From positions 516,501 through 580,500 of the forward strand of contig CP038113.1 in assembly GCA_004519485.1 (NCBI GenBank): 64,000 bases of DNA. Direction: 5' to 3'. Below the pieces are notes generated by a model, which was not told where the DNA came from, searched no databases, and saw nothing but the letters and a program-made list of their open reading frames with translations. Of this stretch, positions 1 through 64,000 are shown piece after piece. The position numbers and the translations under genes were made by a program. Origin of the DNA: Nannochloropsis oceanica. Lineage: Eukaryota > Sar > Eustigmatophyceae > Eustigmatales > Monodopsidaceae. How positions within the stretch are numbered: position 1 is the first letter of the stretch; the number at the start of each line of letters is the position of its first letter.

Positions 1-1
1 G

Positions 2-409
2 GGGGAGGTTCTGGGGATCCCCACCACGGGCACATTCCGTAGCGACAAGGAGAACGTAGACGAGGACATCTTGCGTCTCGGTGCCCCCGGCAGTCCTTGG
101 GACGTGGAGATTGACTTAATGCAGCCCATTGACCCGTCAAAATCCCCCAAGGTACACGTCCCCCCCCTTAATCACATAGGCTTGTGGGTCCACCCCTTGG
201 CTGCAGCTGTCGAGTACCTTACCGCGCAAGGCGTCCGATTCACGCCGGGCGGCATCCGAAAAGGTGCTGCGGGGCACGATGTGTGCTTTATCCATCCCAA
301 GGGGAGTCCGGCCATGCCTGTGTCGGGGGAGGGGGTCTTGATTGAGTTGGTGCAGGCTCCACCAAAGGTGGTGGAGGCCTACGAAGAAGCGGCGGCAGCG
401 GCGAAGTAA
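2..409 (+). CDS. VOC/glyoxalase-superfamily protein, C-terminal part (5' end outside window)
   Basis: The reading frame is open from the left edge and ends in TAA at 407-409, so only the last 135 residues are visible. The C-terminal half reads like one VOC (vicinal oxygen chelate) module. It has a beta-strand start 'LNHIGLWV', a helix '[14 protein letters not shown]', then '[13 protein letters not shown]' and a final strand '[10 protein letters not shown]' carrying the metal-ligand Glu. The ending 'FxHPK...GVLxELxQ' is typical of methylmalonyl-CoA epimerases and related glyoxalases. VOC enzymes use a divalent metal to handle an enediolate intermediate. Methylmalonyl-CoA epimerase is one candidate, but the upstream segment (E-V-L-G-I-P and on) does not settle the subfamily. 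The tail is Ala/Glu-rich. The gene is convergent with RUVBL2; the 231 bp between the two stops hold only their 3' ends. Confidence 0.6.
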
Positions 410-640
410 AGACAGCAGCAGCGAGATGAAGAGAAACGATGCTATTATACATAAAGTGAAACAGATTGTAAACAAAAGGAGAAGATGAGCTTTCCGAGTT
501 AAAAGCACGATCTGCCTGGCTGCCTTACACATGCAGGCGGTTAACTGGCGTCGTAATTGTCTTAGTTATTACACTTCCTGTATTATATTCTATATTGTTA
601 ATGCTTTCCTGACCTTTAGTCTTGCCTAGTCTACCACCAT

Positions 641-2531
<1,891 letters not shown>

Positions 2532-3189
2532 GCTTGCTTGCCGGTGCCTTGCCGTGCACGGAGACGAGCTTTGTGACCTGTGTTGACAGTGGCGGGGTTG
2601 GGTCTGAGCAAGTGGCCTGTTTATTTTTGGCAGGCCCCAAGAACAAATCTGGCCTGGGGGGTGACGATGGCGTGGGAGGCTGGAGCAAAGTGGCCCTCTG
2701 ACGAATGGTTGCGACCGACTCAAAGAGATATGTAGAGCTCACGCTCTGGAAGCGAGGGCTCATCGCAGCAACAGAAAAGCGAGGGTCAAGTGCAACAGGA
2801 AAAAAAAAACAGGCCTCCTCTTCCCCTTAAAAAGCTGGAGCATGTGCGGTGCTGCCCCTGGCAGGCCGTGTGTTTTCCATCACATCACCGAGGCCACCAC
2901 CAGGGGTGACAAAATACGTGCCACTTAAAAAACAAGCACAAAAAAAAGAATTCTATCCGGTGGATAATTAAGGGTGGTCAAAATTATAATGATGACAAGA
3001 TAAGGCCAGAGGGCCAGGGGATGAAGACCAGCAAGGCCTTGGTTATATTGCAGTCAACACTCCACATGGGCCCGGGCCCTTGCCCTTCCCTTCTTTTCTT
3101 GTTTTATCGTGCCACACACAGATGCCGACCATCACTACTATCATTAACTTATGACCAGAATAAACCAGTTATATTTTTTTCATTGCTTT

Positions 3190-3297
3190 TGTATGTCTTG
3201 CATTAAAGGAGCTTGGTTTCCCCCCGGTAGACCAGTACTGTTTTTTTTTTAATGTTTTTGTATGCCTTGCCTCATAGGAGCTTGATTTCCCCCCGGC
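3190..3297. repeat. Two-copy tandem duplication, period 69 bp
   Basis: The segment starting TTGTATGTCTTGC and ending GGTTTCCCCCCGG is repeated 69 bp downstream as TTGTATGCCTTGC ... GATTTCCCCCCGG. Each copy is preceded by a T-rich run. The copies differ at a few positions, so the duplication is not recent. It lies in the intergenic region upstream of RUVBL2; no function is apparent. Confidence 0.75.
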
Positions 3298-3844
3298 ATT
3301 GCCCATGGCCCAACTACTTCTCCCCCTCCTTGCAGTTCATCCTCCTCGCCTTCCGGCCACTCCTTCCTCTCCGACGCCATTACGTAAACGTCCTCGTTCA
3401 CGAGCTGGTACTAGATGACCATGAATTTATCCGAACCTCCCTTCCCCCTCAATTCAGTCGCCCTCCCCTCCTTTATCCGTCATTCCCATGACTCCCCCCC
3501 TTCCCCCCTTCCCCCCTTTGAGCAGAGCCCTCCATCACACTTTTTTTCCATAAGTGTAGAGCCCTAATTGCCATCGCTCTGGTCCATCCTGGCCTGGTAC
3601 AAGACGTGTATGTGCGCGTGGTATGCTGGTACATGGTTGTCTGCTCCCCCGAGACGTCAAGCCTTTCAAAAACATGCACTTCTGGTGGTGGTGGTGGTAC
3701 TGGAGCTGCTGCTACTGGTGCGAGGAGGTGGGGTCATGAATGCTGTATCCGTTCAGATTCCCTGCCAGGTTTAATTCCCTGAAGAGAAAAAGGCCAAGGC
3801 AATACTTTCGATGTGTTCCGATCTGTAATTAGAACATACTACTT

Positions 3845-4070
3845 CTACCCACTCTCTAGCATAGTAAAATAGTGTATTACAAATACGCACATTCCTAATT
3901 TGACATTGTTTACCGTAACTGTGTCTCCCTTTCCGTCTATAGATACTTCGGTGATTGTGGCCTCGATTGCGGGGGCGTCGCCGATATTGACCCCCGCCCC
4001 GAATTTCGAGGTCCTCAAAATCATCGAGTGTACATCCAAATTTCTCTCAAACTTGATCAGAAGTGAGACA
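3845..4070 (-). other. Unassigned protein-like open frame
   Basis: On the minus strand the reading KFGAGVNIGDAPAIEATI, followed by TEVSIDGKGDTVTV, has an alternating beta-strand look and a codon pattern unlike the surrounding intergenic DNA. A GT donor-like site (ACG|GTAAAC) follows. It sits in a 153-codon open frame (3845-4306) whose N-terminal part is poor in protein-like features. It could be an exon of an unrecognised small gene, a gene remnant or chance. I do not recognise a family. Confidence 0.2.
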
Positions 4071-4524
4071 CACCGCATGTTTTTGGTCTTTGATTCTGCA
4101 TGATGCGTCGATATGCGTGTGTGGAGAGATAGGGGATGGTTATGCCTTCCTTGTAAATCCGGGCTCCCGCTCCCGCTCCCGCCATCGAAGTGTTGGTCGA
4201 CGCGCTCGCTGCTTGACACACGCACGCATCTCAACTTGACGCCCCGTTCTCTTGGTCCTTCCCAACAGACCATGGACCCACAACAAACCTCTACACTGCA
4301 TACCATGGCGCCCTTTCTTGCAATATTTGGGTGTTTTCATTTTAGCCCTTCATTTTCTGTTGTTTCCTCGCTCACATCCCGCGTGACAACAAGAACAACA
4401 CTGCTCAGTGAAGCGCAGTGCGGTACCGAAACTTTTATGCTCCTTCCATTTCTTTGATTGATCCCCCCCCCCTTTTCCGCAGACCACCGCGAAACCAAGT
4501 TCAGCAGCAGAAACCAAGAGCATC

Positions 4525-6484
4525 ATGCCCACTCTCTTTTCCATTCTGGGCGTGGCTCTCTCCCTTGCCTCCACCTCGTACTGTTTTCAACTGCACATGA
4601 CCGTGGGCGGCGACTTGCAAACGCAGCGAAAGCAGCGTGTCGCCGGTTCTTCTGCGGCCAATCCCGCTGCCAGCACGACGCACCAGGGACCTCCGCCCGC
4701 CATGGACAGCATCAGGACGACCCATACGCTGTCAAACAATATTAATGGGTAAGTGGCGGGCTTTGTTGCCCATTTTCAACACCCGCCCGCCCAGTCGGCC
4801 ATCTTGACACCACCCTCCCTCCCGCCTTAAAGTGTCGCAACTTGTGGGGATTGGCTTTAGACTTTGCATGATTACTGTTCCACAAGAAAATGCCTCTGTG
4901 TATATCCCTCTTTCCTATTTCTCGTCATGTCAGTGGCATCTTTTTCTTATCCCGGTGCGGTGCACCGTCCTTTTCACGGTTGAAGTACGCATGGCCGCTC
5001 TCTAATCATTCTACTCCTGTCTTTCGTCCCCACGTCCTGACTGCACGACTGGATTTTCTCTTGTTGTTTCAGCGTGTCTCTATCATTTACCTTTCCCGCT
5101 TGCCTGCATAGTGCGGTGTCTCCTTTCCCCTCAGTGTGCTTCTGATCCCTGTGGCCCATGCCCAAATCAACAACCAGCCATCACCTCTCATCTTCCTTCT
5201 TTTTCTCGCCACGCTTCTCTGTAAAGTACCCACTCCTCATAATCATCCCCCTCCCATCCTCCCTTCCCTTTTAGCGCCTCTTATCCCGAAAACAGCCCTT
5301 TCCACTGCGCCCTGTACGACGAGCTCGGCAGGCCTTGGACGAAGGAAAGCGCTCGCCCTACCTTGGAAGGCCGCTCGTGGCACGCCACGTTGCAGTTGCC
5401 GTTGGCAAGGCAGATGCTGATGGATGCCGCGCGGGCCCAAAGCGTGAGTCGGGATCTTTTGTTGGACTCGGCCCATCTCGTGGAGTATGTCAGTCTGTTC
5501 GGTACAGGGCAGGAGGGGGATGAGGAAGGAAAGGAGGGAGGGGTGGATGTGGATGGGGTGTGGCGCTTGCAGTTTAATGCGGGCGCAGCCTTTTTGAAGG
5601 CGAGGCAGGATAAATGGGGGTATCTTATGCATGACGAGGTGGAGGAAGGGAGGGGGAAAGGGGAGGAGGAGGCACCGGTGTGTTTGCGGATTGATTCGGA
5701 GGCGTCAACCATTGTGTTGGATGCTTTGCAAGGGCCCGCACCAAAGTCTTTCCAAGGTACCTTCCGGAAGGATGACAAGAATACAATGCATGTGGATTTC
5801 TCGCGTGTCCAGCTCTTGCGGAAACTGAGCCAGAGGGAAGAGGAAGACGAGTGCGAGGAGGAGGACGAGAAGGAGGTAGGGAGGGAAGGATCACCGATGT
5901 TGGCCTCGGTGGACTTGCCGTTGGTGAATGCGTTCTTAAGGCCGGGGGCATCGATGCATGTCATTGCTGCTGATGAGAATCATTTGGCACTGCGGTATCT
6001 GGGGGCCGACGCACCGGAGAGCTCTCTATTGGTCTTTTCGAAGGTTGCCGTTGCTGCGTGTGGAGGAGAGGGGAAGGAGGAGGTGGAGGAAGAGCAGGAG
6101 ACGAAAATGGACAAAATTGTCTGGGGTGCCAGGCCGCGTGCTGCTAAGAAGACTGCAGTAGCTGCTGGTGCTGCCGCCACCACCCCTCGCGAGAAGAGCA
6201 GTCCCAAGAAGGATATATGGGGTCATGTCGCCAAGGCTACCCGTGAAGAGCAACCCCGTTACGCAAACGCCAATGAACGCAAGGCAGAGCGTTCCCGCCG
6301 GGTGAAGATGCTGGGAGGTTATGATTCCATATCTGATTATTTCGAACAGGAGGGGGTGTCCTTGTTCCTGGTCCTGGTGTTCCCCGCGTTCGTGAAAGTA
6401 GCCCCCCGTCTCATCGCTCTGGCGCAAGTCAAATTGTTGCTGCTCCAGGAATTAATGAGCAGGATGGGTGACATGTGGCACTAA
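4525..6484 (+). CDS. Putative plastid-targeted protein, possibly PAP/fibrillin-like
   Basis: Two exons (4525-4748 and 5275-6484, GT-AG, phase 2) give 477 residues. Exon 1 is a leader: a hydrophobic signal peptide (LFSILGVALSLASTSYC) followed by FQLHM and a Ser/Thr/Ala/Gln-rich transit-like stretch. Phe directly after the signal cleavage site is the plastid-import signature of heterokont and related algae. The mature part has a motif 'VWRLQFNAGAAFLKARQDKWGYL' followed by 'FQGTFRKDDKNTMHVDFSRV' and 'LALRYLGADAPESSLLVFSKV'. This order of strands and the closing 'L.R.L....S.LVF.K' recall plastid lipid-associated (PAP/fibrillin) proteins, but the match is weak. The C-terminus is basic and low in complexity; the last 40 residues may reflect an unrecognised intron. 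Function is unproven. Confidence 0.55.
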
Positions 6485-6858
6485 AAGATACAGGTCGCGG
6501 ATGTTTTATCTCGCTTTAATATCTCCCTTCTACGAGGGGGAAAGGGAGGGAAGGCAGTGCCGATTTTGGGCACGACCGACCCCTTACTCTTTCACTCGCG
6601 CATGTGACTTGTAAAAAATCTGAAAATAAATTTGTTTGTCCTTGTAATCATTTTGAACCAGGCTTAAAGTTTTCACATTTCGAAACGCCGTGATCCGTTT
6701 GCCCCTCCCCCCACGGAAAGGGCAATCATCCTATGTAAATAAAAAATAATGTCTTGTACGCATCTTCCTGTCTGAATTCGAACGGAATAATAAGAAGTAA
6801 ATATGTCTTGTCCTTTAACTGTACATACAATGGTTGATCATTTGTGAATACAAGTTTA

Positions 6859-6896
6859 GCAGCAACAGCAGCTACAACAGCAGCAACAGTAACAGT

Positions 6897-6927
<31 letters not shown>

Positions 6928-6930
6928 ACG
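6859..6930. repeat. Imperfect CAG/CAA trinucleotide repeat
   Basis: Runs of AGC, AAC and AAT triplets extend for about 70 bp. The opposite strand reads as poly-Val/Ala/Leu, which is a composition artefact rather than a gene. Confidence 0.8.
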
Positions 6931-7488
6931 AAAAGAAAGCCAGCCATTTCGCATTTTGTTTCGTTTTTCGAATGCAGGGTAGTGTTGGGAAGAGTACAAG
7001 AATAAAAGCACAGAAATTCGTGAGAGGATGATGGCAGCGTCAACAGCAGCACCAGCAGAACCAGGAGGAGAAGTAGAAGGAGGAGAATTAAGAGAGTATA
7101 AGTTAACTCCGAAATAATCAAGCCAAGGCCAACACGCTGCTGCATTCCCATTCAGGAGCGAAGAGCATCACATTTGCGAGAAGTGGGAGATAACATACAC
7201 GGGGTACATCACAAAAGCTACGAGAGGAAATCACTTTGCCTCCTTTCCCTCCCGCCTCTTTTTAAATCCAAAGAGCAAATTCAAAGCAAAAGTAAAAAAA
7301 CTACATTCGAAGCAATTCGCCACTCTCTCTCGTTTCCCACGCACGTGTCCGGTCCTTCACTTCTGCTTTACTTTGACACATGCGTGCCGAAGTATCGTGT
7401 TGGCATTTATGCTAGCTATGGAGTATACACATTGCGTTTCTTCGATTGCCTATGGATATCAGTCTCTCATTCTTGTAGTGGCAAGGAC

Positions 7489-7696
7489 CTGTGATAAACC
7501 ACGAGTCCACCCTCTACTTATTCACACGACTGACAGGTGTCCGGGGTTTCTAACGTTTTTTTTATTTTCACCCCGAATTTTCAGTCAAATACCGTTAAAC
7601 CATGTGTATTCTCATACAATGTGGACTTTTGATGTCAGTCACCCCGTCAGATCTGGAATTGTTTGTAGCTGGCTTGTGAGGGGTTGAAATCACATG
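7489..7696 (+). repeat. Dispersed repeat, copy A (related to 59530-59722)
   Basis: This segment aligns by eye with 59530-59722. Shared blocks in the same order are GTGATAA...GTCCACC...ACTTA, GTCCGGGGTTTCT (GTCCGGGTTTCT in B), TTTTCAGTC, TTGATGTC.GTC (TATGATGTC.GTC in B), GTCAGATCTG and GAGGGG.TGAAATC.CAT. The two copies share orientation and lie in intergenic DNA at opposite ends of the window. I see no terminal inverted repeat, poly-A tail or tRNA-like head. It could be an old short interspersed element. Confidence 0.55.
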
Positions 7697-8203
7697 GACA
7701 GAGGGCTCTTTATCAGGCACGATGTTTCTCACAATATGGAAAAAAGCGAACCCTTGCAGCTCTCTTCATTCTCCTTTCTACAAAATCAACGCAGTACATG
7801 ATCCTCTCTCATGAGGTACCTAGAAATATGGATAAGAGATCAAGAGAACATTAGAGCCCCTTCCCAACCCCCTGTTCCCCCCTCCCCCATGAACTTGCTT
7901 CGGCGAACGATTGGCGAACGGGGACGGCCCCGTCCACTGACATGACGGATGGGGAAATAAAATAATACGGTCCTGTTCACGACTCCCAAGCACGTGAATT
8001 TGCTTTGCAGCTTCTTGCCATTTCTGGACAAGACAAAGTATCAAGGGGTCTGCATCGATTTTTTCATCATGGGCAACACACGCGAACCCGATTAGAGAAG
8101 AAGGAAGCGCACCACACAACCCATATACGAAACCCTCCCTTCTCCCTTTCAACCCCCTCCGCACAGGAAGAGACGTCCTTCCATCGTTACCACCTACCCA
8201 TCT

Positions 8204-8998
8204 ATGGCCGACGAGCAGCAAGCTCCCGTCATCTCTCCTTCTCCCCCCGCGTCCTCCACCTGCTCCTCCACATCCGTTCCACCTCAACGAAAAAAGAAAA
8301 AATGGTTCCCCCTTGAGTCCAACCCAGCCGTCATGCGAAAATACGTCAGAAGCCTCGGCCTGCTCCCAACTTTCTACACATTTAATGACATCCTCTCTAC
8401 AGAAGACTGGGCCTTGGACATGGTTCTCCCTCCCGTCCTTGCCGTCATCTTCCTCTACCCTATTAAGGCTCCCGCTGAAACGCTGCGCCGAGAGGAAGAC
8501 GCGCGTATCAAAGAAGAAGGCCAGGTTCTTTCATCCCAGCTTTTCTTCACGAAGCAGACTGTAGGAAATGCCTGTGGCACCGTCGGCCTCATCCACGCCA
8601 TCCTCAACAACAAAGATAAACTCGAATTTGCCTCTGGTAGTTTCTTAGAGAATTTCGAGAAAAACACACAGGGGAAAACGCCCGATGAGCGTGCCGTCAT
8701 CCTAGAGGAGGATGAGGGCTTAGACAGGGCGCACGAAAGCGCCGCAGCGGAAGGCCAGAGCAGCCAGATCTCAATGGAGGAGGTTCTGAACACGCACTTT
8801 ATCACGTTTGTGGAGAAGGAAGGGTGTCTGTACGAATTGGATGGGCGGAAGAATTTTCCGATTAACCATGGTCCATCCTCACCCGACACTTTACTGAGAG
8901 ATGCCATGGCGGTGGTTCGGCAGGTGATTGCACGGGATCCGGAGGAATTGAGATTCACGTTGGTGGCGTTAAGTAGTGCCGCTGGGGACGATGGCTGA
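8204..8998 (+). CDS. UCHL3: Ubiquitin carboxyl-terminal hydrolase, UCH-L3 type
   Basis: A single exon of 264 residues. After a 33-residue Ser/Pro/Lys-rich N-terminal extension the protein follows UCHL3 closely: WFPLESNPAV, KQTVGNACGTVGLIHAI, and HFI...ELDGRKNFPINHG. The catalytic set is complete: Gln118 (oxyanion), Cys124 (nucleophile), His198 and Asp213, with the usual 15-residue His-Asp spacing. The active-site crossover loop (about 160-190) is present. These cysteine proteases cleave small adducts and peptides from the ubiquitin C-terminus, recycle ubiquitin and can act on NEDD8. The basic RKKKKK stretch at 29-33 could serve as a nuclear signal, which is inference. The gene is convergent with TELO2; the 270-bp gap is GGA-rich. 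Confidence 0.95.
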   Translation: MADEQQAPVISPSPPASSTCSSTSVPPQRKKKKWFPLESNPAVMRKYVRSLGLLPTFYTFNDILSTEDWALDMVLPPVLAVIFLYPIKAPAETLRREEDARIKEEGQVLSSQLFFTKQTVGNACGTVGLIHAILNNKDKLEFASGSFLENFEKNTQGKTPDERAVILEEDEGLDRAHESAAAEGQSSQISMEEVLNTHFITFVEKEGCLYELDGRKNFPINHGPSSPDTLLRDAMAVVRQVIARDPEELRFTLVALSSAAGDDG

Positions 8999-9269
8999 AG
9001 GTCGAGGAGGAGGAGGAGGAGTAGTGGTTTGGGAGGGGAAAGGGAGGAGGAGGAGGAGGAGGATGGAAAGGAAAGACGGGCAGGTGGAGCAGGATCTGGG
9101 TTGAGTGGCCCATGCGGAGGAAATAGCGAAAGAAGAAGAACGAAATGGGAGAGGGGACACCGTATCACCGTGCTGTTACTCATTGCATTACGCGTTACTC
9201 TTTTTCATGCCTTTGTTGTGTCCGCCCTTCCCTAGCTCCTACGCTCTTTCCTTTTCTTCCTCGTTCCCC

Positions 9270-12111
9270 CTACCCTAACCCCAATTCCCTCCTCTGTCGA
9301 TGCCCCTCCGTTCCCATCAACAAGCCCGCCAATTTCCTACACTCTTCATCCGGGTCCTCCTTTCCCGTCGCCACTACCCATTCCATCACAGCCCTCACGC
9401 CCTCCCGCCCTCCCTCCCTCCCTCCCAGCCCGCCCAATTCTATGAACGTCAGTGCACACGCTACTGCAAGTAGCACTGCCCGTCTTAATTCAGGGAAACG
9501 ACTGAGATGGAAGGGCCATGCCACCATGAGGAGATCAGCGGCCAGGTGCGAGGTGCCGAGGGAGGAAGGGCCAGAAAGCTCAACGAATGTGGCGAGTGTG
9601 TGGAGAGTGTGGGAGAAGAACAGGGCTTGGTCGTCGTCGCGGGCCCAGAGAGGAGGGGACGAGAGGGTGGAGGACGGGAGGGAAGAAGGCGTCAACGAGG
9701 TGTTGGGGATGAGGGGAGGGAGAGGGGCGATGATCGGAGCGGTGGGGGAGAAAGAGGACGAGGTGGTGGTGGTAGAAGGGAGAGAGGACGAGGAGAGAGC
9801 GACGGTCAAGGGCCCGGAGGAGGGGGCCTGGACAGATAGGAGCATCTCGTGGAGCAGGGGGCGGAAGAAGGCTTGGGCGGCGACAGGCGCAAACTGATTG
9901 CGAAAGACAGCTGGGGGGGCTTGTCGGCGGTACCCCCATCGACGGGTTTTGCTTTCAAGAGTGGCCTTCCTGCTGCTGCTGCTACTGATGGCACTGCCGT
10001 TGCCCTCACCGTCGGAGGAGGTGATAGACGTACCTATCTCTCCCTTTCCTCTCTCAGGCACCAGCCTCCTCTTCCCCTGTACTCGTACCCCACACTCCCC
10101 CGCCTCCAATCTCTTCCCTCCCTCCCTCCCTCCCGCAGGATCGTCGCCCAAATCCCTGGCCCCCTTCCTCAACAACTCCAAGGCATCTAATCGCGTCCCC
10201 AAAGACATGTTAGTATCGTACGCCAACGTGCTCAAGACGGGGCCCACTTTATCAGGTACAGTAGCAATCAACGCCACTAACGCCTGCTCTTTCAAAGTTT
10301 GAAAATTTGAAAAGTTAAACCGATTCTCCATCGTCAGCAATTCCCTCGTAAGTGTGATACATAAATCAGGTAAATCTACGGGCCGTCGTCGAATAAGAGT
10401 AGCGGCTTCGCTCAAGGCCGCAGTGATTTTCACACAGGCATCTTCCTCGTCACGCAGACGCAAAGAGTCCAGAAGCCGACGGAGGTATCGCGGGGGAGGA
10501 GTAGCAGCCAAGTCAGCCTCATCATCCGATAAATCCAATGGCTCCAGTAAATCCCCCTCCCCCTCCTCCTCCTCCTCCTCCTCTTTCTCCTTCTCCTCTC
10601 CCCCTTCCTCCTTCTTGGCTGATACAACCCTCTCGTCCTTCCCTTCCTCCCTCCCTTCCTCGTCCTCATCCCTCCGTCCCTCCAGCTCATCAAATCTCAA
10701 GTCCTGCCCCATCACAACCGCAAAGCTTTCCCCTACTCTCATTCCCTGCTCTCGGATCGGGTCCAATGCCGAAGTTAAATGAGCACTCACACCTTCCAGA
10801 ATACCGCTCACGAGCCCCTCGCATCCCTCCAACATCTCCCTACTATTACTACTATTACTACTATTACTACAGCTGCTGCTGTTACTGCACTTGGAGTGAA
10901 GGAGGGTGAGTGCACGGGTAAGGGCGTAGGTAACGAGGTCCTGGTGCCCCGTGTCAAATTTTTGGATGAAATGCCTCTCTTTCCACAGGGAAACAATGGG
11001 AAGGAGAAGGAGGGAGGGAAGGTGGGAGGGAGGGAGGGAGGCTCCGAGGAGGTGGATAATGAGGAGGACGGCAGGCCGGTGCCGCTGCCGAAAGGAGGAG
11101 GAGGAGGAGGAGGAGGAGGAGGAGGAAGGTGAAGAAGGAAGTGAGGCAGGGGACAAGAGAAATTTGTTAATCAGGATGGTCTGGAGCGCGGGAGCGGCGT
11201 CAGAGGAAGGAAGGAGGAGAGAGGGGAGGAAACCGCGTTGAAAGGCGCCATGAGCAGCAGCAGCTGCAGCAGCTGCAGCAGCTGGAGAGATAGTGGTGGA
11301 GGTGGAGAGGGGGGGAAAGAAAAGGAAGAGGAGGCGCCGAAGAACGGCGAGGAGGATAGGTTCAAGGGCAGGAAGGGGGACGGACTCGACAAGAAGGGCG
11401 GAAGAGGGGGTGGAGGGAGGGGAGGGAAGCATGATTCGTTCTACCCATACGGCTGCGACTGCATCGGCTTGGCCCATTTTACACGCCTTGTGGACCAGGG
11501 CCCCCCAGAGAAGGGAGAAGGAGGGAGGAGGGGAAGAGAGCTCCAGGAAGAGGACGAGGATTTGTCGGGTGAGGGAAGTGTAGAGGGAGGGAAGGAGGAG
11601 GGAGGGAGGGAGAGCATCTCGGCGGAGGAGGTTGGCGAGGCGGACCGGGAGGAGGGAGAGGGATTGGAGGATGCGGTCGATGAGAGCGCGGATGGTGGCT
11701 TCTTTATGTATCATCAAAGAGAAGCTGCCGGTGTCACCATAGCTGCTGGTGGTGGTGGTGGTGGTAGTGGTCGCGACATTACCGCTGCTACTACTACTAC
11801 TGCTACTGCTGATCAGTTCGAGGACCATACTTTCCAACGCACCAGTGGCGGGTGCAAGGAAGAGTTCTAGGTGCTTGATTATGAGAGCGAGGGTGACAGG
11901 AGAGCTGTGCAGGGACTTGACGAGGTTGTGTTGGGATGGGTCATTTGTTGATGATGTTGCTGGAGTTGAGGAGGAGGAGGAGGAGGAGAAGGGGGAGGAG
12001 GAGGAGGAAGGTAAGGACGGGGAGAATGAGGACGATGATGACAAGGAGTCTGAGAGGGAGACAAAGATGCACCACTTGGCGTAAGAGGGGCTACTATCAT
12101 TACTGCTGGTG

Positions 12112-12155
<44 letters not shown>

Positions 12156-12521
12156 ACTACTACTGCTGTTGCTGCTTCTGCAGTTGAGAAGGGTTTCTAC
12201 CGATAACAAGACACTTTGAACAATCTGTTGTTGTTGTGGTGATTGTCGTTGCTCCCGCTCCTGGAACTCCTTGTCATCGGCGTCCTTGTCCAACAAACGA
12301 GGCAGCACATCACGCAGGAAGAAGACGAGGAACCCCACCACGGCGTAAGGCGAGGTGGAGGGCATGGAGAGGAGAGTGCGGGCCTGGGTCAAGGCAGCTT
12401 CGAGATCGGACTGGAAGGACGATGAGGACAGAGAAGAAGATGACCAGGATGAAGACAGGCACTCCAAGGATGCCATCACCTCGCGTAGGGCTGTGGCGGT
12501 CGTCGTTGTGGTTGATGCCAT
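9270..12521 (-). CDS. TELO2: TELO2/Tel2, PIKK-maturation (TTT complex) subunit
   Basis: A single open exon of 1083 residues from ATG to TAG. The diagnostic part is the conserved C-terminal Tel2 domain. 'RFNFSNFQTLKEQALVALI' and 'MSLGTRLDALELL' (about 730-790) match the TELO2 stretch that ends in SLRQRLDILDVL. 'RNQFAPVAAQAFFRPLL' (about 860-880) matches NRFAPVAGHFFFPLL. The N-terminal half is helical with many inserted homopolymers (Ser, Ala, Glu and Asp runs), some coded by trinucleotide repeats (12118-12155), which makes it longer than human TELO2 (837). TELO2 with TTI1 and TTI2 binds newly made PIKKs such as TOR, ATM and ATR. With HSP90 and R2TP it enables their folding and complex assembly. 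Here it lies between RUVBL2 (R2TP) and TOR. Identification rests on the C-terminal motifs; the N-terminal two thirds are too diverged to judge. Confidence 0.85.
12118..12155. repeat. (CTG)n trinucleotide repeat inside TELO2
   Basis: About 12 CTG units, with further CTA/CTG triplets on both sides, code for the longest poly-Ser run of TELO2 on the minus strand. Length is likely to vary between strains. Confidence 0.9.
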
Positions 12522-13055
12522 TGTGAGGGGCTGTACAAGAAGAGGTCCGCTATGCGAATGGCATGATTGGATGCGACGTTGTTTGTCGGTTGCTGTCGGC
12601 TCTTAATGCCGATGTCCAGGGAGCTAAGACAAGCCAAGGCGTGTAGACAGGAGTGACAGGGCCCTATGGCGCATGCGTTGGGATGTGAGTGGGGGCTTTG
12701 AGTTCATGGGCATACGTTTTGTTCCACGGTAAGCGAAGGAGGTTGGATCTTTCGCTTGCCTGTCCCCGGCAAACCAATTCAGCCACACCATGGCATTACA
12801 AGCACTATATCTCATGAACTCAAAACATGTGCATGCGCTTTACTGTGCACTTCCCCACTCCTGCCTGCCCCTGTAAGGCCCTGCCCGTCTCTCCTCGCCC
12901 GAAACCCATGTGTTCTCCTTCAAGCCATCGCCGCTTCGCGTCTTGCCACAGGCCCTGACCTTCTCCCAGTACACCCACCAAACGCATACACATACAGGGC
13001 GAGGCTCCTTAGCTAGCTAGCTGGGTGGCCACGGGCGGAACTTTTGCGCCCCATC
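12522..13055. promoter_or_regulatory. Divergent upstream region of TELO2 and the GMC gene
   Basis: 534 bp between two divergent start codons. It ends with an (AGCT)-type palindromic run near 13009-13022, just upstream of the GMC start. I see no clear TATA element. Confidence 0.4.
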
Positions 13056-15240
13056 ATGGCCTCTTCCACCCGCTGCTTTGGCGATGCCGCCGCTGCCCTC
13101 CTCTTGTGCGTCTTCTTTTTGGGTAGCACGACTGCCGGCTTGTTCGGCCCTGCGCAACCCGCGGACGAGTACGATTACATTGTGGTTGGGGCCGGTGCGT
13201 GCGGTGCCGTGCTGGCCACACGACTCGCGGGTACGTTTTGTGTGTTGACAAGGTGGAGGGACTGATTTGTGGCTCCTGCCTCCAGTCCTACTTCCCTACT
13301 CGAGAGCCCATGCCCCCCGCCTGCCTGCAATTTCAACCGACACATACCTCGTTATTCCTTTCCTCCTCCCCTTTAATTTGCTTGAACAGAACGGGGCCAA
13401 AAAATCCTCCTCCTGGAAACAGGGGAGGATGAACACCTCAACCCCCTCACCCGCTGGGGCTACTTCTTCCCTTCGGGGGCCTACTCCCACCTTTACCGCA
13501 ATTATTTTACTGAACCCGAGCCGCATGTAAATAATAGACGATTATATCATCAGGCGGCCAAGGCATTAGGGGGCGGGACAGCGGTGAATGCCATGGGTAG
13601 GTGGAGGGAGGGAGGGATGGAGGGAGGGAGGATGGGGGCAGGGAGGGAGGGAGGAAGGCGTTGGCTTGATGGCGTCTGGGAAGAGGCAGGAGGCACATGG
13701 CACATGGCAGGGGTGAAATACGAGAAATCCACTTGATACCCTCTATTTAATCTCAGGGGTGCATTTGCCTTCCGCTGATAATACCTGCTGCATTGCTCGC
13801 CCTCCATACGCCGCTCATGTCATCCTTCTCCCTCCTCCCCTCTCTCCCTCAGTCTGGACTTGGGGTGACCGAAAAGATTGGGAGCTCATCGATTTGGAAG
13901 GATGGTCATTCGAAGACGTCTATCCCTACTTCCTCAAATCAGAGAATTACACGGGCGGTCCCTCCTCCTTCCGCCACTCCCTCTCCCGAGGCCATGACGG
14001 CCCAATCACCTTGACCAGTTTCGTACCCAATGCGGCAACTACCAAAGCAGTCGAGACGGCCGCAAGCACATTCGACGTCCCCGTCGAAGTCGATAACAAC
14101 GGGGGTCAGCATGAGAGCGCCGCTGTGGTTCAGCGGGACTTCAAGGGGGCCACAATCGATACCGGGATGCGGATGGGCACCTTCATGGCGTACCTCCGTC
14201 CAGCCCTCGCGTCCTTCCCTCCCGAGCAAATGAATGTGTTGACGCGGGCGACGGTGCTGAAGGTTTTGGTGGGAGAGGTCCAGATGAAGGAGGGGGGGGG
14301 GACGGAACTGGAGGCTTTAGGAGTGCGCTACTTGCATGACGGGGTCTGCCATGAGGCGTTCGCGAAGAAGGAGGTGTTGCTTGCCGCAGGTGCGTACAAC
14401 TCGCCCAAGCTCCTCCTCCTTTCGGGGATCGGGGATAAGTCCCACTTGGACGAAGTTGGAATTGACTGTATCCTTGACCTGCCCGGGGTGGGGAAGAATC
14501 TGGTCGATCACATTAACCCGGGCTCGTTGTTATTCACTGGCCCGCCCCGGAAGGATTATGACGCCAACATCGTGGCGGCATACACACGGACCGGCGTCGT
14601 GGGCGATCTCACTCCAGACGTGGAACTAGGCTTTATTATGGGGCCTCCCGTAGAGGACCCGGCGTTGTGGGGGAGCGTGCCGAGCCTGTACGTCTTTTAT
14701 GCCTTGTGGTTATTGCATGACGGGGAGGGGAGCGTGACGTTGAAGAACAAGGATCCCTTGGAAGACCCCATTATTGTGAGTGGGTATCTACGGACGCCGA
14801 CGGACCTGAAGAGGCTGGTGAGGATCTTTAGGATGCTCGTGGAGTGGGCCGGTGAGTTTAGTCGGAAGTCGGGGCTGAGGCTCGAGCAGCAGGGGAGCGG
14901 GGGAAATGCCATCATGGTCACCACGAAAAGCACGGACGAAGAGATTCTCAAAGCGGCTAGGACGGTGCTGTCCACGCATTGGCATGCCGCGCAGAGCTGC
15001 AGGATGGGGGATGCGAGTAAAGACCCGGCGGTAGTGGTAGATACCAAGTTTAAGGTGGTTGGGATAGATAAATTGAGAGTGATTGATGCGTCCTCCCAGC
15101 CGGTGTTGACCAATGGGCACCCTATGGCGGCGCTGGTGATGATGGCCGAGCGGGCCGTTGATTTCATGTTGGGGGGCAAGGAGGAGGTAAAGGGACGGGT
15201 GGTGGAAAGGAAGAAGAAGGAGGGGAGGGGAAAGGAGTAG
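13056..15240 (+). CDS. GMC-family FAD oxidoreductase with signal peptide
   Basis: Three exons (13056-13230, 13390-13596 and 13853-15240; all GT-AG and in phase) give 589 residues. An N-terminal hydrophobic segment (AAAALLLCVFFLGSTTAG) is a likely secretory or plastid leader. The ADP-binding motif YDYIVVGAGACGAVLATRLA and 'KILLLETG' start the FAD domain. 'GGGTAVNAMVW' spans the exon 2/3 junction, and 'AAGAYNSPKLLLLSGIG' is the second GMC signature. The C-terminal domain has 'HWHAAQSCRMG' and 'LTNGHPMAALVMMAERA', which supply the two active-site His/Asn-type positions. GMC enzymes oxidise alcohols such as choline or sugars. Algal fatty-acid photodecarboxylase belongs to the same fold, but I cannot assign this gene to it from sequence alone. 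The substrate is unknown. Confidence 0.9.
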
Positions 15241-15737
15241 AGGGCGTCTTGGGTCAGGAGGGGAAAGGTCAAGCGCAGGGATAAAGGTGTATGTATTGCG
15301 ATTGTATTGTGGTATTCAAGGTCCGGGAGACGTGTTAGATAGGAAGGAAGGGAGGCAGAGTGGGGCAATGCGTAAGCGAATGCTAGAACCGTGGCATGTA
15401 TTTGAATGAGGCGACAGAAAAGGAAAAGCGAGGATAGAAGTACATAGAGTAGACAACAGAGAGACAGAGGGAAGGAAGGGACTAGGCCAAGGGAGCGATC
15501 GAAGGAAATGATGGGTCAGGGCAACCATATTAGCTGGTCAATGATGCGCCGGGAAGAATCAATCTTTATGGTGCTCAAATCCCGGTCTTACGAGGTATGA
15601 GTGGACCCTTCAATTCTAAGATAAATTACGTTTCTGTCTTGTCCTTGTCCAGGTCAACATCTTCCGTCACCCGATTATACATATTTTCCTTCCGCCAATC
15701 TCTCAATCAACCTTCCGCCCATTTCTCCCCTTCTTCC
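15241..15737. other. Convergent 3' regions of the GMC and CCA genes
   Basis: 497 bp between two stop codons. Purine-rich, then pyrimidine-rich; no gene or repeat was seen. Confidence 0.4.
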
Positions 15738-18244
15738 CTACGAAAACTCAGGAAACGCTTCCTTTAACGTTCTTGCCATTTCCTCTTCCCTGATCTCCGG
15801 TTCTCTCAGCCAAATCCCGATCTGCCTGTCCATCACTACCCGAAACGGAGGACCATTCGGAATCTTCGGTAAGATCTTTCTTAAGCCCTCCCCGTTGAAG
15901 GGCGGAGCCTTCATCCACACCGCTTCCAGACCTACCTCCTGAATGTACTTGGAAAGCTTCAGTGCCGCCTCTCGGTACGAATACGTGTCATCCCCCTCGT
16001 CCTCCTTCTGCTTCTTTGTTGATTCTACCCTCACGGTCGACGCCATCGGGATCCCCCTCCCCTCTCTCCCTTCCTCCCTCCCGTCCACACTGCACTTTAC
16101 CGCTGCCAAGAGCAACGCCGCGCGCCACAGCGGGCCCACCTGCAGCAGCAACCACCCAATTGTCGCCCGCTTCTCTTTCCCTTCCACCAGCCCCCCGCCC
16201 CCCTCCCCTCCTTTCGCCGCCAGCTTGAGGAAAGGAATGAATCCATCCACGACGTCATGGAGCAGAGCCACTTTATCCGCGTCTCGGGCCTTCAATTTAA
16301 GCATGCGGGCGAAGACATATCGACTCACTTCCTGCACCTTCTGGTTCGATGTCGGTGCTGCTGCGGCCGCTGCCGCTGCTGCCGCTGCTGCTGATACCGC
16401 CGTCGCTGCTGATGCCGACTTTGTAGATTTCCCACTCCACTTATTCAAATAACTACTCCCCGACTCCATCTCACCACCACCGTCACCGCTACCCCCCTTC
16501 TCCCCCTCCCCAACCACCCCATCCTTTGCCGGCGCTACCTTAATCTTCTTCATTTTCGCCTCGCTATACCTCCTGTCGGCCAAAGGCAACAACAGGGCCG
16601 CGTACAGGGCGAGCCGCACCTCCTCCGGTGACAAATCCCACTGCCGGTACCTGAGGCCCATCTCCATCTCCTTCAAGGCCTTCAAACCCAGCCCAAACCA
16701 CGCCACCCCTCCCTCCTTCCCCCCCTCCCCTTCGCCTCTCTCCTCTATCGCGGGGGATGGGAAGACAGTGGCCGCCAGACCGAGTTCACCGATGAGGGCC
16801 ATAGCCCGCGCGGGTTGAGCGCTCCGGACCATCAAGTCCACTTCCGAGCCGATCCTTTCCCGACTCACTTTGCTCTCCAACGCCTTATGCACGCGCACGT
16901 CCGAAGCCGCCGCCACGAGATCGTCGCTGATCGAGAAGGCAAGGCGGGAAGCAAATCTTACGGCACGCAACACCCGCAACGGGTCGTCGAGGAGGGTAGT
17001 GAGGGCCGGCAATGGGGTACGGATCACTCCCTCGCGCATGTCCCGCAAACCCTGCCCTGTAAAGTCTTCGATTTGCCCCGTGTTCATGTTGTAGTAAAGC
17101 GCATTGATTGTCAGGTCACGTCTAACGGGAGGAAAAGGGGAGGGAGGGAGGGAGGAAGGGAGGGATGAGAGCGTACATGTACGGACCTAGATTTATGGGC
17201 CCAAAAGCAGGAAACCAACCGCCCCCTCCCTCCCTTCCGTCCCCTCCTTTCCTTCCTCCCTGCTTGCCTCAGCGCATCCTCCTGGGGACTCCCTATATTC
17301 ATCGACGGAATCCGACTCTCATCAGTGTAGGCCTCAGTCCTCAAATTCACAAAATCAATCCAAAACGACCCCACGCGCATTGTCGCTGTCTCCAGGTGCT
17401 TGCTTTTCTCCGGATTCGCGGAAATTATCCCAACGTTATACACCTGTCTCCCTCGCTTGGCCAGCCACCTGTTCAGCGTCGCCGCGAACTCAGAGCCCAT
17501 CATATTATCAAGGGCGATGTCTATATCTACTTTCCCATCTGCGCTCCAATGTCCCAACACTTTATCACGGACCCAGCCGCCCGCTACGCGTAATGTGGTG
17601 CCGAGTTGCTCGTCTTCTACCACGGCAAGCATCGTATCAAACAGTTGGGCTTCTTCGGGAGAAAGGGGAATAGAAGGGACTTCACGTCCTCCTCCTTCTC
17701 CTCCTCCATCACCGCTGGTGGTGCCGGTGGTAGTGGAGCTGCTGCTGCTCGACGTGCTCTTGCTCCGTTTGCTGCTGCGTGATACCACTGCAGTCAGTCG
17801 TGACGACGGAGCTTGTGGGCGCCCACTACCAGCATTGCTGATGATGATGCTGCTGCCGCTGCTGCTGCTACCACTACTGCTGCCTCCCGCAAATGGCTCA
17901 AAGAGAGGGGGTCTTCGGCTCTGGGGCGTGGTGGTGGAGAGTGGGGAGAAGGAGACTGGGAGGAAGGCAAACCTAGAGACACTATAAAGAGACCGTCTTG
18001 TTGCCCTTGTTGCTGCCGTGGCCACGCTGCTGCTACGACGTAAGGCGCATACACGGGAGATTGAGGTCAGAGAGAGCATCATGACGAAGCCAAGGAGAAG
18101 GGGGGAAAGGGAGGGGATGGGGGAGCGTAGACGCCGGAGGAAGGATATCCTCATATCATGCGTGTCAGACCGCTCTGTCCGAATACGCGTGCGCAGGCGT
18201 TGTTGCTGATATTGCTGTAGGTTGAAGGGGAAATTGGAGGCCAT
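15738..18244 (-). CDS. TRNT1: CCA-adding tRNA nucleotidyltransferase
   Basis: Two exons, 17268-18244 and 15738-17121, are separated by a 146-bp intron with a GC donor (CTGAG|GCAAGC) and a normal AG acceptor (GTTAG|A). Splicing gives the family block EEDALRRDLTINALYYNMNT. Upstream are 'RVAGGWVRDKVLG', the catalytic 'DIDIAL' and 'SKHLETATMRVGSFWIDFVN'. Downstream are 'DFTGQGLRDM', 'LDDPLRVLRAVRFASRL' and the neck domain. The enzyme adds CCA to tRNA 3' ends. Start choice: ATG at 18242-18244 gives 786 residues; ATG at 18152-18154 (MRISFLRRLRS) gives 756 and starts just before a hydrophobic stretch 'LLLGFVMMLSLTSISRVCA'. Two starts could serve dual targeting (inference). The C-terminal half carries inserted Ala and acidic runs. 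Class II family identity is secure. Confidence 0.93.
17122..17267 (-). other. GC-AG intron in the CCA gene
   Basis: The donor reads AG|GCAAGC, the strong-consensus form seen in GC-AG introns. No GT lies near enough to keep the conserved EEDALRRDL block. The acceptor is CCCGTTAG|ACG. Every other intron placed in this window uses GT. Confidence 0.85.
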
Positions 18245-18692
18245 GTGGTTAGAGCTCTTAGAGGTGGCAAGGCGATGTGGGTCACCACAATTGCACGGTA
18301 TGAGATAGCCCACGCATAAGCTCGCCATTCGGAGAATGAGCAGTGCGACGCAGCGGTCCGTGAGGAAAGAGCTGCAAGTGTGTGAGTGCGTCACACAATT
18401 CTTAGGACACAAAGGCAGCTTAAGTTGAGGCAGCAGTTTTTCGCTTCTCCAGCTCTCCTCCTGGCTTGAGAAACACTCATCACTCTTGCTATATAGCCTG
18501 TGCGCAATAAACGACCAAATAGTCCTGTTTTACGACAGTCACGCCCCACCACATCAACCGCAGGACGCGGACATCGTCATGATCATTGTGAGTCCGGCGC
18601 CAATCACCATGCCTTCGCAATAGTCTTTTCTCAACCCATCATCACCGAATCGGCCTGGTCACCTCGTGTACGTCCCACTCCTCCTGCACGCC
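18245..18692. promoter_or_regulatory. Divergent upstream region of the CCA and MFS-Sec14 genes
   Basis: 448 bp between divergent starts; no recognisable motif beyond short AT-rich stretches near 18490-18530. Confidence 0.35.
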
Positions 18693-21600
18693 ATGCCGCC
18701 GGCACCATTGCCTATGCATCACCATCAGCCCCGCAGCAGCAACAACGGCAATAGGCCCTCCTCGTCCTCCTCCTCGAGCACCAGCGGCAGCGCCAACCAG
18801 ACCGCAGCTGTTGCCGACCTCGGGAATGCCCTCCTTGCCTCGTTCCTTGTGCCTTTTGCTCCTTCCCTCCTCGACAGGCGCCTGAACGTGGGCTTCTTTC
18901 ATGACTCAGACACGCCGTATTGGTGGGCCCTGACCTTACTTGCTTTCTGGGGCGGACAACATATTGCATGCTGGGTGAGGCGGAAACCGGGGTCGTGGCA
19001 TTGGTACATGTCACGTCTGCCTTCACGACGAGCGACTCAACTACAGTTTGTTTGTTTGACCGCAGTGCTGCTTGCTGTTTTGAGCACGGGCTGGGTGACA
19101 CGGGTGGAGCTCCTATTGATTTCAAGGTGGTTCACAGGCTTCGCCAGTGTGTATCTGTGGGGTCATGCCATGGAGAGGAAGAAGGAAAGGTTTAATGGAG
19201 GAGGGATGCACCCCGCTGCTGGGGGAGGAGGACGATGGAGCAATAATCGAATTTTGGTTCCCTCATCATCATCCACTCCTTCCACTTTGGTGAGCCTGTC
19301 GATCAATCCCATGCAGGCGTTAGGGTGGCTGCTTGGCGGGTTGGTGGGAGGCTTGACCTTCTCGTCAAGAATGTTTGTGGTAGTTGGGGGGCTGCCGGCA
19401 ATGGTGCCTTCGATCGTGACGGCTGTGCTTGTCTTTTTATTGGCCTGCTTGGTCTTGCGAAGAATGCAAAAGGAGGTGGAACGCGTGGGAGCACGGAAGT
19501 GTCGTAAGCCGGAGCCACTGCAGCAGCAGGAGCAGTCTGAAGAGCAGCAGCAGCTGCTGCAGCTTGGAGGAGGGGGTTCAGGGCGTGATGCCCTGGCTAG
19601 AGCACGCACACCCCTCACGTCCCCCGACACCGCTGCCCGCCGCAACAATAACCACAGCGACAAGCACCCCATCACCTCGTCCTTCCCTTTCCCCTCCTCC
19701 CTTCCCCCATCCCTCCCTCCTCCCCCTCCCCCCCCCACCTTCCTCCAAGCCGCCGGTGGAGACTACGCCAAAGCCCACGCACACTACCACGCGCATCTCC
19801 GCTGGCGCGCAGAGGAAAGAGTCAAAGATATTTTGAATCGTCCCCACCCGAACTTCGACGCGATTAAGCAGTATTACCCTCATTTCGTCCATGGACGGGG
19901 CAAACAAGGAGAAATTGTAGTCTACGAATTTCCGGGGAAGATGGACCTGAGGGAGTTGAAGAAGCAGGGGGTGGGGGCGGAGGAGATCGGAATGCATTAT
20001 GTTTATTTCAATGAGTTTCTGAGCCGGATGTTGTCAGGGAAGGGAAGTTGTGAGGAGCTTGAGGGCAGGAAGAATGGAGGGGGCGGTGAGGATGAGGTGC
20101 GGGTGATGACCGTGCTGGATATCGGGGGATTGGGCCTGGGGAGTTTAAGTAAAGATGTGCTGGAGGTTATAGGGACCACGTCGCGTTTGCTCAACCAGCA
20201 CTACCCTTCACGGGTCGTGAGGATTGTGGTGGTGAACGTTCCTTTCTTCGTCGGGGGGGCATGGAAAGTCCTGTCTTCCGTCTTGCCGCAGCAGGTGCAG
20301 GACAAGATCGAGTTATCCTCAAATCCGGAAATGGATTTGTTGAAGTACATTGATAGGCAATACATCCCGAAAGAATATGGAGGAGTGAGCCGCGAAGGGC
20401 TGGGCGAGTCGGAGGAGGAGGAGTGGTTGAGGACGGTGGTCCGGGAGCGGGGGAGGACGGGGGGGAGGGAAGGGGGAGGAACGGAGGGGGAGGGGGTGGT
20501 GGCCGCGCCTCTGTCGTCGTCATCATCTATCGCCACATTCTTGCAAAGTGCCCGGACGCCCTTGCCTTCCTCCATCGTTACGAAAACCACCACCAGCAGT
20601 AGCAGAACCAGCAACAGCAGCAGAGCCACGACCAGCAGCACCAACCGCAGCAGCAGCAATCGCTGGCTCCCCTCGTGGATGATAACTGCGCCTTCCTATC
20701 TCCCCCTCCGGAATAGACCGTCGCCCATACACGCCCATCTCGGTCTGGACAACAAGTTCGTCTTCGACCAGGCGAGGGGGGTGTGGGTGCTACGGGAAGA
20801 GGAGGAAGGGGAGGAGGGGGGCGATGGAGAGGACACGGCGCTCCTCCCTGGTGAGAAGGAAGGAAGAGGGAGGGAGGAGGAGGAAGAAGAAATGCCACCA
20901 TTGCCAGAGACGGAAGAGGACGGATTGATTCTTGCCATTCAAGCGGCGCATTATGCAGAGCAGCTCTCACGCGAGGGGAAGAAGAGCCCTCCCTCCTTCC
21001 CTTTCATCTCCTCTTCTTCACCCAGCGCTGTGCTTGTTTCACATGGTTTGCAACATCATTCTGGCCGGCAGCAGCAGACATCCTGGAAAGACAATGCTAC
21101 TAATACCAACACTGCTGCTGCTGATGCTGCTGTTGCTGCTGCCCTTGGAGGTGCGGGCCTCAAGCCTTCCCTTGGCGCTCACACTAACGTGGACCTAGAA
21201 TGGGGCTCAAGCCAACCCTCCTCCTCCTCTTGTTCCTCTTCTCATCCTCCTTCCAGTCCCCTCCTTCTCCTCCAGATCACCTTCCTCTTCTTCCTCCTCT
21301 CCTTCCTTCAAAATTCCCTTCTATCCATGCTTCCCATCTGGCTCGCGATCCCCCACTCCATCGGTGGCCTTTCCCTCCCTCCCTCCCTCCTCGGCCTCCT
21401 CCTCTCCTTCGGGACCACTGCTACCTTTGTCATACACACCTATGCTCTTCCAGCTCCTCTCCTTCGCCTGCCTTCCTCCAACCCTTTGCAAGCTTTCCGT
21501 ATGGCGGTCTTTCTCTTCGTGTCGTGCACAGTTCTGCTGAGCGGGCTACACCCACATGTCGCCTCGCTACCTTCTTCCTCCTCCTCCTCCTCCTCCTCCT

Positions 21601-22091
21601 CCTCGTCTTCTTCTTCCTTTACTTCGATTATCATCGGCTTCGAACACTTTGTTGCCTTTTTCTTTTATCTCCTCCTCCTCCTTCTCCTCGTCTCCTCCCT
21701 TTTCTTCGCCCGCGCCGCCAGCATCACCCTCATGCACCTCGTCTCCCTCCCCCCCTCCCTCTCTCCCTTCTTATCCTTCCTCCTGTCATGTACAGAGATG
21801 GTTGGGCCGGTAGTTGGTGCATGGGTGCTATCATGGTCAGTGGCTGCAGCGGGAGTAGGGGTGACATACCCGATGGATGCAAGGCTGATCTGGCATGTGT
21901 CCGCGTTGCTTTTGGTGGGTTTGTACGTCATGACATTGCAGTTGCAAGTGGTTCTGAAAGGAGATTGGGGGGCGATGAGGTTGGAAGAAGGTGGAGCGGG
22001 AGGAGGAGGAGGAGGGAGTGGATTTATTTTCTTGGGGAAAGGGGGTTTTAAAAAGGGGAGGAAGAAGAAAGGACGGCGATCGGGAGTGTAG
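18693..22091 (+). CDS. MFS transporter with a Sec14/CRAL-TRIO domain inserted in the central loop
   Basis: A single open exon of 1132 residues from the first ATG. Residues about 30-240 hold a six-TM half: 'YWWALTLLAFWGGQHIACWV', 'FVCLTAVLLAVLSTGW', 'LLISRWFTGFASVYLWGHA', 'ALGWLLGGLVGGLTF' and 'IVTAVLVFLLACLVL'. This is the layout of TM2-TM6 in MFS carriers. Residues about 375-565 are a complete CRAL-TRIO lipid-binding domain: 'IVVYEFPGKMDLRELKKQ', 'TVLDIGGLGL', 'HYPSRVVRIVVVNVPFF', and the closing 'IPKEYGG'. After a Ser/Glu-rich linker, residues about 850-1086 form the second TM half. Its 'LPIWLAIPHSIGGLSLPPSL' and 'GLLLSFGTTATFVIHTYALP' resemble the TM7-TM8 region of ZIFL/TPO-type MFS proteins. 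The protein may couple lipid sensing to transport (inference). The MFS assignment is moderate; the Sec14 assignment is strong. Confidence 0.8.
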   Translation: MPPAPLPMHHHQPRSSNNGNRPSSSSSSSTSGSANQTAAVADLGNALLASFLVPFAPSLLDRRLNVGFFHDSDTPYWWALTLLAFWGGQHIACWVRRKPGSWHWYMSRLPSRRATQLQFVCLTAVLLAVLSTGWVTRVELLLISRWFTGFASVYLWGHAMERKKERFNGGGMHPAAGGGGRWSNNRILVPSSSSTPSTLVSLSINPMQALGWLLGGLVGGLTFSSRMFVVVGGLPAMVPSIVTAVLVFLLACLVLRRMQKEVERVGARKCRKPEPLQQQEQSEEQQQLLQLGGGGSGRDALARARTPLTSPDTAARRNNNHSDKHPITSSFPFPSSLPPSLPPPPPPPTFLQAAGGDYAKAHAHYHAHLRWRAEERVKDILNRPHPNFDAIKQYYPHFVHGRGKQGEIVVYEFPGKMDLRELKKQGVGAEEIGMHYVYFNEFLSRMLSGKGSCEELEGRKNGGGGEDEVRVMTVLDIGGLGLGSLSKDVLEVIGTTSRLLNQHYPSRVVRIVVVNVPFFVGGAWKVLSSVLPQQVQDKIELSSNPEMDLLKYIDRQYIPKEYGGVSREGLGESEEEEWLRTVVRERGRTGGREGGGTEGEGVVAAPLSSSSSIATFLQSARTPLPSSIVTKTTTSSSRTSNSSRATTSSTNRSSSNRWLPSWMITAPSYLPLRNRPSPIHAHLGLDNKFVFDQARGVWVLREEEEGEEGGDGEDTALLPGEKEGRGREEEEEEMPPLPETEEDGLILAIQAAHYAEQLSREGKKSPPSFPFISSSSPSAVLVSHGLQHHSGRQQQTSWKDNATNTNTAAADAAVAAALGGAGLKPSLGAHTNVDLEWGSSQPSSSSCSSSHPPSSPLLLLQITFLFFLLSFLQNSLLSMLPIWLAIPHSIGGLSLPPSLLGLLLSFGTTATFVIHTYALPAPLLRLPSSNPLQAFRMAVFLFVSCTVLLSGLHPHVASLPSSSSSSSSSSSSSSSFTSIIIGFEHFVAFFFYLLLLLLLVSSLFFARAASITLMHLVSLPPSLSPFLSFLLSCTEMVGPVVGAWVLSWSVAAAGVGVTYPMDARLIWHVSALLLVGLYVMTLQLQVVLKGDWGAMRLEEGGAGGGGGGSGFIFLGKGGFKKGRKKKGRRSGV

Positions 22092-23138
22092 GTGGGAAGG
22101 GAGGAGACAGTCGAAGGTGTTCCAACATTATCCGCTGTGCATTTTCATCTATTCCAATCTGTCACGAGAGTAGCAGAGATAAAGCAGGAAATGGTGGATC
22201 AACGAGCGGAGGTCGTGATGTGTTAGGAGGGATTGGAATTGATGTTGCCCCAGCCTTTTAAGGAATCCTCTGGTGCCCGTTATGGCGGAGGGGTTAAAAC
22301 CTAGACAAGACGAACAAGGTAGATGTGATTGATTAGGATGGCGATGAGCCCACATTGAGAAATAGACGACAAAAAACAAGGGGGAGGGAGGAGGTTGGTG
22401 GGGTCAGAAACGGGGAAAAATAAAGTCAAGCGAGTGAGACACAAGCAGGCATGAATAAAGAGCTTATGTCAGATGAAAACACAAAGTACAAGGCACAAAA
22501 AGTAATTTATGATGTCGGTTTGTGGGTATAAGGAAGGCGAGCGGGTTGGGATGTAGGGACATGCGGCAGGCCATGCCCCTGCCATCTTCCTTCTTCGCGC
22601 CAAGCAATACGCAGCTTCTATGTGGTCATGTCTCCGTGACATTTGGCGTGCGGGACTTTTTGTGGTTGCGCACGATGGTTGTACTTGGAATAGTAGTCTG
22701 TGTTACCTTGAGTCTAATTCCAAGAGCATGGCCTCTGGGTAGTTTCTGGGCGCTCCAGCTCGTTCCCACACCCCACCTTCGTCTTTCTGCGGCGAGCCAG
22801 CCCCTCCTCTGCTATCTCCCTCCCAAACCTCTTTTTCCACGTCGTTCGTCGCATGTGCTTTGTGATGCCCATGGGTCTTGGGGGTGTCTTGTTTTCGTTT
22901 CTTGCTGTTTGTCTCCGTCATTCAAATGCACCCACACACTGTACACACTCCGTTGCTCCCGACCCATCCTCCCTCTCCCTCGCTCACCGAAACACACGAA
23001 CACGCCACCACGCAGAAGCAAAAGGGTTGCCAAGCTGGCTCCCTTTCAATCCGTTCAAAAAACAGCAAGTCTGTACACTCAGGTATCTCCGTTCCCAACC
23101 ACCACCACAGCAACACGACGGGCGATCAAAACTCGACC
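22092..23138. promoter_or_regulatory. 1-kb upstream region of ISWI
   Basis: It holds the 3' end of the MFS-Sec14 gene and the 5' region of ISWI. A 206-codon plus-strand frame (22522-23142) overlaps it but has no recognisable motif and is Pro/Arg/Thr-rich; I treat it as chance. Confidence 0.35.
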
Positions 23139-30526
<7,388 letters not shown>

Positions 30527-31207
30527 GCGATGGCAAGGAGAAAGGAAGGGAGGGCGAGAGAGAAGGCAAGGAGGGACAGGGCATTACACGTGGAATGAGT
30601 GAACGGAGTTGTAAGTGAAATGAGAAAGAATCAAAGAGTAGGAAAAGAGGCTTATTTGTGAGCCATGTGTGGAAGGGGGCGAGCGTGAGGAGAAGCCAAA
30701 AAGGGCGGGAGGTGAAACAGGAGGACGGAGGGTAAGAGGGGAGGAGGGAAGGAGGGAAGAAGTCATGTTTGAATGTGGAGAGTGGAAAATCCCAAAATGA
30801 GTAGGATCGAACGTTATTTGCGTCAGGAGACCGTCAGGAGCCGACCTCCGACCCAGTCGTCTCTCGGTTGCTTGCCTGTCCTTGCTCCGCGCCAACGTGG
30901 ACGATAAACAGATGGTAAACTCTGGCGGTAAACCAGAGGGAAGGGGGGAGGGAGAAAAGAGGGAAAGAGAAGAAGAGTTAGCAAGGTTTGAAGCACGACG
31001 AAACGATAGAAAGTTCGAGACTACGTACGTGCCACAAAAGGACAAGAGGGGAAAGATGAGCGAAACCAAAATCATAAAAAAGAACTTTTCGAGACAATCA
31101 GGGAGCTCTTCTCTCCCCGTGGCGTTCATTGCTTTTACACTTTGTATACATACACACTGCCGCATTTCTTTCGTTGAGCTTTACCATAACGGGCGACTCG
31201 CGTACGG
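30527..31207. other. Convergent 3' regions of ISWI and TUBE1
   Basis: 681 bp between two stop codons. A GGGA-rich block sits at 30540-30770 and the rest is mixed; no gene was seen. Confidence 0.4.
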
Positions 31208-32893
31208 CTACTTTGTCTTCCACTTCGTCTTGGTCACCCTCCCAGCTTCCAAGGCCCGATACCCGTCTATAACCTGACACAAGTCCTCCCTCGCTTCCTC
31301 CATGAGACTCGCATCCATGTATTCTGCGTAATGGTGAACCATCGCCTTTCTCCTGTACAGCCGATCGAACCTTAATGCCATCCTCTCAAATGTCGTGGCC
31401 ACGCAACTGTTATTCGACAGCGATAACACCGAGGCCGACGATGAGGACGAGGAAGGGAAGGAGGACGAGGAAGGGGTTCCGCACAACCCAATTTTGAAGC
31501 CGTCTGGGTTCCACGAGACCATACGAATGTCTTTCTGTATTTTTTTGACATTCTCAGTGATATCGGCCAGGGAGAGGCCCCGTCCACGGAAGAGAAGGGC
31601 GGAGGCAAGGACGGTGCCTCGACGAGGGTCGGAACGCAAAAGTTGATTTGGACGGGAAAAGACGGCGGAGCATATTGTACGGAGATGGAGTGAGGCGGCG
31701 GCATGGGCAGCACTACTCCCTCCTAAGGGTGCCCATTCGTGGTTGCCGATATGAGGAGATGAAGAGATGGCGGAGGGGTAGAGACTGAGGGAAGTCATGA
31801 GGTAGTGCAGTCGAGGGAAGGGGACGAGGTTGGTGGTGATCTCGTTTAGATCCACGTTCAGGTCGCCCCCGAAACGCATGGATGCCGTAAGGTCAAGCAA
31901 GACTCGAGCGACGATGTCGTTCATCCCGTCAAAACCACACTCCCGTCGCATTGCTAGAGTCGGGCCTGTCACGTCTGCTGCTACTACTGCTGAGGTTGCT
32001 GCTGCTGCTGCTGCCGCTGCAGCTGCACCGGCCGACACGGGACGATATCTGCCTTGTCTACCCCGGGCTGGCGCTAATGGTGCTGCTGCCGGTGGTGATG
32101 GTGGGGACAAGAGTTGGTGCATCGATGAACGCTGCTGTCTTGGTTGCACTATTTTGACACCCGCCACGGCCGAAGAAGAAGATTGAGAATTCAAGTCCAT
32201 CAAGCACTGATTCTCCACGGGCAAAACACAATCGGCATGGGCCGTCAGCTGCTGCAGCGCCAACATGCTATTGTACGGAGAAGTGACCACATCATCATCC
32301 TCCGAGGGAAACACAGTTGTGGTAAAACGATGTACGTTCGGAAACTCGTCTTCCAACAAACCCAAGATATACGTGCCGAGACCCGAGCCCGTCCCGCCAC
32401 CCAAGGAATGCATCAGGAAAAATGATTGGAGTGAATCACACATCTCCGCCGCGCCCCGCACCGCTTCCATGACATTGTCCCCGTATTGAGCTCCGTAGGC
32501 ATAATGGCCGTGGGCAAAATTGTTGCCAGCCCCAGACACGTCCGTGAGGTACTGGTGGCTGTCAAAGAGGGGGCCTAAAGGTCCACGCAAAGTTTCTGCG
32601 ACGGGGCCTTCTTCCATGTCGACAAGCACGGCGCGTGCTTTCAGTCGACCGCGCTTGACGATACTGCTGTGCCGACAATTCGTAGTTTTACGGCTGCCGA
32701 GCTGATACTCGTCGTGCTCCTCGTCGTGGTGGTGGAAAAATGAAGACATGCTCTCGGTATAGACGATCCCTCCCTCATTCGCGTCCTTGTCTTCGGTGGG
32801 TTGGCAATGTTCCTCGAGGGCTTGCTCCCAAAAGCGCCTCCCGATCTGGTTTCCAGCCTGGCCCACTTGGAGCGTGATAACCTCCCGAGGCAT
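31208..32893 (-). CDS. TUBE1: Epsilon-tubulin
   Basis: A single exon of 561 residues. It starts MPREVITLQVGQAGNQIG and carries the GTP-binding GGGTGSG loop. Epsilon-specific features match human TUBE1: 'RLKARAVLVDMEEGPV', 'LTDVSGAGNNFAHGH', 'HSLGGGTGSGLGTYIL', 'ITTNLVPFPRLHYLMTSLS', 'VSWNPDGFKIGLC' and 'NNSCVATTFERMALRFDRLY'. It is about 85 residues longer than the human protein, owing to a Ser/Ala/Pro-rich insertion (about 245-315) before the 'GFDGMNDIVARVLLDLTAS' helix and a short Ser run near the C-terminus. Epsilon-tubulin works with delta-tubulin at centrioles and basal bodies, where it stabilises triplet microtubules. The gene therefore predicts a centriole- or flagellum-forming stage in this organism. 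Confidence 0.94.
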   Translation of the reverse strand: MPREVITLQVGQAGNQIGRRFWEQALEEHCQPTEDKDANEGGIVYTESMSSFFHHHDEEHDEYQLGSRKTTNCRHSSIVKRGRLKARAVLVDMEEGPVAETLRGPLGPLFDSHQYLTDVSGAGNNFAHGHYAYGAQYGDNVMEAVRGAAEMCDSLQSFFLMHSLGGGTGSGLGTYILGLLEDEFPNVHRFTTTVFPSEDDDVVTSPYNSMLALQQLTAHADCVLPVENQCLMDLNSQSSSSAVAGVKIVQPRQQRSSMHQLLSPPSPPAAAPLAPARGRQGRYRPVSAGAAAAAAAAAATSAVVAADVTGPTLAMRRECGFDGMNDIVARVLLDLTASMRFGGDLNVDLNEITTNLVPFPRLHYLMTSLSLYPSAISSSPHIGNHEWAPLGGSSAAHAAASLHLRTICSAVFSRPNQLLRSDPRRGTVLASALLFRGRGLSLADITENVKKIQKDIRMVSWNPDGFKIGLCGTPSSSSFPSSSSSSASVLSLSNNSCVATTFERMALRFDRLYRRKAMVHHYAEYMDASLMEEAREDLCQVIDGYRALEAGRVTKTKWKTK

Positions 32894-33154
32894 GCTATAA
32901 GTAGTCGTGGCTGGGTGGGGGAGAACTTAATTTAGAGGGTGAATGGGCACGCAAAGAAGGGAGGAGGTCGAAAAGAAACAGCGAGCCGCCGGCGGGTACC
33001 TTGCCCACGCTTCACCCAACCCCGTCTCCAATCTGACATACGCATTTATCTCGCGTCACGGTTTTACGTACTTACACAAACTCGCAGGGAGGATAGAAGG
33101 GTGCCAAACATTCATATTAGTGGTCACATCAGCCGCCGTTAGTGAGGGTGGCGG

Positions 33155-34562
33155 ATGGGAGCAGCAACAGCAGCAACAATGAAGCACGAGGAGGAGGAGG
33201 AGGAGGAGGAGGATGTCCCGCTCGAGGTCCGCGCGCACGTGGGAGAGATTGGGCGGCATTACAAGGCGCTCAGCAAGCGGCACATTTTCTGCCTTACTTT
33301 GCTTGCGGCAGCATCGATTTGGTTGGAAAACGACGACTGGGGGTGAGTGTTGTGCGTTCCGGGGGACAGGAAGGAATCATGGAAGGAATCTGTGGGATTG
33401 ACAGAGAGTGCGATGTAGCCCTCGGCTACGGTAAGCCAATATGACAGTGTATAAGTGTATGATGATGAGAGGATGTACAGCGTCGGGCTAGCTTGCCGAG
33501 ATTTCCTCCTTCTCACAATCCTTTCACTCCATTCCACTGATATTCCTCCTCCTCCCCACAACCCAACAGCCTACTCCTCAAAAAAGCTTGCTTGGCCCTC
33601 TTTATCTCCTCCTTCGCCGACTACCTCATCCGTCCTTCCCCTCTCCTGGACGATGTGACTGTCCGTCTGCAGAACCATGACATAATCCGTCCTTATTGCG
33701 ACAAGCTCGTGTGGTCCTCATACGTCTACGGACTTGCCGGGCTCTACTCCCTTTACCTAGGTATGTGTGCCTTCCTTATCCCCTGCCTTCCACATTTCCT
33801 TCTTTTCTCCGCTCTCTCCCCTCCCTCCTTCTCCCCTTCCTCCTTGCCTGCCTGCGCAATCCCTAATTTCCACCTTCACCACTTCTCCTCTCTCACCATT
33901 TCCCGAAAATCAGCTCACCACTGCTCCTTTCCTCTCTCCCTCCTTCCCCACCTGTCTTCCCTCCGGTAGGCCAATACGCTTTCGGCACCCTCCAACTGGT
34001 CACATGCTGTGGCTCCACACTTTACCACCTCCGCAAGGAAGCGGTTTTCTTCAATTTTGACAACACCTTCGCCTCCTCCCTCCTCCTCCTCACACTCTAC
34101 GCGGGGGGGCTCTCGATTCACGTCCAGGATTGGGCACACCTGGTAGCCACTATCCTTGGCCTCCCCATTGCGGTGTTCCTCATCATCTTCTGTGGAATGC
34201 CGGCGTCGCTCGCGCGGGAACCAGGGCATGGGACAGGGGCAAGAGGAGCAGTGGGGTCAGGGACGGGCTGTCTGCCATGTTCGGAAGCAGCTCGGAGCGG
34301 TCCAGATCTGGGACGGCCGGGCTTCCGGCTATGTGCAGGGGCCCAATACGATGATTGGCACACGGCATGGCACGTAGTCTCTGGGGCGGGGACTGTCGTC
34401 ACGGCCTCCTTTTTCCAACACCACTGGCCAGGGCTGCAGTGCGGTGGGCCGAATTTTGGGGGGGGGTTTCCGCATTTGCCCGTGGTGCCGACGGCGTGTG
34501 TGGTGCTGGCGTTGGGGATGAATATGGTGGGAAATATGGCGGGGATCATGCCGGTGTGTTAG
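33155..34562 (+). CDS. Multi-pass membrane protein of the CREST hydrolase superfamily
   Basis: Three exons (33155-33342, 33570-33760 and 33970-34562; GT-AG, in phase) give 323 residues; an alternative start is ATG 33179. An acidic N-terminus is followed by about seven hydrophobic segments. The pattern of motifs is that of CREST proteins (alkaline ceramidase, PAQR, Per1, SID-1, TMEM8): S142-x3-H146 in 'GSTLYHL', D157 in 'FNFDNTFASS', and H257-x3-H261 in 'YDDWHTAWHVVSG'. These residues bind a metal and hydrolyse amide or ester bonds in membrane lipids in characterised members. The closest type is probably TMEM8/PGAP6 or ceramidase-like, but I cannot decide which. Residues about 200-245 are Gly/Arg/Pro-rich and unlike the rest, perhaps an extended loop or a missed intron. 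The gene is divergent from epsilon-tubulin. Confidence 0.65.
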
Positions 34563-35224
34563 AGGAGGGTGAGGAGGGAAGAGGTGGGGGGAAGGCATTT
34601 TTGATAGACGCAGTGTACACACATACATATAATGGTGGTTTTGATAATGAAGATGAGTGGTATGGTAAGTTACATACTCATTTACCTTTCATGCAAGAGG
34701 TGGAAAGAGGAGGCCAGAAATGGGTAAGATCACCAACAAGACTAAAAAGATGGGCGAAACAATATGAGTGTTCCTTGGTGGTGCTTTTATTCTTTGCCCT
34801 TTTCCCTCTCCTCTATTCCGATCGATTTCTTCTTTTTCTCCGTATTACACTTATATTTAATCGTCTTCCCTCCTGTTGGTAGTACTCTTGTTGGTGGTGG
34901 TAGTGGTGGTGATGTTGGAACTGCTGCCCTTTTCCCACTTCTCGTCACCTTGGATAAATATGTACCTGTAGAAATGAACCCCGCGCTGTCCTCGCGCCCT
35001 CTCCTTCCCTTTCTTTCTAAATAAGTATGCGCCTCGTTCCCCCCTTTGGTCCCTCTCTCTCTCCTTTTCCCTTCTGCGCGACTTGTCTCTCGGCCTCTTC
35101 TCTCCTTCTATCCTTGTTTTTAATTTTACACTTGTTTCCGCGGTCTATTTCCCTCTGCCTCTCTCTCCCCACCCCCGCTCCATCCCTCCTGCTGCTGCTC
35201 TTGATCATCCAAAGACACACGCAG

Positions 35225-35294
<70 letters not shown>

Positions 35295-35340
35295 TCCTTC
35301 TGTCTTTACCACTCTTTCCCTCTCTCCCTCCCGTCCTGAT
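34563..35340. other. Convergent 3' regions with a CA microsatellite
   Basis: 778 bp between the CREST stop and the stop of the F-box gene. AT-rich at first, then pyrimidine-rich, with a long CA repeat at 35228-35292. No gene was seen. Confidence 0.45.
35228..35292. repeat. (CA)n dinucleotide microsatellite
   Basis: About 32 uninterrupted CA units, about 50 bp past the stop of the F-box gene on its minus strand. Confidence 0.97.
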
Positions 35341-36040
35341 TTACCCCTGATGAGAGAGCAACCTAAGATTGTAAGGCACCGGTAAAATCATTTGCATCTT
35401 GTGTGTCTTGACGTGCTCTCCAAACTGATTTTCGCGGCGCCAGCCCCGATGCTCGTACCTGTAACGGTGAGCGGCGGCCTGGGGGTGCTCTTGGCAGTTC
35501 CCGCAAAGGTCGTAGTCGTAGCACTGTTGGAACGAGGGGCGGGGGAGGGAAGGAAGAGGAAATCGAGAGAGAGTGAGAGGCTGATTTTTACTTTGCCAAA
35601 GACAAGCGAAAGTCTTGGGTAACCTTCCACACCACCCTCCCTTCTTGCTTCTACTTACAACACGGCACTTGAACCTGGGCCCCGTGAAATCCGTCACTCC
35701 ACACCTATCACAGCAAAAGCCGAGATGCCGTCCCTGGATCACGTATTCGAGCGTCTGCCTCGCATTCATGTGTTTGTGCTGATAGTACACGTTCCGGACG
35801 CGGAAAGATTGATACCCGAAGCGCTCGAACAGATTCACCACATGCTCAAGCTTAAGCGAGGTGTGCTTGGTCAACGCCCGACGAGGACGGGGGACCGGGT
35901 CGGAGGGGAGGAGGTCGAGGGCGGTGGTGCTCGAGGAAAAAATAGAGGACAGGAAGGAGTGGGATTCGGCTTGAACCGCTGCCTTTTCCTCGTCCTCGGT
36001 CGTGACACCCGCAGCCGTCACAGGCCCCCCGACGCAACAA

Positions 36041-36073
<33 letters not shown>

Positions 36074-38649
36074 ATCTCCTTATTTTTTAAGTCACTCGGA
36101 CTGCTACTCTTCTCCGGGTCCTGTCCCTCACCTCCCTCCATCTCTTCCTCCCCCTCCTCATCCACGTTTATATTGAACAGATTCTTAGTCTGCTCGGCCG
36201 CCTCAGCATTGTCTCGGCCGTAGTACATCACACATGCCTCGTGGAACAGCTCAGCCAGGTACCCTTTATACACCTCCTCCATCGCTCCTTCCATCCCTCT
36301 CAAAAGGAAAATCAAAATTTGCCCGTTCTCCACTCCTGCATCCCTCAACGTCATCTGCCCTCCCGAGGCCTCTCCTCCCTCCTGCCTTCCTCCCTCGCTC
36401 TCTCCTCCCACTTCGCTGGGCTGTGTAGGGCAGGTTATCAAGCGGTGCTGCACGTGGGCATTCCGTTGCCAGGTGGCAGGTGTGGTCTCGACGTGTGCTT
36501 GCAAGTTTCTAGGGGTCTCTGCGACAAGTCCACCGACAACGGCGAAGAGGTGATAAAGTGGGGTATGATGCTTCACCACCGCATGGCTTAGGAATCCCAG
36601 GCGGCCTGTGACAGGGTTCAACCACTTAATGAACACCAATACATGCATGTCTGAGCTGGGGGTAGGACAAGGAGCAAGGGCCGCAACGGCCGCAGCACCT
36701 CCAGCAGCGTTAGCGGCGGTTTGTGCGGCATGGGATTGGTGGCAGAGGTCGCGGGAATCTGGCATGAGAGAGACGGAGTGAAGAGCGTGTCGTGCACGAT
36801 AACGATGCAGGCCAGGTACATCAGAGAAGGGGGGAGCGAAAGAAGCAGCAGTTGCTGCTTCCGCTTCCTTGGCCTTGTCCACCTCGTCGTCGGCGTTATC
36901 ATCTTGAAAATAGTCGCTTTCGTCCTCTTCTTCCTCCACTTCCTCCTCCCTGTCTTGACTCGTGGCCATCACCGCTGACAACTGAGAAGCCTGTGGCTCA
37001 ATTTCATCATCTTCTTCCTCCTCCTCCTCCTCTTCTTCGTCTTCCTCATCATCATCATCATCCTGGTGCCCGGACATCAGCCCCGCCGGCGGCGCCACAG
37101 CTGCAGCAGCAGCTGCCGCAGCAACTGCTTTACGAGACGCAGCAGTGGCAGGAGTAGAGGCAAATCCCCCATCCCCCGCACACTCGGCCCAAACCCTCGC
37201 CACTCCCAATCCATCCATATGCAGCTGCAACAGTGAAAAGAGAGTCGTGGAGCTGTTGTCATCGTCACCAGCAGCAGCCCCCGCACCAACAGCTGCAACT
37301 GCAGCAGCGACAGCATTAGCGTTCAAAGGAGGGTTGAAATTCGCGGGAGGGGGAGGGGCTAAGGCCAGCTGCTGCTGCTCTTGTGGCGGGGCGTTCGCGA
37401 CAGCAGCAGCAGCAGCGTCAGGAGGGTGGTTTCCGGCGTTTTGATTTTGGGCCATGGGTGGAGGGGCATGAGGGAGGGGCTGACCATTGCTGCTGCTGTC
37501 GGTCACCAGTATCTCGCGGGGGCACAAAATGGTATCGGGCCACGGCTGGGTGAACACCCACAAGCGGAGATGCTCTGCTGAGGTCAGTCCTAGGTCACTG
37601 ACAAGCATTTCCTTGAAAGCGGAGAGTGTGGTGCAGTGGAAGAGCTCGTACGTCAGGGTCTTGTCTCCTTGCGCATCGGCTTCGGCCCCTGTGTCCACAA
37701 CCCCAAACCCCTCGTGGGCAGTCAAGTTCGAGGTGCGCACGACCTTTACAGTGAGATAGAGGAGACGAAGGCGGACTTTCAGCTTCAAGGTGTCGTCCAC
37801 CACGAAGCCGGAAGCAGGGTCCTTCAACTTCGTAAGGGGAAGGAGAGAATGCACCCCCCAATTTTTTCTATTTTTGTGGAAGCGGTCGTTGAGCATGGAG
37901 GAGTGCCAAGTAACGTTCCGCCCTTTGCGTTGCTGGTTGCAAGCCGTTAACGAAAAGGCACAGCAGCACTCCCAATCGCCTGGGGGATTACCCACTCCTC
38001 CACCCTGTCCAGGTACGCCCATCGCCGCCATTGCCGCTGCTGCCGCTGCTGCCACCATGTTATTGTTATTCCCGTTCCCACCGTCCGGCTGCACATCCCC
38101 CAAGGCCGCTGCTGCTGCTGCTGCCACTGCTTCCGGAAAGCCAGGGGCTTGAGCCAGCTCCTCTGTACCGGGCGCTACTGGGGCGCCTGTGGCTATTGCT
38201 GCTGCCAGGGCGGCGGTCGCAGCGGTGGATGGAGGCACGGGGGAGGCGAGGGAACAGGCCAGGTAGACCGAGACCCCAGGTTCAAGGAAATAGACGTTAG
38301 GATTCCCGACAGGGTCGACGATGACTTTGAAGTTGTAATTTTCGACGCGGAAGGAGGGGGAGTAACGTCGTTCGGGGTTGGAGAGGAAATCGGTGACGAC
38401 CCATTCGAACACTGCAGAGCGGTTTCTCCGGTTCTTGTCTTTGAACAAGGCTTTCCAATCCCCTCTGTACGGCATTATGTCGTACGTCTCCTTTAAATGA
38501 GGAAACAGACGCCAAGAAGCATTCTCCCAATAAGAACGTTGATCCGTTAGGTGGCAAAAGTCCTTGCAGACACCGGCGCATGTCAATAGAGCCTCCCCAT
38601 CCAGGAAGGAGAGGATGCGAGACACAAGATCCAGGGGCAGATGGTCCAT
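35341..38649 (-). CDS. F-box protein with MATH, USP7-like UBL and ZZ zinc-finger domains
   Basis: Two exons (35659-38649 and 35341-35523) give 1057 residues. Residues 1-45 are an F-box ('DHLPLDLVSRILSFLDGEAL'). Residues about 90-295 form a MATH fold ('SPSFRVENYNFKVIVDP', 'KNRKNWGVHSLLPLTKLKDP') like the TRAF domain of USP7. Two ubiquitin-like segments match the USP7 ICP0-binding region: 'YELFHCTTLSAFKEMLVSDL' (about 333) and 'HVLVFIKWLNPVTGRLGFLS' (about 670) with 'MTLRDAGVENGQILIFLLRG' (about 766). A ZZ finger closes the protein: CDRC, FKC, then C and CGNC of 'VCYDYDLCGNC', and distal His residues. No USP catalytic Cys or His box is present. An SCF-type ligase adaptor is implied by the F-box. 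The 135-bp intron lies inside the ZZ finger, is a multiple of three and contains no stop. Confidence 0.85.
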
Positions 38650-39852
38650 GCTTACAGTTGCGGCTGCCACTACTGCACGGGCACCTCCGTGGAGGTGGCA
38701 ATGGTGATGGTTGTACGGAGACGAAGGAAAGAAGGGGAAGGGGGACAGACAGGCAGGCAGACGCCGCAAGACGACGTTTCGAGCTCGTCGAGTTGCTGTT
38801 GACAGCACCTCCCGCGTTCTCTGGTCTTGGCTGTGGTCTGTGAATGTAAGGATGTGGTGTAGGGCATGGGAGAGTCCAAGGTGAGAAATTATCAGAACTT
38901 GATGGGTGTTTCCCCACGGGCGTTGTATGGGCGCCTCGTCCTAAACCCCTGGTATTCCTGATATTTGAGTCAATTGACAGGCGAGATCTGCCCCCGCCGC
39001 AGGCTCAGATACGCTGTGTCCAATGCCTTCGTTGTATAGCAGACCCGTGTAAATATGTACTGCAGTGGCTTCGCATCCAAATCACAGACAGGCATATCGA
39101 CATGCATTCAATTAGGAGGCTGTCCCGCTCGTTAAAACACGACTCAAAATCCATCCCATGGAGAGCCCATGCACAGGCAAACAGTCTGACAGGCTCTCCC
39201 TAAACATAGGACCGCCATGTCATTGCCCAAGGTTTGCCATAAGTAGAAATCGAGTCGTTGGGGTGATCTCCTTGCTTGCTGCGAGCACTGCAGGTCATCC
39301 ATCTCTTGTACAGGACTTCAGCAAGAGTCATGAGCGACCTCCATCTCCAAACCTCGCCAAAGCAAATTTGGCGATGCAAGAACGCTCGAGGACAACAAAG
39401 GCAGGAAACAGGAAAGGAGCGACGAGAGGAAGGACATGACGCGAAATGGTGAAGCCCTTTCAAATAATCATTTGCTTTTTTGTCGTGGTGCGTCCCAGGA
39501 GTTTTCTCCGGACTCGCTCACGATAACGCCCATACTCATTCCTCCTCCTCCTTTTTATTTCATGCGTTTTGAAAAATATACATGCACGATCAGGACAAAC
39601 AATGACTTTCGCACTCAGTAATTGCATTCTTTTTTTCCTCCGTGTGTCTGGCGGTGCGGCGCTTTTTTGGTTTCCACGCCGAAAGAGTTGGTGGTGGTTG
39701 GTGGTGGAGAACCTCCCCGCCCTTGCCTCCTTCCGGCTTTCACTTGCAAGGAGCTAAAGTAACAAGAACCACGCCCTGTTTTGCAATTTATATTAAATCT
39801 TCCTTATTTCATTGTGCATTCTTTTTCCATCAAGATTCCGACAGTTTCCTTG
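38650..39852. other. 1.2-kb region between two minus-strand genes
   Basis: It lies upstream of the F-box gene and downstream of the oxygenase gene. Mixed composition, AT-richer after 39430. No gene, RNA or repeat was recognised. Confidence 0.4.
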
Positions 39853-41504
39853 TCAATAATAGCTCTTTAGCGTCCTCGATGTAAATTCAGCAAAGTCGAT
39901 ACTCGGATCCCACCGGCTGGCCAACGACGGCACACTTACGCCTACCCTCCCTCCTTCTCGGCCCTCACACTCTTTCCCGCCATCGGACTCCATGATACCT
40001 TGCTTCTTACATACGTCATCCACTGTCCGACCTTCGGGCATGGTCATGGGCTCGTGCATTTCTGGCTCCATAAACACTGCAAAGGTCTCTCGACTAAGCC
40101 CTTTCTTCGTCCTTGTCGTGCTCCCCTTCACAGCGTGTGGAGTGGCACGCAGCAATCCTCCCGAGTGAATTTGGGCGGTCTCACCTATTTGAAAGGCGAG
40201 CTGATGGGGAAGGAGAAGGATTTTGACTACCTCCCCGCCTCGGCTTAGGGCGTAGAGGCCGCCATCGTCTTCCTCTTCTTCATCATCCTCGCTGTTGCTG
40301 CTAGCGCTGCTGCTCGTGCTGCTGCATACATCAACCTCCCGCCCTTCCACATCCAAGTACATGGCTGAAGTCAATCCCGTGAGAGATCCATGATCGTTGT
40401 GCCAGCCACACCAGGTGCTAAAATACATTTCCTTCTTCCCTCCCTCCTCGTCCTTCTCGTCCGCCTCTTTTTTGGGGCACACGGTTCCCTTCCCTTCCTT
40501 CCCCTTTTCCTCCTCCTGCTCCTTTGCAACATACGGAAAATAATGCAGCAGTCTCCCCTTACACACCCTGGACTCCCTCACAACCCTTTCCAACTTCCCC
40601 ATGCCCTCCTTCCCTCCCTCTTTCTCTACTTTGCCATTATTAGCATATCCTGCGCACTTGCTCCCCACATACACATCACACTGCTTGGCAACCATCGCCC
40701 CGACGTCTACAATCAACTTCCCCAAGTCTTTGAATGCTGATTCCAACGCTGGTACGTCCTTGGAAGGCCATATGTTCGGGTGTAAAAAGGCCGGGTATCT
40801 GTCAATTAAATCTTGATCTGTCGAGGGGTTATCGTGCAAAGGATTTGCATAAAATGAACCTTTCAACCAATCGGGCCGACCGTGTTGCAGAGTTTCTTTC
40901 CCATGGCTCCATCCGAAGGAATAGAAACTCTGCGGGTGTTCGTACTTTTTGGTGAGGGCGGGAGGGAGGGAGGCGAAGCGGTGGGCGAGGGGAAGGAGGG
41001 CCCGGCGCTTTTCTTCGAGGCCCGGGACACCGGAGACGGTCAAGATGCCTAGACCATAATCACCAAATGCCTGTCAGTTGGCGGGTGTAGGGGTGTGTGC
41101 GGCAAATGGAGGGAGTGTGAGAGGAGGGAGAAAGGAACGAGAGAAAGAAGGGTCGGGCTCGAAGAAGGGTTGTCTCAACATGCGGCACAGTCAGATGCAC
41201 TGTTTTCTAAGCTGCTTCAGTCGATTCTCAAACCTGACCGCGCACGACAGCCCCAGTTCTAGCCAGACTGTCTCTGATGCTCGATTCCTTCTTCCTTGCC
41301 TTCTTGCATCCCCCCCGTTTCAAGCACTTACCTCCTCTATCTCCGCCGACAAGTCTTTGTTGGCCACCAAGTTTTCGTACTGCAATTCCACAAGCTTCCT
41401 GAAAGAGGATAAGGTTCATGCAGCGGTCACTCAGGACGTTTTTTCCTGGCATGCTCCGAGCGTGAGCTTACTCACCGTGGCGTGGTGGTCGTTGTCTTGG
41501 CCAT
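39853..41504 (-). CDS. 2-oxoglutarate/Fe(II)-dependent oxygenase (IPNS/DIOX type)
   Basis: Three exons (41476-41504, 41332-41398 and 39853-41070; GT-AG, in phase) give 437 residues. The spliced N-terminus reads MAKTTTTPRKLVELQYENL, then 'AFGDYGLGILTVSGVPGL', the usual entry motif of plant-type dioxygenases. The jelly-roll core has the iron triad His256-x-Asp258 (in 'WCGWHNDHGSLTGL') and His344 ('RATPHAVKG'), and the 2-oxoglutarate-binding Arg359 ('LSRETFAVFMEP'). 'FQIGETAQIHSGGLLRATPH' is the standard strand before the distal His. Two Glu/Lys- and Ser/Asp-rich insertions interrupt the core, at about 175-245 and 280-305. Such enzymes hydroxylate or oxidise small molecules; the substrate is not predictable. 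The gene is divergent from the GH16-fold gene at 41973. Confidence 0.88.
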
Positions 41505-41972
41505 CACCCTGTGGTGCTTCGAAGTCAGAAGGCAGCTAAGCTCCTTTTTCGCTTTCGTGGCTCGCCCGGGTGATTCTGGCGACTACCCTGCCCTGTCTTC
41601 GGTAATATATGGTGCCATAAATCGTTTGCGTGAGGCGTAGCATAAGGTGGGTGGGTTTTATCGCGGGCAGGGCTTGTATTTGGCGACCCCCTGCGGTCTG
41701 GCAAAAGTTTTCAGGCCGACCTGCTCCTTCTCGCCGCGCCTGCCGCCCACTGGACAAGCAAGGACGTCCTGCTACAAGCAAACGCACCATACCCGCCAAC
41801 ACTTACGTGACACACTTGACATCCATATACTTTCAACATAAGACACAGCCGCCCTGCGCATTATGGGTTCTTTGACCGCATCAATCGGGTAAAGCAAAGC
41901 AAACCGTCCGGCCCATCTTCGATCTTCGTGCCAACGTCGACCGCCCTCACTCCATCCCCAGTCCGTCTAATA
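41505..41972. promoter_or_regulatory. Divergent upstream region of the oxygenase and GH16-fold genes
   Basis: 468 bp between divergent starts; no motif was recognised with confidence. Confidence 0.3.
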
Positions 41973-43079
41973 ATGCCAGGCCATGTCACTGCTCACGCCC
42001 GCCCGCAGTGTCATTTCATCCTTACTCCCTTTGTTCTTATCTCATTCTTCCTCTTTTTCCCAAAACCGGCGGTCAAATCCCAAGCTAATAACGACGCCTG
42101 CCCTGTCCTTCGCCCCCCACCCCTCATCTACAACTCCACCGCACCCTTTGCCACGGACTTCACAGACAAGACACAAACCCTGACATTCCTGCACGAGAAC
42201 TATGGTCGACTTTATACAAACAAAGTGCGGGCATGCCGACGCACAGACCACTTGCTCTACAACACGTCCTTGGAAGGAGCCGGTCTCTCAACCGACGCGC
42301 GAGGGTTGCGCATCGTCCAAGACAACATCGGTGGGAGTGTCTGTGACCGCAATTCGGAAATTGCCACCGGCCATTTACTCACCAAATTTTACATACAAGG
42401 AGGTCGCATTGACTTGACTGCGCGGATAGGCTATGGACCGGAGGCAGGGCCGGGGTACCAGAGCGAGGACAGCTTTTCGTGCTTTGGCCTTTATATCCAC
42501 GACACTGTCTCTCAATATGGCTATCGTAACGAAGCTTCAATGTGCGTGTCCTCTCATGACCCTACCACTGTGCGGATGGGTGTGTGGAATGGCTCGCCTG
42601 CTGATCGGGAGGAAGCGAAGCAGGTAAACGTAAAGAGAGACCTCTCGCAGGCTTTCTACACTTATAGCATTGAGTGGGGGCCGACACGGGTGAGATTTTG
42701 GTTGGATGATTTTCTATTGTGGGATATGCCAGGGATGAGCTTTTGTGCAGGTGCCAAGGCAGCGGAGGTGGATAAAGCCATGAGAAATGGAGGGAAAGGA
42801 GGTGCACGGTTACCTTACGAGCCAATGTCAATTCGAATCATTTTGAGGCCTCTGGGTGTAGCGTACCGAGGAACTAGCTACATGGACGTGACCCGATTTG
42901 CGTACTCACCCTTGCCTCTACTCAAAGAGACGGAGCGGGGAAGCTCGGACTTTTTTGTGTCGTCCCCGGCGGGGAAGAAGAGGAGGGTGGAAGGGTGGTG
43001 GTGGTGTGTGTATGGAGGAATGACCTTGGTGTGGTGGTGCATGAGTATGTGGGTAATGTGGGTAGGGACGTGCATATAG
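41973..43079 (+). CDS. Concanavalin A-like (GH16-fold) membrane protein, probably not catalytic
   Basis: A single exon of 368 residues. An N-terminal hydrophobic segment (FILTPFVLISFFLFF) is a signal peptide or anchor, and the last 27 residues ('WWWCVYGGMTLVWWCMSMWV') form a C-terminal membrane segment. The middle follows GH16 strand order: 'GGRIDLTARIGYG', 'SFSCFGLYIHDTVSQ', 'FYTYSIEWGPTRVRFWLDD' and 'PMSIRIILRPLGVAYRG'. At the place of the GH16 catalytic motif (ExDxxE or ExDxE) the sequence reads 'NEASMCVSSHDP', so at most one of the three acids is kept. The protein may bind a beta-glucan such as the storage or wall polysaccharide instead of cutting it (inference). Alternatively it may belong to another lectin-like branch of the same fold. 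Neighbouring genes give no clue. Confidence 0.6.
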   Translation: MPGHVTAHARPQCHFILTPFVLISFFLFFPKPAVKSQANNDACPVLRPPPLIYNSTAPFATDFTDKTQTLTFLHENYGRLYTNKVRACRRTDHLLYNTSLEGAGLSTDARGLRIVQDNIGGSVCDRNSEIATGHLLTKFYIQGGRIDLTARIGYGPEAGPGYQSEDSFSCFGLYIHDTVSQYGYRNEASMCVSSHDPTTVRMGVWNGSPADREEAKQVNVKRDLSQAFYTYSIEWGPTRVRFWLDDFLLWDMPGMSFCAGAKAAEVDKAMRNGGKGGARLPYEPMSIRIILRPLGVAYRGTSYMDVTRFAYSPLPLLKETERGSSDFFVSSPAGKKRRVEGWWWCVYGGMTLVWWCMSMWVMWVGTCI

Positions 43080-43959
43080 CCAAAGAAAATTGTAGAGGAC
43101 TGTGGTTAGCTAGTTGATGAACGAACAAAAGCTGAGTTATCATCACCATCTTTTGATCTTTGTGTCGTTTCGTCTCAATATTTTCGTCGCTTGCTTTTAT
43201 TTTCATCTATCTGGTCGTGTGTGTTGGTGTGTGCGTATGACTCTGTGTGTTTGGCCATTTATATTTCCCGCCTTCACTGTATGTGAGTGTCTGTACTCTG
43301 CGCTGATCGTCTACGACTTCGACTCTTCTCTTCCATCCCCCTCGTTTTTCAAGGAGAGGAAGGCCCCATTGGAAAGAAGAGAGAAAGGGGAAGTGACGGC
43401 TCCTTCTGTCTTCGGCGGCATTTGGGGCCAGGCTACTCACATACATACACACACTTTTTTTTAAAAAAAAAAAGGACGTCTACCTCCTCCTCTATGCCAT
43501 TGTTTTTCTGACTGTTTGCTTACTTCCATAATAAAAACCGATTGCATTTTAGTTTTTTTGTCGCTGGGCTGCTGCTGCTGCGGCTGCTGCTGACGCTGCG
43601 AGTGTGTACATCTTAGTGAAAAGAAAGAGGACAGAGGGTGCATAAATGTATATGTGTGCGCGATGTATGCTGAATGGATGAATAGCGGAGATGCGTGCGT
43701 GGTGTTGCTCTTGGTGAAGGCGGCGATGGTGGTTGTGATCGTGGTCGTGGTGACGGCGGTAGTGGAAGGTGCTCTCTCTCGTGTTTTCATTCAAACCACT
43801 GTCAGACTCTCTCTTTTCACTTTCTGTGCAATTTAGCGCCGCTGTCAATCTCTTTCTAAGTTGTACTTCTCCCACTCGTCTCTATTCTTTGTCGTCCTCA
43901 ATCTTTACCTCAAAACCTCTACTTCCTCCCTTCCTTCCTCCCTCCCTCCCTCCCATTCT
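43080..43959. other. Convergent 3' regions of the GH16-fold gene and WEE1
   Basis: 880 bp between stop codons. It contains a T8/A11 junction near 43449-43471, which could form a short hairpin, and CTG triplets near 43565-43595. No gene was seen. Confidence 0.45.
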
Positions 43960-45270
43960 CTAATAAGTTTGCGTTCTTTCAAGCTTCCGGCCCTTACTCT
44001 GCTGCTGCTGGTTCTGTACCAGGGCCTTGGCCAAACTCTTGCTCTTCATTTTTTCCTTGAGCAATTCACGTTCGAGTCGAGAGCGGAAGCGTGGGTGTGT
44101 CAGGAGGACGGCGGCAGAGGGACGTTGAGAAGGATCGGGCTGTAGTGACCAGGAAGGAGTGGAGAAAGGAAGGGATGGGAGAAGCGAGAGGGGGGGAAAG
44201 ATTTTGTGTAAGTTTGCGCGATCGAAATCCATCAATCCATCCATCTATCCCTCCCTCCCTCCCTCCCTTCGACGACACACCACAATACTGTAGCACCAAT
44301 TATCACCTCGTCAACCACTCCTTCCCTCCTCTCCTTCCTCCTTCTCTCCCTCCCTGCTACTCACCGCCATCATCTGCGTCAGCACTTTCATCAAATCCTT
44401 CATAACACCCGCCTCCACCCGTCCTCCAAATTCCAACGCCGGCAACGACCCACTTCGCAGGGAGTGCCATTCCTCCCCATTCGGTGGCAAGGGCCTCCCC
44501 CGACAGATCTCATACACCGTTGCGCCAAGCGAGAAAATGTCGCACTTGGTCAAGTCTTTCGGACCGTCCTGCAGTAGTTCCGCGGACATGTACCGCGAAT
44601 CGCCCTCTTGAAGGCAGTCCCCCCACCCGTCGCTGCTGTTCACAGACGCCACCAGTCCGAAATCCCCGAGTTTGAACAGGCCGGCTTTGAGGAAGATGTT
44701 GGCGGGCTGTAAAAGGGGAAGAGAAGGAAGGAGGGAGGGAAGGAAAGTCGATATGTTGTTGAGCATATGAGGAGCGTTCCTCCCGCCCGCCCGCCCTCCC
44801 GCCCTTCCCCCCGTACTGCTTTCTTCCCATCTCACCTTCACGTCCAGATGCACCAAGCCATGCCGATGCAATACGTCCAGCGCCAAGAGCATCTGCCGCC
44901 CGAAGTCAAACACCTCTTCCAGTCCCATCCTTCCCCCGGGCTCCCCCTCCCGTATGGCCTGCTCTAAGCTCTCCTCGCACAACTCCGTCTGCATGAACAA
45001 CCGATGGTCTTCGATCCACGCCTGGTGGTACCTCACCACGTGCAGCACCTCCTCGCTACTGTCCGCTGCGCAGACCTTCGCCAGTGCCTTCACCTCCTGT
45101 AGATACCGTTCGCGATCTGCCTGGCCTTTGAACCTCTTACGGGTACACTTAACTGCATACTCAACTCCATCCACTCTTGATCGAGCCTCATAAACCTCAC
45201 CAAAGCTTCCAGAGCCGATAACACGGACAACGTCAAAGTCAGCTTGGAACCGAGAGACGGTGCTGTGGGT

Positions 45271-45311
<41 letters not shown>

Positions 45312-45951
45312 TGCTTTTGCTGCTGCGTCTTGAGGAGGAGGACGGGTGCTGGTGCTGCTGGTATTGGCTATGGTGGTGGTGGTGATGACCAAGGAGGGAG
45401 GAAGGGGTAGAATGCTTCCCTACCGAAGGCGGGGCATGGCTGGTAGGGTGAGATCCCTTATAAGGAGTAGGAGGTGGAAAGGCCATGACATCCGAAGGAC
45501 TATCATCGGGAAAATACCCACCACTTCCTCCACCAAGGACACCATGCATGGCATACCCCCGCTTCAACTCCCGGCTGCCGCTTCCACGCATCGGGGCAGG
45601 TGGGGGGGCCATGGAGGAGGAATAGGAGTGGTGGTTGGACTTGGTGCTGGGGAAAGGAGAGGCGGCAGGGTGGGGAAGGTGATACCCGCCTCCTCCATTC
45701 CCGTGGCCGTTGCTGCCGAGCAACCCATCTCCACCGCTGCCGCCACCATGGTGCGAGGATAACGAAGGGGCCAAGGGGGGCAAGGGTGAACAGGTGTCGT
45801 AGTGGTCGACAGGCGTAAAGGTGCGTTGGAGGCCGCCAGGGGAGGGGGGTCGAGGCAACACGTAGTCGTCGCTGCCTCCAGGGCTGCCCCCGCTGTCTTC
45901 CCCGTCGTCCATTTTAAGGGGACCTTCGTCGTCGTCCAAGTCCATCATCAT
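43960..45951 (-). CDS. WEE1: WEE1-type protein kinase
   Basis: Three exons (44836-45951, 44365-44706 and 43960-44139; GT-AG, in phase) give 545 residues from MMMDLDDD. An in-frame ATG at 46092-46094 would add 48 residues. The N-terminal 290 residues are disordered and rich in Ser, Gly, Pro and His, as expected for regulatory regions. The kinase domain has 'VIGSGSFGEVYEARSRVDG' (glycine loop), 'YAVKCTRKRF' (Lys), 'GLVHLDVKPANIFL' (catalytic loop) and 'KLGDFG'. It also has the WEE1/MYT1 hallmark 'EGDSRYMSAEL', with Met where most kinases have Ala/Thr-Pro-Glu, then 'CDIFSLGATVYEI' and 'PDPSQRPSA'. WEE1 puts an inhibitory phosphate on CDK1 and delays mitosis. The first intron (129 bp, stop-free) cuts the catalytic loop between HLDVK and PANI. 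MYT1 is less likely because no membrane segment is present. Confidence 0.88.
45270..45309. repeat. (CTG)n trinucleotide repeat inside WEE1
   Basis: About 11 CTG units flanked by TTG codes for a poly-Ser/Asn run just before the WEE1 kinase domain on the minus strand. Confidence 0.9.
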
Positions 45952-46446
45952 GGTGCCGCACGCGGTGCGATGGTTGTGTGTGGGTCTGTTGTTGCTGTGT
46001 CGTACAATGGACAGGGGGTGAGAAGGAGGAGGGTGCTTTTGAACTCCTGCCACGGCAGGGATTTGACGCAAAACCGAGATAATGCAAAGGCTCATTTGTT
46101 TCACCACCGATGGCACGATTCATGGTTACACTTTGGACTGTCGAGGGTGAATATGGGTGAGCTGTATGCTCTTTAGGCGCGAGCGAGTGCCCCAAGTATT
46201 TCGAATCCAGGTTTTCCCCCCAAAACTCGTGTGAACGACGGCTGCCGGCATCATGCATCATCGTCATGCTTCTTCCCGTCCTGTCCTCTTCAACAAGGCG
46301 AAGCAATAATGCACCAAGACCTCGCCCTACACCCCCACCCTAATTTTTATCCGACCACCCGACACCAGCACAGATCGGTTCTTGATTTGCCGACGCTAGA
46401 CACCCGCTCCCAGCACTGAAACCCACCCACTGGCCCGCCGATCATC
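45952..46446. promoter_or_regulatory. Divergent upstream region of WEE1 and the GIY-YIG gene
   Basis: 495 bp. It may include extra WEE1 N-terminal codons (ATG 46092-46094). No tRNA, although TTCGAATCC at about 46200 was checked for a T-arm. Confidence 0.35.
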
Positions 46447-48040
46447 ATGCCTCGCCTCCACCCTGCTGCCGTTGCTGCGTTGGTTACCCTATGCTGCTTG
46501 GGTAGCACCAGCGCATTTTTCTTGCAGGCGTTTCCGTCAACGACCGTAGTAGCAATTCGCCAGGGCAGGCATCTCCATGCAGGCCCACCCGTTTCCTTGG
46601 ACGACCAAGCCGAGTACGTATTTGATTTTGTTTCTTGAGCGAACGCGCTGAGAGGGAAAATATCCATGCATGTAGCGTTTATTTGATTGTGCCTCTGGCT
46701 GCTCGGTCACGCAGTGATGATGTGCATGGAATGTATAAGAACATAGATAATGTGAGAGTTCGGGATGCTTTTCACATACCACCAGCCGTCCCCTTTTTCT
46801 CTCCAACCAATCCACATCTTCTACGCATGCGGTCCCGCCGTGAATGAACTTCCTCTTCCGAAATGCTGTCAATTCAAGGCTAATTATCTTCTCTATTTCG
46901 TACTCCTCCCCCTCTTCCTTCCATAGTTTCGTCAAAGCCGAACTCGCCCGCAAGAAGCAAGAATACGACGCCCAACTAAAAGCACGCATCTCCGCTTCCG
47001 TCGCTGGCACCAACCCCGCCGACAGCGTCCCTCCCCTGGACTCCCTCCCTTACATCCCTTATTTAGATGAAACGGGGAAAATTAGTGACAGTGGAGCGGA
47101 TGCGAAAGTGAAAGCAAGTGTGTATGCGGTGTACGATGAGAGTGGGACGGTGAAATACATTGGGGTCTCACGCTCTGTCGCCCAGAGCTTGAGATTGAAC
47201 TTGGCCCGGCAGCCGGAGCAGACGTATGGCTTTCGGGTGTTTCACATCACTAAGCCAAGTCGTGTGCTGTTGGAAATTACGCGGGATACGTGGATTGCAC
47301 AGTTGGGGTATCAGCCGGAGGTAAGGAAGGACTGTGTCTCCCCTTCCGACCTCCCCTTTCTCGAGTTCTGCTCCCCTCCCCTCGTTCACTCCGTCTTATT
47401 TCGGTAGGGACGAGTTCAATTGTCTCTCGTTTGTTAATTCCTAAACCTTCCAATGGACGATCATACACACCCATACTCAGGGCAATGACAACGGGCCTAA
47501 GCAGCAGCTGTGGGAAGGGGCCATGGACGTGAAGCCTTTAATGAACGATGCCGACAACGCCGCTATGGGTACGCTCGTGCGTGCGCAAAGGAACTGAGCT
47601 GGAAGACTCTTTGATTGTCATCCCCCCCCCCTTTTTTTTTCCCCTGCCTTTACGTGCTTTATCCTCCTTCATTTTCCTTTCAAGTTTTGTGATGTATCCG
47701 TGTGCTCGACCTCCCATGCCCCCTCTTTTCGTCATTCACACCCGATCCTTTCTCTCAGTCTCACGTTCGCTCTATCTCTTTCTCTTACCCACCCACCACT
47801 ACCACCATCAACAAACAAACAGAATCGGCCCGCATCAAGAGACGCTCGGAAGAGAACGCCATGAAGAAAGTCACTCGCCGGTTCGAGGAGGCCAAAATCA
47901 CTGTGCTCAATGCCCGGGGCGTGACAGAGAGCCTTCGATTTGACCCAAAACTGAAAGGAAAGGGTTTGTTGGACTTGTTCCTAGACAAGCAAGCGGATAC
48001 GGCCGTGCCAGACTCCAAGCCTAAGCCTGCAGCTCCTTAA
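46447..48040 (+). CDS. Plastid-targeted GIY-YIG-domain protein
   Basis: Four exons (46447-46613, 46927-47320, 47481-47568 and 47823-48040; GT-AG, in phase) give 288 residues. Exon 1 encodes a signal peptide ending GSTSA and followed by FFLQAFPS. This is close to the ASAF(A)P plastid signature, so import into a secondary plastid is likely. Residues about 115-190 resemble the GIY-YIG fold ('YAVYDESGTVKYIGVSRSV'). They continue 'WIAQLGYQPEGNDNGPKQQL', similar to the N-terminal domain of the plant plastid glutaredoxin GRXS16, though no glutaredoxin domain follows here. The last exon is basic ('ARIKRRSEENAMKKVTRRF'). A role in plastid nucleic-acid or redox metabolism is possible; the activity is not established. 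The gene is divergent from WEE1 and upstream of TOR in the same orientation. Confidence 0.75.
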
Positions 48041-48483
48041 CCTGAGGATCGTGTAGTAGATTTAGGGAGAGGAGGGGGACCCGGAAGGATCTTGATTGTT
48101 TTATTGGAAAAAGAAGTATTCAAGAGGGGAAAATGAATGACACTTACGATAAACAATTGTTGCCGTGCGTATTTCCTTTTGGTTTCGATCATTGAGAAAA
48201 GGCTCTTACGGCGAAAAATTGCCGAACATGCTACCATACCCAGCGCCTCCTTCCTTTAAGGTCCTGAAAGACGGGCACAATACACTCATCACGCCGCCAG
48301 CTCCATATTTTCTGCACAGGAGACGTCCGGTCGTGATTATTTCTCCTCCATAGCGCCCATCGATGTGCTCTTCCCAGCGGAAGTAGCCGCAACACCATCA
48401 CATCAAGCTGCAGCCTCTCTGTTGAGTATCTGATTGCCTGCGACTCCGACCAGCTGCACGGCACACTCTACGTTTAGCCCAGC
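48041..48483. promoter_or_regulatory. Upstream region of TOR
   Basis: 443 bp between the GIY-YIG stop and the TOR start on the same strand; no distinct element was recognised. Confidence 0.35.
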
Positions 48484-51400
48484 ATGGCGACCTTGGAAAA
48501 GGAGAATGCCTCGGTGCACCACCTGATCCAGGGCCTTCGGAGCCCGCATGGCCCCACGCGCACTCGGTACGTTACGTATGTGGTTACGATGCTCAGTCTG
48601 CTCTGCCCTGTCTCTCCCCTTCCCTCGTCGAACCACCAGCGAGAGTCCAACCAGTGTCATATGCACGCGCAGGTGCACCTGCTAAGCTCTACCTTCAGTA
48701 TTTGTCTCTCTGTACTTTTTCCTGCTGCTATCGAGACTGTCATCTCACCACTTACACCTCTCCTACCTCCCCCCCACCCCTCCACATGAACAACAGCGCC
48801 GCCAAGGATCTCCGCGCCCTTGTCGAGTCCGCTTCCCGTGGCCTGTCCATTGAAACGTTTGCCCGCTTTGAAACTGAGTTGTTTCAACGGGTATTTGCCT
48901 TGGTTCATGCGCCCGAATCACAACTGTGGGAGAAGCTTGGGGGGTTGGAAGCAATGGATGAGTTGATCGACGTACCCTCCGCGGAGGCAGAGACGAAAGT
49001 CATCAAGTTTGCCAATAAGCTTTCTTTCTCGCTACGGTAAGTGTTTTGGCAACAGTCACGAAAAAGGGGAGGTGTTAAGAATCGAGCATGTCAACAGTGA
49101 TTAATTTACGTGGCCGGCCCTCCCTCCCTCCCTCCCCTATTTCACAGCTCCTCCGTCGAGTATGAATTCCTGATGCAAGCTTCCAAAACACTGGGCCACC
49201 TCGCGCGTTCCTCCGTGGTTCCCAATGCAGACTACGTGGAGTTTGAAGTCGACCGCGGTGTGGAATGGCTCAGCTCTGACCAGTCTTCGCGTCGGCTTGC
49301 GGCGTGCTTTGTGCTGAAGGAATTGGCAGATAACGCCCCGACATTATTTTATTCCAAGACGGGGGAGTTTCTGGAAAGGGTGTGGGTGGTGCTAAGGGAT
49401 CAGAAACCAATCATACGCTTGAGTGCGGCGCGGGCACTGAGTGGGTGTTTGCGGATTTTGGCCTCAAGGTGAGTGATGCTTCTTCTCTTCACGGGTTTCC
49501 CTCTTTCTTTCTTCCTTTCTATCTTTGTTTCTCTCTTTCTCTTATTTTTTTTCGTTCATGTTGCTGCTGTCATTGCATCTACTTGGCTTGGAGCACGACG
49601 CCTGCCCCCCCCTTCCGCTTTCTTACATCATCAACACACTCACTTGTGAAACAGGAGTGCCATGAACCACGTAAATTGGTACTGCAAAGTCTACGAACAA
49701 GTGCAGGAGGGACTCGTCACCAGACAGGGCAAGGGTGGGCAAGCAGCAGCAATGCACGGGTCCCTGCTGGTGATCGGCGAGATGCTTTCATACACGGGCG
49801 ACTTTATGGTGCCGCGGTTTCAGGTCAGAAGGGAGAGAGGAAGGGAGGGAGGAAAGGAGGGAGGATTGAAAATGTGACCGACGTGCTCCGCTTTAAGCTT
49901 GGCTCCGCTTCCATAACAGCTCATATGCCCTTTCTTCCCTCCCTCCCTCCCTCCCTCCCTCCCTCTCCTCCTCCCCACAGGAAGTCTGCCAAGCTGTCAT
50001 GGTAGTCCGCGAACACAAAGACAAGTGCATCCGGGTATCCGTCCTTGAAATCCTGCCTCGCCTCGCCCACTTCTGCAGTGACATGTTTGCGCGATCCTAC
50101 CTGGAAGACGCACTCAGTCATTTGTTGATTGCCGTCAAAAACCCCGAGTTAAGACCTCAAGCGTTCTTGGCGTTGGGAAAGCTGGCCCTCGCAGTGGGTG
50201 AATACCTGCGGCCTTATTTGTCCCAGATTTTGGGGCTGGTGAGGGAGTACATGAGTAACAAACACAAGAGGTAAGCAGGAGAGAAGGGGGGGAAGAAGGA
50301 GAGGAGCGAGCGCTAACATATTTCGTCAATACCGTCCTCACGCTTGCCATCCCTCCCTCTCTAACCCCCTCCCTGTCATCTTAGGGTATACTGCCGCGAG
50401 GCCCTCGACTGTGTGGCCTCTCTTGTCCTGGCTGTCTCGGACGACATGTCGGTCCACACGATCGAGCTGCTCGACCCCATCTTCGCCGGTGGGGTGACCA
50501 CCACGCTCATTAAGACTCTGACGGTGATATGTGAACGGTTACCGGAGCATCAACGTCTCGTGCAGCAACGGTTGCTCCAAGAGCTTTCCACCCTCCTCGA
50601 CGGCCAGCCCTACGTCTCTCCGGGGACAACCCTGCCCGTACGCCAGATAGGCCCCTCCTTCTCCTTCCCTCCTTCGTCCTCGTCCTCCTCGGAAGTGGTG
50701 GGTGGAGTGGATGGGGCGTCCGCGGTAGCTGGTGTGGTTGCAGCTGCTGCTTCTACTGCTACCGCTCAGGCGTTGGGCGGGGCGGCGGTGCCAGGTGTGC
50801 GCAGTCGTCTTAGTGGTGGAGGAGGAGGGAGGGGGCGAGGAGGAGGGGGAGGTGCCGCCACAAGCAGCAGCACGGAGATGATGAACGGCTCGAGCAGCAG
50901 TGGCAGCAGTGGCAGTGGTAATATGCTGCCAAAAATGGAGACGAAGCGCGTTAGCACCACCTCCCGCTTTTTTTCCAAGCTCCAACTTCTCGCTTCTGCT
51001 GCCACGGGGGGATCCAGCGGAGGAAGTGGAGGAGGGGATGGAGGGAGTAAGATAGCAGGGGGATACCACGGCGCTGGCGGTATGGGGACGATGGGGAGTC
51101 AGCTGTTGACGGCGGAGGCGGCGGAAGTGGTGATTTTGGCGTTGAGAACCCTTGGGGCTTTTCATATGGACGATGACGTGGACCTGTTGCCCTTCGTGCG
51201 GGATTGCGTGGGACAGTATTTAGACAACCCCCACCCGCTGGTAAGGAGGGAGGCGGCTTTGACCTGTTGCCGTCTGTTATTGGTGGACCGTGGAGGAGGA
51301 GGAGGAGGGGAATGGAGGGGGAGAGGGACGGAGAGAGGGGGGGGGAGCAGTGGTGGGGGTAGTCGTAAGGTTTTGAGGGTGCGTGGACCTAGCGCAGATG

Positions 51401-54400
51401 TGATCGAAGAGGTGTTGAAGAGATTACTACAGGTTACAGTTGCGGATCCCGACCCGTCCCTCCGCCTCACTCTCCTCCGAGCCCTAGATGATGGATTCGA
51501 TCCTTTTTTGTGTCAAGCTCACCACGTAAGGATCCTCTTCCTCCTACTCCACGACGAATTCCTTTTAGTTCGCGTTGACGCCATTCAAGTTTTAGGGAGA
51601 CTAGCAGCGCTCAACCCTGCCTACGTCCTTCCACCCATGCGTCTCACCTTGCTTCGACTCTTAACCGAGATCAAATTTGGAGGGAGGGAGGTAGGATGGG
51701 GTGGTAGTGGAAAGGCAGGAGGGAAAGGAGGGGATGCGGATGAAAACGGTGGACAAGGAGGGGGAGGAGGAGGAGGAGGAGGAGGAGAGAGTCGAGCGGA
51801 AGAGGCGACGTTGCTTCTCGGTCATTTTTTGCGTGCCGAGCCTCTACAGCGCTTGGTGCACCCGTTTATCCGCACGGTTGTGCTTACCCTTCCCATCCAG
51901 CAAGGCCCCGCTCGCCTTGCGGCCGTTGGGCTCGAGGCGCTCGGAGAGCTTGCGGAGGTGGTGAAGACGGACATGATACCTTACCTTGACCAGCTCGTGC
52001 CTTTGGCCATCGAACATTTGCATGACCAGAGCTCGGCGCATAAACGAGAGATGGCGTTGAGGGCTTTGGGTCAAATGGCCTCTTCGACGGGGTACGTCAT
52101 CAAACCTTACATAATGCATCCTGCACTCCTGCCGAAGATCTTGTCGGTGCTGAGGGAGGGAGGGACGAATGCCATGCCCTGGTCCTTGAGGAGGGAGGCA
52201 TTGAGGACGTTTGGTGTGCTAGGCGCGTTGGACCCGTATCGTTTTCAGATAATCCAGGAGAGAGCGAGGAGAATGACTGCAGCAGCTGCGATGACGGCTC
52301 GACCTTCCTCGATGACCAAGGGGGGGAGAGTGTACCTACCTGCACAGCAGCAGCAGCAGCAGCAGGAGCAATTGTCCTTGGCCTCGTCAGCGGCTGCGTT
52401 AGGGGTGATGGGAGGGGGGGGGGTCGCATGTCTCAGCGGGAGGTGGACACTCGCATTCGGAAATGTTGCAGCAATTTTACAGGGATGGAGCGCCTAATAT
52501 GGGGGTGGGGGGAGAGGGAGCGGCTCCCAGCACGATGAGCAGTGAATTGGTGGCGATTGGAGTGGGATTGAGTGACAGCAATCGGGAGGAGGAGGATGAC
52601 GACGACGAGGAGGAGGGGGGGGCGCATTCGTACATGTATGAGATTTCAGCCATGCGGGCTCAGCCTATCGATGGGACGACCCCGTCGGGTCCGAGGCTCA
52701 CGGCTGCAAGTGAAGATTATCATCCGACCGTTGTGATCACGTCACTGATGAATATCCTTCGGGACTCTTCCTTGTCCGCCCACCACTCCATGGTGACGCA
52801 AGCAGTCGTCTTCATCTTCAAAAGCCTGGGGGTGCGCTGCGCCCCTTTCCTCAACAAAATCGTGCCCAACCTCCTCTATACCGTCCGTGTTTGCGAGCAT
52901 GGACTTCGTGAATCCATCATTCAAGAACTGGCTTTATTGGCTCCGACCGTCAAGCACCACCTCCGTCCCTTCCTCAGCCCCATCTTTGACGTCATAACTG
53001 ATTACTGGTCCGAGTACCTCGAGCAATGCGTGAGCGTTACCGAGAACGTGGCCTTACACCTCCGAGAAGATTTCAAACTTTACCTTCCCCGCGTCCTTCC
53101 ACTCCTCCTCTCTTCACTTTCGGCATTCACGGCATCGTCTTCCTTCTCGCCTCCGTTATCTAAATCGACTGCCGTCACAACTTCTGGGCTGACTTCATCT
53201 CCTTCTTCCCTCTCGTCCTCCCTCCCTCCCTCCTCCTCTGCCACTCTCACCTCCAAGCCTTCCGTTCCGCCAACCACCACCAAGAATGGTAGAGGGGTGG
53301 GAGGAGAAGGTGGAGGAGGAGGAGGAGGAGGGGAGGGAGGGGACATGGGTGGAACGTCTTCTTCCTCTTCCTATCTTGCTCGCAAGCACCAGAACCTGGA
53401 GCTCGTGCTGCGCTGTCTAACTGTCCTTCGTCCTGTCTTATTGCAGGAACAACTCCTCCACCTCGTTCTTCCTGCCCTTGTTACCCTTGAAGGGTCTTTC
53501 GAGGGAGCGAGGGAGCGAGGGAAGGAGGAGGAGGTGGCAGTGTTCTGGCAGGTGCGGACGATGAGAACTTTGGCCCATTTGGTGAGGCCGGCGGCTGCAC
53601 AGGAGGTGGCTAGGAGTATGGCTTGTCCGATAATGCACATGTTTTACAGGGTGCTCAGTCAAGGGGGGGGCGGATGGGGGAACGGACGGTCAGCGGGAGG
53701 GGTGACGGTGCTGCCTCCAGAAGGGGGTGAAGTAGGAGTCGTAGGGGGGCTCCCGGGCGAGTTGAGGGAGGCGGTGATGGATGGGTTGGTGATCATGGCA
53801 ACGCAGCTTGGGCCGCAGTATGAAGCATTCAGTGGATTGATTGGAAAAGCCGTGAATGCGAGGGGTTTGTACACACATCCTACCTACATGTTGATGCAGG
53901 CTCGGGTGGGTGGAGGAGGGGGGGGGGGGGAGGGGCGAGCTGGGGAGGGGGAGGGGGAGGAGACGAGAGGGGGGCGGCGAGGGTGACGGTGGAGATGGAC
54001 CAGCAGGCATTACAGGAGGAGGTGATTGCAGAATATTTGGGCCTTTCAAACACGGGGAGGGAGGAGGTGGGGCCGGAAGGCGGAGGGGAGGGTGGGGGGG
54101 AGGTAGGGGCTGCGGGGGGAATGCAGAGATTGCATGTGAACCAACCTAACTTGCAAAGGGCGTGGGATGTGTCTCAGAGGGCAACGGGGGATGACTGGGT
54201 GGAGTGGATCAGGAGGTTTAGTCTGGAATTGTTGAGAGAGAGTCCGTCGCCTGCTCTAAGATCGTGTTCGGCGTTGGCCCAGGTATACCCGCCCTTGGCA
54301 AGGGAGTTGTTCCATGCGGCGTTTGTGTCATGTTGGTTCGAATTATTGGAGCCGTATCAGGATCATTTGGTCCGGTCTTTGGAGGTGGCGTTTCGGAGTG

Positions 54401-57400
54401 AGAGCACCCCGCCTGACATTGTTCAGATGCTGCTCAATTTGGCTGAATTCATGGAGCACGACGTGGAGGCCTTGCCGATAGACATTCACATTTTGGCGGA
54501 GCTGGCACAGAAATGCCATGCTTATGCAAAGGCGTTGCACTACAAGGTAGGGAAGGGGAGGGGGGAGTCCAGGAAGGGGGAAGAGATTGGAGCGAGGGAA
54601 GAGGGATAGGCTATATGGAAAAAATCACGAGAAACATGCAGTCACTCAAACTCACCACCTTCCCTCCATCCTTCCTTGCCCAAGGAATTGGAATTTCAAA
54701 CCTCCCCCGCTGCCTGCGTGGAATCTCTCATTTCAATCAACAAGAAACTTGGACAGCCCGAGGCCGCGCTGGGTATCCTGAAATATGCTCAGAAAAAGTT
54801 GGGGTCGGAAATAGTAGTGAAAGAGTCGTGGTTGGCTAAGCTAGGGAATTGGAGTGAGGCCTTGGGACTGTATGAAGAGAGGGCGAAGAAGGCGGAGGAG
54901 GAGGGGAGGGAAAAGGGGAGGGGGGGAGGGGGGGACATGGAGGCCGTGTTGGGGATGATGAAATGCTTGGATGCCTTGGGCCAGTGGGGGGAGATAGTCC
55001 ATTTGTGTCACGGGGTTTGGGAACGGTTGATGAGGGAGGGGGAGGAAGGGGGAGAGAGAAAGGGAGGGAGATGGGTGCAGAAAAGGGTGATCAATCTGGC
55101 GGCACATGCATGCTGGAAGTTGGGGCAGTGGGAGGGAATGGAGCACTTTTTGATGTATTTGGATGACGATGTGGTGGAGTCAGCTTTTTATCGCGCTATC
55201 TTGGCGATCCACAATGAAGACTTTGACGCTGCGGCGATTAACATTGACCATGCGCGGCGATTACTCGACACGACGTTTACGGCGCTGGTCTCGGAGAGTT
55301 ATAATAGGGCCTACATGTCCATGGTAACTTTCCAGCAGCTGGCGGAGATGGAGGAGATTATTGCGTTCCGTCGTTTGGTGGTCCAGCAGCAGCAACGGCA
55401 GCAGCAACAACAGCAAGAGCAGAGTGGAGGGGGGGGTGGAGGGCATTTGCAGATGCAAGGAGGAGGAGGGGCAGGTGGAGGGGAAGATATTGGGAAGGCA
55501 AAGCAGCTGTTGCTGGAGAAATGGAAGCGACGCTTGCAAGGGTGTCGCTCTGATCTTTCTGTATGGCAGCGTGTGTTATCGGTGCGTTCCCTCATATTAA
55601 GTCCTACGGATCATATTGACGCGTGGCTTCAATTTTCAGCTTTATGTCTGCAGAGTAAGAATTATTCTTTGGCCGAAAAAGTGTTGACCGAGCGGTTATC
55701 CCTTCATGTGGTTGGTGGTGGTGGTGGAGGAGAAGGAGGGGAATCGATCGGAGGAGGAGGAGGAGGAGGAGGAGGAGGAGGGGCTGGGAATACTGCTACT
55801 GGCCTTCTTTCTCCTGCTGGTCGTGGTGGTGATCGTCGTTCTTCTCCGTCTCCTGCGGTGGCAGCTGTAGGTGGTCTGAGCGGCGGACGAGGGGTTGGGG
55901 GGGGAATGGGGATGGATATTTTGGCCTCTACACGATTTGAGGTACAGTTTGCTTACCTCAAGTACACCTGGGCAGTGGGTCGGAAGGACGAAGCGCTGCA
56001 GCGGCTATCGCAGCTCGTCGCTCGCCTTCCTCCCCAACACATGCACCTGCAGGTCCGCTGTCTTGTGAAACTCGGCGATTGGGAGTTGGCACGCCTTCCG
56101 CTCGGCTCCCCCCTCGGACAAGACGTCTTCCGGAAGGTTTCGGAGGCTTATTCGACCGCTACACAACTCGATGCTGGCGATTACAAAGCGTGGCACTCGT
56201 GGGCACTGGTCAATTTCCACATGATGGAGGAGATGACTATCGGCCAAATGCCCCCGAGCCAGGCGAAGAAGGAAGAGGGAAGTACGGGGTCAAAGGGCAG
56301 CGGCCGTCGACCATTCCCTCGCTCTTCCTCTTCTAATTGCTTGCCAGCGGAGCATGCACAGCAGCATCTTCATCATAATGGGCCCTCCGCGGCTGCCTCT
56401 GTCGCTGCCTATAACATGGCTGCAGCTCAAGGCTTCCTCCGTGCTATTTCTCTGGGGCGCCGTCGATGGTGCGCTAGCGTGCAACAAGACCTGCTTTGCC
56501 TGCTCACAGTCTGGTTCCGATATGGGAATGATCCTGATTTGCATCGCATTTTGGCTTCCGGCTTCAACCTGGTCAGTTTGGATGCGTGGCTCGGCGTTTT
56601 GCCTCAGTTGATTGCGCGAATCCACACGCGGGAGAGTCCGATTCGGTTTTTACTCGATGACCTTCTCTCCCGTCTTGGCTCGCGGCATCCGCAAGCGTTG
56701 GTGTACCCTTTGAGTGTCGCACTCAAGTCCCCAAAGGTTGAGCGGAAGACTGCAGCGGAGGCATTGATGAGCACGCTGCGCCAGCATTATTCATCGTTAG
56801 TGGAAGAAGCTCTATTAGTGAGTGGAGAGATGATCCGTGTGGCAATTCTGTGGCACGAGCAGTGGCATGAGGGTTTGGAGGAGTCATCGCGGCTGTATTT
56901 TGGGGATGGAAACATAAAGGCGATGCTTGAGACGCTCATTCCGTTGCACCAGCAGTTGGAGGCTGGACCAACAACTTTAAGGGAGGCTGCGTTCCAGCAG
57001 GCGTTTGGGCGGGAGCTCTCGCAGGCCTATCAGTGCATAAAGCGCTATCAGGATCTAATCGCACAGGCGGGCGTCGCGATTCCTGTGACTGGCGGATTTA
57101 TCCGGCCTGGAGGTAGCAGCAATGGGCACGGGCACGGCTCTTCTTCTTCTTTGCCGCGTCAACATGCTCTGACTGACGCGGATGCTGCTTTAAACCAAGC
57201 CTGGGATTTGTACTACACTGTCTTCCGTCGCATCAACAAGCAGCTGCCTTCCCTTACAAGCCTCGACCTCCAATACGTCTCTCCTGCCTTGCTTGGCGCG
57301 CGCAATCTGGAATTGGCCGTTCCAGGGACTTACCGTGTAAATGGCGCTGCGGTCCGCATCGCGCACTTTCAAGCTTCAGTCCCAGTGATAAGTAGTAAGC

Positions 57401-59289
57401 AACGGCCGAGAAAGGTGACGATTCACGGGGAGGATGGACGTGATTATTTGTTCTTGTTGAAGGGTCACGAGGACTTGCGCCAGGACGAGCGGGTGATGCA
57501 GTTGTTCGGGTTGGTTAACGCGTTGTTGGCTCGGGATCGGCGGACGAACAAGCATGATCTGTCCATTCAGCGATACGCCGTCACGCCGTTGAGTCATAAT
57601 GTGGGTATTGTCGGCTGGGTCCCTCATTGCGATACGTTGCATGCGCTTATCCGCGACTATCGTGAAGCGCGGAAGGTCATGTTGGGGATTGAGCACCGAT
57701 TGATGTTGCAAATGACCCCGGACTATGAGTCTTTGCCATTGATGCACAAGGTAGAAGTGTTTGAAGCTGCGCTAGAGAATACAGCGGGTCAAGACTTGTA
57801 TAAAGTGTTGTGGTTAAAGAGTGAGAATTCGGAGATTTGGTTGGATCGGCGCACGAATTACACGCGTTCGTTGGCGGTGATGAGCATGGTTGGTTATATC
57901 TTGGGGTTAGGCGACCGACACCCTTCTAATCTCATGCTTGATCGACACACAGGCAAGATTTTGCATATTGATTTTGGTGACTGTTTTGAAGTGGCCATGC
58001 ACAGAGAAAAGTACCCGGAGAAGATCCCTTTCCGCTTGACGCGGATGCTGACGAATGCGATGGAGGTCAGCGGGATTGAGGGCAATTTTAGGTGTACCTG
58101 CGAGAAGGTGATGACAGTGCTGAGGGATAATAGGGACAGCTTGATCGCGATGCTTGAAGCCTTTGTACATGACCCATTGATTTCTTGGAGATTGCTCGGA
58201 GGGGCGTACGGAAACCCGGAGGAGGGAGGGGGGGAGCCTAGTGGGCCGAGCGAGGTGATGGATGCGGGAGCTGGGAAAAGAGGGCAGGTGGAGATGGAAA
58301 GAGGGCAGGTTGAGATGGAGGAGAAGGAGGAGGAGGAAGGAAAAGGAGGGGAGATGTGGGCGGACCGTGAGTCACTCGACCCGCGTACGACAGAGAAGGA
58401 GAGGAAGAGCATCGCTGTGCTTCCGGTGGTGGGTGAAGACGTAATTTCTCAAGGAGGAGGCGGCGGAGATGGACCAGCGCCGGGTGTGAATCGCCTGCAT
58501 CGAATTGCGACACCGGCCGCTATGCCCTCTGTGGAAGAGCACCATCAAGTGCATTTTGCGGAGGGCGGACATCACGTCTTGCCGACGGTATCTGAGCGAC
58601 GAACTGAGCGCGAAAGAGGATGGGAGGAAGATGGAATGGGCTTGCAGGAGGATAAGGCCCAAAAAGAGGAAGGGGGGCAGGTCGGCAGGGCGGTCTCGGA
58701 AATGCGAGCTATTGCAAGTGCAACTGTCGGTGGGGATGGGCGAGGGAGGGAAGAAGGGAGGGAGGAAGAAGATAGTCGCAAAGGAGGAGAAGGTGAAGGA
58801 GGAAGTGGAGGACCACCGCGATATTTGCACAACAATTCCGATTCATCGTCAGGAGCAGGAACAAGAGCAGCAGCAGCAGTAGGGCCATCGTCCATGACGA
58901 CTTCAACGTCGATGCGTCGGGCCAAGATGATGGAACTTCATTTAGATATTGGCTCGCTAGCCGCTAGCCTGAGCGCAAACAAAACGCGGTTTAGCAGTAG
59001 TGTAGCCATGCCTCCTCATTCACTCGCTCATTCTCGTCTCGACCATCGGAGCGCGCGAGAGAGGGATTTAGTTCAGGCTGTAGGCCCGGAAGGAATGGAA
59101 GCACCAGCGGAGGTCTTGAACGAGAAAGCCATTGCAGTCATTCGGCGGGTGCAGGATAAATTGACGGGTTTGGATTTCGATAATGACGTTGCCTTGGATG
59201 TGCCAGAGCAGGTGGAAAGGCTGATTCAACAGGCGACGTCGAACGAGAATTTGTGTCAGTGTTTTATTGGATATTGTCCATTCTGGTAG
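48484..59289 (+). CDS. TOR: Target of rapamycin (TOR) kinase
   Basis: Exons: 48484-48566, 48797-49036, 49148-49468, 49655-49823, 49981-50270, then 50385 to about 52404, about 52472 to 53905, about 54016 to 54546, and 54685-59289, for about 3230 residues. HEAT repeats ('[20 protein letters not shown]', 'SITAL'-type blocks, '[13 protein letters not shown]') lead into FAT ('[20 protein letters not shown]', 'LNLAEFMEH'). FRB follows ('[19 protein letters not shown]' to '[15 protein letters not shown]', about 2398-2545). The kinase ('[11 protein letters not shown]', '[12 protein letters not shown]', about 2602-2869) and FATC ('[15 protein letters not shown]', last residues) close it. FRB residues equal to mTOR Ser2035, Trp2101 and Phe2108 are kept, so rapamycin-FKBP binding looks possible. 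It is longer than human mTOR (2549) through Gly, Glu, Gln and Ser insertions, chiefly a 300-residue acidic stretch before FATC. Two frame transitions fall at G runs. Confidence 0.97.
52405..52471 (+). other. TOR frame transition 1: tiny intron or G-run length error
   Basis: The reading frame moves from phase 1 to phase 2 across a run of ten G (52414-52423). A 67-bp GT-AG intron (GTGATG ... GTTGCAG) would join both frames in phase 0. A run of nine G would also join them, as a Gly/Ser/His linker that keeps a SEML match to human mTOR. The data do not decide. Confidence 0.6.
53906..54015 (+). other. TOR frame transition 2: small intron or G-run length error
   Basis: The frame moves back at a run of thirteen G (53918-53930). 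A 110-bp GT-AG intron (GTGGGT ... TTACAG) joins MLMQAR to [10 protein letters not shown] in phase 0. It would be purine-rich up to the acceptor, unlike every other intron here, so a miscounted homopolymer remains possible. Confidence 0.6.
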
Positions 59290-59915
59290 AAGGGAGTGAG
59301 AGATGGAGTGAGGGAGGGTGTAAGTTTGTGTACATACTTATAGACAGAGAGAGGGGTCGATTGAGAGCAATTTTGAAAGCGGTGAGAGGTTATGCACAAC
59401 GAATGGGAATGGAGCCATTTTGATGCACAAAAGAAAGACAACACCATTACGCACACCAGACTTTAAGAGAGGGTAGAAGTTTCTTTCTTGCAGCCCAATG
59501 TCAAATCACTTTTTTGTACCGGGAAGAACACGTGATAATCTAGCGACTCCACCTTACTTACTCCATGTCCGGGTTTCTCGCAGGGTTTTCAGTCTTTCAA
59601 TACAAGACACAAAACCGAACACTCGCAATATGAAGGGTGTGTTGAATCGGACTTATGATGTCCGTCGTGTGGTCAGATCTGAAATCTTTGAATGCTTACT
59701 CAAGAGGGGCTGAAATCCCATAAACTATCGAGCAACGCCTATTTCTACCAAAAACCATGGCAACCACATAAAAGAAAAGCGAATCCTCTCAGATATGATA
59801 TAAATCGAAGAGCATGTATATCAAAACACGGGCAGCACCAAATCTCCACCAGTCCCCCCCGCGAAATCTTCACTTTAGCTTATTCAACTTCAAAATCATC
59901 TCTGTTTTTTTAATC
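59290..59915. other. Convergent 3' regions of TOR and the Nudix gene
   Basis: 626 bp, AT-richer than its surroundings, holding copy B of the dispersed repeat (59530-59722). No gene was seen. Confidence 0.5.
59530..59722 (+). repeat. Dispersed repeat, copy B (related to 7489-7696)
   Basis: Same block order and orientation as copy A: GTGATAATC..., GTCCGGGTTTCT, TTTTCAGTC, TATGATGTCCGTC, GTCAGATCTGAAAT and GAGGGGCTGAAATCCCAT. Both copies end soon after the GGGG.TGAAATC block. Confidence 0.55.
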
Positions 59916-60554
59916 TCATTGCCGTAAATTCTCGTTCATTTTCAGCCCTCCGCTCAGCCCCTGCGTCAATATATCCGGTTTCATCAGAAACGTGTCAAGC
60001 GCATGCTGTAATGGCAGGAAACACTCTGCTCTCCTCTGAACCAATGCCTCTAGGGTAATCCACTCCCAAGCCTCACATTTATGCGGCTCCATGTTTTTCA
60101 AAAGGGGTGAAGTTGAAAGCACCGCCGCTATTACAATCAGGGTCACGTAGTGCTTGCCCGCAGATTCAGAAAACACATCTTGCGTCACGCCAACCAAACG
60201 CACACTTGTCGAATCCAAGGCGAGGTTGCACTCTTCCTCCACCTCCCGCACAGCACACTGGGCCACACTCTCATTCACCTCCAAATGGCCCCCAGGAAGT
60301 GCAAGGCTTCCACTACCATGCGAACCTTTCCGTCGCCCGATCAAGACGAGACCCGGATGCTCTTTGTGGTGGACGAGGACGCCCACACCGACGCAGACGT
60401 TGGTTGTCGGGGTATTTGGGGTAGGCGTGATGACAGGCTGTGTTTGAGTGAAGCTGGTATGAGATGAGGAGAAAGCAAGTTCTCTCCGTCTTGCATACGG
60501 TGTAGATCTGGAAAAGATCCCCGGACGCCAAGAAAGCTGGTTAGACAAAACCAA
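59916..60554 (-). CDS. Nudix hydrolase, NUDT15/MTH2 type (5' end unresolved)
   Basis: The open frame covers at least 212 residues, but no in-frame ATG exists before the conserved domain, so a short upstream exon must supply the start. The domain begins 'VCVGVGVLVHHKEHPGLVLI' and contains 'GRRKGSHGSGSLALPGGHLE'. The Nudix box is G-HLEVN-E-SVAQCAV-RE-V-E-EE-CN. All metal-binding Glu residues are present, while the Gly near the end of the box is Asn, as NUDT15 also varies there. 'VEPEKNESWEWV' of human NUDT15 corresponds to 'MEPHKCEAWEWI' here. NUDT15-type enzymes hydrolyse modified or ordinary nucleoside triphosphates. The first 50 residues are Ser/Thr/Arg-rich and could be a targeting peptide. 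Convergent with TOR. Confidence 0.85.
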   Translation of the reverse strand: MVLSNQLSWRPGIFSRSTPYARRRELAFSSSHTSFTQTQPVITPTPNTPTTNVCVGVGVLVHHKEHPGLVLIGRRKGSHGSGSLALPGGHLEVNESVAQCAVREVEEECNLALDSTSVRLVGVTQDVFSESAGKHYVTLIVIAAVLSTSPLLKNMEPHKCEAWEWITLEALVQRRAECFLPLQHALDTFLMKPDILTQGLSGGLKMNENLRQ

Positions 60555-61099
60555 AGGAGAGACTTGATGAGAGCTTTTCCCTCTTGAGTGGTTTTCAAGT
60601 CATGTGGCAATGGTCGACAGGCTACCACAAGGTGCCGAGATACAAGCTTGACTAAGTGTTGATCCACATGATACGGTACGGGCAGGATAGCGAGTCACGA
60701 AATAATCAAGAATATAGAATGGAGGATCAACGGATGAAAGGGGGGGAGGAGGTCGATGAAGACGAAAAGAGTTTCTTACCTCTGTCGGAATGTTTCCATC
60801 ACCGCAGCCACTGCTCATGTGGCTCATGCCTGGACGTGTCTGTGCTTCTGTGGGTCTGTGGGTGTTGCATGGTGGGGTAGGTGGTTGGGGGTTAAATGTT
60901 CTATAGCTCATCAGCGAGCTTTTAACGCCGCCGCCATCAGACAGCATCACCACGATAAGAGGCAAGCTCTCATCACAACCAATGCCGCAGCATACATTAC
61001 ACAAGCGCAGGCGAGACAACCCAGCATGACCACCATCTCGTAAAGCCTTACAATCCGCGGCGCCCGAAAGCCTTTCAGCCCAAGCCACCGGATGCAAGT
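60555..61099. promoter_or_regulatory. Divergent upstream region of the Nudix and tocopherol-cyclase-like genes
   Basis: 545 bp that should also contain the missing first exon of the Nudix gene on the minus strand. I could not place it. Confidence 0.35.
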
Positions 61100-62871
61100 A
61101 TGCGCTGTTATCATCGAGTCCTCTCCCCCGTCATGCTCCTGCTCCTTGCCCTTCAAGCCGCCTTCCTAGTTCTTACATCGGCCGATGCTGCCGCTGCGAG
61201 AGGTGTAGGGTCAAGCTCATCCTCTTCAACACTACCGGCGCCCTTTAACTCGCCAGATGTACATCCAAGCAAAAACGCCGTCAACCCTCCCCCACCGCCC
61301 GCCTTCGCCTCCTCCTCCGCCCTTCCCCGACGACGCTGGACAGACAAGCGCGCCCCATCTTCAACCACATCTTATTCTGCATCTGCAAAGACCGACTCAA
61401 GGCTACTGCAAGGCGTTCACGGGACCCGAAGTATTACAAGCATCGGCACCGGCATCCTCCTCCCCCTCTTTCTCCTCCTCCAACCCTCCCACTCCTCCCC
61501 CTTCGACCCCCATCCCCTGCCTCTTCTCCTTGGTCTCTGCTTTTTTAACGGCTGGTATATTCGCGTCACAGACCATAAAAAACACCTAGCGTTTGCCCTT
61601 ATCGTCGGGTCATTCAAACATCCAGGGGCGAACTCCTACACTGAACATTATGTTGCTCTCGTCTACTCAGATAAGCAGGGTAATATGCACACCGCTCACG
61701 CCTTCCCCGATCCCGACTCCGTGACAATCGACATGGACAGCGAGGGGTACGTGGGTGTGCCTTCTAACTTCACTTGGCGCTCAGAAGAAGTTGGCGAATT
61801 GCACATAGGGGGAAACGAAGGTCATTTTGATTTCACCCTGCCGGGGATCGCGGCGGTGGCGACGTTTCATGACAGGGTGCCATGGTGTGAAAAGAGGCCT
61901 GAGATGGGTGGACCGGAGGTAAGAACGATAGAGAGAGGGAGATGTGAGGTGACAAATATGCATCGAATGCTTGCGACAGGATGAAAGTGGGATGGAAAAA
62001 TGGTAGTGGTAGCTGCTCCCAACCTGTTTCTCCCCAGACTTACCCACCCACTCAATCCTCCAATAGGGATGGCTCGGCAGCACCCCCCTCCTCCCCTGTC
62101 ATTACTTTGTCCACTCCCTCGCATCCCGCACCACCTACCGCCTCCGCCTTAGGAATAAGCCCTCCTCTTCCTCCTCCTCCCCTCCGTCCCCCCCTCCATC
62201 CTCCCATCTCTCCGGGCAGGGCTATGCCCACATGGAAAGCAATTACGGGAACCACTTCCCTTCCGGCTGGCTATGGTGCAATGCCATTTCGCCTCAGAGG
62301 GAAGTGAAGCTCCTTATGGTGGGAGGCAAATTTGAGATCGGGCCAACGGCTCCTACCACATGGATCGTTGCATTCAGGTCCCCACGTTTTGAATGGACGT
62401 TTCGGACCACGGACTTGGACAAGGTAACGGCAAGGCTTGACTATAGCACACGAACATTGAGGTAAGTGAGTGATGGAGGGAGTGGATGAACGAGGACGCC
62501 ATGACCTCCAATGCTGCTTTTCATTCATCCACCCATCGCCGAAGTTCCCTCCCCCTTCACTCCTCCTCTCCCTCCCTCCCTGTTATTTCCACCTCTCGCG
62601 CAACAGATTGGAAGCCCGCTCAAGATGCGGCCGCCGAAGGATAGAGGTGATGATGGTTGCGCCCCCAGGCTCCTTTGGCCCTCCACTCTACGTCCCTACC
62701 CGAGGGGGCTTCTCGTGCTTGCCCGGCTGCCGGGAGTCGTTCACGGCCACAGCGCATATCAAGGCGGTGGACGAGGGGGGGCGCGGAGGGGGAAGGAGGA
62801 TTGTTTTGGAAGAGGTGTGTGAGGTGCCTTTGGCGGCACTGGAGCTGGGAGGGGCGTTGCAGCGATTGTGA
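61100..62871 (+). CDS. Tocopherol-cyclase-like (VTE1-family fold) protein with signal peptide
   Basis: Three exons (61100-61918, 62220-62461 and 62607-62871; GT-AG, in phase) give 441 residues. An N-terminal hydrophobic leader ('VMLLLLALQAAFLVL') precedes a Ser/Pro-rich stretch. The core starts 'FFNGWYIRV', equal to the 'FFEGWYFRV' opening of tocopherol cyclases. It continues with 'ESNYGNHFPSGWLWCNA', equal to 'EKNWGGGFPRKWFWVQCN', and ends 'FTATAHIKAVD'-type strands and 'EEVCEVPLAALELGG'. VTE1 closes the chromanol ring of vitamin E in plastids; related lipocalin-like proteins of unknown role share this fold. The protein is shorter between the two main motifs than plant VTE1, so a divergent paralogue is as likely as VTE1 itself. 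Residues about 100-150 are poorly conserved and might hide an intron. Confidence 0.7.
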
Positions 62872-63669
62872 AGAGGGGGGAAGGAGGGAGGAAGAAAGGG
62901 ATGGATGCACATAGATTGACAAAAGACGCACGTGTACCACACGCCAGCGTAACACGGCAGGCACGATGACTGCAATTTCTATTTTTAAACAGAACAAAAA
63001 GATTACCAAATGCGAATATTTTATTTGGGGGAAATGCGACAAAAGAAGCTGGCGCCTGCTTTATCTGAGTCTCTATGAATATAAATAAATAATTATTCTG
63101 AATCTTCCTCCTCCTTCTGAAGGCTTCGGACCACGCACCTGGGTTGTGATGATGGCAATGGTAAAAAGAAAGGAGAAAATCGGCTTTGAAAAAAAAAACT
63201 CAATCGATAATTAATATCCATAAAATGCAGCGGCAGCCGCAGTGCACTTTCTTACGTATCTGTTCCGATCGTCGATTGATTTCTTTTTCATTCATCAGGC
63301 CATTACGTCGATTGATTTCTTTTTCATTCATCAAGCCTTTACGTCGATTGATTTCTTTTTCATTCATCAGGCCTTCACGTCGATTGATTTCTTTTTCATT
63401 CGTCAGGCCTTCACGTCGATTGATTTCTGTTTCATTCGTCAGGCCTTCACGTCGATTGATTTCTGTTTCATTCGTCAGGCCTTCACGTCGATTGATTTCT
63501 GTTTCATTCATCAGGCCTTTACAAAAAGTTAGTCTCACGGCCTGCGTTCTGTATGTCATCATCAACACAGTTCCTCTCATCAATCTCCTTCTCCCGGACC
63601 GGTCCACAATAATCAGACGCCCGTGAGCAACGCATCCTCCTTTCCCCCTTCTCTCCTCCCTCAAATCAA
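62872..63669. other. Convergent 3' regions with a 36-bp minisatellite
   Basis: 798 bp between stops. AT-rich at 62980-63230, followed by seven tandem 36-bp units. No gene is claimed, although both strands stay open across the repeat. Confidence 0.5.
63270..63521. repeat. 36-bp minisatellite, seven contiguous units
   Basis: Units start at 63270, 63306, 63342, 63378, 63414, 63450 and 63486. The unit begins CGTCGATTGATTTCT and ends CAGGCCTTTA or a close variant. Units differ at four to six positions (TTTTT/TGTTT, CAT/CGT, AGG/AAG, TTTA/TTCA/ATTA). Because 36 is a multiple of three, three frames stay open, each as a 12-residue repeat. On the minus strand this reads GLTNETEINRRE. Confidence 0.97.
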
Positions 63670-64000
63670 CTACATTATGATGGGCCGCAGCATCACTTCA
63701 CACGCCTCACTCGACAAGGACGGTGCCATGCGAAAGCCCAACCTTTGGTAGTACCCCGTCAACCTCCCACTCCCATTATCATCAACAGTCAACAGAATAT
63801 ATCCTCTTCTCTCCCTCCCCCTTTTCCTCGTCCTCCAGTTTCCGAGTCCGTGTTCCTCTTTCTCTTCTTTCTCTCCAAGCAATGCCTCGCTCACCATCTC
63901 CATCATCTTCTCCCCATATCCCCGCCCTCTAGCCTCGGGCGGGACATAACACCACACCAACACAACCACCGGCAAAGGCCTTAAGCCTCCGCCCGCACAC
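63670..64000 (-). CDS. GNAT-family N-acetyltransferase, C-terminal part (5' end outside window)
   Basis: The frame is open from the right edge to TAG at 63670-63672, about 109 residues. 'VLVWCYVPPEARGRGYGEKM' is strand beta4 plus motif A with the acetyl-CoA-binding RGRGYG loop. 'YILLTVDDNGSGRLTGYYQR' followed by 'LGFRMA' is motif B, with the usual 'Y..LGF' ending. An acidic/basic insertion (EKEEKEEHG...RKRGRERR) separates the two. GNAT enzymes transfer acetyl groups to amines of proteins or small molecules. The substrate cannot be told from this half. Convergent with the tocopherol-cyclase-like gene. Confidence 0.85.
   Translation of the reverse strand, partial: CAGGGLRPLPVVVLVWCYVPPEARGRGYGEKMMEMVSEALLGEKEEKEEHGLGNWRTRKRGRERRGYILLTVDDNGSGRLTGYYQRLGFRMAPSLSSEACEVMLRPIIM

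Follow-up and report, generated by a model that had tools for sequence, protein, structure and literature searches.

The Sec14/CRAL-TRIO lipid transfer proteins, such as Sec14 and Sfh5 of yeast and human SEC14L2, are soluble proteins. In MFS carriers, which include drug/proton antiporters such as MdtG, NepI and MdfA of Escherichia coli, motif A is normally conserved between the transmembrane segments TM2 and TM3, and the loop that joins TM6 to TM7 is cytosolic. Residues E207 and K239 of Sec14 are described as essential for phosphatidylinositol transfer (PMC4331669), and Sfh5 binds haem (PMC7462610). MSPD2 (MOSPD2) is presented in PMC9692390 as the one human membrane-anchored CRAL-TRIO protein. 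PHT5, a plant vacuolar phosphate carrier, is described in PMC11811851 as a ligand-sensing SPX domain fused to an MFS carrier.

Protein A is encoded on the + strand at positions 18693..22091 of the window, that is, of the whole stretch of 64,000 nucleotides that was analysed (C16:516501-580500). Pfam and PDB comparisons indicate that it shares the CRAL-TRIO domain with Sec14, Sfh5 and SEC14L2; in these proteins, however, the domain belongs to a soluble protein, whereas in protein A it lies between two membrane halves. A paralogue, B, located at C4:1225064-1228660 (L051) in the same genome (29.26 Mb, 32 contigs), repeats the whole design of protein A. Like MOSPD2 (PMC9692390), A and B would carry a CRAL-TRIO domain anchored to a membrane, but MOSPD2 possesses a single C-terminal TM helix, an MSP domain and no carrier. 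Like PHT5, they would combine a ligand-sensing domain and an MFS carrier in one protein, but the SPX domain of PHT5 is N-terminal and its ligands are inositol pyrophosphates. Their first half and TM7 match a profile that includes the MFS antiporters cited above, and B displays a 6+6 arrangement; in contrast with these antiporters, A and B are devoid of any HMM match to MFS, have a degenerate motif A and harbour an entire domain between TM6 and TM7. No description of an MFS-CRAL-TRIO protein was found among the papers listed in searches of the open PMC literature. The domains are known and, as far as this literature shows, their arrangement is new.

We read this locus as encoding a diverged 12-TM MFS carrier whose tethered CRAL-TRIO domain would, on the cytosolic side of the membrane, handle a hydrophobic ligand, a reading whose chances we consider about even. 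The architecture taken by itself is very probably as described here, and the MFS descent of the whole membrane part is probable.

The CRAL-TRIO domain and its possible modes of action

The CRAL-TRIO domain that the preliminary description had recognised in protein A is certain. The Pfam CRAL_TRIO model matches aa 393-564 (19869-20384, +) with 76.3 bits for a cut-off of 22.6 (E 3e-21), and the PDB sequence matches of protein A, which are proteins of the Sec14 type, reach E 7e-11, or 1e-11 when the domain is taken by itself. The better PDB alignments begin at aa 336-350, a start that takes in only the last helix of CRAL_TRIO_N, for which there is no separate Pfam match; therefore, this last helix is also present in the frame, and the end of CRAL_TRIO_N and the CRAL-TRIO/Sec14 domain together span aa 348-573 (19734..20411, +). 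The location of the domain between two TM blocks was likewise upheld, as hydrophobic segments are found on both sides and the same order is found in B. The first cytosolic linker, a Gln/Pro-rich sequence of low complexity (aa 263-347; 19479..19733, +), precedes it, and a long, acidic, Ser-rich linker, delimited by its sequence and by its similarity between A and B (aa 574-849; 20412..21239, +), follows it.

The binding of phosphoinositides, which had been put forward among other ligands, was assessed, after alignment to Sec14, at five of its phosphoinositide positions (R65, E207, R208, T236 and K239). Protein A displays A, S, R, V and K at these positions; it keeps R208 and K239 (2/5) but lacks the R65, E207 and T236 of Sec14 and is therefore a poor candidate, phosphoinositide binding by this protein being unlikely. 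With C, E, R, T and K, paralogue B keeps four of the five, so that the proposal is possible for B, the better candidate of the two. Other hydrophobic ligands may be considered, as illustrated by the haem that Sfh5 binds (PMC7462610).

Both proteins may descend from a 12-TM MFS carrier in which a Sec14/CRAL-TRIO module was inserted in the cytosolic TM6-TM7 loop. Tethered by about 85 residues on one side and by an acidic linker of 276 residues on the other, the domain could reach the membrane face or a nearby membrane. On the cytosolic side, it would hold a hydrophobic ligand, which need not be a phosphoinositide, and its flexible arms might allow it to load this ligand into the carrier or to take it from the carrier. 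Such loading or unloading would couple ligand handling and transport within one chain. Given the architecture, we lean towards loading rather than gating or anchoring, but tentatively and well short of conviction.

By analogy with the SPX domain of PHT5, A and B could instead be lipid-gated carriers, in which CRAL-TRIO would act as a sensor that, once bound to its ligand, inhibits or activates the MFS part. We regard this as unlikely: the cytosolic location of the TM6-TM7 loop would suit such a control, but the length of both linkers disfavours tight docking, and the loss in A of three of the five positions examined also speaks against it. There is a precedent in PHT5, whose transport is switched on when its N-terminal part, SPX included, is removed (PMC11811851).

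With a similarly low probability, the two proteins could be non-transporting anchors or transceptors, whose diverged MFS half-bundles would only hold CRAL-TRIO, as a domain for lipid transfer or sensing, at one membrane, as the single TM does in MOSPD2. Read by eye, motif A is degenerate between TM2 and TM3 of both paralogues (CWVRRKP in A, CHYRSQP in B), which keeps this reading alive. Furthermore, the TM halves diverge much more between A and B than CRAL-TRIO does (alignment z of 2.4-4.4 vs 42-61), and several other CRAL-TRIO genes of the genome display, by eye, only short hydrophobic stretches just before the domain. However, paralogue B keeps twelve hydrophobic segments, which is more than an anchor needs.

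Origin of the membrane halves

The first membrane half of protein A (aa 38-262; 18804..19478, +) is delimited by hydropathy and by an MFS-like profile match over TM3-TM6, and the second (aa 850-1090; 21240..21962, +) is MFS-like when read in register with the first but not proven alone. The six plus six TM segments announced in the preliminary description are clean in B, where Kyte-Doolittle analysis finds six segments on either side of CRAL-TRIO, but not in A, where four segments exceed the threshold in the first half and eight in the second, with one false segment within CRAL-TRIO.

The same description had set beforehand, as its refuting test, an HMM search of the TM halves against MFS; this search was negative in Pfam and NCBIfam, where neither A, nor B, nor their halves gave any MFS match at E values up to 10. 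PDB profile searches of both halves gave no MFS match either, and the frame of protein A is absent from the MFS_1 matches of its own genome (9/70 candidates scored). Scans of a viral collection with protein A and of bacterial genomes with an MFS of its own genome detected no relatives. The segment LPIWLA...GGLS of protein A may resemble TM7-8 of ZIFL/TPO-type MFS; its GGL is missing in B. Both A and B contain motif C (G-x3-G-x2/3-GG), as do 10 of 26 MFS and one of eight controls; as it occurs in controls and is not confined to TM5, it was set aside as evidence. AlphaFold models computed without alignment are of low confidence (pLDDT 39.5 for A, 52.3 for its C-half), and a fold search with the C-half model returned no meaningful match (best probability 0.09).

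Profile-profile comparisons gave a different picture of the first half. The MFS profiles were built from nine MFS genes of the same genome (one of which, L065, has a truncated frame), alone or together with 17 MFS of E. coli K-12. The first half of A+B matches the 9-gene profile over TM3-TM6 (57%, E 1.1e-4, 0/100 shuffles) and the N-half of the 26-sequence profile (89%, E 2e-6, 0/60 shuffles). This first half also matches for A alone (76%, E 2.4e-5, 0/40 shuffles) and for B alone (16%, E 1.7e-3, 0/40 shuffles). When CRAL-TRIO is cut out and the halves of A+B are joined, the alignment runs from TM3 through the cut to TM7 (84%, E 7.9e-6, 0/60 shuffles). It does likewise for the joined halves of A (60%, E 8.5e-5, 0/40 shuffles); for those of B it extends over 263 columns (query 100-398 on profile 101-391; 27%, E 6.8e-4, 0/40 shuffles) and covers most of the MFS profile. 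Taken alone, the second half does not stand out cleanly from its shuffles: for A+B, the shuffles count 15 of 100 with the 9-gene profile and 1, 0 and 0 of 60, depending on the profile, in the later comparison, for A 1 and 4 of 40, and for B 13 and 0 of 40. Compared with the C-half profile, the joined halves gave 0/40 shuffles for A and 4/40 for B. As positive controls, the halves of six MFS proteins were recovered at 87-99.6% in 11 of 12 cases, the exception being the C-half of the truncated L065 (13%); real MFS halves score far above those of A and B.

The TM blocks could be other hydrophobic segments lying beside CRAL-TRIO and unrelated to MFS, a reading that we consider quite improbable. 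It draws on the negative HMM and PDB profile searches, and on the overlap observed with single sequences on the first half, where 17 E. coli MFS score 13.0-24.6 and eight non-MFS membrane proteins, likewise used as single sequences, score 12.0-18.6; the MFS signal therefore arises only with a profile. It is opposed by the in-register match of the first half of A+B to the N-half profile: the score of this match is 43.9, compared with 18.9 when the query is reversed and with a maximum of 18.5 over 60 shuffles. The MFS identity advanced at the outset consequently holds in part: these comparisons support an MFS origin of the first half and TM7, and the register with the first half makes that of the second half probable, whereas the family assignment of the membrane part is not firm.

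Reading frame of protein A and its paralogue

Protein A corresponds to one open frame (18693-22091, +) of 1132 aa plus stop, with an ATG at 18693 and a stop codon at 22089-22091, and requires no intron. From stop to stop, this frame includes 1155 codons, whereas the longest frame of simulated copies of 18001-22600 does not exceed 435 codons (median 221; n=300 order-2 Markov copies); its length is therefore beyond chance. Codon scores were trained on seven stretches from elsewhere in the window, all belonging to genes with Pfam matches; by these scores, the frame of protein A ranks first of the six frames in 24 of 28 overlapping 60-codon windows, the exceptions being the four that start at aa 81, 321, 361 and 601. 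The uninterrupted single frame initially reported thus stands. An overlapping frame (21200-22051) was rejected, its codon score being below that of protein A in each of the last seven windows.

An in-frame intron of 246 bases was also considered, by eye, at the Pro-rich tract that precedes CRAL-TRIO (from GTAAGC at 19504 to AG at 19748-19749). Such an intron was rejected because it would excise TFLQ, a stretch that can be aligned with Sec14, B and C11; this cut would in any case leave the fusion unbroken. Neither a split gene nor an intron removing the Sec14 region, either of which was to count against the fusion, was seen in protein A, where the sequence TFLQAAGGD before CRAL-TRIO aligns with Sec14, B and C11, or in paralogue B, where the gene model places each of the two junctions within one exon. 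It is very improbable that the design results from misannotation, with a read-through of two genes or of hidden introns in protein A. Its Pro-rich 'PPSLPP' stretches do resemble the pyrimidine tracts of introns of this genome, and another of the six frames scores better at aa 321 and 361, but TFLQAAGGD is conserved right beside the tract and the architecture recurs in B, whose two junctions are exonic.

Paralogue B is predicted to contain four exons (L051 1565-2889, 2979-3056, 3222-3432 and 3557-5161) separated by three GT-AG introns, none of which is present in A, and to encode 1073 aa after splicing. Exon 1 runs from the first TM half into the beginning of CRAL-TRIO, and exon 4 from the end of CRAL-TRIO through the linker and the second TM half; this location of the junctions within exons makes a chance merger unlikely. 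A and B are collinear over their full length (TM half, CRAL-TRIO, acidic linker with its motif, TM half), with a blastp E value of 2e-47 obtained without filter or composition correction. None of 400 shuffles reaches the A-B similarity of CRAL-TRIO, and the same holds for the linker. In their TM halves, A and B are only weakly similar, their similarity being reached by 12/400 block shuffles and 5/400 full shuffles for the first half, and by 8/400 and 1/400, respectively, for the second. The linkers share the motif LGxxNxFVxDxxRxxWxLxEEE, which reads LGLDNKFVFDQARGVWVLREEEE in A (20739..20807, +) and LGRENRFVYDEGRRQWILIEEEP in B. Besides B, a search of the genome with this motif matched protein A (E 0.026) and four other sequences, including a low-complexity coiled coil and a sequence located before a DnaJ-like domain. 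The existence of such a diverged paralogue suggests that the design is real and lasting and does not result from a reading error.

Age and significance of the arrangement

A CRAL_TRIO search of the genome identified 31 places, which we group in about 23 genes. Twelve of these, including A and B, were read over stretches of at least 7 kb and the other 11 by hydropathy within 1.5 kb. No third gene of the A/B design was found, six-segment frames on both sides of the domain being present in 0 of the 21 other CRAL-TRIO genes, but a diverged third member could be missed because hydropathy does not resolve even A cleanly. Furthermore, no second TM half is visible in the 10 other paralogues read over at least 7 kb. 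Downstream of the gene at C2:110k lies a four-segment frame that follows a stop and has an ATG of its own; it was taken as a separate gene.

In a tree of the CRAL-TRIO domains of seven sequences, from which the long branch of C17 was left out, protein A pairs with C22 (96/95). With C17 included (eight sequences), A, C22 and C17 group together (98/96). For the seven sequences, a tree with A and B together, a grouping chosen for the AU test after the first tree had been seen, is rejected (p 0.0025). The rows of these alignments were joined by eye, the branches are long and most other forks are open. As this tree does not place A and B as sisters, the arrangement looks old. If the tree is right, the MFS-like frame would predate several of the paralogues and would then have been lost in others, or domains would have been swapped. 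More speculatively, and with rather little confidence, A and B could represent an old one-chain family in which a tethered Sec14 domain collects hydrophobic molecules from the cytosolic leaflet or an apposed membrane and either delivers them to an MFS carrier or receives them from it. Certain other CRAL-TRIO genes of the genome would then be reduced descendants without carrier.

Little is known of the way in which soluble binding proteins and membrane carriers hand lipids and other hydrophobic molecules to each other, and a binder and a carrier in one chain would allow a direct test of this hand-over. The host looks like an oil-accumulating alga, in which lipid traffic is of practical interest. 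More largely, protein A would add a lipid-binding counterpart to the SPX-MFS design.

Paralogue B and other CRAL-TRIO genes

The gene of paralogue B (G000:C4, 1225064-1228660, i.e. L051:1565-5161) encodes, in the same order as protein A, a TM half, a CRAL-TRIO domain, a linker and a second TM half. According to the predicted gene model, it carries three introns, none of which is found in the gene of protein A.

CRAL-TRIO genes are expanded in this genome (stretches L052, L053, L055, L056 and L057), and in several of these stretches, hydrophobic segments, identified by eye, lie directly 5' of the CRAL-TRIO region. An unnamed N-terminal region seems to be common to L055, L056 and L057; judging by eye from the sequence, that of L055 and L056 seems PH-like. 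In the last part of L053 (G000:C22), the sequence following paralogue C22 includes a long run of withheld bases (N), which hides whatever lies beyond that gene.

A linker-like motif on another contig

L085 (G000:C6:1286700-1287300) carries a stretch, RVWDENQRKWVRYDLREE, that resembles the motif shared by the linkers of A and B; it immediately precedes a region assigned by eye as DnaJ-like.

Genes surrounding protein A

A poly(A)/CCA polymerase-type gene, split into two frames (window 15738-18412, minus strand), the second with a Pfam match slightly below the cut-off, is oriented divergently to the gene of protein A, its frame lying about 280 bases upstream of the ATG of the latter. Another frame (35344-38808, minus strand; 1155 aa) combines F-box-like and MATH domains, to our knowledge an uncommon association within one protein. 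Alongside the protein A gene, the window also holds genes encoding both a TELO2-type protein (Telomere_reg-2; 9273-12521, minus strand) and a TOR-type kinase, whose mTOR, FAT, FRB, kinase and FATC domains are spread across three frames (50413-59286, plus strand).
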